DNA from: Gossypium raimondii
Taxonomy: Eukaryota; Streptophyta; Magnoliopsida; Malvales; Malvaceae
Assembly: GCF_025698545.1 (NCBI RefSeq)
Contig: NC_068569.1
Location: forward strand, 21,018,001 to 21,082,000
Reading direction: 5' to 3'
Length of the DNA: 64,000 nt
The position numbers and the translations under genes are program-made. The notes under the pieces are model-generated. The model did no database searches and had not been told where the DNA came from. It worked only from the letters and a program-made list of their open reading frames with translations. Positions 1-64,000 of this stretch are shown here, one piece after another. Within the stretch, counting starts at the first letter, position 1, and each line of letters starts with the position of its first letter.

Positions 1-709
1 TAGAATCTTTCCGTTTATTTATTGTTTAGTTTTTCTCTTTTGGGTTTTTGTTTATTAGGTCTCTGGTTTATTTCTTGGACATTGTTTTTTTGGGCTGTGA
101 GTTAAGGCCTGTTTTTTCCTTTAAATAAAATACAATCTGATTATTGTTTTCAAAAAAAAATGTTTATTTAGTTTTTTTATAATTGTTTATTTTTTTTTTA
201 TGATTCATAAACTTTTTTTTGTCATTAACATAATTTTTAAACCAATTCATGAGCATAATTTTTAATTATCAAATCACATGATTATCATATAAGGGTTAAA
301 TGCTTAAATTAGGGTTATTTACATAGGGTCTAATATTTACAAAAGTACTTAAATATAGGTTTTCACATACTTTAACTCGGTTTGTAGTAAAATTTAAGTA
401 AATATTGAAAAAAATATAATGATAAAAGTACAATTTGAAACCTTATAATTTTTAAAAAAATTGGCCTTTGTTTGACCATTTTGAAAATTTTGATCTCCAT
501 TTGAGCAGTTTTGTAAAAGTTAAGCTCTTTATGATTATTCTAAAAAATTGATCCTTATATGAGCAAATTCTAAAAATTTAAGCCCAATTTCAACTTTTAA
601 CCACATATTTGCAACATAATTTCATGTAAATCTCTATATTGAAAGCCTTTCTTATTCCTTTTTCTTTTCTTATTTAATCATTAATTTCGGTATAATATTA
701 CAATGAAAT
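1..709. other. AT-rich intergenic sequence, no gene seen
   Basis: I see no convincing reading frame or structured element here. The stretch holds poly-A/T runs and phrases typical of decayed intergenic repeats in plants. It ends where the TG-type terminus of the next element begins. Confidence 0.5.
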
Positions 710-3700
710 TGTTGGAAGGTTAAGTTTGAAAAATGCAGCGGAAAATAGGTTTAAAGAAAAACTGGAATTTTAAAAAAAGTTCAAAACAAGAACTTGATTG
801 TGTTGTCTAAATTAATAAACACTTAATTAAAATTCGAACATTTTTTATTTTTCTATGATGAACGTTTCAACCAAGTGATCTTCTCCACTATCCTCAAGCT
901 CACACCTACTGAGTGTGGATTTGCTCCGAATCAGAAAATTTTTTCACAAAATTACTAGTGGGGCAATTTCTTAATTTCACTAAACTTCTAGGGTCAAGTT
1001 GTAAATAACAAAAAATATCTCTATCAATTTTCTAGAACAATTTTTCCAAAGATTTTCTTCTCTACAACTTTTCTTAAATTAAAGTGTGTGAGAATAAAGA
1101 CCCAGGTTGATAAAAGTCTCAAGACCCAATTTTAGGCCTATAGATGTGATGGGCTTACACTACCTCAGGACCCAATAATAAGGTCAAAAGTCAAACAAAT
1201 CAAACTAAGATTCGATCAAAACCAATATGCGAGAATGAATCTTTTCGAGAAAACGAGAAATGATACATGCACGGAATTGGTGAAATGTATTAAAGTCAAT
1301 TCAACTAAGCTATCAATTTTCAAGCTGAAAAGATTATTCAACTTGCGGCAAATTTTTGGGTGGGACCCAAACATTTTTGGATGTCTTCATAGCATTCGAA
1401 TACCTATCTCTTAGCTTCGAAATGCACTTTGAATCACTCGATTTCGAGTTCGGGAACTCAAGTTATAATCGTTTTAGTGAAGACTGTGCGAGCAGAATTT
1501 CTAGATGGGATTATTACAGAAATTACGAGTTTCAGGCTTTTAATTGGAGTTTAAATCTTATTGGGTTCAAGTTTTAGGCTTAATTTTTATTATATATGAG
1601 CCCAATATTTTATTTTTCAGATCTTAATAGTTTATTATTTATTCCTAATTTTTATAATTATTAAGTATTTTAAGTTATTTAAGAGTTTTATGTCAACAAG
1701 AAGGTTTATTTTAAAATTATTTCTTTATTTAGATTAATTAGAGTTTTGGTATGCTTGAGAGTTCTATTTAGATTTATTTAGTTAGCCTATATAAAGGCCT
1801 TTACATTTTACACAATTTAATCAATTCATTATTCCCAATTTAATCAATTCATTATTATTCAACAACTTCTCTTTTAGTTAATAAATTCTGTTTAGGTTTT
1901 TCTTTTCAAATTTTTTTTTTTAGTTTTCTTTTAGAAGAGTTTTAACAATTTTTTCAGATTATTGGAATCATTTTCAAACTTTCTTATCAAGTTTTCTTTC
2001 TTGGAAGGGAAATTAGAGTCACTTGAAAGGGGTTGTGGATTATTCTTGTTCCTAAGGCTCCGTAGGAATTCTACACACTACATTGTGTCAAAATCCAAGT
2101 TTTTTTCCAAATGTTTAGAGCCGTAAGTCAAATCTGCGACTTGGAAAAATTATGATCCCATTCTCCACTCATCCGTATCATAAGCTCTCTTTATATAAGA
2201 GAGAGTTTAGAGAGAGTTCAACTAGGATTGAAATTACTCACATTAATGCTAAATTGATAAAATACTATCAAGATAATTATTAAATCAAATTTAATATTTC
2301 ACATTAATATTAAATTAATAAAATACTATCAAGATAAATAATAAATTTATTAAAATAATATTATTTTTAGAAAAGTTAATTTAAAGTCAAGTTGCTCGGT
2401 AGAGTTCTATTAAGAGAATAATTTTTCCACTGCTCTAGCACTAAAGAACTGCTGCCACCGTCATAGCCATCATGCCCGGTGATCTCATCGTCGGGGCTAC
2501 TTCCCCTCGGTACCCCGAATCTCATTTTTCCCAAATTGGCCTGGCTGGCTCGACGCCTCCTTGCGAGGTCGTCGACGTCATGGCTGGGGCGAGGCTGGCC
2601 ATTCGAACGATTGACCCTACACCCAACCTCTCATTTTTCCCGATCGGCAGGTGCCTGCCTAGGCTGGTAGTTCGCATGACCAACGACATGGGGTGCAACA
2701 TCCCTCGGCTAAGCGTTCGCACGCCTAGCCTGATGTTGCCAATGGGGTTGGCTAAGACCCCTAGCAGGTTGTTTGAACAACTTGCCACCATGGTGAGGCA
2801 CCATCAGCTAGGCATTTGCATGCTTGGTTGGTGCGACAACCATTTCGACTGCTACTAGTTCAGTCCGGGCTAGTGACGACCTGACCAGCCCAGTCCAACC
2901 ATCGGTTGAACTGTCAGTCTAGTTTCATATATCGAGTTCGGTTCAACCAGTTTTGGGTCTTGGTCTTGGTTTTTAGTTCTCAAGTCCAATTTTTGATATC
3001 AGGTCCAAGTTTCAAGTTCAATTACCCGTTGGGCCAATTGTCTGACTTGAAAATTAATTTTCAAAAATATAATATTTATTTTAATTAATTTTATTAATTT
3101 AATTTTACTTGATAAAATTAATTTTTCAACAAGAAAATTTTTTAATCAAATTCTCTAGTTGAACAAATTCTCACAACTGCCTAATTTAATTCATCATTGA
3201 ATAAATCGACTCAATTAAATTATTTTCAAAGTCATAGAATTTTCTTCTGATTCAAATGTAGTTCGACCGAGCTTTTGTTGAGCTAGTGAAATGACCAATC
3301 AGACATATACAATTAGGCTCGAGTAATTGCAATTACGTCAAGAAGAATTGTTCTGATAATTCGAAATTTACTTAATCATGGAGTCAGTTCACAAGAAGTA
3401 CCATGATTGAAAACTCCTTATTGTATACTATTTACGAAAATAATTCATTGAACTGCTTTATCCAATGTCTTCGTCATGTGTGTGTTACCTTCATACGATA
3501 TCCTTGATTCCTTTAAGTTAAATCCGTTCACTCAATACAATCATATTTTATCTTTTTGTCACCATTGTGTCTTCTTAATGATTAATATGACCACTGTCAA
3601 CTAATGACTGTGATAAATTGCTCGTTCAAAAATAAGCAACTCATAGCCATGTTCCATATTTATCAATCCACACAATGCTAATGAGAGGATATCATTAACT

Positions 3701-4368
3701 CTTTAATCAAGCTATGAATTCTATTGTTGCTAGTAAAGCCATGCCATACACAAGTTATGTACCCAACCTACTAGCTATCAGCTCAATCATTTTTAGGGCA
3801 TAAGCCTGCACTTATATCAAAGTACATGAGTTACATACGCATTGTCAGTGACTAACTCAGGATTTAGGTAAGTCACATCATGAACATTACAAGTGAATCA
3901 ATTGACAAATGAATTCAGAATTAATTCAACTTAGGTCCAATCCAATGTATCATTCTTCCAATGAGTACATCTATGTCTCTATCCGTAGAGTTAACTGCTC
4001 CAATAGCCATGGCTAGCCATCTCCCTAATTGGAATTGTAAAGACATAATAATCCTTCTAAGTATTTGAACCAAATGTTCGCTTTGATTCTTTTACGAGAT
4101 TACGAACTGGTTTAAATTATCTACTGAAGTAAGTTATCTTTCTCGCAATGTAAACATTCTTACCGTGCCACTTATCATCAGTTTGAATTTAGACAATCAA
4201 TAAGCTAATATTTGCTTGTCACAATTTCACTATGTAAGCAAAACATGAAAGACAAAAACATAAAAGATATAATAGTGAAATGTGAAATTAACCTTATCTA
4301 TTTATTAATCGTTCAAATACATAGAAAACAGTTATATGTTTACTACAATATGGACATATTTTCCAACA
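710..4368 (-). mobile_element. Possible solo LTR / LTR-retrotransposon remnant
   Basis: The stretch has short inverted ends: TGTTGGAAGG at 710 and TTTTCCAACA ending at 4368, the TG...CA form of an LTR. Read on the minus strand it would start TGTTGGAAAATATGTCC. I find no gag or pol reading frame inside and no matching 5-bp duplication (GAAAT on the left, ATCAT on the right). At 3.66 kb it is long for one LTR, so it may contain later insertions, for example the GC-richer block at 2440-2905. A pair of unrelated LTR ends is the main alternative. Strand is inferred from the resemblance of the 4368 end to copia-type LTR starts. Confidence 0.35.
2440..2905 (+). other. GC-rich island with an unrecognised 128-codon reading frame
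   Basis: Base composition changes sharply from the AT-rich surroundings. The stretch is open in several frames, including 2472-2858 on the plus strand (128 codons) and 2522-2791 on the minus strand. None of the translations resembles a family I know, and overlapping open frames are expected in GC-rich DNA. It may be part of the surrounding LTR-like element or a captured fragment. I do not call a gene. Confidence 0.3.
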
Positions 4369-7300
4369 ATCATCACGCCCCAAAGATGGATCATGATACA
4401 GCAATATCGTCTTAGTACAATATTCAATAATTTAAGTATTGTTTAAGATGATATAAAAAAACATTTCACATAAAGAAAAACATGATTATGAAAACAAGTA
4501 ATCTTAAAATAAGTTAGACTTGTTTTTTTTTTTAAAGAGTGATTAAAATGCTAAAGTAGGCTTCCATGAAAACCTTCTAGCTTCCAAATGTTAAGACTTC
4601 TTCATTATGTATCTGAAAAGGAAAAGGGATAAAAGAATTAACGACTATTGGTCAGTAAGTATAACCATAAGTTGTTAAAAGTATCGTTCTACTATTAACA
4701 TATATAAATGAGGATAGTTGAGAAAGAAAAAAAAAACATAAAATAATAAATCATGATACCATTTATGTTTTCAATACGACAACATCAAAGATGCTCCTAA
4801 GATTAAAGGGCGACTCAGTTATTCATCTATACATATCACTAAAACAATATATTTATCTTTTAGGAACCATTGCAAGAATTTTCTCAACAATTATAGAATC
4901 TAAAAATTGAGTTCCAGGCAACCTTACCTCGTTGGCAATGCCAATTAGCAATTCTTAGGTTGTCTCAAACTCTTTCATCCTTTACAATATAATTCTCTTA
5001 ATAAAATGGACACCTCTATGCTTTGTCTCCCATGTATTCTTCTTTGATATAGTCCCGCACTTGTATTTTTTTTTTCTTTGTAGCTTTTGATTTGGACTGT
5101 GGTAGAATTATTTGGCAGCGAAAGAACTTTATAATCCTCAAGGTAAGCTTCCATTCTTATTGCCCAAAATTGATTAGAGGAACTATTAGGATAAAACTGA
5201 TTTCAGTCTCCATTACACTCATAAATCTCTAAAGCCAATTGAAGGTAATAATGATAGCCACTTTGTGTTGCTAAGGTATAAGACAGAATAGTCACAACTA
5301 GTAGCTCTTAATTTAGATGTAGTACAATCTAAAAATAGATAGCAATAACTTTATAAATTAAAAAATCCTAAAAATCAAAATATTTGACTGAAGAATCTTT
5401 CTAGAATAGGTATGGCTTTTAATGGTTCAAAACTTTATTGATTTTATCGTGAAATAAAAATACAAGTCAACTTATTCAAGCAAATATTGAACGGATAAGA
5501 TTACTCCAGAAAAGCTTCGACTTTTGGATTACAAAAAAAAAGGAAGATGATTCTGTACTGGAGCAACTCCAAGAGGATTGAACCACTTCTCTACACATTA
5601 AGTATGAGTGTGCCCCATAATTTGATAATCAGACATCACTTTCGTAAGTGATGTTCTATAATCCATGAAGATTAACATTGCCCCATGGCCAGAAATTAAT
5701 ATTTATTCGATATCCCTACACTGTAGTTATATTGAATTTGATTATATAGAATCGAATTGGATATAAATAAAAGATTTAACTGTTTCAACTTCTATTGACA
5801 AGACTAAAACTTTATTTATTCCATATCTCACGAAGAGTAGATATCGGTTGCATGTACAGAGTGGAAATGAGTGGGACTAAATGGTGTAACCTGTCACAAG
5901 ATGGGCACTGAAAGCAGAACATATTTTCATGGAAAAATGTAGTGGTAGGCCTCACTACTCAACACTCTTGCAATTTGGCTATCGACCAACAGTGACTAAA
6001 CAGGAACACGTGCTCAATTCTTTCACAAGCTTGTGCTTCCTCAAACTCCCTCTTCATCATATTCAATCTTAATCCTGGTTTGTATGTATTCAATGTCAAA
6101 GCCTTGCTTCATCAACGACTTCATTTTTATTGTAGCTGCTTTTTGCCCTACATCCATGTCCATTGATATGACTCAGCAGATCTGGCTTGGCAGACAATGG
6201 TGGGTGATCCAGACATGTGATCCTATTTGCTTATTTGGGTTCTTCAGGTAATGGTTTTAGGGATATTAGCTCATGTGTTTAAATTGCTCTACAAGTAAGA
6301 AACTACTTTATTAGGTGCAGTTGTCAAAAGCAAATTTCAAGCCATTACAAAGATTCCATTTTTCGACATTTAAACAACGAATGTAGCACGACGTTATGGC
6401 TGCTGCAATTCGTCACGATAATATTCATTATGCTCGCAACCACGATAAACACGATGTGATTAAAAAAAAGCGTATATGATACCTAACATTCAGAAAGGGG
6501 ATGGTAAGGGATGATGACTTACATTGAAAGGAAAGTCATGGAAGCAGAAAGGAAAGAACATAACACGTTGAAAGACTTGAGGATCAGAAAGTAAAAAAGG
6601 GGAGAGGATTGAAATGATGAAGTTGCATTATTGAAGGAGGAGAGCTTACATTTCTATTTTTATATACTTTTAGTTGGAACTTTTGTACCCTTACATTTCT
6701 ATTTTTGAACTACTTTATTTAACCTCCTGTCACAATAAGCTCAAACAAGTCTAAAAACAGACTGATATTTTGAAATATCATGTGTATATGTCTATGTGAT
6801 ATCAGACAAGCTTTTTATTACTTGCACTAATTTAAAAATGACCAAAATCTAGCTCCAAAATTGGCCCTGGATTTAAGTATGGGATTATTGATTAGACCAG
6901 CTATAGGTATGTCTTCCATTTTAAGATTCCTTGCTTTTAGCCATTCATTACCATATCAGGATAAGTGGGAATTCAGCTATATGATATTTGAGTTTCAATG
7001 ATCATATTAGCAACCGTGCCTAATTTCTCTTTGGTTTCGGTTTCATAAGAAAATATGGTTAGAAATGGTGAAATGGATGACACTGTTAATGAAGAACAGA
7101 TCAAACACATTGAGATGAAGAAATCTGTTTGCTGTAGTGAGTGGTTTGGAAGGGATGTGTATACGTAGAGGTCTTCCTTCAAAAAACGAATCATAAATAG
7201 GAAAGTGCCCTAGCATGGCTGGTGGAATGCTTCCATTATTGTCTGCAAACAGTGGGTTCTAAATTTCAACTGTTTGTGAAATCAAAATAAAACATGTCTA

Positions 7301-8600
7301 AATTCCTAGAAAAAGACAGGAAAGCAGCTTTGCAATAACCTCACATGCTCATTTTCTTACATAACTCACCACAAAAAAAAACAAAGGCTTGCTTCTTTGT
7401 TCATGATTCTTGTATTGACTTTATAAATACTGCAATGATTCATGTTGGGATATAAGATATACTCAACACGGAGACACAAGTGCAACTTGCAAGATCATAA
7501 ACCTCGAATTTGTATCGTACGATAAATCGAAACCCCGGGACAAAGATTGTGATGATCATATCATGGTGTCTGAAATTTTTTACTGACAAGCAGGCAACTT
7601 CAACCAAGATTTGCTAGTTTTGGATCCTGTAGATGTGTTTATCTTGTTATCTTGCTGTACCTTTTATAGTGCATCATTATTGAGATTTTCGGTTCATGGA
7701 AGTAGTGAAAACGGACAAGGTTGTAATGGTTTGACTCAAGTGAGACTCTGAACAACTAGTTGGTCTGTATGTTAAATATGTCACAAAATTTTCAAGAGTT
7801 TTTCACATGGCAAGTGAAACTTTGAACTAGATTCCCAAGAAGAAACCTTGGTGTTGGTTGATGTGTTAAATATGCCTGAAATATCGTGTTAGGACTTGGG
7901 AGGACACTTTATTAACAAGTTGTCTGTCAGCCTTGGTCTTAAAAAACACATATGCATAAAGCCTTGTTCTTTGCTTCCCAATCTGTCATACTACAGGGTC
8001 CCTGAAAGCCATTGGAACTGATTCTTTTCACTCTGCATTACAATGGGTTCTTGCAGGGTAGCATCCCATAAGCAACTACGGATAGCATAGCGTAGCATAG
8101 ACTAGCCAAAGAACTAAGCTCAACGTAGACTTTCATCTCCATTTTGTGTAATTGGATGTTGTACTATTTTTGCTTCAGTGCATATCCCCTCATCCTTCTT
8201 AGTTGGTATTCCATTTGCAAACTTGAGGACGCTCTTAGCCATATTTGCCATTGCCTTTGGATAACTATCCCTCCACCACCATGCTATTAAGCAAGCTTTC
8301 ATGTTGGTTGAAAAGGATTAGATGCTGAATTTGCTTATGGCAGATATCTAGTAAAAGTAAATTTTTCACTCTACTATTCATTAAACCCATGCTTTGAGTC
8401 ATGAAAAGTAGGAAAAAGTGTTTTTCTAGTGGTCCACCATGCCACTATGACAAGACTCAGATGACTGTTTTTGAAGTGTTTTTCTCAATCAAGCAGAAAC
8501 ACATTCCACTTTAACTTAGTATTGACATGTAGGAAGAAATAAATATAGAAAAAGATTTTTGAAAAAAGTGCCAAAGGAGACTACTGAGTACTTGGTTTTT
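4369..8600. other. Intergenic region, no recognisable gene
   Basis: Only short open frames occur: 6033-6251 (+), 6973-7194 (-) and 8120-8302 (-). None matches a family I recognise or shows exon structure. The sequence is less AT-extreme than 18-28 kb, so decayed gene fragments are possible. Distal regulatory sequence for the transporter gene at 8666 would lie in its right end. Confidence 0.4.
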
Positions 8601-8604
8601 TTCT

Positions 8605-8613
8605 CTATATATT
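8605..8613 (+). promoter_or_regulatory. Putative TATA box of the WAT1-related gene
   Basis: CTATATATT lies about 55 bp before the ATG at 8666, which would place transcription start near 8635-8640 and leave a short leader. The motif is common in AT-rich DNA, so the call rests on its position. Confidence 0.4.
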
Positions 8614-8665
8614 GAAGAGCTTATCAATTGAAGACTGACAAAAGGAAACTGAGAGGGATAACAAC

Positions 8666-10746
8666 ATGAAGAGCATACTTAAATATGCAATGCTTATGGA
8701 AAACCATAAGCCTTACATTGCAATGCTCTTTGTACAGTTTATATATGCAGGCATGGCCTTGTTTTCAAAAGCAGCAATTTCCAAAGGAATGAACCCTTAT
8801 GTGTTTGTGGTGTATCGGCAAGCCTTTGCCACGATCACGTTAGCACCATTCGCTTTCTTCCTTGAAAGGTTTCTTCGAGTACATAATATATTTCTTGATT
8901 GCATAAACCCTCAATCTGTCCTAGTTTTGCTCATTTTAGTTTGGGAAACTTGTAATTTGCAGTAAGCAGACATCTCTATCATACAATTTAATCATCAAGA
9001 TCTTCTTGATTTCGTTATGCGGGTACAAACTGAATCTTACTTGATGTTATTATCCAATGTCCACCCATAATTCAGATTTTAACACTACTTCATTCAGGCT
9101 CACCTTGAGTTTAAATCTCTACTCTGTTGCAATAAAATACACCACTGCAACATTTGCTGCTGCCACAACCAACACTATTCCTGTTCTTACCTTAATCATT
9201 GCTGTTTGCTTAAGGTATTCCTCAAAAATATGAAAAAGATAATATATATTCAAGATCTCTTTAACTAGCTAAAGGACTAACTTCGAATATTTCAGGATGG
9301 AAAGCATATCGGTACGAAAATTTCCAGGACTAGCCAAGGTGTTAGGTTCAGTAATCAGTCTTTCAGGAGCTTTGGTGTTTGCTTTTGTTAAGGGGCCAAC
9401 TATAAAGTTCATGAACTGGTATCCGGAAACTCAAAACCAAACTGCAGACTCCATTGCTAAGGATCACCCTGTTGGAGTGTGGATAAAAGGTTGCCTTATC
9501 ATGCTTTCAGCCAATACAGCATGGTCCATGTGGCTTGTTTTGCAGGTTTGATCTGAATTAACATGCTCTCCTTTTCATTCATGATCCCTTTAATTATCCT
9601 TTGACGATATGTTTTCGATCTTAGGGTCGCATAGTGAAGCAATATCCGGCCAAACTACGCCTCACTGCTCTACAATGCTTCTTTAGTTGCATTCAATCGG
9701 CAATTTGGGCAATTGCAGCAGAGAGAAATCCATCAGCCTGGAAACTTGGATGGGATGTTCATCTTCTAGCTGTAATCTATTGTGTAAGTTAACCATCTCA
9801 TCTATTATAAGTTGGTTTGCATATGGTTAATACTTATTCAATCCATCAAATTAACATATTTAGAGACATGTTATTGCCTAAAACAGCCATTAAATTTTTT
9901 TCCATAACAATCATGAAGGCCTCAATTTGAAGGTCATCAAACCAATCACTATGGACCTTTTTTACAGCACCCCAAAGAGAGAACCATCCAGTAAGTTCAT
10001 ATATTACCCTTTTCATTGCACGTCGTAGAAAAAGAAGTCCTTTAACCTATTAGGCCAAATTTATCGCACTAGATTGTGGAAATCCTTCTAATTTCTGAGC
10101 CTATCAAAACCAACTCTAGTGATTGTGCCACTTGCACCACATGTTCAACAGTAAATTCTAGATTATTAAGTGCTTATCTAAGTAGGTAAATGGCCTCGAA
10201 CAAGAAGCCTAGCATTGGTGTTCATATGATCACTCTTAAGAAGCAACAACCAACAGGTTTATGGTTAGAATCCCAATATCTACAACCCCTTTAGGCACTT
10301 TAGCTGACTGTAAAATGATATTGGCAGGGTGTAATTGTTGCTGGCATCACATACTGGCTTCAAGTATGGACTATAGAGAAGAAAGGTCCAGTTTTCACAG
10401 CAATCTTCACTCCATTAGCTCTAGTCATAACAGCAATCTTCTCTGCATTCTTGTGGAAGGAAACCCTTCACTGGGGAAGGTACTTACTATTACTCTCCCT
10501 ATCTGCAGATTAACATTCGATCATGAAATTTTTTTGGTCCAATCATTTGATACTTATATTTCATAATCATCATTTCAAATAAAATGATTAAAATATCGCA
10601 GTGTTGCCGGGGTTGTCCTACTGGTTGGTGGTCTTTACAGTGTGTTGTGGGGTAAGAAGAAAGAAGATGAGAAAATGGTTAGAAATGAACAAAATCCCGG
10701 TACTAATAAAGAAGAAATTGTACTGGAGTGCATTACACATCAGTGA
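8666..10746 (+). CDS. WAT1-related (nodulin MtN21-like, EamA) transporter, seven exons
   Basis: Exons read from GT/AG borders and frame continuity: 8666-8868, 8963-9022, 9098-9214, 9296-9545, 9625-9783, 10328-10479 and 10602-10746. They sum to 1086 nt, giving 361 aa with stop TGA at 10744. Family landmarks appear in order: KPYIAMLFVQFIYAGM near the N-terminus, SKAAISKGMNPYVFVVYRQ, FAAATTNTIPVLT at the end of the first EamA repeat, and in the second repeat GVIVAGITYWLQVW and FLWKETLHWG. The protein ends in a short charged cytosolic tail. The 60-nt second exon (coding SLSYN...KIFLISLCG) is easily missed. Members are ten-helix transporters of the drug/metabolite superfamily; Arabidopsis WAT1 is a vacuolar auxin transporter, others move amino acids, and the substrate here cannot be told. 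Length is at the short end for the family. All junctions keep frame and no stop interrupts it, so it looks intact. Confidence 0.93.
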
Positions 10747-12862
10747 TTGATGGGACTCAAATATTAGCTATAATGGCTTTTGGTTTTGGCCATTTTGATG
10801 CTCACATTTTCCACAGTGTGAACCTCTTCAAGGAAGACAACACCAGCTTAGATTTCATCCTTTTTTTCTTTTCTTTTCTTTTTTTTTTGCAGCTTGTGTT
10901 ATTAGCTTGTTTGCTGTCTTTGTTCTAACTTGTTAGTATTTTGGTTGATCCATTGAAACCAGTTGTGAATACCTAAACTTTATTTGTGGGTTCCAATGGC
11001 AGAAATATAATTATAAGGTTTTTCCTTCTTCAATGGATGAAACATCATTCTGTGATAAAGATGAATGCTACTAATAGTAAAAAATTTGAATGTTCATAGG
11101 GCTATTAAAACAAAGTGATTATATCATAAATGTGATTTTGTAATGTTTTTCCAATTAGAAATGCTACTTAAATAAATAAAAGGAAGACCAAAATTTCTAA
11201 AAGAATGCTTTAAAAGAAATAAAGATACAAGTAAGGTCTTGTAAAGAAAGAAAAGGAAAACAGGGGCAGAGCTCACTTTGTTAAAAGCCTGAAAAACCTA
11301 CTACTCCTTGTCTTTCATTACTATCTTATAATTACTGTTTTAATATTTTAATGTCAGATTTCTCTATTTGTTTTGAAATTGAAATCCAGCAATCCCATTT
11401 TCTTTCTTCTTTCTGCAATATTTTGTTTTTATTAAGAAAAAGAAAATCACACATTTCCTAATATTAAATTCATAATGCTACATTTTATTGAAGTTTGTCA
11501 CACTAATATTTAAAATTGATAATCAAATTCCCTTTTATTTATGAATATAAACTCTGAAATTATGAAACTTGAAAATTTACAATTTATTTAATTTTTGGAT
11601 TATATATTTATTTATTAATTCCAGGTGTGATAACTTGACACAATTTAAAATGTCATGTCATCACCCTTTACAAAATCCAAATTAAGGTCTTAAAAGTGGA
11701 TGAAAAATACAAATATCAAAATACACTTAATTGCAAATTTATAAGGTAGAAATTACATTAAGCATTTTTTATACAAATAAATTAAATATCATTTAGCATT
11801 TGGGCCCATAAAGAGAAGTTGAACATATAAAAATAATAAACCATGGCTCGGAACGATCAATCAAGCAAAACAACAATATGGCAAATCAAATTAAGCTAAA
11901 ACCCCAAAAGAAACACTAGTACTATATTGGGTAGTTGTGTTATTTTTTCATCATATTTTAATATATGAGCTATCAATAAAATAATTTCGAATGGTAATTT
12001 TTAACCACTCACATGATTTGTTTTTAGATTAGAAGGGATATTTTCTACTTATTTTGAAAAGATTTTATTTTATTTTATGTCTAGCTATTGTAAGACATAT
12101 ATATTATATAAGCTTTTTCTAAATGTTATTACACTACTATCAAACATGGTATAAGAATCTTCAAAAAAATCCAGAACCCCTTACAAGACTAGGATAAAGG
12201 TACCACAAGCATGTAGCAACAACAACCTCTACAAAAGCATCCACTAAGCAGCAATCTATGTTTAAAAGTGTCGCTAATAAGAGGCTCAACCATTAGCTTT
12301 TACTGATACTTTGGCGATGCCTAATCATAACTTTGAATCGTCAATGGAGGTGGTCTCCTATTGAAACCTATGCTCAATGTACACATGACCAATGCTTGAA
12401 AGTCCCCTCATATGGTCATGGGTTCTTGAATCAAAGAGAAGAAAAAATGAAACATCATATCTATATCAAAATCCATCTAACATCGGATTTTATGGTTAGT
12501 ATTTGAAAGCCTCTACTTTGTTCTCTGGGTTCATATTTGAATAAAAAGACACCTGATATTTTAAAGAAAATTTTAAAAACAAGTTGAAGAGACTTTAAAT
12601 TCAAAATTCTTTTAAACTTTAGTAATGAGAATTTTTAAAAAAAAAAAAATCTAAACCCATCCTTCACATAATTTTTTCACTTTTCTTCTGTCACTTATCA
12701 CAAAATTAAGATAAGATATAAGGATTGCCTAAAATTAAAACCCAACGGTAAATGTTAATCGAAAACTTAATAATAACTCAAATATTTTACCACTTCACAG
12801 ATATTTTAATTATCTTTCAGATATCATATCCATATCTTCTCCCAGTACACTAGATTTTCTTG
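10747..12862. other. 3' flank of the transporter gene and AT-rich intergenic DNA
   Basis: The first few hundred bases after the stop at 10746 probably hold the 3' UTR. Further on the sequence is AT-rich with no reading frame I can support and no repeat ends I can pair. Confidence 0.45.
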
Positions 12863-13470
12863 TCACTTTAGGTGTTGGACCTGCCCCTCACAATTTAACC
12901 AAGCATGCCTGCTTCTACATGGGCCAACTTTGTTTTGTCGGAAAAATGGATTTTCCAAATGCAAAACATTAATCATTGAGTGAAGCGCGAACCAATTCGA
13001 CTCTGATGTGATCCTAGAACCTAATAAAGATACGTGAGTGACAGCAATCTCCATTTCAGAGGATGAACTCCATGCTGCTAGGAACTCAGAAAACATGCGT
13101 TTCAACGCATGATTGGAGACAAAACTTGATAGGTGCGATACAGGTGTTTGAAAAAATTCGGTTGCGAAGCAGCCAAATCTGCTCATGTTGTTATTTTGCT
13201 GATAAACCAAAACTCTATCTTCAGAATAGCCGATGGTCCGATAGACACACATACAAAGACCAAGGAAATAATGAATGAAAAAAGTGGCCAACATGTAAAG
13301 AAAAACATGAGCCAACCTTTCATTTAGCTGGCTGTCTGCATACACATCTTCCACCATTAAATTCCTCACTTTAAGAGCATTGGATTGGAAGTGGGAAGAA
13401 TCTCTTTAACAAGGCGCCACATACTTTTGGGGAGATCTTGTGCTCTCCGAATAAGCTGCCACAATTGAGA
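12863..13470 (-). pseudogene. Unrecognised coding-like stretch, possibly a gene remnant
   Basis: The minus strand has a 168-codon open frame (13369 down to 12863). Directly upstream, about 13470-13372, another frame reads like protein (SQLWQLIRRAQDLPKSMW, then EILPTSNPMLLK) and meets a stop at TGA next to AAAGTGAGG. Either one base has been lost between two parts of one frame, or AAA|GTGAGG is a splice donor and the 168 codons are intron. The stretch is richer in G+C than its surroundings. I recognise no domain. It could be the last part of a broken gene or an unannotated exon. Confidence 0.3.
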
Positions 13471-13841
13471 ACCAATTAGGATCGCTGTTAAACTTTTCTC
13501 TGTCCCTGAAATTGTATATTTCTCTCTTTGATCTTTGTTTTGTCCAAATCTCTTTTACAACTATAGTATATTAGTATATACATCTCAATTTTTGGGGGAG
13601 ACTTTGTTTAGGGATATAACTAAATGTGGGTGTTAAGTGTGATTAAACCCTTAATGATGACATCAAGGTCTTTTCCTTTTTAGTAATATAATCATCATAG
13701 TTTTTCCTTTTAATTAAAGTTTATATTTAATACATAAAAAATGATGTATTACAAAAAAAAAAATTAAAAGTCTAAATGATAATGACATGTTGATTTATTG
13801 ATGTTGTATAAAATTATATATAATTAATTCATCAAAAGTAA

Positions 13842-14402
13842 ATAAATTAAGGGTAAACTATTAAAATAACCACTTTTGTTTCCCTCAAGTTACATTTTAG
13901 TCACTTACATTAATGTGTTGTAACATTTTAGTCACTGAGTCGTTAATTGTTGTTAACGGTGTAACGGTAAGCTGACGTGGCACGTTAAATCATCATTTCA
14001 AACAAAAATTTTAGGTTAAATTGTACAATTGGTTCCCATATTTTTTCGTTTTGAGTAATTTATATTTTTTTATGTTCTTTTAACCATCCTTTTTTTTTTC
14101 ATTCTCTTCTGCTACTCCCTCTATTTTCCTACCTTCTCCATCTTTTTTAACGTAAAAGAAAAAAAATTAAATAGCTCCAAACGAAAAATAGAGAGACCAA
14201 TTCTGTAATTTAACCTAAAATTTTTGTTTAACGTGCCATGTCAGCTTACTGTTACACTGTAAACAACAATTAACGCTTAGTGACTAAAACGTTACAACAT
14301 GATAACATAAGTAACTAGAACATAACATTTCAAACATAAGTGACTAAAATGTAACTTAAGGGAAACAAAAGTAACTATTTTGACAGTCTACCCATAAATT
14401 AA
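13842..14402. mobile_element. Mutator-like foldback MITE with 9-bp target duplication
   Basis: The element proper is 13851-14393 (543 bp). It starts GGGTAAACTATTAAAATAAC and its right end is the imperfect reverse complement (ending ...GACAGTCTACCC). The inverted arms are long, over 200 bp each, and include AAGTTACATTTTAGTCACTTA against TAAGTGACTAAAATGTAACTT. It is flanked by a perfect direct repeat ATAAATTAA at 13842-13850 and 14394-14402. Long terminal inverted repeats with a 9-bp duplication fit non-autonomous MULE-type elements. It has no coding capacity. Confidence 0.85.
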
Positions 14403-16641
14403 TAGCCATGTCCTATTACATTATCCTTTTTTTTAAGAAAAAAAAAACCAACATAATGCCTAGAGACGAAAAGAATATAATTTGATAAAAAGAAAAAGAT
14501 AATTATGGAAGATTTAAGAAGTTTGAATTTAGTGGGGATGAAAAAGGTAATTGTGAAAGTCGTAAATAGGGTGCAGAAAATAGTTGACTGAAATTGATTA
14601 AATCAATTTAATTGATTTTTTTGTTTATTCTATCAAGGTATTTGATTTTATTGGTGAATTTCTAGTTTTCAAATTGAATAAATTATATATTTTTTAAATA
14701 TTAAATATTAAACTCACAGCAATATTTAGGGTTGTATTTTTTTAGTCAAATTATTCGATCGAATTGAATTAGTTCGGTTAATTGATCGGTCATCGAATCT
14801 AATTCAATCGAAAATTAGTTAAATTTTCTTGAAATTTTTAATTATTAATTAATTCAATTTGAAATTAGATATTAACCGATTAATCAAAATTATTAATAAT
14901 ATATTATAAGCCCAGATATAGGTCCAATACATTATATAAGCCCAATGTATAAAAATAATGAATTTATAAATCTTCCTATAATGGGCTGAAAAATTTATGA
15001 AAACTAAAATTAAACTAAAAATGAACAAAAAGTAAAAATTAATGTTTTTAATAATATTTGTTATAATATTTTTAATTTAGTATTGTTAATGTGTTATTCG
15101 TTGCTTTTTATGTCTTCAGCTTCTTTGAGTTAAAACAAAGAAAAGATATTGTAATAATGATTTTTTTAATGTTTTAAATTTGTTTGAATAAAAAATTATA
15201 AAATTTTGATTAATTCAGTTAATCGCCTAAATTAATGTTAGTTAATAAGTTTCATAAAATCTTCGATTTGATTAACGGTTAAAGATTTTAAAATTTTGAT
15301 TAATTAAATTAATGATAGTTTAATTCGGATATTAACCGAATCAACCGCTTGAACATCCCTACTTATACTCAAACTTAAATAATAAAAATACTTGATGCTT
15401 AAAATCCAATATCCATATTAAACCATTCATCTTTTATGAGATCATTAATAAAAACTTGTTCTAAACAAAAGCAATGTGACCTTACCAAATTTGATATTCT
15501 TTTTTCCTTTCATTATGTTTATCTGTTAATTGTTTGCCTAATCTTATAAGGTGTATTTAGGTCATGTTAGTTTCTATTTTATTTATTCCTATGGTTTAGC
15601 TGTTTTCGAGGCATGAATGAAGTAAGTTGTAGCTTTTGACTCATGAACATGGTAGTGTCTTCTACAACATCAAATTCAAGTATCGGTGACATTGTATATA
15701 ATACATTACACTCGATTTAGAAGACGATCGGATATAAAATATCACATTTGTCATTAAAATGACATGAATAAATCAAAATTTTAATACCAATACCTCATAA
15801 AAGGTTTTAATACAGATACCACATATCAAATTTCTGAATTTTAGATCAATGTAGACATACAAACAAGCCACAAACATCGACCAAACATATGAGATATTTA
15901 ACGAACATAATACTAGCAAGTCATTGCTAAAACATATAATTTCACAAAACACAATAAATAAAAATTGACCTCCTAAGCAAATGAAATGTATATTGTATCA
16001 ACATGTCAAACATTAAAATCTTTGAAAATCCTCGATGGATCGAATTTTACACGAGGGAAAGTTTTAGTATTTTAATTTTTTCTAAAGAATGAAAAGAATA
16101 AAAAAATATTAAACATAATATATTTATAGTGATTTAGACTTCATTTATCTACTTCCACTACCTTAACCTCAATTGACAAGGATTTTCTCAATTTACTGTC
16201 TTAAATTGATATCTTTCAAAGACAAAGTATAACATTTACAATTCCGTATCTTTTACAACGGTTAAGATAGAACCATTAGTTTTATGACTCAATTAGAAAC
16301 TCTCCCAATTATAAATTGATAAAGTAGTGTAAACAAATAAACCTTGTTAATGTAGGTTTTACAATGTGTAAGCTCTCTCAGTGATGAAATCATGACTATA
16401 CACAGATTTAATAATCAACTTAAAGTTTATGTACAAGATAAAGGATTTGAGAAAATAAAGCTCCCTTGTATTTTAACTTCATTTACTGCTTGAATATTGA
16501 TTTCTTACTTTTTGGGGTGTTATTGAAGTGTATTTATACCAATGAGTGAGTTTCTAATCATTTATACCTTGGCAACCTCGGTTATCTCTTAGGTTTGAAG
16601 TTCAAAAGAAAGAATCTTGGCAACCTTGTTAATTCCTTGAG
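14403..16641. other. AT-rich intergenic DNA with a possible foldback element
   Basis: A possible decayed foldback spans about 14728-15361. It begins near TAGGGTTGTATTTTT and ends near GAACATCCCTA, with phrases such as TTCGGTTAATTGATCGG on one side and GGATATTAACCGAATCAACC on the other. I cannot fix its ends or a target duplication. The rest shows no gene. Confidence 0.35.
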
Positions 16642-17177
16642 TTGTCCATGGGGTAGGTTTGAGTCGGGCCAAGTAAAAAAATTTAGGTTTGGGCCCAACC
16701 CAAAAAATGGGTCTAAAATTTTGCCCAACCTCAACCCGGATAAAAATGTTAAGACTCGAGTTCGATCCGTCCGTATTAATTTTTATATAAAAATAAATTT
16801 AAAAAATATAATATATCAAACACACTAAAAACATTAAAATAAATATTTCCCAACTAATGAAAAAAATTTAAAAATATAAGTACAACTTAGCAAGTAAATA
16901 CCTCTAAAATAGTAACAAAATTAATAATAAAACAAGAGTTATATAATATCCAAATAGATAACAACAAAATAGTAGTAATATAATAGGAAAACAATGAAAA
17001 AAGAAATGGCAAATTCGAGTTGGGCCTAAGCCAAAAAAGCTTTTTAAGATCCAGTCCATTTAGAAAACGGGCATTATATTTTGTCCAAGCCTATTTTTTA
17101 GGCTTATATTTTTACTCAAATTCTCTCACTTTTCGAGCTAGCCTTCGGACCGGGCGAGGTGACCCGACCATGGACAA
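16642..17177. repeat. Foldback-type dispersed repeat
   Basis: The ends are inverted copies (TTGTCCATGG at 16642-16651, CCATGGACAA at 17168-17177). Inside are GGGCC/GGCCC-containing phrases that look like a high-copy dispersed repeat. The inverted match beyond the tips is weak and no target duplication is clear. The open frames 16595-16828 and 17020-17226 that fall here have no resemblance to known proteins. Confidence 0.4.
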
Positions 17178-18944
17178 GTCTATTAATCCCCCTAAATTTT
17201 TTTTTTACAATTTTGCTTCCTTATAATCTATTATATTATAAATTTACATATGATAAAAATATTGTACTTTGTCCGTCAAAATTAATTTTTTTAAATGATA
17301 AAATCATAAATAAATATATTATCTCGAAAATTTATCATTCAATTCTAATTACTCTCAAAAGATTTTTTAAATTAACCGTGATTACATACTCAACTTTAAG
17401 TATCTTATCAACATGCTCGGGTTAATCAAAATGGGCAATGCAAACCGTTGCCCTACACCTATGGTAGCCTCAGCAAGATTGACAAAGCATGAGGGAAATC
17501 CCATGGATGATGCGTCACACTACGTCAGACATTATGTAACATCTCCACCATAAATACTAAGCCATTATGATAAGATGAAGCAAGCATTTTGGATTCAAGA
17601 AAATCATAATACAATTCTTTCTCGTCAATATCTTGTTGTTATTTTCTGTTTGTTTCTAGGGAATATCGTAGTTGAATAGATACTAATTGGATTCATCCTA
17701 CGGATGTTTTATTAAATTGTAAGAAGCAGGGAAAATGATGGCATTGGAAATAGCATTTCAAACCAGGAATCATGCCTTGTTTTCCTCTACTATATAAAAC
17801 CCAACTTCTCACATATAATATGAACATGATCTTTCCCACATCTGCTAGCTTACCTGCCAAGCAAAAGAAAAGCCATCATTTTTCCTTTAATATATGAAAT
17901 CCAGTGCATTACACTTGGAAAGTTGTAATAATTTAAACAAGTGTAGTAATGGTCAGAAGTGTGTGATTTCATTGCAAATAATAATAATTATTATAGATTG
18001 CTTGGACTTTGGGGTGATTAGGTATTAGAGAAAATTGTACATTTCACTTTCACGTCCTTTAGATTTTCTGTCTTGCATCAGCAATTTAATCCAAGTGGTT
18101 AATATACATATACTTGTCCTCATTTTATTTCATCACTGTTTAATATTTTACTAATAAAATCACACGATTGGAAGCCAAGGTGTGATGGTTTCGATGAAAT
18201 CAGCTGTTGGTAATTTGTTGTTTTTGTATATTCGAATTTAGAATTAAATATATCCATCATTTGGTCAAAAGGTAACTGCAAAACCCATATGATGCTTAAA
18301 CAACTATATCCATATTTTTATTTTTATTATTCATTTTATGCTTACATTATAATATTTGATACAATTTATATGTAATCTTATGTTTTTCAATTATAATATT
18401 AAATAATCTTTTTATATTATTCACTATCCGTTTTACGATCCATGTTTAGGGTTTGTGGTTGTTCCTCTCATTAATGTTTAGAGTGCAATGTATTTTACCT
18501 TTGCGCACAACAATATCGTCTCCAAAATTTATTTTTTAACAGTGAAATCTTCAAAAAAATCAAATCTAGTTGAAATCTAGTTAAATAATTTTTTTTGTAA
18601 AAATCGAACCATAGTATAACTCTTAAATTTTAGTCTTTTAACTTCTTGGTAATATTTCTAGTTTCATCCCTTATAAATATTTATAATTTAAAAGAAACTA
18701 ATTATCTATTAAAAATTTACTTTATTTTTTTATTTTTAAAATATTTTTTCCTGTAATTTTTTATTTTTTTATAATTAAAAATGTTATTTTAAATGCACTT
18801 TTTACTAATAAAATGAATGTGAAAAATTGCAATACATATCAGAGACAGTTCAAAGAATCGGATGGGCTTTGTGGCATTATCATGTGGTTTTGTTATCCAC
18901 ATATGCCATTGTAAGCATTTCTCCGGCCCAAATTAATTCTATTA
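17178..18944. other. AT-rich intergenic DNA, nothing recognised
   Basis: No supported reading frame and no paired repeat ends. The piece 17430-17540 is less AT-rich but short and unrecognised. Confidence 0.4.
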
Positions 18945-19588
18945 GGCGGTGTTTGGTTCACCTGATGTAATATTTTATTAAATAATTCCACACTTTGGAC
19001 TATAATTATATTATTTGGATTTGAAACTTTTCACCATTCTATAATTTCATATATCAAAATGTCGAAATATATGATGTAATTTTAATACCATCCATTCTTT
19101 AGATTATCTCATAGTTTAAGTAGAATTTAAAATTTTGGGCGCATTTATTAATACGATTTATTTTATTATTTTAATCAATTTTATTTTTCTCTAATAAAAT
19201 ATTTAAGTCTAATTTAAAACAGTGTTCTTTTTTGTTCTTAAGGTTAAGGGTCAAACAATAAATAAATGTAACACTTTTAAAATTATAATTGTTATATATA
19301 TTCTATATTCTATAGATTTACTTATTAGTATATAACTAATGATTATAGTTGTAATTTATAAATTATGGTGGAAGATATAATTATTGATTTGTAAATTTGT
19401 TTCAACATTATATACTTATTAATATAAAGTGTAATAAAATCAAAATTATTATAATTTATCATAGTTTAATATAATGTGTTTTAGTTACATTATATAAAAT
19501 ATTTCAATCAAATAAATCAAACCAAATAATATAACATATTCGACATTCCACCTATAGTCTGGTTATCAAAATATTAACCAAACACTTG
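18945..19588. mobile_element. MITE-like element with GTGTTTGGTT inverted tips
   Basis: The left tip GGCGGTGTTTGGTT (18945) and the right tip AACCAAACACTTGT (ending about 19588) are inverted copies over GTGTTTGGTT. The interior of about 640 bp is AT-rich and non-coding. Tips of this kind occur in Tourist/Harbinger-like and some hAT MITEs. I could not find a convincing 3-bp or 8-bp target duplication, so the superfamily stays open. Confidence 0.45.
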
Positions 19589-20501
19589 TAAAGAAATACC
19601 AAATATAAAAAGAAGTAAATGATGTTATTTAAGTTGGTTAGTTTTCAACATTTTCATTTTACTCATTAACTATAAGAAAATTACAATTTTATCTATATTG
19701 TCAATATTTCATCATTGACATCACATTTTAACAAATTTAAAACAGCTCAAATTTGGTCATACCTATAAAGATAGGAAGGCAGTTCAAGGGTTGACCAATA
19801 TATATTAATGAAAAGATATGTGTATTACAAAATAGTAAAAACCATGTACTTTTTTCACAATCATACGTCAAAAGGAATCTTCCGATGATTATCTTAGAAA
19901 GTACAAGACATTAAGATTTATAATTAAAACAATAAAATTCTAAGTTCCCAAAATTTTAAAATTGTTAAATTATTTGATTTTGATAATAATAGTGGATATA
20001 ATTGTAAGTTGTAACTAAAACGTGAATAATATTTCTTTTAATTATATCCTTTATGAGTTATGATGGTGCAAAAATATATTTTTATAAGCTTGCCGGTATT
20101 GATGGAGCATAATAATCTTGATTAAAGTTTGTTAATATATTCTTCTTTCGTGATTAGTAATTTAAGTATGAAAATGGATTCCATATTTCCAAGTCAAATT
20201 AGGGTGATATTGTTGAGTTTCAGGGGAAATTTTGAGACAAAATTTTTATTCTAAAACGCGATGATTGATGGATGAGAATATCAAATATAGAAATGGATCC
20301 ATTTAATTGCAATCTAAGAAAGTTAAAAGATTCGGTTCATATATTGTTTTTATTAGAAATACTTATTATTTGTAATTATGTTTTTATATATAAGCAGAAT
20401 GATTGATCAATGTGGCATGAGAATATATAAATGTAAGATGAATCCGTTTAATTGATGTTTATAGGAATTATATTTTGCATTTTATGGAAGTATTCTAATT
20501 C
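19589..20501. other. AT-rich intergenic DNA, nothing recognised
   Basis: No supported reading frame and no paired repeat ends were found. Confidence 0.4.
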
Positions 20502-20690
20502 GGTAAATTATATCTAATGTTATTAAATTATTAGTGAGTTTATGTTTTAGCCATTCAATTTCAAAAAGTTACTAAATATCAGTAAATTATTCAAAAGTTT
20601 TTATTTAAGTTACTAGACTATTAAGGTTTTTTTCAAAAGTTCAACTAGCGAGTTTCAAGTAACAATTCAATGATTCGTATAGTTAAAATA
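20502..20690. repeat. One-ended fragment of the foldback family at 26.2 and 47.5 kb
   Basis: It starts GGTAAATTATATCTAATG, close to the 26229 element (GGTAAACTATATCCAATG). It continues through the same subterminal phrases (TTATTTAAGTTACTAGACTA; CTAGCGAGTTTCAAG; CAATTCAATGATTCG) as the 47495 element. No opposite end follows, so this is a truncated copy. Confidence 0.6.
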
Positions 20691-22530
20691 GTTAAAAAGA
20701 CTTATTTAAATAAAATAACTAAAAAGAATGGTGACATTAAAATCTGGGAGTTTCGGTTTCATTGGATCCATTACCTTTTAAGCAGCCAATGTGTTTTTTT
20801 TTTTAAAGAAAAAGTTTGATGCCCCTAGATCTTCTCAATCTACTCCTTAGTAACTAAGCTTCAAAGAAATAAATAAATTTATTTTCAAAAATATAGTTTC
20901 TATTTTGGTTTAGCTTTTAAATTAGACGCTTTTTGGTGCTAGTAAAAAGACATTCTACGCTTTCGGTCGATTTTGTATTTAAAACATTAAAATTAATTTT
21001 AATACTGTGAAGCAATTTTTATTATTGACCGGCAATGTTAGTCAAATGTTGATGCAACACATATTGTCCAATGATATGTGTCATTATTTTTATTTTCTTT
21101 TTTAATCTTCTGAATTTTTAAATATAAAATAATATTTTTGTTTTAAAATAAAAATAGAATTTTTCTTAGATACTAAAATCTTTAAACTATTACATTTTGA
21201 TCAAGTAAAATTATTTTTAATTTTCATCTCTGACAAGTTTGAACTTTGTTCTCATTAGACGTAATTAGCAGCTGTTGGTAAATGTAAGATATTAGGACAT
21301 TAATCATCTTCCTCAGAACCTAACAAAACAACTGACTGTTTGGCTAAAATGCCACGAATAAAAATAAAATAATAAAATAATGGCTTATTTAGTCTTAGAA
21401 AAATAAATGTATTATTTTAAGGGTTTTTTAGTATCTTTACAAAAAAATAATTTTTAAAGTTTGAATTTGAGTAATGCGAGAAAAATTAAGTAATTGAAGC
21501 GAAAATTAATTTTTCGCGTGTGCATAACCTATTTTTTCTCTTTTAAATATCTCAATTTAGATGAAAGTGAGAGGAAGGAAATATAATAATTTTTATTTTT
21601 AAAATATCATTTTATCCTTCAATAATTGTAAGGGTTAGTATTTAGTATAAGACAGTGTTTTTTAATTTCACAAGTAATTTTAAAAAGCTGTCACATGTCT
21701 CTTTTTTTTATATATTTTACTATATTTCTATAAAACACTTGTCAAGTCTTTGATCCTATCTGTAGAGTTTAAAACTCCATTAACAATGTACAAAATATCA
21801 TTTCTAATTTTAATGACTTTTTACCTTCAATTTTCTCCTACTAATGCATTAATTTCTTTTTCATTTTTAACATATTACTTTGTTACTTGGTCTTTCCTTC
21901 CTTCCTTCATTTCTTTTATTTTAATTATCCAAACATAGGGTAAATTGCAATTTTGATCTCTTTATTTTACTCACATTTGGAATTTAATTTTATATACTAA
22001 TTTGATATAATTTAGTCATCTATTTTTCAATAAAATTAGTTAACACCATTATCATTTCGATCAAAATGTTGTCATGAATTTTCTTTAAAATGTCTTTCTA
22101 ATACATACTAAAAAATCTACTAGATTTAGACATAGTTAAAATGAGTATTTAAAAAATTTGACCCCAACATTTTAATGAAATTAATTAAAGGTATCAACTA
22201 TTTAAACTAACCGATAATATTATAAAAATGCATCAAACAAATTATGCCAAATTAAAATATAAATACTAAATCCCAAATCTAAACCTGAACAAATCACAAT
22301 CTAACATTAAACAATCTATACCCATCAATCAATTGTCATTTGATTTAATCTACATTCTACACCACTATTTATTAAAGGAATACCTTCGGATACAATTCTA
22401 ACAGTTGGCTTGAGCTATTAGGTTTAAGTCCCTTAATCTTTTAATTTTGTGTGATTAGGTCCAAAGTACAACACTAAAATATTATTAATTGATAATATTT
22501 TCTATTACATTTTGATTTTTTCTTAATTTG
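20691..22530. other. AT-rich intergenic DNA, nothing recognised
   Basis: No gene is supported. The 62-codon frame at 21750-21938 is hydrophobic because of T-rich sequence and is not a credible gene. Confidence 0.4.
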
Positions 22531-23195
22531 GTAATTATTTTTTGTCCAATTTAGTACTTGAACTTGACATTTTCTTAATTTAGTACATGAACTTGACACA
22601 TTTTCTTAATTTGGTACTTCATCTTTTTTGGGTCCAATTCGCACTTGAACTTGTCTATTTTTTCTACTTTGGTACTGATTTTTCTGTGATATTTGGTACT
22701 TAAACTTATACACATTTACAAATTACTCCAATATATTAACAATTTTATTTTTATGAGGTAACAAAATAATTAATGAATAATTGGCATGTAACAGAGGACA
22801 TGGTATTTATTTCCTTTTTAAAACGTCCAATTACTTTTTGTTTTTAATTATTTCACTTTATTAATTTAAAATAATAAAATTTTTGTTATTTTTGATTTTA
22901 AAACTCTTGTTTTCTTCTTCAATATTAACTCATTAAGCATAGCCCAATGCATAAAATTTTAACACAAATTTCCTCCAATATACTGACAAGATTTTTGTAG
23001 CATAATATGAATTTTTAACACGGCCAATGTTTTGGGGTAATTTGTATAACATTTAACACGTTTGGGTACCAAATTGAATCTAAGAAAAATTTAGGCACCA
23101 AATTAGGAAAAATGTTAAATTCGATACCAAGTTGAATCCTAAAAACTATATTAGTAAATTAATAAAAGTGTCAAATTTAGATACCAAATGTTATA
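22531..23195. mobile_element. Foldback element, approximate ends
   Basis: The left side repeats phrases such as CTTAATTTGGTACTTCATC and GATATTTGGTACTTAAACTT. The right side carries their reverse complements, such as GGGTACCAAATTGAATCTAA and GATACCAAATGTTATATT. The arms of roughly 200 bp therefore fold on each other around an AT-rich core. The tips and target duplication could not be fixed. It is similar in build to the inner element at 26637-27608. Confidence 0.5.
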
Positions 23196-25482
23196 TTAAG
23201 ATTATTGGTTATAAAGCAAATTAAAAGAGAAATATTATAACGAAGCAAATTAAACTAATAATATAATATTAAAAGGTATTGCATTCATTATGAATTATGA
23301 ATTATGTTTAACAATTTTTTATTTTTTGAAGTTCGGTTGAAATCATATATATAATTCATAGCAAGGTATATTGGTACATTTTAGGTAAATTTCAATTTGT
23401 ACTTAGTTCTCATTTTGACACATGGATAACTTTAAATGTATGATGCATTTATTTTCCGTAAAATAAATTAAAAATTTATCTTTAGAAAAAAAAGGAAAAA
23501 TGTTTTATATTTAAATGAATTACAAAGAGGAAAATTGCAAAATAGCATTTTAAAATTTCTCAAATAAGACCCTCTGTTTATGCTCTTCTAAAAAATTCAA
23601 AAAAAATTATGTAATTATTATTTTAGTCTCAATAACTATCCATTGATTGTAGAAGAATATTATGGAATAATGTTTGCATACTTGTGTGATTATCCAGTTC
23701 ATTCATTAATTTAGTATAAATTTTTCATCAATTAATATTGTATTAATGGATAATCAAACTCATGCCATAAAATGGTATAATAAATTACACTAAATATATT
23801 TAATACACTAAATTATGTTAAATTCTTGTACTCTTAGTACATGAATGCATTTATTTGATAATAAATAAATAAAATAAAATTTATATGCATTAATTGTCTT
23901 AATTGAAGTATTGATTTTTCATTAATAAAAATAAAATAAAAATTATTTTTAATTTAACATAAAATTTTAATTTTAATTGCTTATGTAATAAGTAACTTTA
24001 TATTCTACATATACAATTTTATAAATAACATATTTATATAATTCAATATAATATTATTATATATATACAATATTTTTTTATATTGATTTTATACTATCTA
24101 TGAACAAATTTATTCAACGTATTGACTATTAAAACAATAAATGAAGAGAGGAAAATAATTTTACAATATTTATTTTTATATTGTATAATATTTAATTATG
24201 ATTAAGATTTCTTTTATTGCGATAATATTCGAATTATTAAAGTAATTTATATATTTAAATTATTTTAGAATATGATTTTATATTAATCACCTAAAATAAA
24301 ATAATATTATGTAATAAATTAAAATATTTAAACACGTAAATTTAGTGAAATGAAGAGGGGCAGAGGACAAATTATCGTGCACCACTGTTTCTAATGCGCC
24401 CAACGTGGTCACCACAAGAGAAGTGGCCAAGTCGGGTGGCCGGGTGTAATGGCCGGGCCTATACGTTATGTTAAAAGTATTTGAGAAGTCGTAATATAGG
24501 GATTGAATTAAATTATATTTTTTATTATTAAATAAATAAATTTAATTATTATATTATTCAAAAAATAAATTAAATTAAATTGTGATAAAGTTAATATTTA
24601 TTGTATAAAAATTGTATTGAAAATTGTTTTTAACTGTAATTTAATTCTAAATAAAAGATTTCATTTACAAAATTATAAAAATTTTAAAAGTATTAATTTT
24701 ATTAATTTGATATTTTTAAATAATAAATATTAAAGTTATTACATTTTAACTTTATCTGTTTTTATTTTATTTTTAATAATATATGAAATAAATTTATACA
24801 TTTAATATAAAAAAACAAATTTCATCAAATCCCTAAAACAAAGGACCTTCCAGATTCATTCACCGTACATGTCACGTTACCAACAAAAACGCCCAGTTTA
24901 GTTTACTGTTGGGTCAGGTATAACAGTTAGAAAAATTAGAAAAGTCAACCGTCAAGGATAAAACGGTACTTTCGGATGCCCTAGCACCGGTTCTTGGACA
25001 GTAGTATTTCAGTTACTACTCCCAGGGGAAACGAATAATTTGGATTTACATTGACATCTTTATATAAGTATAAATAAAATAAATTATACAGTTTAATATG
25101 TAATTTTATATATAATTTTGATTTTTTTAAATTTTATAAATAAAAATTTGATTTAATTCAATTCTCACATTTTATTAGTAAGTCTGTTGATATAACATAA
25201 TTTATGTTTATATATTATATACATAAATAATTATATTTATTCAATATAAAAATAAATAGATAATCAATGACTTTAAAGAAAAAGCTCAAAGACTTGAGTT
25301 ATATTTGTTTCATAAAAATGTCTTATAATTTATTTATTTATTTAATATTTTCTATGTTTGTTTCGTGAAAAATAGTTTGATCTATAAAAATAATTTACTA
25401 GCAAGTGGAAAACAAACTTCTTTTTCTTTTTCGAAAATTTAACTTGATTTTTATATAAAAATAAATTAGATTAAGCCTAACA
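23196..25482. other. AT-rich intergenic DNA with two GC-richer patches
   Basis: Most of this is extremely AT-rich and without reading frames. Two patches, about 24355-24465 and 24840-25035, are closer to average composition but do not encode anything I recognise. Confidence 0.4.
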
Positions 25483-25897
25483 TTATTATATGGGCTAATG
25501 TAACTTTTTATTCTTAAACTTGACAATTATTTCAGTTTGACACTTGTGCTTTTTGTTCACTTAGTATATGAAACTTGGTTATTTTTCTATTTTAATTCCT
25601 AAATATAAATTAGGTTTAATGTGTATTGACATGACACTCTAATATTATGTCACAACATCACTTGATAATTTTAAAAAATATTTTTGTTTTCTAGACTTTA
25701 TATATTTTTAATTTTTATATGACAACAAGGCACAATCTTAGAGTGATGCATCATTACATTTTTACCAAATCCAAGTTCAAGTACTAAAGTGAACATAATC
25801 GTTAAGTTCATATATCAAGTTGATAAAAATTTCATGTACCAAAGTGAACTTAATTACCAAATTCAATAATCAAATTTTAGATTAACCCTTATTATAT
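25483..25897. mobile_element. Small Mutator-like foldback MITE with 9-bp target duplication
   Basis: The element is 25492-25888 (397 bp), starting GGGCTAATGTAAC and ending TTTAGATTAACCC. The arms are imperfect inverted copies (GTGCTTTTTGTTCACTTAGT against ACTAAAGTGAACATAATCG). The perfect direct repeat TTATTATAT flanks it at 25483-25491 and 25889-25897. Confidence 0.82.
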
Positions 25898-26219
25898 CAA
25901 TACTAAATTTTTAATTTCTATATTTTAAAAATATAAAAAATGTTGATATAGGTATTATAACTTTCAATACTATTAATAGTATAATTTCCAGTATTAAGCA
26001 TGCATGCAATATAATAATTTATTAGTATAGTTAATATTATTTACTTTTTAATAAATCTATTTAATGTTACAAGTTTATTTTACTTAATAAAATTTAGCAT
26101 TGATGATATTTTTAAAGTTTAACTATTAATTTGTTGAAAATACTTATATTAATATTTCAAAAATAACTATACATTTCAGTTTATAAACTTGAATAATTAA
26201 ATATTACAAATATAAGTAT

Positions 26220-27781
26220 TTATTTAAAGGTAAACTATATCCAATGTTACTAAATTATTAGTAAGTTTATGTTTTGGTCACTCAACTTTAAAAAGTTACA
26301 AAATGGTAATTCAACTATTCAAAAAATCTCATTTAAGCATCTGAACTGTTAAAGTTGCTATTGTATGACATTCTTTGTTCACACTGCATGCGCTAATAAA
26401 AAATTCTCATTTCCTTCTCTTTTACAGATCAGTTTTTTTTCATGAAACAATTTTAAGCATCACGAATTTAGGAACAAAAAATTAAACAACTTTCTTATCA
26501 CTTTCCTAAATTGACCGTCAAATCGACTTATATCTAATATATGTTATTTTACTCATCGATGGGTACTGATCCACTGTATTAATCGTTGAATTGTTGCTTG
26601 GAGCTCACTAGCTTGACTTTTAAAAATAAAAAAGTTTTAATTCACAATTTGACCCATAAAGTATACTTGTTTTCCCACTTTGCTACCAAAACTCCTTTTG
26701 TCCCAATTTGATACCTAAAGTACACTCAAATTCCCAATTTTATATCTAAAGTATGCATTCGTTATATTTTTAGTCCACTTTTTGACAGACATTAAATTTT
26801 TTATAATTAATCGCAAAGCGCCATGTGGTGCTTTTATATAATAAAAAACAAAAAATTCTTTTATTAAATATACATACACATTAAAATATATAAACATGGA
26901 AATAAATATTTTAAAAATTCAGAAAAAAATATAAAATCTAAAAACATATAAATTATAAAATAAAATTTTAAAAATAAGAATTGAAAAGAAATTAGATGAA
27001 ATTAATAATACTATTACAAGAAATAGAAAAAATTGTAAAAGTATAAAATAAATTTTTAAAATATATAATTATAAAATTCTAAAAGGTATTTAATTTCATT
27101 TATTTTTCAATTACTTTAAGTTTAAATACATTTTAAAATTTTTATAACATTTTAAATTTGTATATATTATTTTGCCTTTTGAAATTTATAATTATATATT
27201 TTAGAATTTTATAAAAATATTTTTAAAGTTTTGTTTTTATATATTTTATATAATTTATGTACATTTTAATCAGTGTAATATATATAATATTAAATAAAAT
27301 GATACATGGTGTGTTTTAATATTGCAACGTAGCCGGTCAACGTCGATCAATATCAAAAGTGTTTTAATATTTTAATATTTAATATTATAACTTTCTATTT
27401 TTAAATTTAAAATTAATGTTTTTATTTTAAATACACTTAATTGCTAGATAATATTTTTCATTGGTCAAAGTTGTTTAACAATTTTTTAACGCATGTTACA
27501 AAATGGATCAAAATAGAGAAAATTGATAATTTAGGTATCAATTTGGGATAAAAGTTTAAGTACCAAAGTGAGAAAATGGGTATACTTAGGATTTAATCAT
27601 GAATTAAACTAACAAAACTTAATAATCCAGTGACTTAAATAAAAACTTTTAAACAATTCAGTGACTTAAATGAATTTTTTGAATAAATTAATGACTATTT
27701 TATAACTCATTGAATTTGAATAATAAAAACTTAAATTTATTAATAGTTTAGTAACATTAAACGTAGTTTTTCTTATCTAAA
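26220..27781. mobile_element. Foldback MULE-type MITE carrying a second foldback inside
   Basis: The outer element is 26229-27772, beginning GGTAAACTATATCC and ending ACGTAGTTTTTC. It is flanked by TTATTTAAA (26220-26228) and TTATCTAAA (27773-27781), a 9-bp duplication with one mismatch. Its core (about 26370-26620) is the reverse complement of the core of the 47495-48051 element, so both belong to one family in opposite orientation. Near its right arm lies an inner foldback, about 26637-27608. Opposed phrases in the inner arms include AAAGTATACTTGTTTTCCCA and TGGGTATACTTAGGATTTAA. No reading frame is credible. Confidence 0.75.
26637..27608. mobile_element. Inner foldback element nested in the 26229-27772 MITE
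   Basis: The ends are inverted copies (TTAATTCAC at 26637, GAATTAA ending near 27607). Matching subterminal phrases concern CCCACTTTG and TACCAAAGTG. Relative to the related element at 47.5 kb this block is extra sequence, which supports an insertion. A target duplication was not found, and the interior is very AT-rich. Confidence 0.6.
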
Positions 27782-28000
27782 TAATGCTTAGTTTGATTTG
27801 TAATTTTTGCTCCAATATGTCACCATCTAAATCATAGGTGTAATATATGTAATTTTAAATTAAATTTTAATTAAACATAGATTATTATTATTATTTAAAT
27901 TGTATTATAAAAAAGAAAATAAGCTCGTAATAAAAACAATTTATGTTGGTATTTTTCTTTTTCATTTATTTTATGAATTTTTAAAAAAGTTAGTTTCGTG
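27782..28000. promoter_or_regulatory. Upstream region of the Tubby-like gene
   Basis: This AT-rich stretch between the MITE and the inferred leader of the Tubby-like gene must hold its proximal promoter. I could not single out a TATA box because many AT-rich candidates exist. Confidence 0.3.
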
Positions 28001-28120
28001 AACCAGATTTAAGAAGGATTTGGAGTCCATGGCTTTTGTTTTCCAACACAGAGAGAAAGCGCGTGTGGTAAAAGTCGTTTGAGGATCTGACACTGAAAAG
28101 AGAAGAACGAAGTAATGATG

Positions 28121-29031
28121 GTGAGCTCTGCTTGATTGTGATTTTCATTTTTCCTTGTTAGATCTCAAATTTCTCTTCGTTTTTTTTGTTTGTTTGTTTC
28201 TCGAGAAAAAAAATATTTTCCTTTCGAGAAGGGAAAAGGAACTTCCTGCTTCTTTTGAGTTCTTGAAGTCTCTTCATTGTATTATTATTCCAAAAGTTTC
28301 AAGACCTGATTTCTTTTCTCTTAACTTTTTTTCTTTTGCTTCCGGTGATTTGACTCATTCTTCCTCCTCCTTTTTTCTTATTCAATAGTTTGCTTCTCGG
28401 TGCTAAAAAAAACGCTGTAATCATTCTTCTGTTCATTTCTGATTTTTTCGTGGTTTTCGTAAAATTTGGCCTGTTAATCATTAAATTCGAGTTTTTATAT
28501 TTTCCCCGTTTTTTATAAAGAGTGTTGATATTTGCTTCGTCAACGTTCTGAGATGAAAAGAGTAGTTGACCTTGCTTAAATTTAAGCTCTTCTTAGCTAC
28601 AGTTGATGAAGGTTAGATTTTATTCTAACTTTGACGAATTTTAGTGTTTATTTTTAAGGATTAAGAAATGTGTAAATCTTGGTTTTTCTTTTACTTTTGT
28701 ATTTATAGATTCGTAATTTGAAGACTTTATAGGAAAAAGAGGAGGTTTAGATTTTCAATTACGAGTAACAATGAACCATTTACAATTTTCTTTTTGTGAG
28801 ATTAGGGTTTTTAAAACCCCGCCAAAAATATAGTTTCTGATTTAGGTATTTTAGTTGCTTTTTTTTGGGTCCATTTTGATTGAGCCTTTTCTTTTTTTGA
28901 GAATCTTCTTTACTTGCTTTGTGATTTTCCCTCTATTTCTTTTTTTTTTCCCCTTTTTCTTACTTTTTTATCAAGAGTATTCTTAATTTCGAATTTGTAA
29001 AATTTAAGCTGCTTTTGCTTTGATTTTGCAG
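28121..29031 (+). other. Inferred 5' UTR intron of the Tubby-like gene
   Basis: The donor ATG|GTGAGCTCTG at 28121 and the acceptor TTTTGCAG ending at 29031 enclose a T-rich, intron-like 911 bp upstream of the ATG at 29126. Leader introns are common in plant Tubby-like genes. The open frame at 28155-28388 inside it is then intron noise. Splicing is inferred from motifs only. Confidence 0.5.
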
Positions 29032-29125
29032 TTCCTGCATGCGTGTGGATGATCTATAGCCTCCATTTTAGCGAAACATAGTTATAATTTAAGTTTTGGG
29101 GGTTCTTTGTTAGTGCCAAAAATAA

Positions 29126-31814
29126 ATGTCGTTCCGAAGTATAGTTAACGATGTGAGGGATGCTTTGGGGAGCTTATCTAGGCGTAGTTTGGAGGTGAGA
29201 TTGCCTGGTCATCATAAGGGAAAATCTAATGGTTCAGTGCTTGAGTTGAATGATGAGCCCATGGTTATCCAGAATAGCCGCTGGGCGAGCCTTCCGCCAG
29301 AGCTGTTGCGTGATGTGATCAAGAGATTGGAAGCGAGTGAGAGCAACTGGCCTGCTCGCAAGCATGTTGTTGCTTGTGCTGCAGTATGCAGGTCATGGAG
29401 GGAAATGTGCAAAGAAATTGTTAGATGTCCCGAGTTCTCCGGGAAAATCACCTTTCCAGTTTCTCTGAAGCAGGTAATATCTTTAATTAATAATGATCTT
29501 TTGTCTTGCATATAATTAATTGATTAGTAATGTGTTTATTAGGGTTCTTGATCGGTATAAGCGAATGTTTGCATGTGTTTTATCTTATACAGTTGAATTT
29601 CCGATTATATACAGTGGTGACTGACAAAGTGTTCTTTTGTTAATCAACCACAGCCTGGGTCAAGGGATGGAACCATTCAATGCTTCATTAAGAGAGACAA
29701 ATCTAATTTAACTTATCACCTTTTCCTTTGCCTTAGTCCTGGTAAGCTACTCGATCAGCCTCGCCCTTAAATTCTTTGGCTTGGGCTTGAGACCATGACT
29801 TTCCTTTGGTGTTTGTATCTGTATCTTGATTCTTGGGTGCCCCTGGGCAATACTACTAATTAACTTTTATGGTTTTACCACTAATATTCTATGGTGACAA
29901 GTATAACTCTATGTGGTTAAATAATGTTTGTTTGTCTGTTATTATCTTGTTTCTTAAGATGCTAATATAGCTGCAAAAAGCATCCTACAACTGCGGTACT
30001 AATTTTTTGACTCGCTATCTTTCTCCCTTTGTTGGCATAAATACATCTTCTAGCTGTTGGGGTAAATACTTCTTGATTATCAGTAAGTTGAAAGTTGAGA
30101 CCTTGTCAGTCTGCTTTCATTTGATTTTCTTGTTGATTCCTCCGGTCTAGCTAAGTTTTAACTGTTTTGACAAGACAATCTTTTCCACTAGTGACTCTAA
30201 AAGTTCACTTTTGTCAAATTTAGAGCCACTTGATTCAGAAGTTGAGAGCCTGTTGAGAAAAAAAACATTATTCTCATCTTTCTGTGATGAAATCTCCCCA
30301 AATACTCGTTTGCTACAGCTCCTGTTATTTCTTTTGGCAAATGCATGATTTCTTTCTGCAAGTTAGACAGTTTGGTTCCAAGTATAAGTGTAATCTGGCT
30401 ATGAGTAGATTTTCTGTTGTCATCCTATATGACCTGTGGGTTAGCTCTGTTATGCAAATAGAATTCTCATCTTCAAGTTTGAAGTTTATAGCTGGTTGTT
30501 TACTTCAAACTTTTAAAAAATCCATGTATACATTGAACCGGGTTCAAATGTCATTCTCTGCTGGAATAAGCTGAACCTATACATGGATCTCTGTGCAACT
30601 TAAATAGTGTCTTGTTGGTCATCTTTGCTTCATTGTGGCCTGGGATCATTGTCATTGGTATATATATCTTCTTTAATTTCCCTGCTGCTAGGTGAATCAT
30701 TTCTTTGATTTTGTTTCCTTAATTCTAACTAGCTGTAGATAGCAATTTATCACGGCTTTAGCTGTCTGGTGTACTATTCTGACCGGCTTGCGTATGGAGA
30801 ACAATTACTTGCTTTCAATTTACCATTTGTAATTGCGTATCTGACCTTAATCTTCTATATTTCTCATTGCAGCTTTGCTTGTTGAAAATGGGAAATTTCT
30901 TCTTTCTGCAAAACGGACCCGTAGAACTACTTGCACAGAGTATGTAATCTCTATGGATGCAGATAACATATCCAGATCTAGCAGCACATACATTGGAAAA
31001 CTCAGGTGGGATATCTAATTCCTAAATAATCTATCTATCTACTTGCAGCGAATACACTGTTAAAGAGATTCTTATCCCAATTTTTATATGTTATTTTTGC
31101 AACTTCAGGTCCAACTTTCTTGGTACCAAATTCATAATTTATGACACACAACCTCCATACAACAATGCTCAGCTTTCACCACCTGGCCGAAGCCGAAGGT
31201 TCTATTCGAAAAAAGTCTCCCCAAAGGTTCCCACCGGTAGCTACAACATTGCTCAGGTTTCATATGAGCTAAATGTCCTAGGTACTAGGGGACCTCGTAG
31301 GATGCATTGCAGTATGTACTCAATTCCTGCCTCAGCTGTTGAGCCAGGTGGCATTGTCCCTGGTCAACCGGAGCTTATCCCTCGATCCCTTGAAGACTCA
31401 TTTAGGAGCATCTCTTTCTCAAAGTCAATTGACAACTCATCTGAGTTTAGTAGTGCCAGATTCTCAGACATTGTTGGAACCCGTGATGAAGAGGATGAAG
31501 GGAAGGATAGGCCATTGATACTCAGGAACAAAGCACCAAGATGGCATGAACAGTTACAGTGTTGGTGCCTGAACTTCCGGGGACGTGTAACCGTTGCATC
31601 TGTGAAGAATTTTCAGCTGATTGCTGCAAACCAACCAGCAGCCGGAGCGCCAACACCGTCGCAGCCAGCCCAATCAGACCACGACAAGATAATTCTCCAG
31701 TTTGGTAAAGTTGGGAAGGACATGTTTACCATGGACTACAGATATCCACTGTCAGCATTTCAGGCATTTGCCATCTGCCTGAGCAGCTTTGACACCAAAT
31801 TGGCATGTGAATAG
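29126..31814 (+). CDS. Tubby-like F-box protein (TULP), four exons
   Basis: Exons: 29126-29473, 29654-29741, 30873-31005 and 31109-31814 (stop TAG). They total 1275 nt, giving 424 aa, with all borders GT/AG and in frame. The N-terminus begins [20 protein letters not shown] as in plant TULPs. An F-box follows at about residues 52-107 ([36 protein letters not shown]). The Tubby domain then runs to the C-terminus with [64 protein letters not shown] and the family ending FDTKLACE. The F-box is expected to bind SKP1/ASK proteins in an SCF ubiquitin ligase, and the Tubby domain binds phosphoinositides at the plasma membrane. Plant members act in ABA and stress signalling. The region between the two halves of the Tubby domain is an acidic/Ser-rich linker, as usual. 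It looks intact. Confidence 0.96.
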
Positions 31815-32784
31815 ATGAAAAAAGTGACAAATGTTGAGCAAATACAACATTTAGCTCGGTATTGAGTCTCTTTTACTTTCTAGAAATTGATAGGATGGGG
31901 TGTTGCATGCAGTGTTATTGTACAATTGGTAGCCAGAAACTGGCAAAAAGGACACGAAAACATTTGTTCACCTTTCTTTCCATTTTATCTTCCTCGTTGC
32001 ATTTTCATTTTGTCTCCTTTGAGATAGATTGCTGTATTCTGTTGTTTCAGTCTTTGAAAATTATGTGAAAACAACAGTTGAGAGTCGGAAGTAAAAGTTT
32101 AGTACGTTCATGGATGCACCGTTTTATTTAAGATGTTATCCTGCTCGTCATAAGAAATTAATTTCATTAATATAATAGGAGGGTCGCAGGAGAAAAGATT
32201 CCCATCGCATGGTGCAGTCCAAATTCCATGCATGTGTTTTTTATGCTGTCGGCCTCTTCTTTTGAATTGAAACCTGGTGGCAGCAAAGCATTAGTTAGGA
32301 AAACTCTTGTACTCAGATCAGACGCCAAAACATATTCTTCTGACAACAAAAAACTTCCACTCACGTACTATCATGTTCCTATAATTACCAGGTCCGACTT
32401 ATATCCTACGTGTTGGTATTTTGATTGAGTGGTAGACAATGACGACAGATTTTGACATGTTTGTATATATCTATTTCCAGTGTTTGTTGGTGTATGTATT
32501 GTATTGTACTGTTGCATTTGTTTTGGAATCAAAATTGGGCAATAGGTATAGCTATTCCTTTTTGCAAGCTTTAAGGTGTCTGACGACCATACTACCAAGA
32601 GTGGGTCCTCTGTTTTTGTTTTCATAATTTTCCTTTTTTATAATGATTTTGGTTTCAAACACATATTTTCTTTTCGGAAATGCAAACTTAAAGACTTCAT
32701 TAAAGTACACAATGCCAACAACAGTAGTAGTATAGGGAAAACAATGAAACATCACTCAAATTTTCCAACCCAAACGCATAATAA
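31815..32784. other. 3' UTR of the Tubby-like gene and intergenic DNA
   Basis: The first few hundred bases are the probable 3' UTR. Overlapping short open frames on both strands at 32167-32866 do not resemble known proteins. Confidence 0.4.
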
Positions 32785-33140
32785 CTTTTTAGTTCTCTAT
32801 TTAATTTTGTCATTTTTTAGCTCTTATATTTGTATTTTTTATCAAATCACTTCAAAATTGATGTAAAATTAACGTTTATTAACTTTGTTGATGTGGCACA
32901 CTCGTGAATTGTCATATAGATGACATGTCATCATTTAATTAATTTTTAAAATTTTAAAAATTCAAAAATATTTTATAAATTACAAATTATTTTAAAAAAT
33001 TTTAACATTTTGAATTAAAAAATTAATTAAATGCTGACATGTTATCCACATTTATCACATCAAGAAAATTAAATAACTTTAATTTTTTCATCTATTTTGG
33101 GGTGATTTGTAAAAAAACACAAATTTAAAAACAAAAAGAA
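32785..33140. repeat. Probable foldback MITE, approximate ends
   Basis: Inverted phrases face each other, for example ATGTCATCATTTAATTAATT against AATTAATTAAATGCTGACAT. TATCAAATCACTTCAAAATT faces the complement of ATTTTGGGGTGATTTGTAAA. The arms are about 150 bp around an AT-rich centre. The tips and target duplication are uncertain. Confidence 0.5.
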
Positions 33141-33297
33141 TTAATAATTAAAATTTTTATAAAGTTTAAAAGTCGAATAAATCATTATAAATTTAATAAT
33201 TCCTATGCATAAATAATATGATTCAAATTAAATTACGACCACAATTAATTACGGTGGTAATAATGGCGAGAAACAATTTTTAAAAGTCGAATTAGAT

Positions 33298-33324
33298 TTA
33301 TTTCTGGGTCCAATGGAATTCATA
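33298..33324 (-). pseudogene. ycf2: Left remnant of a nuclear plastid insertion (ycf2 fragment)
   Basis: About 27 bases, including GGGTCCAATGGAATTCATA, match the reverse complement of the plastid ycf2 coding sequence as I recall it. They continue exactly where the plastid match resumes at 42310 beyond the retroelement. The last five bases (TCATA, 33320-33324) are the left copy of the target duplication. Alone it is too short to identify; the join to the right-hand piece identifies it. Confidence 0.75.
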
Positions 33325-34539
33325 TGTAATGACCCAAAATTCACGGGCATCGGAAAAGTATAATATCGGGCCTCCGTCTCAGTAAATTAAGTTTAAAAAT
33401 AATTATTAGAAATATTTACGAGACTATTTGTGCGTTTAATTAGGTTTTAGATAGGTGTTATGAGTAATTAGCAAAAAGGATTAAATTGCAATAGAAGTGA
33501 AAGTTTAATTATAGATTAAAGGAAAATAATAGGGACCAAATGGGCAATTAAGCCACATTTGGAGGATGAGGCGGCATAACATTGTAAAAATCTTAGATTT
33601 TTATTATAAAGTATATTATTAAATTAATTATATTATAAATATTATATTAAGAAATAAATTAAATAAAGACAAATGTAAGGTGATAACTTAATACAAGTGT
33701 ATAAATAAAATACATACACTTGTAATACTTATATTTAATTACTAAATAGATATTTGTTTTAATTATTATTATATTAAAGTAATTAAATAAAAGAAAATAA
33801 ATGAAATCAAACGAAATAAAAGAAAAGAAAGAAACAAAACAGAAAAGAAACAGAATAGCATTCGAAACAGAACAGAGAAAGAAGAGAAAGAAAGAAAAAG
33901 GGAAGTAGGGTTTCTAAAGCTTGGAATTTAATTTGGTAAGTCAATTTAGCCCTTTTTTCTTAATTTTAATGTTTTAGAAGTTTTAAAACAAAGTTTTGAT
34001 GGAATTAAATTGATATTTAGAAAGTTCATAGGTTTTCAAGTATAGTTTATGTTGAATAAATTGTTGAATTAGGGATTTAATTGAATGAATTTTAAGCTAG
34101 AATTAATAAAGGGATTAAATTGTGAAAGAAGCTATAATTTTATGTTTTAGGGACTAAATTGAGGAAATTCGAAATTAAGAAAATATGCTGAAATTTTGAT
34201 AGTTAAATTTGAGTTTGGATGAAATTTAAATAGAAATAGAGTGTGAATTGAATTAGGAAAGTAAGTGAATTTAGTTAGGATTAAATTAAGAATAAGGAAG
34301 AAATTGAATAGAAATCCAATTATTTATTTTAATTTAATGCTGTAATTAATAGCAAAAATTATTGTTATTTTCGTAGCTAACAAAGAGAGGCATCAGCATC
34401 AAAAGGAAAGGAGAAAGCTATCGAGGACTAAAACGGGAGATTTACGGTTTGTATTACTATAATTCAAATTATTTATTTTTAAATGTTAAATTTTAATTTA
34501 TGTGTTTAGTAAATGAAATGCGAGGTAAGTATTAATATT

Positions 34540-34541
<2 letters not shown>

Positions 34542-34595
<54 letters not shown>
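34542..34595. repeat. (ATT)n microsatellite in the left LTR
   Basis: Roughly 17-18 uninterrupted ATT units. The matching position of the right LTR carries an (AAT)n tract of about 16 units. Confidence 0.95.
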
Positions 34596-34910
34596 GATGA
34601 GTGAGAATTAATTTGAATAGTTGATATGAATTAATATTTGAATTGTTTGTTGATTGAAAGTGGGAAGTGAATTTAAATCGAATAGTGACTGATATTAAAT
34701 TGAATGGAAATGTATTGAATTGTGAAAATGTGTGAATTGCGGATTAATTATTGATTGAAAGGTGGAAAAATGATTGAATTGAAAATGTGAGAAATTGCGA
34801 TTGAATTGGGATTATATGAGATTTAAATACCCTATTAACTAGTCGGGCTGAGTCGGATATAGTTGGCATGCCATAGGATTGGAAGAGTTCAGGGATACTT
34901 CGACCTCGAG

Positions 34911-35047
34911 TCGATGAGACACTGGGTGTCACTATATTTCTTTGGATAGATTCGATGAGGTACTGGGTACCAACTTTCTTGACTTTGCCGATGAGACATC
35001 GGTGTCAACTCTCGCTTCGAACTATCCGATGAGGCACTGGGTGCCAT
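34911..35047. repeat. Four short hairpin repeats in the left LTR
   Basis: A motif CGATGAG followed by a small hairpin occurs four times. The stems are GACAC-TGG-GTGTC (34918), GGTAC-TGG-GTACC (34959), GACA-TCGG-TGTC (34995) and GGCAC-TGG-GTGCC (35033). The paired bases change on both sides together. The corresponding right-LTR copies (about 40580-40730) are altered in the loop and inner stem. Confidence 0.6.
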
Positions 35048-35986
35048 TCTGGTGTGTTTGGTTGGATCCGTGTATCCGCCAAAGTCCGAGTTTTGTTAAT
35101 AGGGTAAATGATGAAATGATAAACCGAACGAGTTGGTCAAACAAGCTACTGAAATGAAACGAAAAAGTTGAACTGTGAATTGAAATGTGATATGAGATAG
35201 AGGAATGAACCTAAGGTTCATGATTTGTTCAAACTCAAATTGTGGATATATGATATTGGTTGATGAATTGCTATTGTTGAGATATTGAATTTAAATTGTA
35301 CATATGAATTATGCATTACATGTTTAAATATTGTTATAATTTGAATTATGGTAATACCACTGAGTATGAAATACTCAATTGCACATTGTTTCGTCTTGGT
35401 CGATAGAAGTTAAAGGTCCCGGTTCAGCATCCAGACTAATCCCGACTTCAGCATAACTTTGGTGATGTATATTTTCTTTGGTAAATGAGGCATGTACATA
35501 GGATGTGTATAAAGATTATTATGTTTAATATAAATGGTTAAAATGTTAGTATTATAAGTTTAAGATTTATAATGAATGAAGTTTACCTAATTTGATTTAT
35601 TTATTGTTTTGTTAAATTTAAATTAATATCATGTAGATTGAGTTTGATTAGAAGTATTTAAAATAGAAAATGAGAACGTGAAATGAATTGGTTGATTTGG
35701 TTATATTTGGAAATGTTATGAATTTTAATTGCAGGGGGTTGTATGTAAAAATAAGTCAAAGTGCTACCGAAATTTTAAAAAATATATATATTTAAAAGAA
35801 GAAATTTAAAAAATAATAATAATAAAAATTTGAAAGAAGTCATTTAGTAAAATTTATATGACTTTATGACTCTTTTGTATATGTTTGTTAATTGTTTATG
35901 AATTATTTATAGATTATCTGATATGTCCGGTAATGCCTCGTAACCCTGTTCCGGCGACGGTTGGGGTTAGGGGGTGTTACAGTTGT

Positions 35987-35998
35987 TGGTATCAGAGC
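35987..35998 (+). other. Primer-binding site, initiator tRNA-Met type
   Basis: TGGTATCAGAGC, the complement of the 3' end of plant initiator tRNA-Met, lies five bases after the LTR end at 35981. In the right arm the corresponding stretch (about 39645-39660) is changed to a sequence that no longer matches. Confidence 0.85.
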
Positions 35999-36130
35999 TA
36001 TCAGGTTTAGCCGATTCTCGGCCTAAATCGAGCTCAAAATTGAGTCTAGATGTACATGCCACTGTTGAGTCAAACTGAGTCGGGATTTTGGATGCTGACC
36101 TATTTGTTTGTTTTGTTTTATAGATCAAAG

Positions 36131-37396
36131 ATGTCTGAAGAAAGAATAAATGATACTGATGAAAGAATGCATACTGAAGATAGAGAATTAGATGAAACAG
36201 AATCTGCTGCACCGAGTGTGAATTCGTTAGGTAACCAACCTCCTGATGTAGAACGGGAAAATGTTAAATATAGAGATGAATCTCAATTACTTAGAATTAT
36301 AGCTGATGCACTACAAAGAGTAGCGGGGACTACTCCTACTACGACTTCAGTACCTACTCAAAGACGGGCCCCGATAAAAGAACTGAGAAAATATAGTGCC
36401 ACTGAATTTATGGGTCTAAAAGGAGTCGATCCATCCGCAGCTGAAAATTGGATGGAGTTGACTAAGAGAATTTCTGACAGTTGGACCTGTGCCCAGGAGT
36501 GTTTAATCTGTGTTGTATCGTTGCTACAAGGGGAAGCCTATTTATGGTGGGAATCAGTAATTCGACATCTACCAGAGAATCAGATAACGTGGGATCTATT
36601 TTAGAAGGAATTTCAAAAAAATATATTGGAGAGATGTATATCGAAGATAAGAAACAAGAATTTTTAATGTTACAACAGGGCGATATGTCAGTAATAGATT
36701 ATGAAAGAGAATTCTCGAGACTCAGTAAATATGGCTCCGAGTTTATCCCGACAGAAGCTGATAGTTGTAAAAGATTTTTACGGGGTTTACGAGATGAGAT
36801 CAAGGTACAATTAGTATCTCATCGGATCACTGAGTTAGTAGATTTGATTGAGCGGGCTAAAATGGTGGAACAAGTTCTGGGCCTCGATAAAAAGACTGAA
36901 AGTGTTAAAGTAATTGGCAAACGTACGGGAACTACCAGTTCAAATCCTCAGCCGAAAAGACCAAAGGAGTCTCAAGGTGGTTGGAGATCTAGTTTCAAGA
37001 TCAGACAGAGGCGGTAGAAGTAGAGGAAGACAAACGACAGTATCTACTGGTAGTGTAAGAGGTCCTTCTCGAGAAATAGAAATTCCAGACTGTCAGCACT
37101 GTGGAAAGAAACGCAGAGGGGAATTCTGGAAATTAACTAGAGGTTGTTTTCGATGTGGTTCTACAGACCATTTCATTAGAGACTGTCCGAAAGCTGATAG
37201 TACTACACCCGTGACATCACAGAGATCGGTATCTACTGCTAGAGGCAGAGGGTCAAGTAGAGGTAGCTTGGTTTCAAGGAGAGGAGGTAGTAGCAGGAGC
37301 AGTGATATTGGTACCCAGCAGTCTGAAGCTAAAGTACCCGCCAGAGCTTATGTGGTCAGAACACGAGAAGAAGGCAACGCCCACGATGTAATGTAA
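36131..37396 (+). pseudogene. Retrotransposon gag, left arm, broken
   Basis: Translation from MSEERINDTDERMHTE shows a Ty3/gypsy gag. The retrotransposon gag domain includes EAYLWWESV, YIGEMYIEDKKQEFL and the DMSVIDYEREFSRLSKY region, followed by a CCHC zinc knuckle (CFRCGSTDHFIRDC, near 37148-37189) and an Arg/Ser/Gly-rich tail. The frame is broken by a TAG at about 36602, where the right arm has CAG, and by a frameshift near 36910-36960 between the gag domain and the knuckle. It cannot give a full product. Confidence 0.88.
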
Positions 37397-37799
37397 TGTA
37401 TATTCTTACTATATTACGAACCTATTTATGCTTTAATTGATCCGGATCTTCACACTCTTATATAAATTCAAAATTAGTTGAATTGGGAAAGTTTAATTCA
37501 AGTATCTAGGTATTTGTAGAAGTGTCGAGTCCGTTGGGGCAAAAGCAGTATAGTGAATCGGGTTTGTCAGAGATGCCCGTTAATTATACAAAATAAAACT
37601 TTTCCTATTGACTGTTGATTATGCCATTTGGGATTTTGATATATCTTTGAGGATGGATTGGTTATGCGAACACGAAGTGGTATTGGATTGTTATAAAAAA
37701 AATTTTAGTATTCAGACAGAAGACGGGGACAGAATTGAGGTGAAGGGTATTCGTACTAATGGACCTTTAGCTGTGCTGCTCTGATTTGATCAAACATTA
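37397..37799 (+). pseudogene. Retrotransposon aspartic protease remnant, left arm
   Basis: Frame-broken translation gives ALIDP followed out of frame by SSHSYINSKL, the place of the retroviral-type protease active site. FDIYLRMDWLCEHEVVLDC (degenerate version of the ILGMDWL region) and DGDRIEVKGIRTNGP follow. The similarity ends at the palindrome centre, so the reverse transcriptase region never follows. Confidence 0.65.
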
Positions 37800-37875
37800 C
37801 CGGCTTGACTCTTGGCTCTTACCGGCTTAGTATTAACGATGATGGAAGTTTGTTAGAAGTTAAGAGTCAAGTTTC
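37800..37875. other. Centre of the palindrome
   Basis: About 76 bp separates the exact pairing GATTTGATCAAACATTA (ending 37799) from its complement (starting 37876). Within it CTTGACTCTT and AAGAGTCAAG still pair, leaving a unique loop of around 46 bp. The small inverted piece CCGG...CCGG occurs on the left side only. Confidence 0.8.
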
Positions 37876-38289
37876 TAATGTTTGATCAAATCAGAGCAAA
37901 GACAAATGGTTCATTAGTACGGATACCTTCACCTCAATTCGTCCCCGCCTTCCGTCTCAATACTAAACTTCTTTTTATAATAATCCAATACCAATTCGTG
38001 TTCGCATAACCAATCCATCCCCAAATATATATCAAAATCCCCAAATGGCATAATCAACAGTCAATAGGAAAAGTTTCATTTTGTATAATTAATCGCATCT
38101 CTGACAAACCCGATTCACTAATACTGCTTTGCCCCAACGACTCGACACTTCTACAAATACTCTAGATACTTCGTAATTAAATTTTCCCAATTCAACTAAT
38201 TTTGAATTTATATAAGAGTGTAAAGATCCGGATCAATTAAAGCATAAACAGCTCAAAATATAGTAAGAATATACCACATTACATCGTAT

Positions 38290-39516
38290 GCTATTTCTTC
38301 TCGTGTTTCGACCACATAAGCTCAAGGGTACTTTAGCTTCAAACCATCGGGTACCAATATCACCGCTTCCTTCTACTACCTCCTCCCTTGAAACCAAGCT
38401 ACTTATCCGACCTCCGCCTCTAGAAGAGATACCGATCTCGTGATGTCACGGTGCAAGATTATCGCCTTTCTGGACACCTCTAATGAAATGGTCTGAGAAC
38501 CACATCTAAACAACCTCTAGTTAATTTCAAAGATTCCTCTCGTGTTTCTTTCCACAAGGTCGATACCGAATTTCTATTTCTAGAAGGACCTCTTACATCG
38601 CCAAAGAGATACCGCTGTCTGCCTTTCCTCTACTTCTACCGCCTCCGTCTCGATCTCAAATTGGATCTCCAACCACCTTGAGACTCCTTTGGTCTTTTCG
38701 GCTGAGGATTTGAACTGGTAGTTCTGTGACGCTTGCAATTACTTTAACACTTTCAGTCTTTTTATCGAGGCCTAGAACTTGTTCCACCATTTTAGCCCGC
38801 TCAATCAAATCTACTAACTCAGTGATCCGATGAGATACTAACTGTACCTTGATCTCGTCTCGTAAACCCTGTAAAAATCTTTGATATAATACTGCTTCTG
38901 TCGGGATAAACTCGGAGGCATATCTACTGAGTCTCGAGAATTCCCTTTCATAATCTATTACTGACATATCGCCCTGTTGTAACATTAAAAATTCTTGTTT
39001 CTTATCTTCGATATACATCTCTCCAATATATTTCTTTTGAAATTCCTTCTGAAATAGATCCCACGTTATCTGATTCTCTAGTAGATGTCGAACTACTGAT
39101 TCCCACCATAAATAGGCTTCCCCTTGTAGCAACGATACAAAGATGATGAAACACTCCCTGGGTACAAATTAACCATCAGAATTTTCTTAGTCGACTCCAT
39201 CCAATTTTCAACATGGATGGATCACTTCTTTTAGACCCATAAATTCAGTGGCACCATATTTTCTCAGTTCTTTTATCGGGGCCCGTCTTTGAGTAGGTAC
39301 TAAAGTCGTAGGAGTAGTCCCCGCTACTCTTTGTAGTGCATCAGCTATAATTCTCAGTAATTGAGATTCATCTCTATCTCTAACATTTTCCCGTTCTACA
39401 TTAGGAGGTTGGTTACCTAACGGATTCACACTCGGTGCAGCAGATTCTGTTTCATCTAATTCTCTATCTTCAGTATGCATTCTTTCATCAGTATCGTTTA
39501 TTCTTTCTTCAGACAT
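38290..39516 (-). pseudogene. Retrotransposon gag, right arm, broken
   Basis: This is the reverse-strand copy of the left gag, starting MSEERINDTDERMHTE at 39516. The frame is lost near 39208 (after EFMGLKEV). It is open again from 39132 to 38656 (LLENQITWDLFQKEFQKKY and DMSVIDYEREFSRLSRY regions) and lost again before the zinc knuckle, whose cysteines are not kept in frame. The breaks differ from those of the left arm, so the arms decayed independently. Confidence 0.85.
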
Positions 39517-39664
39517 CTTTAATCTATAAAACAAAACAAACAAATAGGTCAGCATCCAAAATCCCGACTCAGTTTGACTCAACAGTGGCATGTACATCTA
39601 GACTCAATTCTGAGCTCGATTTAGGCCGAGAATCGCTAAAACTCGATAGCTCGATATTAATAAT

Positions 39665-41041
39665 CGTAATACCCCTAACCCCAATCGTCATGAATAGGTT
39701 ACGAGGCATTACCTGACATATCAGATAATCTATAAATAATTCATAAACAATTAACAAATATATACAAAAGAGTCATAAATTGATATAAATTTTACTAATT
39801 GACTTCGTTCAAATTTTTATTATTATTTTTTAAATTTCTTCTTTTAAATATATATATTTTAAAATTTCAAAAAGACTTCGGCTTATTTTTACATACAACC
39901 CCCTACAATTAAAATTCATAACATTTCCAAATATAACCAAATCAACCAATTCATTTCACGCTCTCATTTTCTATTCTAAATACTTCTAATCAAACTCAAT
40001 CTACATGATATTAATTTAAATTTAACAAAACAATAAATAAATCAAATTAGGTAAACTTCATTCATTATAAATCTTAAACTTATAATACTAACATTTTAAC
40101 CATTTATATTAAATATAATAATCTTTATACACATCCTATGTACATGCCACATTTACCAAAGAAAATATACATCACCAAAGTTATGCTGAAGTCGGGATTA
40201 GTCCGGATGTCAACCGACCTTTAACTTCTATCGATCGCTGCATTTCGAAATAATCAGACACCGAGTATTTCATACTCAAGGTATTACCATAATTCAAATT
40301 ATAACAATATTTAAACATGTAATGCATAATTCATATGTACAATTTAAATTCAATATCTCAACAATAGCAATTCATCAACCAATATCATATATCCACAATT
40401 TGAGTTTGAACAAATCATGAACCTTAGGTTCATTCCTCTATCTCATATCACATTTCAATTCACAATTCAACTTTTTCGCTTCATTTCAAAGAGCTTGTTT
40501 GACCAACTCGCTCGGTTTATCATTTCATCATTTACCCTATTAACAAAACTCGACTTTGGCGGATACACGATCCAACCAAACACACCGTAATGGCACCCAA
40601 AGGCCTCATCGGATAGTTCAAGCAATAGTTGACACCAAGTTGTCTCATCGGCAAAGCCAAGAAAGTTGGTACCCAAGACTCATCGAATCTATCCGAAGAA
40701 ATATAGTGACACCAAAGGTCTCATCGACTCGAGGTCAAAGTATCCTCGACTCTTCCAATCCTATGGCATGCCAACTATATCCGACTCAAATTCGACTAGT
40801 TAATAGAGTATTTAAATCACATATAATCCCAATTCAATCGCAATTTCTCACATTTTCAATTCAATCATTTTTCCACCTTTCAATCAATAATTAATCCGCA
40901 ATTCACACATTTTCACAATGCAATACATTTCCATTCAATTTAATATCACCACTATTCGATTTAAATTCACTTCCCACTTTCAATCAACAAACAATTCAAA
41001 TATTAATTCATATCAACTATTCAAATTAATTCTCACTCATC

Positions 41042-41094
<53 letters not shown>

Positions 41095-42309
41095 AATATT
41101 AATACTTACCTCGATTTCATTTACTAAACACATAAATTAAAATTTAACATTTAAAATAAATAATTTGAATTATAGTAATACAAACCGTAAATCTCCGCTT
41201 TAGTCCTCGATAGCTTTCTCCTTTCCTTTTGATGTCGATGCCTCTCTTTGTTAGCTACTTAAAATAACAATAATTTTTGCTATTAATTACAGCATTAAAT
41301 TAAAATAAATAATTGGATTTCTATTCAATTTCTTCCTTATTCTTAATTTAATCCTAACTAAATTCACTTACTTTCCTAATTCAATTCACACTCTATTTCT
41401 ATTTAAATTTCATCCAAACTCAAATTTAACTATCAAAATTTCAGCATATTTTCTTAATTTCGAATTTCCTCAATTTAGTCCCTAAAACATAAAAATTATA
41501 GCTTCTTTCACAATTTAATCCCTTTATTAATTCTAGCTTAAAATTCATTCAATTAAATCCCTAATTCAACAATTTATTCAACATAAACTATACTTGAAAA
41601 CCTATGAACTTTCTAAATATCAATTTAATTCCATCAAAACTTTGTTTTAAAACTTCTAAAACATTAAAATTAAGAAAAAAGGGCTAAATTGACTTACCAA
41701 ATTAAATTCCAAGCTTTAGAAACCCTACTTCCCTTTTTCTTTCTTTCTCTTCTTTCTCTGTTCTGTTTCGAATGCTATTCTGTTTCTTTTCTGTTTTGTT
41801 TCTTTCTTTTCTTTTTATTTCGTTTGATTTCATTTATTTTCTTTTATTTAATTACTTTAATATAATAATAATTAAAACAAATATCTATTTAGTAATTAAA
41901 TATAAGTATTACAAGTGTATGTATTTTATTTATACACTTGTATTAAGTTATCACCTTACATTTGTCTTTATTTAATTTATTTCTTAATATAATATTTATA
42001 ATATAATTAATTTAATAATATACTTTATAATAAAAATCTAAGATTTTTACAATGTTATGTTGTTTCATCCTCCAAATGTGGCTTAATTGCCCATTTGGTC
42101 CCTATTATTTTCCTTTAATCTATAATTAAACTTTCACTTCTATTGCAATTTAATCCTTTTTGCTAATTACTCATAACACCTATCTAAAACCTAATTAAAC
42201 GCACAAATAGTCTCGTAAATATTTCTAATAATTATTTTTAAACTTAATTTACTGAGACGGAAGCCCGATATTATACTTTTCCGATGCCCGTGAATTTTGG
42301 GTCATTACA
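39665..42309 (-). repeat. Right LTR of the palindromic element (inverted)
   Basis: This is the reverse complement of the left LTR, about 2.65 kb. The outer 260 bp differ from the left LTR at about five positions by my count, all transitions. Its inner end is more altered (CGTAATACCCC where TGTAACACCCC is expected). Confidence 0.85.
41043..41091. repeat. (AAT)n microsatellite in the right LTR
   Basis: About 16 AAT units at the position mirroring the (ATT)n tract of the left LTR. Confidence 0.95.
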
Positions 42310-42637
42310 TCATAGGTATAGGAATAAGCCCTATCAAATAGAGAATTTTTCTTTCGACCATATTTTGATTGTTAATACGATATATAAGGACCGCTACTAC
42401 AAATAGTACTACACCCTTAATCGTGAAATATCGATTGCTTGTTGAACCCTGTAAATTGTGTGAAAGTAGAATACTCCAAATTCGGGGGTCCAAGAGTTTT
42501 ATAAAACGTTCTTGGTGGAAAAGAATGTGAATGAAAGATCCCACTGAATTGAATTGGGTCCATGAATATAAGAAATAGTGAGAATTCTTAATCTCTCTCA
42601 ATTCGAAAATTTAGGATTTGAATTGATGTCCTTTCAT
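42310..42637 (-). pseudogene. ycf2: Plastid-derived ycf2 5' end, nuclear copy
   Basis: The minus strand reads the beginning of plastid ycf2, with the start codon at 42637. Recognisable phrases are [52 protein letters not shown] and YLIGLIPIP. Codon 9 (W in the plastid protein as I recall it) is TAA, and a short in-frame repeat near the start is missing. It is cut by the retroelement and resumes as 27 bp at 33298. It is a non-functional plastid insertion (NUPT). The first five bases are the right target duplication TCATA. Confidence 0.9.
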
Positions 42638-42725
42638 TGATTCCTCCTAAATTGCATTGATTTATCCTAAATATTTCATTTCAATCGGAATTTGGTTATT
42701 CACCACGTACGAGGATCCCCACTAA

Positions 42726-42799
42726 GCATCCATGGCTGAATGGTTAAAGTGCCCAACTCATAATTGTCGAATTCGTAGGTTCAATTCCTACTGGACGCA
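42726..42799 (+). pseudogene. trnI-CAU: Plastid-derived trnI-CAU copy, decayed
   Basis: 74 nt match plastid tRNA-Ile(CAU), with anticodon CAT in CTCATAA and T-arm GGTTCAATTCC. It is divergent from the ycf2 piece, as in the plastid inverted repeat. An A-C mismatch in the acceptor stem (GCATCCA against TGGACGC) and further changes (GTGCCC, ATTGTCG) suggest it is not functional. Plastid tRNA genes in the nucleus are normally not used. Confidence 0.9.
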
Positions 42800-42966
42800 C
42801 GCCAATGGGACCCTCCAATAAGTCTATTGGAATTGGCTCTGTATCAATGGAATCTCATCATCTACACATAATGAATTGGTGTGGTATATTCATATCATAA
42901 CATATGAACAGTAAGAACTAACATTCTTATTGAAACTTGAACTTATAGGGGAAAAAAATAGATTGA
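42800..42966. pseudogene. Plastid trnI-rpl23 spacer, nuclear copy
   Basis: The match to the plastid spacer continues after the tRNA (for example CCAATAAGTCTATTGGAATT and CATATCATAACATATGAACA). It fades at about 42950-42966. This is the outer end of the plastid insertion. Confidence 0.8.
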
Positions 42967-43146
42967 ATTGAAAATTGATGATGTATTTTATCCACAATAT
43001 ATCATGCTAAAAAGTTGGTTGAAGGTGAAAATACTAATAAAAATCATTCTAGGCATATTTTATTTTATTTATAAAAGAAATTGTATGTGATATATGACAT
43101 TTAAATATTTAACTATTGAAATTGTGTTAAATTTGTACCATTTAAT

Positions 43147-43281
43147 AAAGCTCAAAAAAATATTGTGTGTTGGCCTGATTGTTAGGGTGTTCATCGCCCT
43201 GGGTGTGGTTTAAGTTCGAGTCGCATTGCTATTAGGGCTTTGCCCTCCTTTTGTAATTCACTAAAAAACAAAAGCTCAAAA
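43147..43281 (+). mobile_element. tRNA-derived SINE with 11-bp target duplication
   Basis: The element is about 43158-43270. It has an A-box-like TGGCCTGATTGTTAGGG and a B-box-like AGTTCGAGTCG spaced as in a tRNA gene, then a T-rich tail region and a short A run. AAAGCTCAAAA flanks it at 43147-43157 and 43271-43281. At about 113 bp it is short for a plant SINE and may be truncated or of a small family. Confidence 0.6.
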
Positions 43282-44811
43282 TTCGTCATTAATTCTTATA
43301 TTATGTATAAGTTGTGGATTTAGTTTTAGATTTTAATTTGGTAATTTTACTCTTTATATTTTTTAAATTAGTCAATTTTAGTCCTTATACTTTTCGAATC
43401 TTTAAAATTTCAATGTAGATCTAAACAATAGTAGTTAAATCTATTTGTTAAATTTCGCTATTAGTCTTAAGTATGCATAAAATTGTAGCTTGACTTCACA
43501 CTCTCTAATTTTCTCATTCTTAGGTCATATATTTTTAAGTTTTGAATTTCAATTTTGACACGAACAATAGTTGTGAATCCATAGATTTTTTAGAGAGTAA
43601 CTAGTTTATAATGTCACATGCGTGATATGTGATTTGTACATTTAATATTTTAATTAATTTTAAAAATAATGTATTTCTATTTATTGTAATTAGTATAAAT
43701 TATTGTTATTTAATATGCTGAAAAACAATTAAAATATATTACTTTTAACAATTCAAATATTATAATAATAATGAAAATTCAAATCATATTAAAGCATTTT
43801 TACCATATTCAATGGACAATATAAGTTTACTTCATATAATTAATAAAAATTTTATTCAAAATAATAAATAATAAAATTGTAAATATATTTAATCATTCAA
43901 ACATACTACTAATAAAAAATTCTAATCACAGTGTAAACTATAAAAGAATGATATAATGTACATTATACTATTCACTATTTAGTTTTTATTAGTTAATAAA
44001 TTCACTATAATAATATAATATATAATATATAATTAATATTATATAAGTATATTTTTATATTTTTATAAATTAACTAAAATGTTATTATATAAACAATTAA
44101 AATTAAAGTAATATAAATTTTCTTTTACTTATTAATGGAAATATAATATTTTAAATATAAAGTAATTCAATATTAAATTTAAATTATTTACTGTATACAA
44201 TATTATGTAATAAAAATGTCCTAATGGAGTAAGAATTATTATTTATAGGTATGATAAATTTTATTGTGAAGTAAATTTATTTAATTAAATTAAAATTATT
44301 ATTTGTAAATGTAATAAATCTTATAAATAAAAATAAAATGACAAGTTCAATAATATAATGAATAAGAAATGTTATATTGATCAGTTCAAAAGTTTCTCCA
44401 AATTTGTGATTATAGATGGAGATTATAAAATGTGGAAATAGTAAGGTAACATGGTATATTTGTGCATGAAAATTTTGAAATAACAAAACTTAATTAATTT
44501 AATAAAGTTTCTCCAAACATATTTAGGATTTTACTCAAAGGAGACAAAACTTCTAAATCTGAACGACCATTTTCTTAACATAAAAAGTGACTATTCTTCT
44601 CGGATAATTTTTTTCTTATCCAACAAATTAATTTAATATTTTTAAAAAGTATGAACGATTTAAGCGTAACAAAATTAAAAGAAAAAATTGTATTATATAA
44701 AATTAAATATTTCTTTCTAATACACAAAAAATAATAACTAATACTATGCTAAAAATTTCACAAATATCATTATAATTCAAAAAATTAAATTTAAAACACT
44801 TGGCCTTAGTC
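43282..44811. other. Very AT-rich intergenic DNA, nothing recognised
   Basis: No credible gene. The minus frame 44277-44486 is hydrophobic low-complexity sequence in AT-rich DNA. Confidence 0.45.
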
Positions 44812-45444
44812 CTATTTCTCAATACTAGACATCCTAAACTGCACCCTCCGTTTTTTCATAAGATCGAATTCATCAATGATAGAATCTGTTGAAAATTCTT
44901 GAGCTATATCTTTTTCGATGTATGCCACCAAGTAAGTTGAAAGAAAATCATCCTCTATTTTGTTGCAAAACCTTGTCTTCACAATTTTCATGGCTGAAAA
45001 TGCTAGTTCGATTGTTGCAATAGACACGAGAAGAGTTGGCACAAGACGAATAATTCTATCAAGAAGAGGATAAATACTTGACTTATTTGTCTTAGCTAGC
45101 ACTTGACACAACTTGGCAACTATAGAAGTTTTCTGCAACTCTGTGCTTTGATGAGCATCGAGTTGAAAACGCTCCAATTGGATCTTCATGTGTAGCTTTT
45201 CTTGCTCCGTAAAATAGTCCAGATAAAAATAATTCATAAGCTTGCAAATATCTTCCACTTGAAAAGTTTTGTGATTGTCGCGTGGATCCAAAGCGGAGGT
45301 AAGAACAAGTAACTCCACTACCTCATTAAAGCGAGAATTCATTTTTGTTAGCAATGAATTGGTACTAGCAATGAATATATCAAAACCGATACTGATGCTC
45401 AATTGTGAGGTTATCTCTTGGATGCTAGTATGGATATGGGACAA
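44812..45444 (-). pseudogene. hAT-family transposase, C-terminal fragment
   Basis: The 210-codon frame carries the hAT C-terminal dimerisation domain near its end: IYPLLDRIIRLVPTLLVSIA, TIELAFSAMKIVKTR and DDFLSTYLVAYIEKDIA. The preceding part resembles the region before that domain in plant zf-MYM/TTF-type hAT proteins (LLVLTSALDPRD, ICKLMNYFYLDYFTEQEK). The N-terminal zinc finger and catalytic core are absent upstream, so this is a truncated transposase or a fragment of a domesticated relative. The frame is undisturbed over its length. Confidence 0.8.
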
Positions 45445-47485
45445 ATCAATTAATTTTAAAATTTGGCTTTAAAGTCCATATTAGACCTTTAAATTTAGTC
45501 ATTCAAAGTCCATCATACATTAATATCTGATTATTATTATTATTAAAGTTATATAATTAAAAACAGAAAAATAATTTGTTAATATAAAGTATTACCTTAT
45601 GGCTTAAAAAGGTGAATTTTATGAAATACAATTTGATCAAGGGGGATGGATGTTATACAATGTGGACACCAAATTTAAAATACATGATAATTTATATATA
45701 AAATTCAAAAATCTGAAAATTCTAAGCCCCCTAGATCCATCCTTGTTAACATCCATCGTCCCCTTGTCTCTGTGGTATAGTTAAGATTATAGTGCCTTCG
45801 AAATGTTAATTGTTCAATTTAGTCTCTTTTAACTTTTATTTAAACGTAACAATTGCAATTTTGGCCTTTTTATTTTAAAGTTTAAAATTCAATTTAAGTC
45901 ATTTTGATACGAATTTTTTTAACTTTGGCCTTCCAAATTTTTTTAGTTTTATCTCGATTGCTATCACATAACTCTAGACTTTGCCCCTACATGGGTTAAA
46001 ATTGGCCAGATTAAAATATATGAACTAAATCCACAACTTATTCATAGTCATAAGGATTAATAGTAGAATTTAACCACTAATTAAAAAAGTGTTTTGTTAA
46101 AATTTTTTGATGTTATTCCTAAACTACCCATGAAACCCTCCCTCAAACCCTTTAAATAGAATGATATAATCATGTTCATACTAACCCTTTCTAGTTATTG
46201 CAATAATAATGATGTAACTTATTTAGTATTAAAATAATTATTAATACAGGAAACTGGGTGACCTCTGATAATAATAAAAATTGAAACTTGGCAATGAGCT
46301 GGGTTGGTGTGTGAATGGAAAATGATATTTAAGAATGTAATATTTTCTTTTGAAATTTGGGGAGGAGAATAGAATTTTCCTAAAATTTATTGGTAAAAAT
46401 ACGAGATTAAATTGTATACATATTTAAAAATTATCTTTATGGATTAATTAATGATCAAAATCTAAATCAAGTGCACAATTATTATTTTCAGAGATAATTT
46501 TTTCTAATTGATATAATAACATATGTAGTCATCAATATTTACACATTCTATTACATTAATCCTAATCCTTAAAATTACAAAATTTATTTAATATATTTAA
46601 CCCAAAAAGCTATCTAGGTTTTTCATCTCCTTCGTTGCTTTCACTAAAAATCATCACCTTTCTTTTTACACCTAACCATTTTTCGTTTTATTTTATTAAA
46701 AGCCATCAATTATTTCTTTTCTAAACAAAATCCATACCCTTCATTTTCCTCTCTTCTTATAATTACTATTAGAACGGATTTGTTTGAATATCCAAAACTA
46801 GAAATCAAGCCCCTTGAGATCTTTTAAACCCATCACCTCATATTTCGATCCTTGATTTGGCCTATCACTCTTCGAATTTGGCAAAAATTGCTTCAACGCT
46901 AAGTTTTTGGTTTGACCCGAAGCCTTGGGGTTCGATTAAGGATTGTGGTGAGCTCAAGTCAGTGGCTATGGGGGTTTGAGTGGCTTCGACTTGTTGTTAA
47001 TGGTTTTTGATTTTTTTTCTAACACCCGAAAAGAATTTCTATGATGTGGCCGACAGTGGTACCATTAATTTTATTTTGGGTTTAAAAGAAATTAAACAAA
47101 TAATAAATTTTATTTGATGAAAATTTAAATAAATTAAAACTTAAATGACATGTTACATATCTGTTGATTTTTTAATCTACATGTCAATTCTTGATTGGTT
47201 AGACTTGCTACATAATTAAAAAAGAAAATTTGTTTATGGACTAAATTTATAAAATTTATAAATATGGAGGGTTAAATTTGTTAAATTATTTATATATGAC
47301 CAGAATTATAGAAATTATTAGTATTGAGAATGCCATTATTTTGGTTAACGATTTATGAAGAGTGACCAAAACAAAATCACTAAAAACATTATTGATGAAA
47401 TTGAAAGTTTTATAATTTGATGACCTAAAAGAAATATATTGATAGTTGGGTGATTAATGCTATAGTTCACCCTAAAATACATATA
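45445..47485. other. AT-rich intergenic DNA, nothing recognised
   Basis: No supported reading frame. A somewhat less AT-rich part at 46600-47040 may be decayed gene or transposon sequence, but I cannot assign it. Confidence 0.4.
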
Positions 47486-48060
47486 TTGTTATAAGTGTAA
47501 GCGAAATCATTAGTCACTAAACTATAGGTAAGTTTTCGTTTTGGTCACTTTACTAAAAAAGTTACAATTTGGTCACTGAACTGTTTAAAAGTTTTCATTT
47601 GTGTCAATGAACTATTCAAAAAAAAATTATTTCAATTATTGGGCTATTAATTTTCTTTTAAAGTTCCGCTAGCGAGTTTCAAGCAACAATTTAACGATCG
47701 ATATGATGGATCAATACCTACAAACGAGTAGATGAACATATCTTAGATCTAATTCGATTTGACGGTCAGTGTTAAAGATTGAAGCAAAAAATGTTTGAAT
47801 TTTGGTTTGCAGATTCGTGACATGCGAAGTTGTTTCATGAAAAAAATTAAATGTATAAGAGAAGGGGAAAGAAAGATTTCAATTAGTGCAGGAAGTGCCA
47901 ACAATGTAAGCCTTATGGCATCAATTTTAACAGGTTAGTGACTTGAATGAAAATTTTTGAATAATTTAATGACCAAATTATAACTTTTTCTAATTAAGTA
48001 ACTAAAACAAAAACTTATCCATAGTTTAGTAACTTACGGTGAAGTTTTCCCTTGTTATAA
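47486..48060. mobile_element. Foldback MULE-type MITE with 9-bp target duplication
   Basis: The element is 47495-48051 (557 bp). The arms pair over TCACTAAACTATAGGTAAGT on the left and the complement of CTTATCCATAGTTTAGTAAC on the right. The perfect direct repeat TTGTTATAA lies at 47486-47494 and 48052-48060. Its core matches, in reverse, the core of the element at 26229. Confidence 0.83.
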
Positions 48061-48631
48061 AGTCTTATTCCTTATCTCAGCCATTATTACTGGACCACGG
48101 GCTTTGCAAATTTATACCTGGGCTTGATCCAGCTCATTACTCATTAAATTTTCAGCCTATTCCATCTTTTTTGTTTTCTCTTTGCCCTAATACTTATTGC
48201 TTTCCGGCGTCTTGCATCTCTCCATATTCTTAGAAAAAAAAAACTGTTTTTGTTAACCCACCGCTGGCTCCATCTCCACCACTGCCTTTTCATTCGCACA
48301 ATATATACAGAACTCATATACACGTTTATATTAGTTGTGTGTATATTGTCAGGTACTTGGAGAACAACCCCAAGCATTAAAATACCACAAAGCTGTGAGA
48401 TCTCAGGGCTTTCATTTCTTTTTATCACTTTTAGAAAATACCCAATTTTGTATTTGACTCCCAAAGCCATTTCTTTTAGTTGAGATGAAGGCGCGGTTAA
48501 AAGAAATGCTATCTTGATGTACATGCAAGCTAGAAACCTTTATCTGACTTGCCAGTTTTGGTTTTATTTTTTGTTTTTGTGTGCAGATTTTGTTGTAATG
48601 GTAAGTTTTCATTACTTTTTTTTTTTGCCCT

Positions 48632-48642
48632 GGGGGGGGGGG
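48632..48642. repeat. G11 homopolymer
   Basis: Eleven consecutive G on the plus strand in an otherwise T-rich stretch, just upstream of a module copy. Confidence 0.9.
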
Positions 48643-49975
48643 TTAAAAACATGTTTTTGAACTTTAAATTTTGGTTTAGTGGATTTTGCCCAATGATGGA
48701 AAACTCATTGAATGGAGCAGTTCGACTGATTTTCGCTTTAGAGCATTTACTATCATCATTTGTTGTTCAATTCCTTTTCCTCTTCCACTTCCTCCCCTTC
48801 CGTTTCTCTATCCTTTCTGGTTCCTGTCGATAACTCTCTCCTCTTTCCCTGTTCTCTTTCTCTATTCTTTCGATCTATAATTCTATTTATCTTCTTATTG
48901 ACACAGATGATGGTTGATAAATTCTCTTAATGAAAACCAGTTTGTTAATACTGTGAATGACCAGATATAGCTATGAGATCTGAGGGCTTTGTTGAACATT
49001 TTGATTGTAGGATTATCATTCTGTTTTTTTTTCTCATGTGATTTGCATCTTGATTATACTCATGCGTACCCTTAGCTGAATGCATTGTTATTAGCGGTTT
49101 TCTGCAATGAGATTGTATTTTTGGCTGTTAATTGGCCTTTAGAACTCCAGTACAGTATGGAATTGTAATGCTATCGAATAGTTGTATGATCTCATTGGAT
49201 ATGTTGTATGGGTCTTTAGTTTCATTAATCTTATGAACTATGTCAATCTCAATGGCAATGTCATACTTGAAATTAGTCTTTTGTTGCTAGATGAAGCTTC
49301 ATTTCCTTCTTGATGCTTTTATTGCGTCTATTTCATCAATTATTGTATCCGACCCGCTTCTTCTTTAGTTGCTAATTTGAAACCATTAAACATTTAATTG
49401 TCTGAGAAAATATTGTGAACCCTTTTTCTGGTTTAATACCAACTGGTATTTGTAAGTACGTTAACTTCCTAGTGATTCACTATGTTTCTAGTCAATATTT
49501 CACTGCTTTTGATACCATCTGTGTGACATATGCTTAATGAATTTCAGAGGTTTTGGCATGTGCCCAATGGCGAGAAAAAGCTGATATATTGGGTAGTTCT
49601 TTTGCTACTTAGTCTTGTTGTTGTTTACCTTTTTCACCGAGCTCTTGGAATGAAAGTCATGAGCATCACTATTGTTGAATTATGTTACTAAAGTTATATT
49701 TCTTTCTTTGAAATATATCTTCCTTGTTGTTATAGGGCTTTTAGGGTATCTAAAGCTTGATTAGAGCCTTGGTGACCATTGTACCTTTTGCTTTCTCAGT
49801 ATATACTCTTTTAGTAAATCATAGTTTCTTCTTTCAATGATGTTATGTAGGGTTTTAGAAACCTGTGCCTTGGGTTTCATTGAGACTTATTGCTGCTTTT
49901 GCCCCATGATGGAAAACTCATTTTTGATTGAATGGTTCTGGTTTTCTATTCTTCTCTGGCTTTTGCACTCCACCT

Positions 49976-49976
49976 C

Positions 49977-50000
<24 letters not shown>
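49976..50000. repeat. (CT)n microsatellite
   Basis: A pure CT tract within the first large module. The same position of the next module has a longer tract. Confidence 0.95.
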
Positions 50001-50007
<7 letters not shown>

Positions 50008-51696
50008 TCTTTATACTGGCTGTGCATTGGATGGTTTTCCAATACACACACACACTATACCTTTCTATCTATCTATATCTATATAGACATTTCTTTGGTG
50101 GTAAGGTGGTGTATGAAAAGCCATTGAATGATGTGTTTACTGTGAAACTGTACATGATGTTGGCATAGCCATGAGGTCTGAGGGCTCTTTTTGTTTGCAC
50201 TTCTAGTGCATTTTGGAGGCAGATGTGTTCAGCCAAAAGGTGCTAATTTAGTTCAAATAGAACTGTGTAAGGAGTTTGTATCTTTTGACTTCTGGCATTA
50301 ACAAATGCCATATACAGTGCTGAACTGTAAATATGTGTGTGTGCATATTTTTCACTTTCCTTTTCCTTCTATGAGTGTATTTTTAGTGAGCAATCTTAGA
50401 GATACCTTATACTTTATATTATGAATGTATTTAAGCCCAATGCTTCAGAGAAATGCAGACATAGTATTTCTGGTTGATTAAATCTGCATTTATATTTATA
50501 TTTAATCTTTGCTGTTGTGAGGTGGGTTTTCTATGGTTTTATTTGATAGTACATGTGTATATTTATCACCCCTTTTTTCTTCTATGAGCATATTTGGCAT
50601 CGAGTTCACATTCCCTAAACACGCTTGGATGTTAGTTTGCTCATCAACCTGCCCTGCCCAATGATGAATACTTGTATAGGCTTAGAGGTGCCCACGTCAT
50701 TGTTATTAGCCTCCATCCTCTCTACTATTTGTTATCTCTAGTTTTGGCTTCTTCTTTTTCTTCTTCTCTCTTCGTTGTCGCAGTTGTTGTTGTTATTATT
50801 ATTACTATTATTTTTATTATGATTTGTTAGTCCTTTTGACTATTGATGGCAATGGAAGTAGAGGATGTGGAAAGGTTATCAATGAAACTAAATAGTCTCA
50901 CCATTGATGAATTTCTTAGAACTATTGAGTTCTGACCTCTGAGGGCATTGCAGGTTCTGTCACTGTATGATATCTGAAGATGAAATGAAATGTTTTGATT
51001 TTCATTGCTGAAGAGTTTGTTTTTGGGCATGGACAGGAGAAGTAACAGAAAATGTACTTGCTTTCTAATCTCCTATACTAGAGTAGAGGTGAATGTTATC
51101 TGTTGAAATTAATGCATGATCACCCTGCATAGCAATGTTGGCATTTCTGTTTTGTTGCATATAATATTATTATAATAATTTTTATTAAATTTATTTTTCT
51201 TAAAATACTTTTGATTGGATTTGTTGTCAATGAGATCGACCTCTTTCTTGTTCGACCTCAACTAGTATTTTCTATGCTCATTACCTGGTAATACTTGAGA
51301 AAGCATGTAATCTCAGTGATTCATTTTGGTTATATTCAATCTTTCACTTCTTTTTATTCCTTAATCAATTTCAAATGCTTTGACATGTGGCCAATTATGA
51401 TACGGAGGGTATTTTGCTTTATTTGAACTATATCCTCCTTTTAAATTGTTTTTATAGGCTGTTCAGGGTTTTCGAAGCTTGATTAGAGCCTTTTCTGACC
51501 ATTGTGCTTTTTGCTGTCTCAGTATATTCTCTTTTAGTAGATCATAGTGCTTTCCTCATGATGTTATGTAGGATTTTAGAAACTTGTCTTGGTTTAATCT
51601 AGACCTGCTGCCATTATTTTGCCCAATGATGGAAAACTCAATTTTGATTGGATTGTTCTCGTTTTCGATTCATCTTTGGCTTTTGCACTCCACCTC

Positions 51697-51702
<6 letters not shown>

Positions 51703-51741
<39 letters not shown>
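51703..51741. repeat. (CT)n microsatellite
   Basis: A CT tract with one GT interruption, homologous in position to that at 49976. Confidence 0.95.
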
Positions 51742-51742
<1 letters not shown>

Positions 51743-52720
51743 TCACCACACATGTTATCTCCATTGGCAATATGTTGGGTATATTTCCCACACGCATATA
51801 TATATACATACATATATAGATTTCTTTGGTGGTCAGGTGGTGTGCAAAAAGCTATTGATGAAGGTGATTACAGTGAAAAGTACATGATCTTGACATAGCT
51901 ATGAGTTCTGAGGGCAATCATTTTGGTTGCAGTTTTAGATAGTTGTCAAAGGAAGATGTCTTTAATCACCCCCAAAAAGATGGTAATTTAGTCTGTATAA
52001 TGTGTGTATATATTTGAGCTTCTGGCATTAATAAATGCTGTCTGAAGTGCTGAACTATAAACTCGTGCTTGTGTATTCTATACCTTTTCCCTCGAGTGTG
52101 CTTTTCCATGCTGTCTTATCTTGCTTATGCTTGTTTTATAAATGTGTCATTAATGCATCAGAGAAATTGCAAACTATAGGATTTATGGTTGATAAATGTC
52201 TATGCGTAAGAGCATTGACCATTCTTTTTATTTTTCTGTTTCTGTTGTCCTTGTTGCTGCCATTGGTAGTAGAGGATTTGGAAAGGTTATCAATGAAATT
52301 AAATAGCACAGCATCGCTGATGAACTGTTTAGAGTTATGGAATTCTGACCTTTGAGAGCGTTGCAAGTTCACTGTATGATTAAGTATTTGAAGATGAAAT
52401 GTTTTGGTTTTAATTTTAGCATCTCTCCCATTGTCTATGGTAATGAATCATTTTACCACCTGTATGTACAGATTTGTTTTGTGGTCAGGTGGTGTGTGAA
52501 AAGTGAATGCGTTTACATGATGTTGACATAGCCATGAGTTCTCAGCGCACCTGTTGGTTGCAGTTTTAGAGATTAGAAGATGCTAATTTAGTGGGAATAG
52601 AACTGTGTATAACTTGGGGCATTTAATAAATGCTGTGTACAGTGCCCAACTATAAACAAATGCTCCTGTATTTTTCACTCTCCTTTCTCCCGAGTGTACT
52701 TATCCACGCTGTCTTTGAGT

Positions 52721-53389
52721 TATTATATTATTACAATATCAATGTTTGGGCTTAGGCTGATAGATCTCTTCCTAAACCAAATGTACAATGCGAACTTTTG
52801 CCTTATCTACTATTAATGGTTTGTAACTTTGAATATAAAATGCAACTAGATTATGATATAGTCAAATAATATATTATAATTTTATATAAAAATTTTATTA
52901 ACTTTAATTATTATAGAACATAATTGATTACTCATTAAAATATAAAAAATAAAAAAGACTCATGAGACCGTAATATTCTGGTGTTCATTGAATTAGTGAT
53001 TATTTATTGATTTTATATAAAACTAAAAACATTTTCATGTGTAATGAGTACAGATGGTGTTTTTCTGTTTTATTCTAAAACAAAATCCGATCTATGAAGA
53101 ATTTTGTTTGAGTAGGCAATAAAATTATGTTATTATGTTTGAATACCCATTTAAATTTATTAATGCTTTTGAATATTTGAGCAGACACGACAACTTTAAT
53201 TGTATTTTGAAGTACAACAAAGTATGTAATTTAGTTACTGGTTGGTTTTGGTATATATTATCAAAATAGTTTGTATTCATGAGTTGATTGCGTATATTGA
53301 CTTTTATTATTAAATAATATTGTGCGATTATTGAAGTCATCAACAATAAAGAACAAATGAATTAGTAGAAAATGACAAGTAGAGTTGTA
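52721..53389. other. AT-rich intergenic DNA, nothing recognised
   Basis: No supported reading frame. The minus frame 53125-53346 has no family resemblance. Confidence 0.4.
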
Positions 53390-54180
53390 TACTCATAATT
53401 TTATTTCTTTAACAAACAAATAAAAATAAATAAGCGAGGCAAGCTAAAATTAAAAGTAAAACAAAATAACAATAAATAAGAAAATGTGAGAAAATCAATG
53501 AATAAAAACTATGTCAAACCAAATTCTTCATTTGATTCAAGGGTTTAATCATTTATGCAAACATGAATTTTAATGTTCTTTAATAAACTGGTTATAGTTA
53601 GCGACGATCGACTAGTAATCTAATCTCTTATTATCTTCTCGATAATCAATACAATTGCCATTAAATACTTCATTGTTAACAAACAACCCTACAACGGTCG
53701 CTTGAGAATTTAATTTATCAATAGCCTTAAGAACGAAAGACAATCAATGCTTATTTAAGTTAGATTGCATGTCCACATTGCACAAATAATCACGCAATTA
53801 TCACAAATATTATAAATCAATTGATGGACCAATTATCTAATTGAGAAGATAATTATTTTAAGCTATCAAATACCGGTCGAATATTTAACAAACTCGAATA
53901 ATTGTAATTAAACCAAAGGACATGCAAATGCTAAAGAGCAAAGAAATATTAAGAACAATTCAATCTCACAAACCTGTCGAATCAAAACTTCGAATTAACT
54001 AGAAAAGAGAGTTTAGAAACTCATAAAACAACAAAAAAAACTGAGAATGGTTAGGTCTAAGTCTCCCTAATCTTATTCTAATGATGTCTATTTGTAGAAA
54101 AAAATAATATAACAAAGAAAATGCAAAACTACCTTTAATTAAATAAAGCAAGGTTTTTGATTATTTTCGTGTCAAACTTT
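53390..54180. repeat. Possible retroelement remnant, unclassified
   Basis: This block has a composition distinct from its neighbours, and its style resembles dispersed non-coding retroelement sequence (for example GACGATCGACTAGTAATC and CAAACCTGTCGAATC). I find neither LTR ends nor a coding frame, so the call is tentative. Confidence 0.25.
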
Positions 54181-54602
54181 CAAGCCGTTTTTTGACATAT
54201 TCTTGACATTTTTAATATATATTTTTAATATTATAACATTAAAACTTAAAATAAAGAAATAATATTTGAAATGAGCTATATATTTAATAATCCCAAATCA
54301 TTTTTATTAGATGAAATATATTAATCTTTTTACTCTCGGCATAATTCTTTTTACACACTATTGTAATTAATCTTTTCCTTTTATTAAACTAAAATATTAA
54401 TTTACTTATATATAAATTTCTGGGATTAAATTATAAAATTGTGAAGAATACAGGTTAAATTTTAACCTTTAATATTTGATAAGCATCAATGGGTAAAAAC
54501 TTGAGAAGTAGAAGGAAAGACCAGACCACCTCTTCATTTTGTTCAGTATCTATCTGTCTCAGATTCAATATTGTGTTCCAAGCGGGGGATGCATGTTTCA
54601 AG

Positions 54603-56005
54603 GTCAGTACACTTTTCTTTTATCCTCTTTTTCGCTATTGATTCGTATCACTGCATGGAAGATCTGTCTGCTTTAAATTTCAATTTCAGATGGTTCAGAG
54701 AACTACACATTTTTCTTTTATTTTTTAATTTAGTCCAGAACTTATTGAAATGCATCAGTTATTTTTTATTTTTCACTTTGGAAATTTCCTTTCACTAATG
54801 CCATCAAAAGCATTTTTTGGGGGCTTAATTTGAAGAACAACTCTTTCTCGCTTTCTTCATATGGACATGGCTGCTTATGTAGTTAGGGCTTTTAATGAAG
54901 ATCAGTTTGGTTAAAACCACAAATCATGGGTAGATATTTGAGGGGTTTTTTTTTTTTGCAAGCTTTGACCTTGCTTCCTTTGTCTCCTTGGCATATGATT
55001 TTTCATGTAATTGATTAATTAGCTGTAGTTTACAATAAAAAAACTTGTGGTTTGTTGGGAGTAATAGTAGTTAAAAATCGTTTTTTTTTAAATTGCTTAA
55101 TTTATTTTCTTGGTGACCATTTAATTCAACTTTCATGCGTTTTTGTTGGTTGCACTTTATCTGTTTCTTCCATCAATGTGAGCATCGTCTGTCTTCTTCA
55201 ACTACTGCTGTCTGTTAGCAAGACTTGTCAGTGTTCTGTTTCTTTTAATCCTAGCTTGCAATTTATTCGTGTTTCCTGGTAACCCTTAATGCTTCATTTT
55301 AGCAGTTTTCTTTTCTTTCTTTTTTTTGGAGTCATTGCCTCAGGTAGTTTCATTGATTTTCATTTTGAAACTCCATTGTTGTTTCTGCCAAACCTGTTCT
55401 AGTTGTCTTTTATTCCTTAAGGTGTGTGTATTGGCTTTTATGAAAATTATGAGCGTCACTACCATTTCATTCTGACAATAATGAATCTCAAGGGTTTTCC
55501 ATAAAAGATCTCACGGATTATAGATCTTTCAACTAGTGGAATTTTTTCTCATTTCTGAAATTTATTGTAAAATGCTTTAGATGCGGCATGCTATTGATTT
55601 TCTTGGACTGAATATAAGATGATTGATTAAAGGTATAATGCAGCCTGGCTATTTACTTTTAAATTGCGATTTTCCATATTCGATAAAGAAATTTTAAACT
55701 AGAGTTTCTTCTTAAATGAATGCATTCTATTATTTGAATGGGGCTTTTTTTAATCTTGTCTTGAATGTGTACTACATAATTGGGGTCACATACTACAGAA
55801 ATCCTTGGGCTGTTGTTTTCTTCTATATTGACTACAGTATAGAAATGTTTATGCCACAGCTTCTGCTATTGCTGTCATTACTATTGTAATAGTGGCCTAT
55901 ACGGCTTGTTCCAATAGTTGCCAATTTGTTAGGACTTTCAATAAATACATATGCGGTTTACATTTGGTCTAATGGTATCTCCATGTATTATATCTTGTGT
56001 TGCAG
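54603..56005 (+). other. Inferred 5' UTR intron of the methyltransferase-like gene
   Basis: The donor TTTCAAG|GTCAGT at 54603 and the acceptor TGTTGCAG ending at 56005 enclose about 1.4 kb of T-rich, intron-like DNA. The probable leader exon is about 54490-54602. The coding exon starts downstream at 56260. This is motif-based; a separate small transcript is possible. Confidence 0.4.
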
Positions 56006-56259
56006 TTTTCCAATACAATAGCATAGGAGATCCTTACATTCATACCAGTTCAAAGCAAGATTGCTGCAATCTTATGCTAATACTACTAAAGCAGAATATC
56101 TTGTAAATAGAAGAGGAAAGGAAAATTTTGAGAAATGAAAATAGCCCTCTCTCTCCTTATAAACAGATTCTATTGTGGTTGTCAGACTCTGCATTTTTAG
56201 TGGAGAAAGAGACCAACAGAATACTGGGGTAAAAATTTTGACCACGGAGGAAAACCAAA

Positions 56260-56952
56260 ATGGAAAAACAGATTCAAAAATTCCAAAATGAGGTATCTTT
56301 TGTATCAATTACCATAGCAACACTTATCATCACCTTCCTCTTCCTCCAAACCCCCAAAACATGCATCCCACCAAGTGCTCTCCAAAAGCCTCACTTGAGA
56401 TTCCCCAACTCGACCTGTGACTCTACCCCTCGCCACCACCTTCCTCTTTCCAAGAAGAATGCCCGCCTCTGGTCCTCCAAATCTTGGACGACCCGGGTCT
56501 CTTCCTTTGTTCAATTCTTCACCCAACTGTACCAAAATGGTCTCTTAAAGAACCACTCCAAGGTCCTGTGTGTCTCTGCTGGGGCTGGCCATGAGGTCAT
56601 GGCTCTATCCAAAATGGGTCTTAAGAATGTTATAGGTGTTGAACTGATAGAATCCTTGCCTTTGGTTAGCAGGGCCAATCCCCATAATCTTCCCTTCTTT
56701 GATGGGGCTTTTGATGTTGCCTTCACTGGTCATTTGATGGCGGCCTTGTATCCCTTGCGGAATGCAGAGGAGATGGAGAGGACTGTCAGAAATGGTGGAG
56801 TGTGTGTGGTGGTTGTGGATGAATGTGGTGAGGAGGAAGTCAAGGAGATTGTTAGGTTGTTTAGGAGGTCTCGGCTGCTCAGCTCTTCTGATGTTACCTT
56901 GAATGGAAGGAGAGTAACAAGAATTATAATGAGAAAAAAAGCTTCTGATTAA
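56260..56952 (+). CDS. Membrane-anchored SAM-dependent methyltransferase-like protein
   Basis: A single-exon frame of 230 aa. Residues about 12-30 are a hydrophobic segment (VSFVSITIATLIITFLFL), likely a signal anchor. A Pro/Ser/Thr-rich stretch follows to about residue 65. The rest is a methyltransferase type 11 fold: glycine motif VLCVSAGAGHEV (102-113), the acidic end of the second strand in VIGVELI (124-130), and FFDGAFDVAFTGHL (146-159) as the strand that normally follows the SAM pocket. AEEMERTVRNGGVCVVVVD (169-187) corresponds to the late helix and strand. The glycine motif has Ser-Ala-Gly-Ala-Gly instead of the usual Gly-x-Gly start, a variation seen in this plant subfamily as I recall it. 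Substrate is unknown, with Golgi or ER location suggested by the N-terminal anchor. Base composition is coding-like and there are no breaks. Confidence 0.88.
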   Translation: MEKQIQKFQNEVSFVSITIATLIITFLFLQTPKTCIPPSALQKPHLRFPNSTCDSTPRHHLPLSKKNARLWSSKSWTTRVSSFVQFFTQLYQNGLLKNHSKVLCVSAGAGHEVMALSKMGLKNVIGVELIESLPLVSRANPHNLPFFDGAFDVAFTGHLMAALYPLRNAEEMERTVRNGGVCVVVVDECGEEEVKEIVRLFRRSRLLSSSDVTLNGRRVTRIIMRKKASD

Positions 56953-58977
56953 TCTTTTTTATACTGCAGTGATCTATATGTGTTCATTTGTGTATATTTG
57001 TTGGTTACAGTATCGTAGTATTGTTGTTATGAATGGAAAAAACTTGAATTCTGAATGCTGGTGATACAAACAGGTAGAAGCAGAACTGAAAAAAGCCTTG
57101 AAATTTGTTGAGAATCTTGAGATACCTCAGATACTTACATAGTGAGGTGAAAGCTGAAGGTAGGCCTGGCAGGCTGATTTGTTTTTGGCAGTTTCTTGTA
57201 CAATTAAATTTGTTATTCCCAAGGCTTTAAGTGTTCCAGTTGGTTTTGCCTGTGGTCTTTGATTCATGTTTTTTATATTGAAATGATATGAAACTAGTTT
57301 CTGAAAACAATTGCTCCTATGCAAATGGGCTTGTATTTCCTTTAAAAATGTCAGGCATCGATGTCCTGAGGAAAGATTGCAAAGATCTGCATTGATTTAA
57401 ACTGTTTCTAGCTGGTGTTTTTCTTTGAATGAAAGTCATCGAACTGGTGTTTATGTTAATTAATGCAGTAATATTCCATCCACTAGGGATTGTGTGATTT
57501 GGGTAGCATATTGTAGCTAAAGGAGAGTGAAAGAAAGACTTGGAAAGGTGCTGTAATTCATTTATTTTTTGAGTGGCAGTCCCTTAATCCATGAAGATGC
57601 GTGTTAAGTTCAATGCTTTTGTTATCACAGATTGTCATTTTCAAGCAGCCAATTGTTCCCAATTCAGGCTATCCAATTAAAGACGTAATTGCTAACACCA
57701 AAATATTCCAAATATTTGTTTATTCTGGACAAATTTTCCTTAAAGTAGAGCATTAGTTGATGTTTGAAGATGAATATTGCAGGAGCCTGTTCATATGTAA
57801 GGGAAAAGTTACAGTGTATGGGATATTACATGCTATTTAAAACAAACTACAAACTTACTGATTTTACAGTGATGGACTGAAACTCACCTAAGGGTGAAGA
57901 CTCTGGATTCTGGGTTTTCTGGTTGTTTAAGAGATGGAGTTTCATGGCTTGGTCAACAACAACCTTTGATTTGGTAGCTTATTATAACTGTGAAAAGCTA
58001 TTTAAATCTCCGTACTCGAAATTTAGAACACGACACTTTGTTGAGCTATATTCAACCTGCTTCTTAATATCAAAAGCTCAGTTGAACTCTGCTGTAGGCA
58101 ACATCTGTCTTAAGCTGTACTCAATGACTGCTCTACTCTAAGGAAGCCTCGCCTTGATCAACAATGTGAAGTACTTGGCAGAACTGAACACTTCTAGGTA
58201 ACTAATAAGTGTTTGCAAGCTTCTGTTTACTTGATTTATTCTTATTTGTTGCATTTTGATTCCTAATTAGTTGCTTTAAAAGCAGAAATTATCATTTCCA
58301 GTTTGCTTTGTATTCCACAGTAAAGGGTATGATTATTGAGCATATTTTTGCATCTTGAAATCCTTGGACTAACTTTTATCGTGCATGCTGTATCCAGTAG
58401 ATGGATGATGATTGATTTTAGTGTTGGATGTGTATGGTTCAGACATGACATCTTTTCTACCCCCTCTCCTTTAGACTCCCTTAACAATAACTTGTATGAC
58501 TATTGTTGAAGGAAAGCTGAGGGACTAACTCCCTCTGCTTTATCCCATTTCTTGATAATATGCAGAGCAAAGGCATGGGTGGTGGAACATAACATATGCA
58601 GACTCCAGAGGAAGCAAATTCAACTACCAAACGGGCTTGGAGGGGCTGCCAGAACAGAACACTCTGCTCCTTACAACTCCCCAGCGGCTGTATAAACTCC
58701 CATGATTGAATGCTTCTCGTTTTGAAGTTGAGCCAGGTCAGGCTCCAATTGAGAAAAGCTTCTTCTTGTTGCACTAACTTTCATGAAGAATTTTATCCAA
58801 AAATCATAATAGTTATATGTTTATTGAGGTACAACATTTAGTGTTAAAGCCGTGAACAATGCAAACCACAATGAGATTAAAATTTTCTCAGAAGTGAGAA
58901 GTCAACGGTATTGTCTGAGTGCAGACTCAAAGGTTATCATCAGTGTATAAATGGAGAAATACTAAATGCTAGCAATT
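56953..58977. other. Converging 3' regions of two genes
   Basis: The left part is the 3' UTR of the methyltransferase-like gene and the right part is that of the minus-strand repeat protein. A minus-strand AATAAA (58820-58825), about 155 nt past the stop at 58978, is a plausible poly(A) signal for the latter. Open frames at 57127, 57923, 58263 and 58481 are short and unrecognised. Confidence 0.5.
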
Positions 58978-61900
58978 TCATCTTTTTCTTGCTTTAAGTA
59001 ATTTAATGACTATCACAATGAGAGAGACAAGAAATGCTGATCCTGCAAACATTAAGGGTTTCTGCAGTTTAGTCTTTTTGGGCTTCTCCTCCGTAGCTGG
59101 TCCCTCGATTGGACCTTTATCTTTGTCAGTGTCTATTTCAGGAGATGTCGTAATTCCATATTCTTCCTCATCGGTTTCTTCTCCAATTTCATCCTCTGTA
59201 CCCTCAGTTTCATTTTCCTGATCTAATTCTTGTTTATCTGATTCATCTTCAAGTTGCTGCTCAGTGTCATCTTCCTTTGGCTCTTGATCAGGTCCAGGTT
59301 CCATTAAAGATTGTTCAGAAGTTAAATCTTCTGCTTGATGATACTCATCTCTAATTCTTTTATCTTCATCTTGAATTGGTGGTAAACTTGGTAACTCTGA
59401 TTGTTGAGTTGCTTGACCTGCTGTATCCTCTGTTTCTTCTGCCCATGGCTCTTCCTGTACTTCTTCAACCTTATGAATCTCATCAGGAGGTTCCTTTTCT
59501 TGGAGTTCTTTGTTTGCTGCCACCTCTGTCAACGGTGGTTCAAGTTCACTTACCTCAGGCTCCATTATTTCTGGTTCTGGAGATGCTTGTTGAGCAGCTG
59601 ATGCGACCTTCTGTTCAGGGATTTTTTCTGGTGGTGTTTCCTTAACCTTATGAGTTTCCTCCACTGCTTCAACCTCGTGTTCTTCAGGTTCTGTTTGCAT
59701 TACCTCTTCTTCAGCATTTTCAGGTTCGCCATGAATTGCATTTTCCACTTCCTTTGTTTCTTCCTTCTCAATCTTCGCTCCAATTTCTTCCTCTTTTTCA
59801 GACTCAGATTCCTCTGGTTCTTTCTCAAAACTAGTTTGGTTCCCAACCTCTTTACAAGCTTCAGCTTGCGATTGATCAATTTCATCAGTACTTTGAATCT
59901 TTCTCTCGACAGTCTTCTCCTTAGGTACCTCTTCAAGTTCCTTATTTTCAACCAACTTTGGTTTTGGTACCTTTTCCTCAAGCCTTTCCTCTTTGGTTGC
60001 CTTTCCAGGTTCCTTCTTCTCAACCAACTTTAGTTTTGGTACCTTTTCCTCAATACTCTCCCCTTTGGGTTCCTCTTCAGGTTCCTTAGTTTCAACCAGC
60101 CTTGATTTTGGTACATTTTCCTCAACACTCCCCTTCTTGGGTGTGTCTTCAGGTTCCTTCTTCTCGATCAACTTTGGTTTCCATACCTTCTTCTTAATAC
60201 TCTCCACCTTAGGTATCTCTCCAAGTTCCTTCTTCTCAACCAACTTTGATTTTGGTGCTTTTTCCTCAACCCTCTCTTCCTTGGGTGCCTCATCAGGTTT
60301 CTGCTTCTCAACCAACTTTGGTTTTGGTACCTTTTCCTCATCGGTCTCCACCTTGGGTAACTCTTTAGGTTCCTTATTCTCAATCAACTTTGGTTTCGGT
60401 AATTTCTTTTCAACACCCTCCACCTTGGGTATCTCTTCAGGTTCCTTTTTCTCAACCAACTTTGATTTTGGTACTTTTTTCTCAACAGTCTCCCCCTTGG
60501 GTACCTCTTTAGGTTCCTTCTTCTCAACCAACTTTGGTTTTGATACCTTTTCCTCAACACTCACCCCCTTGGATGCATCCTCAGTTTCCTTCTTCTCGAT
60601 CAACTTCGGTTTTGAAACCTTCTTCTCACCACTCTCCACCTTGGGTATCACTCCAAGTTCCTTCTTCTCGACCAACTTTGGTTTTGGTACCTTTTCCTCA
60701 ACATTCTCCCCCTTTGATGCATCTTTAGGTTCCTTCTTCTCGATCGACTTTTGTTTTGGCACCTTCTTCTCAACACTCTCCACCTTGTGTACCTCTTCAG
60801 GTTTTTTCTTCTCAACCAACTTCAGTTTTGCTACTTTTTCCTCAACATTCTCCCCTTGGGATGCCTCTTCAGGTTTCTTCTTCTCAACCAACTTTAGTGT
60901 TGGTACTTTCGCCTCACCAGTCTCCACCTTGGGTACCTTTTCAGGTTCCTTCTTCTCAACCAACTTTGGTTTTGGTACCTTTTCCTCAACAATCTCCACC
61001 TTGGGTGTATCTTCAGGTTCCTTTTTCTCGATCAACTTTGGTTTTGGTGCCTTCTTCTCAACACTCTCCACCTTGGGTACCTCTTCAAGTTTTTTCTTTT
61101 CAACCAACTTTGCTACTTTTTCCTCAACACTCTCCCCCTTGGGTGCCTCTTCAAGTTTCTTCTTCTCTACCAACTTTGGTTTTGGTACCTTTTCCTCAAC
61201 ACTCTCCACCTTGGGTACCTCTTTAGGTTCCTTCTTCTCAACCAACTTTGGTTTTGGCACCTTTTGCTCAACACTTTCCTCCTTGGGTACCTCTTCAGGT
61301 TTCTTCTTTGCAGCCATCATCTGTTTTGGCACCTTCTCAGGTTCAGCCTCCTTTTCGACCAACTTTGGTTTGGGCATCTTTTGCTGAATGCTTTCCTCGG
61401 TTACCTCTTTAGGTTTCTTCTTTTCGGACAACATCAGTTTTGGTACTTTCTCAGCTTCAGCTTCAGCGTCGACCAACTTTGGTTTTGGCACCTTTTGCTC
61501 AACACTTTCCTCCTTGGGTATCTCTTTAGGTTTCTTCTTTTCTGCCAATATCAATTGCGGTACCTTCTCTTCTTCAGCTTTGAGCAACTGTGGTTTTGGC
61601 ACCTTTTGCTCAACACTTTCCTCCTTGGTTATCTCTTCAAGTTTCTTCAGTTCAGCCATCATCTGTTTTGGTACCTTCTCAGCTTCAGCCTCCTTTTCGA
61701 CCAAATTTGGTTTGGGCACCTTTTGCTCAATGCTTTCCTCCTTGGTTACCTCTTCAGGTTTCTTCTTTTCAGCCAACGTCAGTTTTGGTACCTTCTCAGC
61801 TTCAGCTTCAGCATCGACCAGCTTTGGTTTTGGCCCCTTTTGCTCAATGGTTTCCTCCTGTACCTCTTCAGGTTTCTTCTTTTCGGCTAGTTTTGGTACC

Positions 61901-64000
61901 TTCTCATCTTCTGCTTCAACTTCAGCCTCCTTTTCAACCAACTTTTGTTTTGGCGCCTTTTGCTCAACACTTTCCTCCTTGGTTACCTCTTCAGGTTTCT
62001 TCTTTTCAGCCAACGTCAGTTTTGGTACTTTCTCAGATTCAGCTTCTACCAACTTTGGTTTTGGCACCTTTTGCTCAACGTTTTCCTCCACCTGTACCTC
62101 TTCATGTTTCTTCTTTTCAGCCAATTTCAGTTTTGGTACCTTTTCATCTTCAGCTGCGACTTCAGCCTCCTTTTCGACCAACTTCTGTTTTGGCACCTTT
62201 TGCTCAACACTTTCGTCCTTGGTTACCTCTTCAGGTTTCTTCTTTTCAGCCAACATCAGTTTTGGTACTTTCTCAGCTTCATCTTCGACCCACTTTTGTT
62301 TTGGCACATTTTGCTCAACACTTTCCTCCTTGGGCACCTCTTCAAGTTTCTTCTTTTCAGCCAAAATCAGTTTTGGTACCTTCTCAGCTTCAGCTTCAGC
62401 CTCCTTGGGTACCTTTTCAGGTGCCTTCTTCTCAACCAACTCTGGTTTTGGTACCTTTTCCTCAACAATCTCCACCTTGGGTGTGTCTTCAGGTTCCTTT
62501 TTCTCGATCAACTTTGGTTTTGGTGCCTTCTTCTCAACACTCTCCACCTTGGGTACCTCTTCAAGTTTTTTCTTTTCAACCAAATTTGCTACTTTTTCCT
62601 CAACACTCTCCCCCTTGGGTGCCTCCTCAAGTTTCTTCTTCTCTACCAACTTTGGTTTTGGTACCTTTTCCTCAACACTCTCCACCTTGGGTACCTCTTT
62701 AGGTTCCTTCTTCTCAACCAACTTTGGTTTTGGCACCTTTTGCTCAACACTTTCCTCCTTGGGTACCTCTTCAGGTTTCTTCTTTGCAGCCATCATCTGT
62801 TTTGGCACCTTCTCAGGTTCAGCCTCCTTTTCGACCAACTTTGGTTTGGGCATCTTTTGCTGAATGCTTTCCTCGGTTACCTCTTTAGGTTTCTTCTTTT
62901 CGGACAACATCAGTTTTGGTACTTTCTCAGCTTCAGCTTCAGCGTCGACCAACTTTGGTTTTGGCACCTTTTGCTCAACACTTTCCTCCTTGGGTATCTC
63001 TTTAGGTTTCTTCTTTTCTGCCAATATCAATTGCGGTACCTTCTCTTCTTCAGCTTTGAGCAACTGTGGTTTTGGCACCTTTTGCTCAACACTTTCCTCC
63101 TTGGTTATCTCTTCAAGTTTCTTCAGTTCAGCCATCATCTGTTTTGGTACCTTCTCAGCTTCAGCCTCCTTTTCGACCAACTTTGGTTTGGGCACCTTTT
63201 GCTCAATGCTTTCCTCCTTGGTTACCTCTTCAGGTTTCTTCTTTTCAGCCAACGTCAGTTTTGGTACCTTCTCAGCTTCAGCTTCAGCATCGACCAGCTT
63301 TGGTTTTGGCCCCTTTTGCTTAATGGTTTCCTCCTGTACCTCTTCAGGTTTTTTCTTTTCTGCTAGTTTTGGTACCTTCTCATCTTCTGCTTCAACTTCA
63401 GCCTCCTTTTCAACCAACTTTTGTTTTGGCACCTTTTGCTCAACACTTTCCTCCTTGGTTACCTCTTCAGGTTTCTTCTTTTCAGCCAACGTCAGTTTTG
63501 GTACTTTCTCAGCTTCAGCTTCTACCAACTTTGGTTTTGGCACCTTTTGCTCAACGTTTTCCTCCACCTGTACCTCTTCATGTTTCTTCTTTTCAGCCAA
63601 TTTCAGTTTTGGTACCTTGTCATCTTCAGCTGCGACTTCAGCCTCCTTTTCGACCAACTTCTGTTTTGGCACCTTTTGCTCAACACTTTCGTCCTTGGTT
63701 ACCTCTTCAGGTTTCTTCTTTTCAGCCAACATCAGTTTTGGTACTTTCTCAGCTTCATCTTCTACCAACTTTGGTTTTGGCACCTTTTGCTCAATGTTTT
63801 CCTCCATCTGTACCTCTTCATGTTTCTTCTTTTCAGCCAATTTCAGTTTTGGTACCTTCTCATCTTCAGCTGTGACTTCAGCCTCCTTTTCGACCAACTT
63901 CTGTTTTATTACCTTTTGCTCAACGCTTTCCTCCTTGATTACCTCTTCAGGTTTCTTCTTTTCAGCCAACTTCAGTTTTGGTACCTTCTTAGCTTCATCT
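58978..64000 (-). CDS. Very long Lys/Pro/Glu repeat protein with C-terminal tail anchor, 5' end outside the window
   Basis: The minus strand is open without a stop from the window edge to TGA at 58978, over 1670 codons. Most is a degenerate repeat of roughly 20-45 residues built on KVPKPKLVEKKEPEEVPK-like and SVEEKVPK-like phrases. Highly charged, proline-spaced sequence like this is probably extended or disordered. About 230 acidic residues rich in E, D, Q and T follow (for example LEDESDKQELDQENETEGTE). The end is a single hydrophobic segment (FAGSAFLVSLIVIVIKLL) with a basic tail KARKR, the layout of a tail-anchored protein of ER, plastid or mitochondrial outer membrane. Two blocks near 60950-62285 and 62426-63761 are almost identical, offset by exactly 1476 bp (492 codons). 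No start codon inside the window is believable because the repeat continues past 64000. Function is unknown. Confidence 0.85.
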   Translation of the reverse strand, partial: DEAKKVPKLKLAEKKKPEEVIKEESVEQKVIKQKLVEKEAEVTAEDEKVPKLKLAEKKKHEEVQMEENIEQKVPKPKLVEDEAEKVPKLMLAEKKKPEEVTKDESVEQKVPKQKLVEKEAEVAAEDDKVPKLKLAEKKKHEEVQVEENVEQKVPKPKLVEAEAEKVPKLTLAEKKKPEEVTKEESVEQKVPKQKLVEKEAEVEAEDEKVPKLAEKKKPEEVQEETIKQKGPKPKLVDAEAEAEKVPKLTLAEKKKPEEVTKEESIEQKVPKPKLVEKEAEAEKVPKQMMAELKKLEEITKEESVEQKVPKPQLLKAEEEKVPQLILAEKKKPKEIPKEESVEQKVPKPKLVDAEAEAEKVPKLMLSEKKKPKEVTEESIQQKMPKPKLVEKEAEPEKVPKQMMAAKKKPEEVPKEESVEQKVPKPKLVEKKEPKEVPKVESVEEKVPKPKLVEKKKLEEAPKGESVEEKVANLVEKKKLEEVPKVESVEKKAPKPKLIEKKEPEDTPKVEIVEEKVPKPELVEKKAPEKVPKEAEAEAEKVPKLILAEKKKLEEVPKEESVEQNVPKQKWVEDEAEKVPKLMLAEKKKPEEVTKDESVEQKVPKQKLVEKEAEVAAEDEKVPKLKLAEKKKHEEVQVEENVEQKVPKPKLVEAESEKVPKLTLAEKKKPEEVTKEESVEQKAPKQKLVEKEAEVEAEDEKVPKLAEKKKPEEVQEETIEQKGPKPKLVDAEAEAEKVPKLTLAEKKKPEEVTKEESIEQKVPKPNLVEKEAEAEKVPKQMMAELKKLEEITKEESVEQKVPKPQLLKAEEEKVPQLILAEKKKPKEIPKEESVEQKVPKPKLVDAEAEAEKVPKLMLSEKKKPKEVTEESIQQKMPKPKLVEKEAEPEKVPKQMMAAKKKPEEVPKEESVEQKVPKPKLVEKKEPKEVPKVESVEEKVPKPKLVEKKKLEEAPKGESVEEKVAKLVEKKKLEEVPKVESVEKKAPKPKLIEKKEPEDTPKVEIVEEKVPKPKLVEKKEPEKVPKVETGEAKVPTLKLVEKKKPEEASQGENVEEKVAKLKLVEKKKPEEVHKVESVEKKVPKQKSIEKKEPKDASKGENVEEKVPKPKLVEKKELGVIPKVESGEKKVSKPKLIEKKETEDASKGVSVEEKVSKPKLVEKKEPKEVPKGETVEKKVPKSKLVEKKEPEEIPKVEGVEKKLPKPKLIENKEPKELPKVETDEEKVPKPKLVEKQKPDEAPKEERVEEKAPKSKLVEKKELGEIPKVESIKKKVWKPKLIEKKEPEDTPKKGSVEENVPKSRLVETKEPEEEPKGESIEEKVPKLKLVEKKEPGKATKEERLEEKVPKPKLVENKELEEVPKEKTVERKIQSTDEIDQSQAEACKEVGNQTSFEKEPEESESEKEEEIGAKIEKEETKEVENAIHGEPENAEEEVMQTEPEEHEVEAVEETHKVKETPPEKIPEQKVASAAQQASPEPEIMEPEVSELEPPLTEVAANKELQEKEPPDEIHKVEEVQEEPWAEETEDTAGQATQQSELPSLPPIQDEDKRIRDEYHQAEDLTSEQSLMEPGPDQEPKEDDTEQQLEDESDKQELDQENETEGTEDEIGEETDEEEYGITTSPEIDTDKDKGPIEGPATEEKPKKTKLQKPLMFAGSAFLVSLIVIVIKLLKARKR
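60950..63761. repeat. Recent 1476-bp in-frame tandem duplication
   Basis: Two blocks of about 1.33 kb, 60950-62285 and 62426-63761, match base for base apart from scattered differences at a constant offset of 1476 bp. For example, CACTTTCGTCCTTGG occurs near 62209 and 63685. The offset is a multiple of three, so the reading frame is kept. Unequal crossing-over between short repeats is the likely cause. Confidence 0.85.

Follow-up and report, generated by a model that had tools for sequence, protein, structure and literature searches.

A palindromic Ty3/gypsy insertion with two U3 ends in a plastid ycf2 fragment of Gossypium raimondii, probably derived from a folded-back reverse-transcription product

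The palindrome and its plastid-derived target

The stretch of Gossypium raimondii DNA analysed here (the window, 64 kb) contains an 8,985-bp palindrome (33325–42309) in which the 5′ half of a Ty3/gypsy element, comprising LTR, gag and protease, occurs twice, facing inward (Table 1). Alignment of the left arm (33325–37838) with the reverse complement of 42309–37862 gives 93.2% identity over 4,516 columns. The outer tips carry the same U3 sequence, TGTAATGACCCAAAATTCACGGGC, each arm starting at U3 nucleotide 1, and TCATA stands outside both tips; at the composition of the window, two 5-bp stretches would agree by chance in about 1 in 520 cases. The alignment and the tips bear out the initial annotation, which had described two U3-tipped 5′ halves facing each other between TCATA repeats. 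There is no match between the outer 2-kb flanks, so the palindrome ends at the LTR tips. Apart from a 69-bp scrap and short repeats of TAA type, the window was found to contain no further copy of the arm, and ARAGORN detected no tRNA in it.

Table 1. Features of the palindromic element and its flanks (window coordinates).
Feature	Position	Strand	Comparison
Left end of plastid ycf2 insertion (NUPT); last 5 bp (33320–33324) = left TCATA duplication	33300–33324	-	
Left LTR, outward U3 tip (TGTAATGACCC...GTGTTACA)	33325–35981	+	Same termini in ordinary copies
Primer-binding-site region TTGGTATCAGAGCT	35986–35999	+	Ordinary copies
Left gag pieces: capsid part and zinc knuckle; frame breaks and one stop	36131–37396	+	PF03732, PF00098
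Left protease region, ends IRTNGP, frame-broken	37397–37765	+	Homology to P0101
Joint J: protease GGACC to antisense pol CCTTTAGC, 2-nt overlap CC	37764–37765	.	Copies from L009–L018
Inverted pol piece, RNaseH-integrase linker, EPRVKPVMFDQIRAAQLK	37764–37813	-	In ordinary copies, about 1.5 kb farther downstream
Turn K: 10 extra nt GGCTCTTACC separating inverted from sense pol	37814–37823	.	
Same pol linker, sense (RLSINDDGSLL...MFDQIRA); J mirror about 37908–37909	37824–37909	+	
Right-arm protease and gag, mirroring left arm	37910–39516	-	
Right LTR, outward U3 tip	39665–42309	-	
Right TCATA duplication (42310–42314), then ycf2 5′ region of NUPT	42310–42640	-	

The gag is of Ty3 type with a zinc knuckle [PF03732 (73.5 bits, right-arm ORF), PF19259 (Ty3_capsid) and PF00098], the left protease region is 80% identical over 49 residues to the Gossypium hirsutum homologue P0101, and the primer-binding-site region is presumably of the initiator tRNA-Met type. 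P0101 has the pol order PR-RT-RNaseH-IN, whereas the window copy lacks RT, RNaseH and integrase domains. The earlier view that neither arm holds pol is correct for these domains, but the element does retain the protease region together with a short remnant of the RNaseH-integrase linker. Integrase would have had to be supplied in trans. Ordinary copies of the family resemble the window copy in their LTR termini, primer-site region, gag, protease and 5-bp duplication, and two of them (L003 and L005, the elements of L009 and L010) have a pol that can be traced, with frame breaks, to the last residue of P0101. They differ in having U3 on the left and U5 on the right, whereas the LTRs of the window copy are inverted, with U3 at both ends. 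Inverted terminal repeats are shared with DIRS elements and foldback DNA transposons; here, unlike in these, the repeats are LTR-gag halves of a Ty3 element, found once and flanked by a 5-bp duplication. A DIRS element, expected to have a tyrosine recombinase and no duplication, was rejected on account of the duplication, and a foldback transposon, expected to be multi-copy with transposase-recognised, LTR-unrelated repeats, on account of the nature and single occurrence of the repeats.

When the flanks are joined with one TCATA deleted, the Ycf2 frame stays open through the junction and aligns with the solved Ycf2 8xku_D (E = 1e-53) without a gap at that point. In the protein database, 100 of 107 candidates at E <= 0.001 were Ycf2-domain proteins (PF05695), listed without alignments and in some cases not spanning the junction. 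Exact-pattern scans of viral_contigs and genome_contigs contained no empty ycf2 site, as expected for plastid DNA. Because the rejoined flanks read straight through Ycf2, the palindrome entered by a single clean integration of the integrase type, with a 5-bp duplication at intact LTR termini. The duplication and the empty site support the earlier proposal that palindromic DNA with two U3 ends preceded integration and entered as one unit. Since the sequence of the target, a fragment of a plastid gene, is known, the insertion can be read to the nucleotide.

Differences between the arms track CHG/CG context, so dating of the insertion from raw arm divergence was abandoned. The base quality of the right arm looks poor, as it might if the interior of the palindrome were an artefact of assembly or reads; nanopore reads are reported to be less accurate once they enter the second arm of an inverted duplicate (PMC7229812), which is relevant only if this is a nanopore assembly. 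An artefact is nevertheless highly improbable: a fold-back read would also mirror the flank, and the two U3/duplication junctions lie on opposite sides of a single ycf2 site, which makes the like ends independent of the inner assembly.

Two inverted joints at the centre

Comparison with ordinary copies resolves the centre into two joints, J and K, both with microhomology, and a simple head-to-head join at 37799/37876, where the centre had previously been placed, was dropped. Protease sequence ends at about 37764 in the left arm and, in mirror image, at about 37909 in the right; inverted pol follows in each arm, up to the turn at about 37814–37823. The position of J is identical in both arms and J is seen at 0 of the 39 other loci listed, so the doubling of the arms came after J; no single-arm relative bearing J was found. 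K sits at CGGCTT/AAGCCG, a 6-bp stem with a microhomology of 5–6 nt. This is the minimum-energy hairpin of the corresponding strand in the ordinary copy L013, and as a hairpin it is unremarkable (z = -0.89; 38 of 200 shuffled sequences did as well). Sense pol without an inverted partner (within 37824–37909) corresponds to the hairpin loop, and the identity of the 10 nt at K is uncertain owing to base errors.

Like ends and a duplication would also be expected if two separate cDNAs had been co-integrated by one like end each and their broken inner ends joined by the host. In the window, however, both arms have the same J and share 364 alignment columns that deviate from the majority of four other copies. 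The first kilobase of the LTR is 99% identical between the arms, against 86% for the next-best genomic copy (40 scored of 2,025 candidates), a comparison on which two different parents for the arms were also rejected. We regard co-integration as very unlikely, though it is less excluded for L011 and L016 (see below) than for the window.

The full 201-nt centre matched at the window locus only, among the 40 scored of 82 candidates, and the other 39 loci show just the two ordinary pol pieces. The initial annotation had raised the possibility that the palindrome is a non-autonomous transposing class; with the centre found once, the genomic sequence gives no sign of one.

Like ends in other copies of the family

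Both ends were examined in ten of the 39 other loci from the centre search, all bearing pol, a set to which pol-less U3-U3 copies do not belong. Seven (L009, L010, L012, L013, L014, L015 and L018) are ordinary and flanked by a 5-bp target duplication; the ordinary ends of L017 are not accompanied by a matching one. Of the other two copies, which lie at C11 (53726933–53733693) and C6 (about 18.89–18.90 Mb), one is U5-U5 and the other U3-U3. Both are flanked by a perfect 5-bp duplication, and the inverted joint differs between them and from those of the window. The first (L011/L031) has an inverted U5 end, ATTTC on both sides and a joint to the gag leader at the 14-nt ATGTACATGCCACA, a sequence common to the leader and the LTR reverse complement in L016. 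In the second (L016/L035) the 3′ LTR turns back to the U3 tip after about 958 nt, with CTTCT on both sides; the L035 joint, like K, has short, partly templated extra bases. About 0.05 chance duplications are expected among the 28 end pairs tried. The 5-bp duplications make the like-end case for these two copies, an empty site being proved for the window copy alone. A search with the LTR tip counted 318; among the 100 places listed and 19 added to them, few ordinary elements show both tips (seven same-strand pairs), making it a weak screen.

Ordinary insertions might have acquired like ends through later rearrangement (inverted duplication, nested insertion or LTR inversion). Such events do happen, as seen in L017 and in L032 (C12), which was considered as another outward pair and dropped because it consists of an LTR that carries an inverted piece internally. 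Rearrangement would, however, have had to stop three times precisely at an LTR terminus next to an undamaged duplication, and the empty site in the window shows neither loss nor gain; we consider it the most improbable of the explanations. Since two of the ten copies examined at both ends fit, together with the window copy, there is about an even chance that this family regularly produces a small share of like-end insertions, any strand that copies another to its 5′ LTR terminus giving U3-U3 (plus strand) or U5-U5 (minus strand) DNA that integrase would insert faithfully.

Proposed mechanism and significance

We favour, with a probability of about 0.65, a model in which a strand folds back or jumps during reverse transcription and copies to the 5′ LTR terminus, after which integrase takes two like ends. 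The 5′ terminus of LTR reverse-transcription strands is U3 in the plus strand and U5 in the minus strand. A growing 3′ end would fold onto its own strand, or jump to another strand of like sense packaged with it, and copying to the 5′ terminus would give a product with the same LTR end twice, which integrase would join with the 5-bp stagger that it normally makes. For the window element, a plus strand extended past LTR, gag and protease would have jumped at GGACC (J) onto a plus-sense template and copied it backwards from the RNaseH-integrase linker. About 90 nt on, the 3′ end ...AAGCCG would have paired with CGGCTT 42 nt back on the same strand (K), and copying of the entire strand back to the U3 tip would have produced the palindrome with two U3 ends. 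The 5′ end of the RNA lacks U3 nucleotide 1, at which both arms start, so the copied-back strand was DNA. The hairpin may have become a two-ended duplex by priming from a second plus-strand strong-stop DNA, or the duplex may have been made between two strands. We infer the setting within the particle, the order of the strands, the hairpin-to-duplex step and the trans supply of integrase. Against the fold-back model, the window case requires two consecutive inverted joints, and a hairpin is open at a single end, its conversion into a two-ended duplex being a hypothetical step.

Host repair outside the particle, in which a broken linear cDNA is extended by polymerase-theta-like snap-back or template-switching synthesis before integrase acts, is an unlikely alternative to which several features of the joints would conform: the overlaps are short (2 nt at J, 5–6 nt at K), and these, like the extra bases at K and the L035 joint, are also compatible with alternative end joining. 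The window would, however, need a copy-back of about 4.4 kb followed by integrase acting on the repaired molecule, and host snap-back products are usually short. Reverse-transcription strands would naturally be copied exactly up to a 5′ LTR terminus, as is seen in all three cases.

Yeast Ty multimers and retroviral snap-back and autointegration products are likewise aberrant cDNA in or near the particle; none of them is known as a chromosomal insertion that has two like LTR ends and a target duplication. Complex LTR insertions in Triticeae are also aberrant and have been ascribed, as proposed here, to template switching (PMC1950507); a text search of that paper gave no mention of inverted, palindromic, opposite-orientation or head-to-head arrangements.

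The fold-back model predicts both the pairing of ends (U3-U3 when a plus strand is copied, U5-U5 when a minus strand is) and the occurrence of joints at inverted microhomologies; like-end pairs with equal 5-bp flanks can be scanned for in any plant genome. Annotators demanding direct LTRs would overlook like-end insertions. Inverted arms in plant assemblies may hold context-dependent base errors, which would spoil dating by LTR divergence. The insertion is natural evidence against the textbook rule that LTR retroelement integration needs one U3 and one U5 end, and suggests that inverted template switches can end as stable insertions.

Palindrome and insertion site

The window element, which on its sequence is Ty3/gypsy, consists of two facing 5′ halves of one element, and the arms match at 93.2% over 4,516 columns (BLASTN). 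Each arm starts at its outer end with TGTAATGACCC and carries an LTR of 2.66 kb terminating GTGTTACA, followed by the primer-site region, a broken gag (PF03732, PF19259 and PF00098 matches) and protease. The protease search returned a single protein above threshold (one of seven candidates), the homologous Ty3/gypsy protein P0101 of Gossypium hirsutum, with 80% identity over 49 residues; on this basis the host is presumed to be a cotton. P0101 has RT, RNaseH and integrase H2C2 domains and a chromodomain match below the Pfam cut-off. In structure the window copy does not show the direct-LTR arrangement.

TCATA adjoins both outer tips, and the left and right flanks together make up one piece of plastid DNA. 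When they are joined with a single TCATA, the junction frame reads ...LIPIPMNSIGPRN, with no stop at the junction and one far upstream, and aligns with Ycf2 (solved structure 8xku_D) gap-free at the junction. A Ycf2 domain is present in 100 of 107 database candidates for the joined flanks; the likeness stops ~25 bp to the left of the element. The 5-bp duplication is the only change at the site, with no other loss or gain. The initial annotation had proposed a palindrome inserted as one unit through two U3 ends; given the aligned arms, the outer TCATA copies and the clean empty site we judge the palindrome real, and more informative than that annotation saw. Farther along the plastid insertion lies a stretch that resembles plastid trnI-CAU, in which ARAGORN calls no tRNA.

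Features of the window and of further genomic loci
Feature	Position	Strand	Observation
Tub-family protein exon	31026-31814	+	PF01167
Imperfect inverted repeat	32800-33152		71% over 377 columns, directly left of plastid piece; MITE-like at a guess
Nuclear plastid insertion (ycf2 5′ end)	33300-33324 and 42310 onward		interrupted by the palindrome ~25 bp from its end
Window element	33325-42309		palindrome
hAT-like remnant	44812-45468	-	weak dimerisation-domain match below Pfam cut-off
Methyltransferase-domain protein	56242-56952	+	PF08241
Long minisatellite-like array	59900-64000	several + frames	units ~72, 111, 129 and 240 bp, reaching window end; open frames hundreds of codons long; no Pfam match in the single frame tested
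L009			ordinary ends, duplication ACAAG
L010			ordinary ends, duplication TCGTC
L012			ordinary ends, duplication CATTG
L013			ordinary ends, duplication TAGTT
L014			ordinary ends, duplication GAAAT
L015			ordinary ends, duplication ACATG
L018			ordinary ends, duplication ATATG
L017/L036	C1 ~6.39 Mb		ordinary U3 + U5 ends; flanks AGAAA vs TAAAC, no match
L011/L031	C11:53726933-53733693	-	U5 end both sides, perfect ATTTC duplication
L016/L035	C6 ~18.894-18.904 Mb		pol-bearing; U3 tip both sides, perfect CTTCT duplication
L032	C12:2595500-2604500, at 4118-5253		LTR holding an internal inverted piece

Palindrome centre and order of events

In each arm protease switches to inverted pol at a joint, J, where protease ACTAATGGACC meets antisense pol CCTTTAGC with CC common to both. 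J was compared with nine other genomic copies on the protease side and ten on the pol side, and the exact overlap varies where a copy's protease sequence differs. In these ten copies, chosen for their match to the centre's pol piece, the left-arm match reaches arm coordinate 4438-4441 (six copies), 4431-4434 (three) or 4064 (L015), the LTR match being only partial in several. Beyond that point, 46-50 bp of the arm are inverted pol, which lies ~1.5 kb farther on in all ten copies (by selection). Both this inverted piece and the sense piece that follows belong to the RNaseH-integrase linker, residues ~691-720 of P0101. Since J lies at the identical place in both arms, it preceded the doubling. 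Each arm starts with the first nucleotide of U3, whereas genomic RNA starts at R; the copied-back strand was therefore plus-strand DNA.

At the turn-back point, K, antisense ...TTAATACTAAGCC is followed by GGTAAGAGCC, and this in turn by sense AAGAGTCAAGCCGGTAATG. In L013 CGGCTT lies 42 nt ahead of AAGCCG on the same strand, and L013:958-1026 folded as DNA gives exactly the CGGCTT/AAGCCG stem (-2.84 kcal/mol, a stability also reached by 38 of 200 shuffled sequences). If a 3′ end AAGCC primed on GGCTT, its next bases would be GGTAA, and these appear in the first half of the 10 extra nt at K; the second half may come from re-priming. This priming detail is tentative because nearby bases are unreliable.

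Searches of the 750.8-Mb assembly (281 contigs) bear on the common origin of the arms. Over its first 1,001 bp the left LTR is 99% identical to the right LTR, against 86% for the runner-up (40 of 2,025 candidates scored). The arms also agree with each other in 364 alignment columns in which they depart from the majority reading of four other copies. With 40 of 82 candidates scored, the full 201-nt centre matched only the window locus, on both strands, and the other 78 of 80 matches were the two pol pieces as separate hits, across 39 loci; the suggestion that the palindrome is a new element class is accordingly not upheld. The U3 tip occurs with at most one mismatch at 318 places (reversed control, 0). 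Counting by eye among 100 places listed gave at least seven pairs of neighbours on one strand no more than 12 kb apart and at least one outward-facing pair on opposite strands no more than 20 kb apart, the window element; a further 19 places gave no pair.

Base differences between the arms

Left-arm CAG, CTG and CCG are unchanged in the right arm at 18/48, 19/45 and 13/27 sites, and right-arm ones in the left arm at 18/30, 19/22 and 13/18. ACTG of the left arm is unchanged at 9 of 21 sites, and 7 of the 12 altered ones read CTTTG or CTTG. A CG or CHG site is no more than one base away in 186 of the 300 differing columns, against 21% of columns overall; drawing sites from either arm biases this comparison. 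Relative to four of the ten copies, private differences number 214 in the right arm (62 of them indel columns) and 70 in the left (8); at CHG columns the counts are 58/241 and 18/241, and at A/T columns 80/2,809 and 23/2,809. Neutral change after insertion should load the arms equally; errors in base calling at methylated sites are the better fit, and nanopore reads are known to lose accuracy in inverted duplicates (PMC7229812). Against such error, CHG change is raised in other copies too (L009: CHG 11/141, A/T 42/2,003), and the density of differences correlates no less closely with GC content (Spearman 0.69) than with CHG (0.67). The CHG-poor first LTR kilobase has 7 differing columns. At the primer site, the right arm's CAG-to-CGA pattern recurs in L014 and one of its two changes in L016.

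Like ends in other copies

Both ends were examined in ten copies from the 39 pol-bearing loci, picked blind to their ends. Seven are ordinary, with U3 on the left, U5 on the right and an exact 5-bp duplication around them; L017/L036 perhaps recombined after insertion. The remaining two have like ends, the same LTR end being outermost on both sides. In L011/L031 ~475 bp of inverted LTR end replace the 5′ LTR and meet the gag leader at a 14-nt inverted microhomology, ATGTACATGCCACA; these 14 nt are also found in the L016 leader and, inverted, in the L016 LTR. The left terminus of L011/L031 is one base off the usual one. The 3′ LTR of L016/L035 runs for ~958 nt, then ~12 extra nt, then the inverted first 1,009 nt to the U3 tip. 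Both aberrant end pairs carry a 5-bp duplication; among the 28 end pairs tried, duplicates included, chance at 1 in 520 per pair would account for 0.05 such duplications. The joints of the window element, L011 and L016 are at different places, and thus represent three separate events.

The 5′ terminus is U3 for the plus strand and U5 for the minus strand. A growing 3′ end that copied a same-sense strand back to its 5′ terminus would make both ends alike, and we infer such strand steps for all three copies: plus strands would yield U3-U3 (window element, L016) and a minus strand U5-U5 (L011). A free strong-stop DNA could have served as the second strand in L016 and L011, leaving a duplex like end immediately; in the window element the copied stretch is longer than strong-stop DNA, so that fold-back or another long plus strand would be needed.

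Leads for comparison are the multimers of yeast Ty elements and the snap-back DNA of retroviruses. No title in a limited literature search names like-end insertions, and we do not claim that they are unreported. In Triticeae, complex insertions by template switching have been described (PMC1950507). Taken together, the palindrome and the two further copies suggest that like-end integration recurs in the window element's family.
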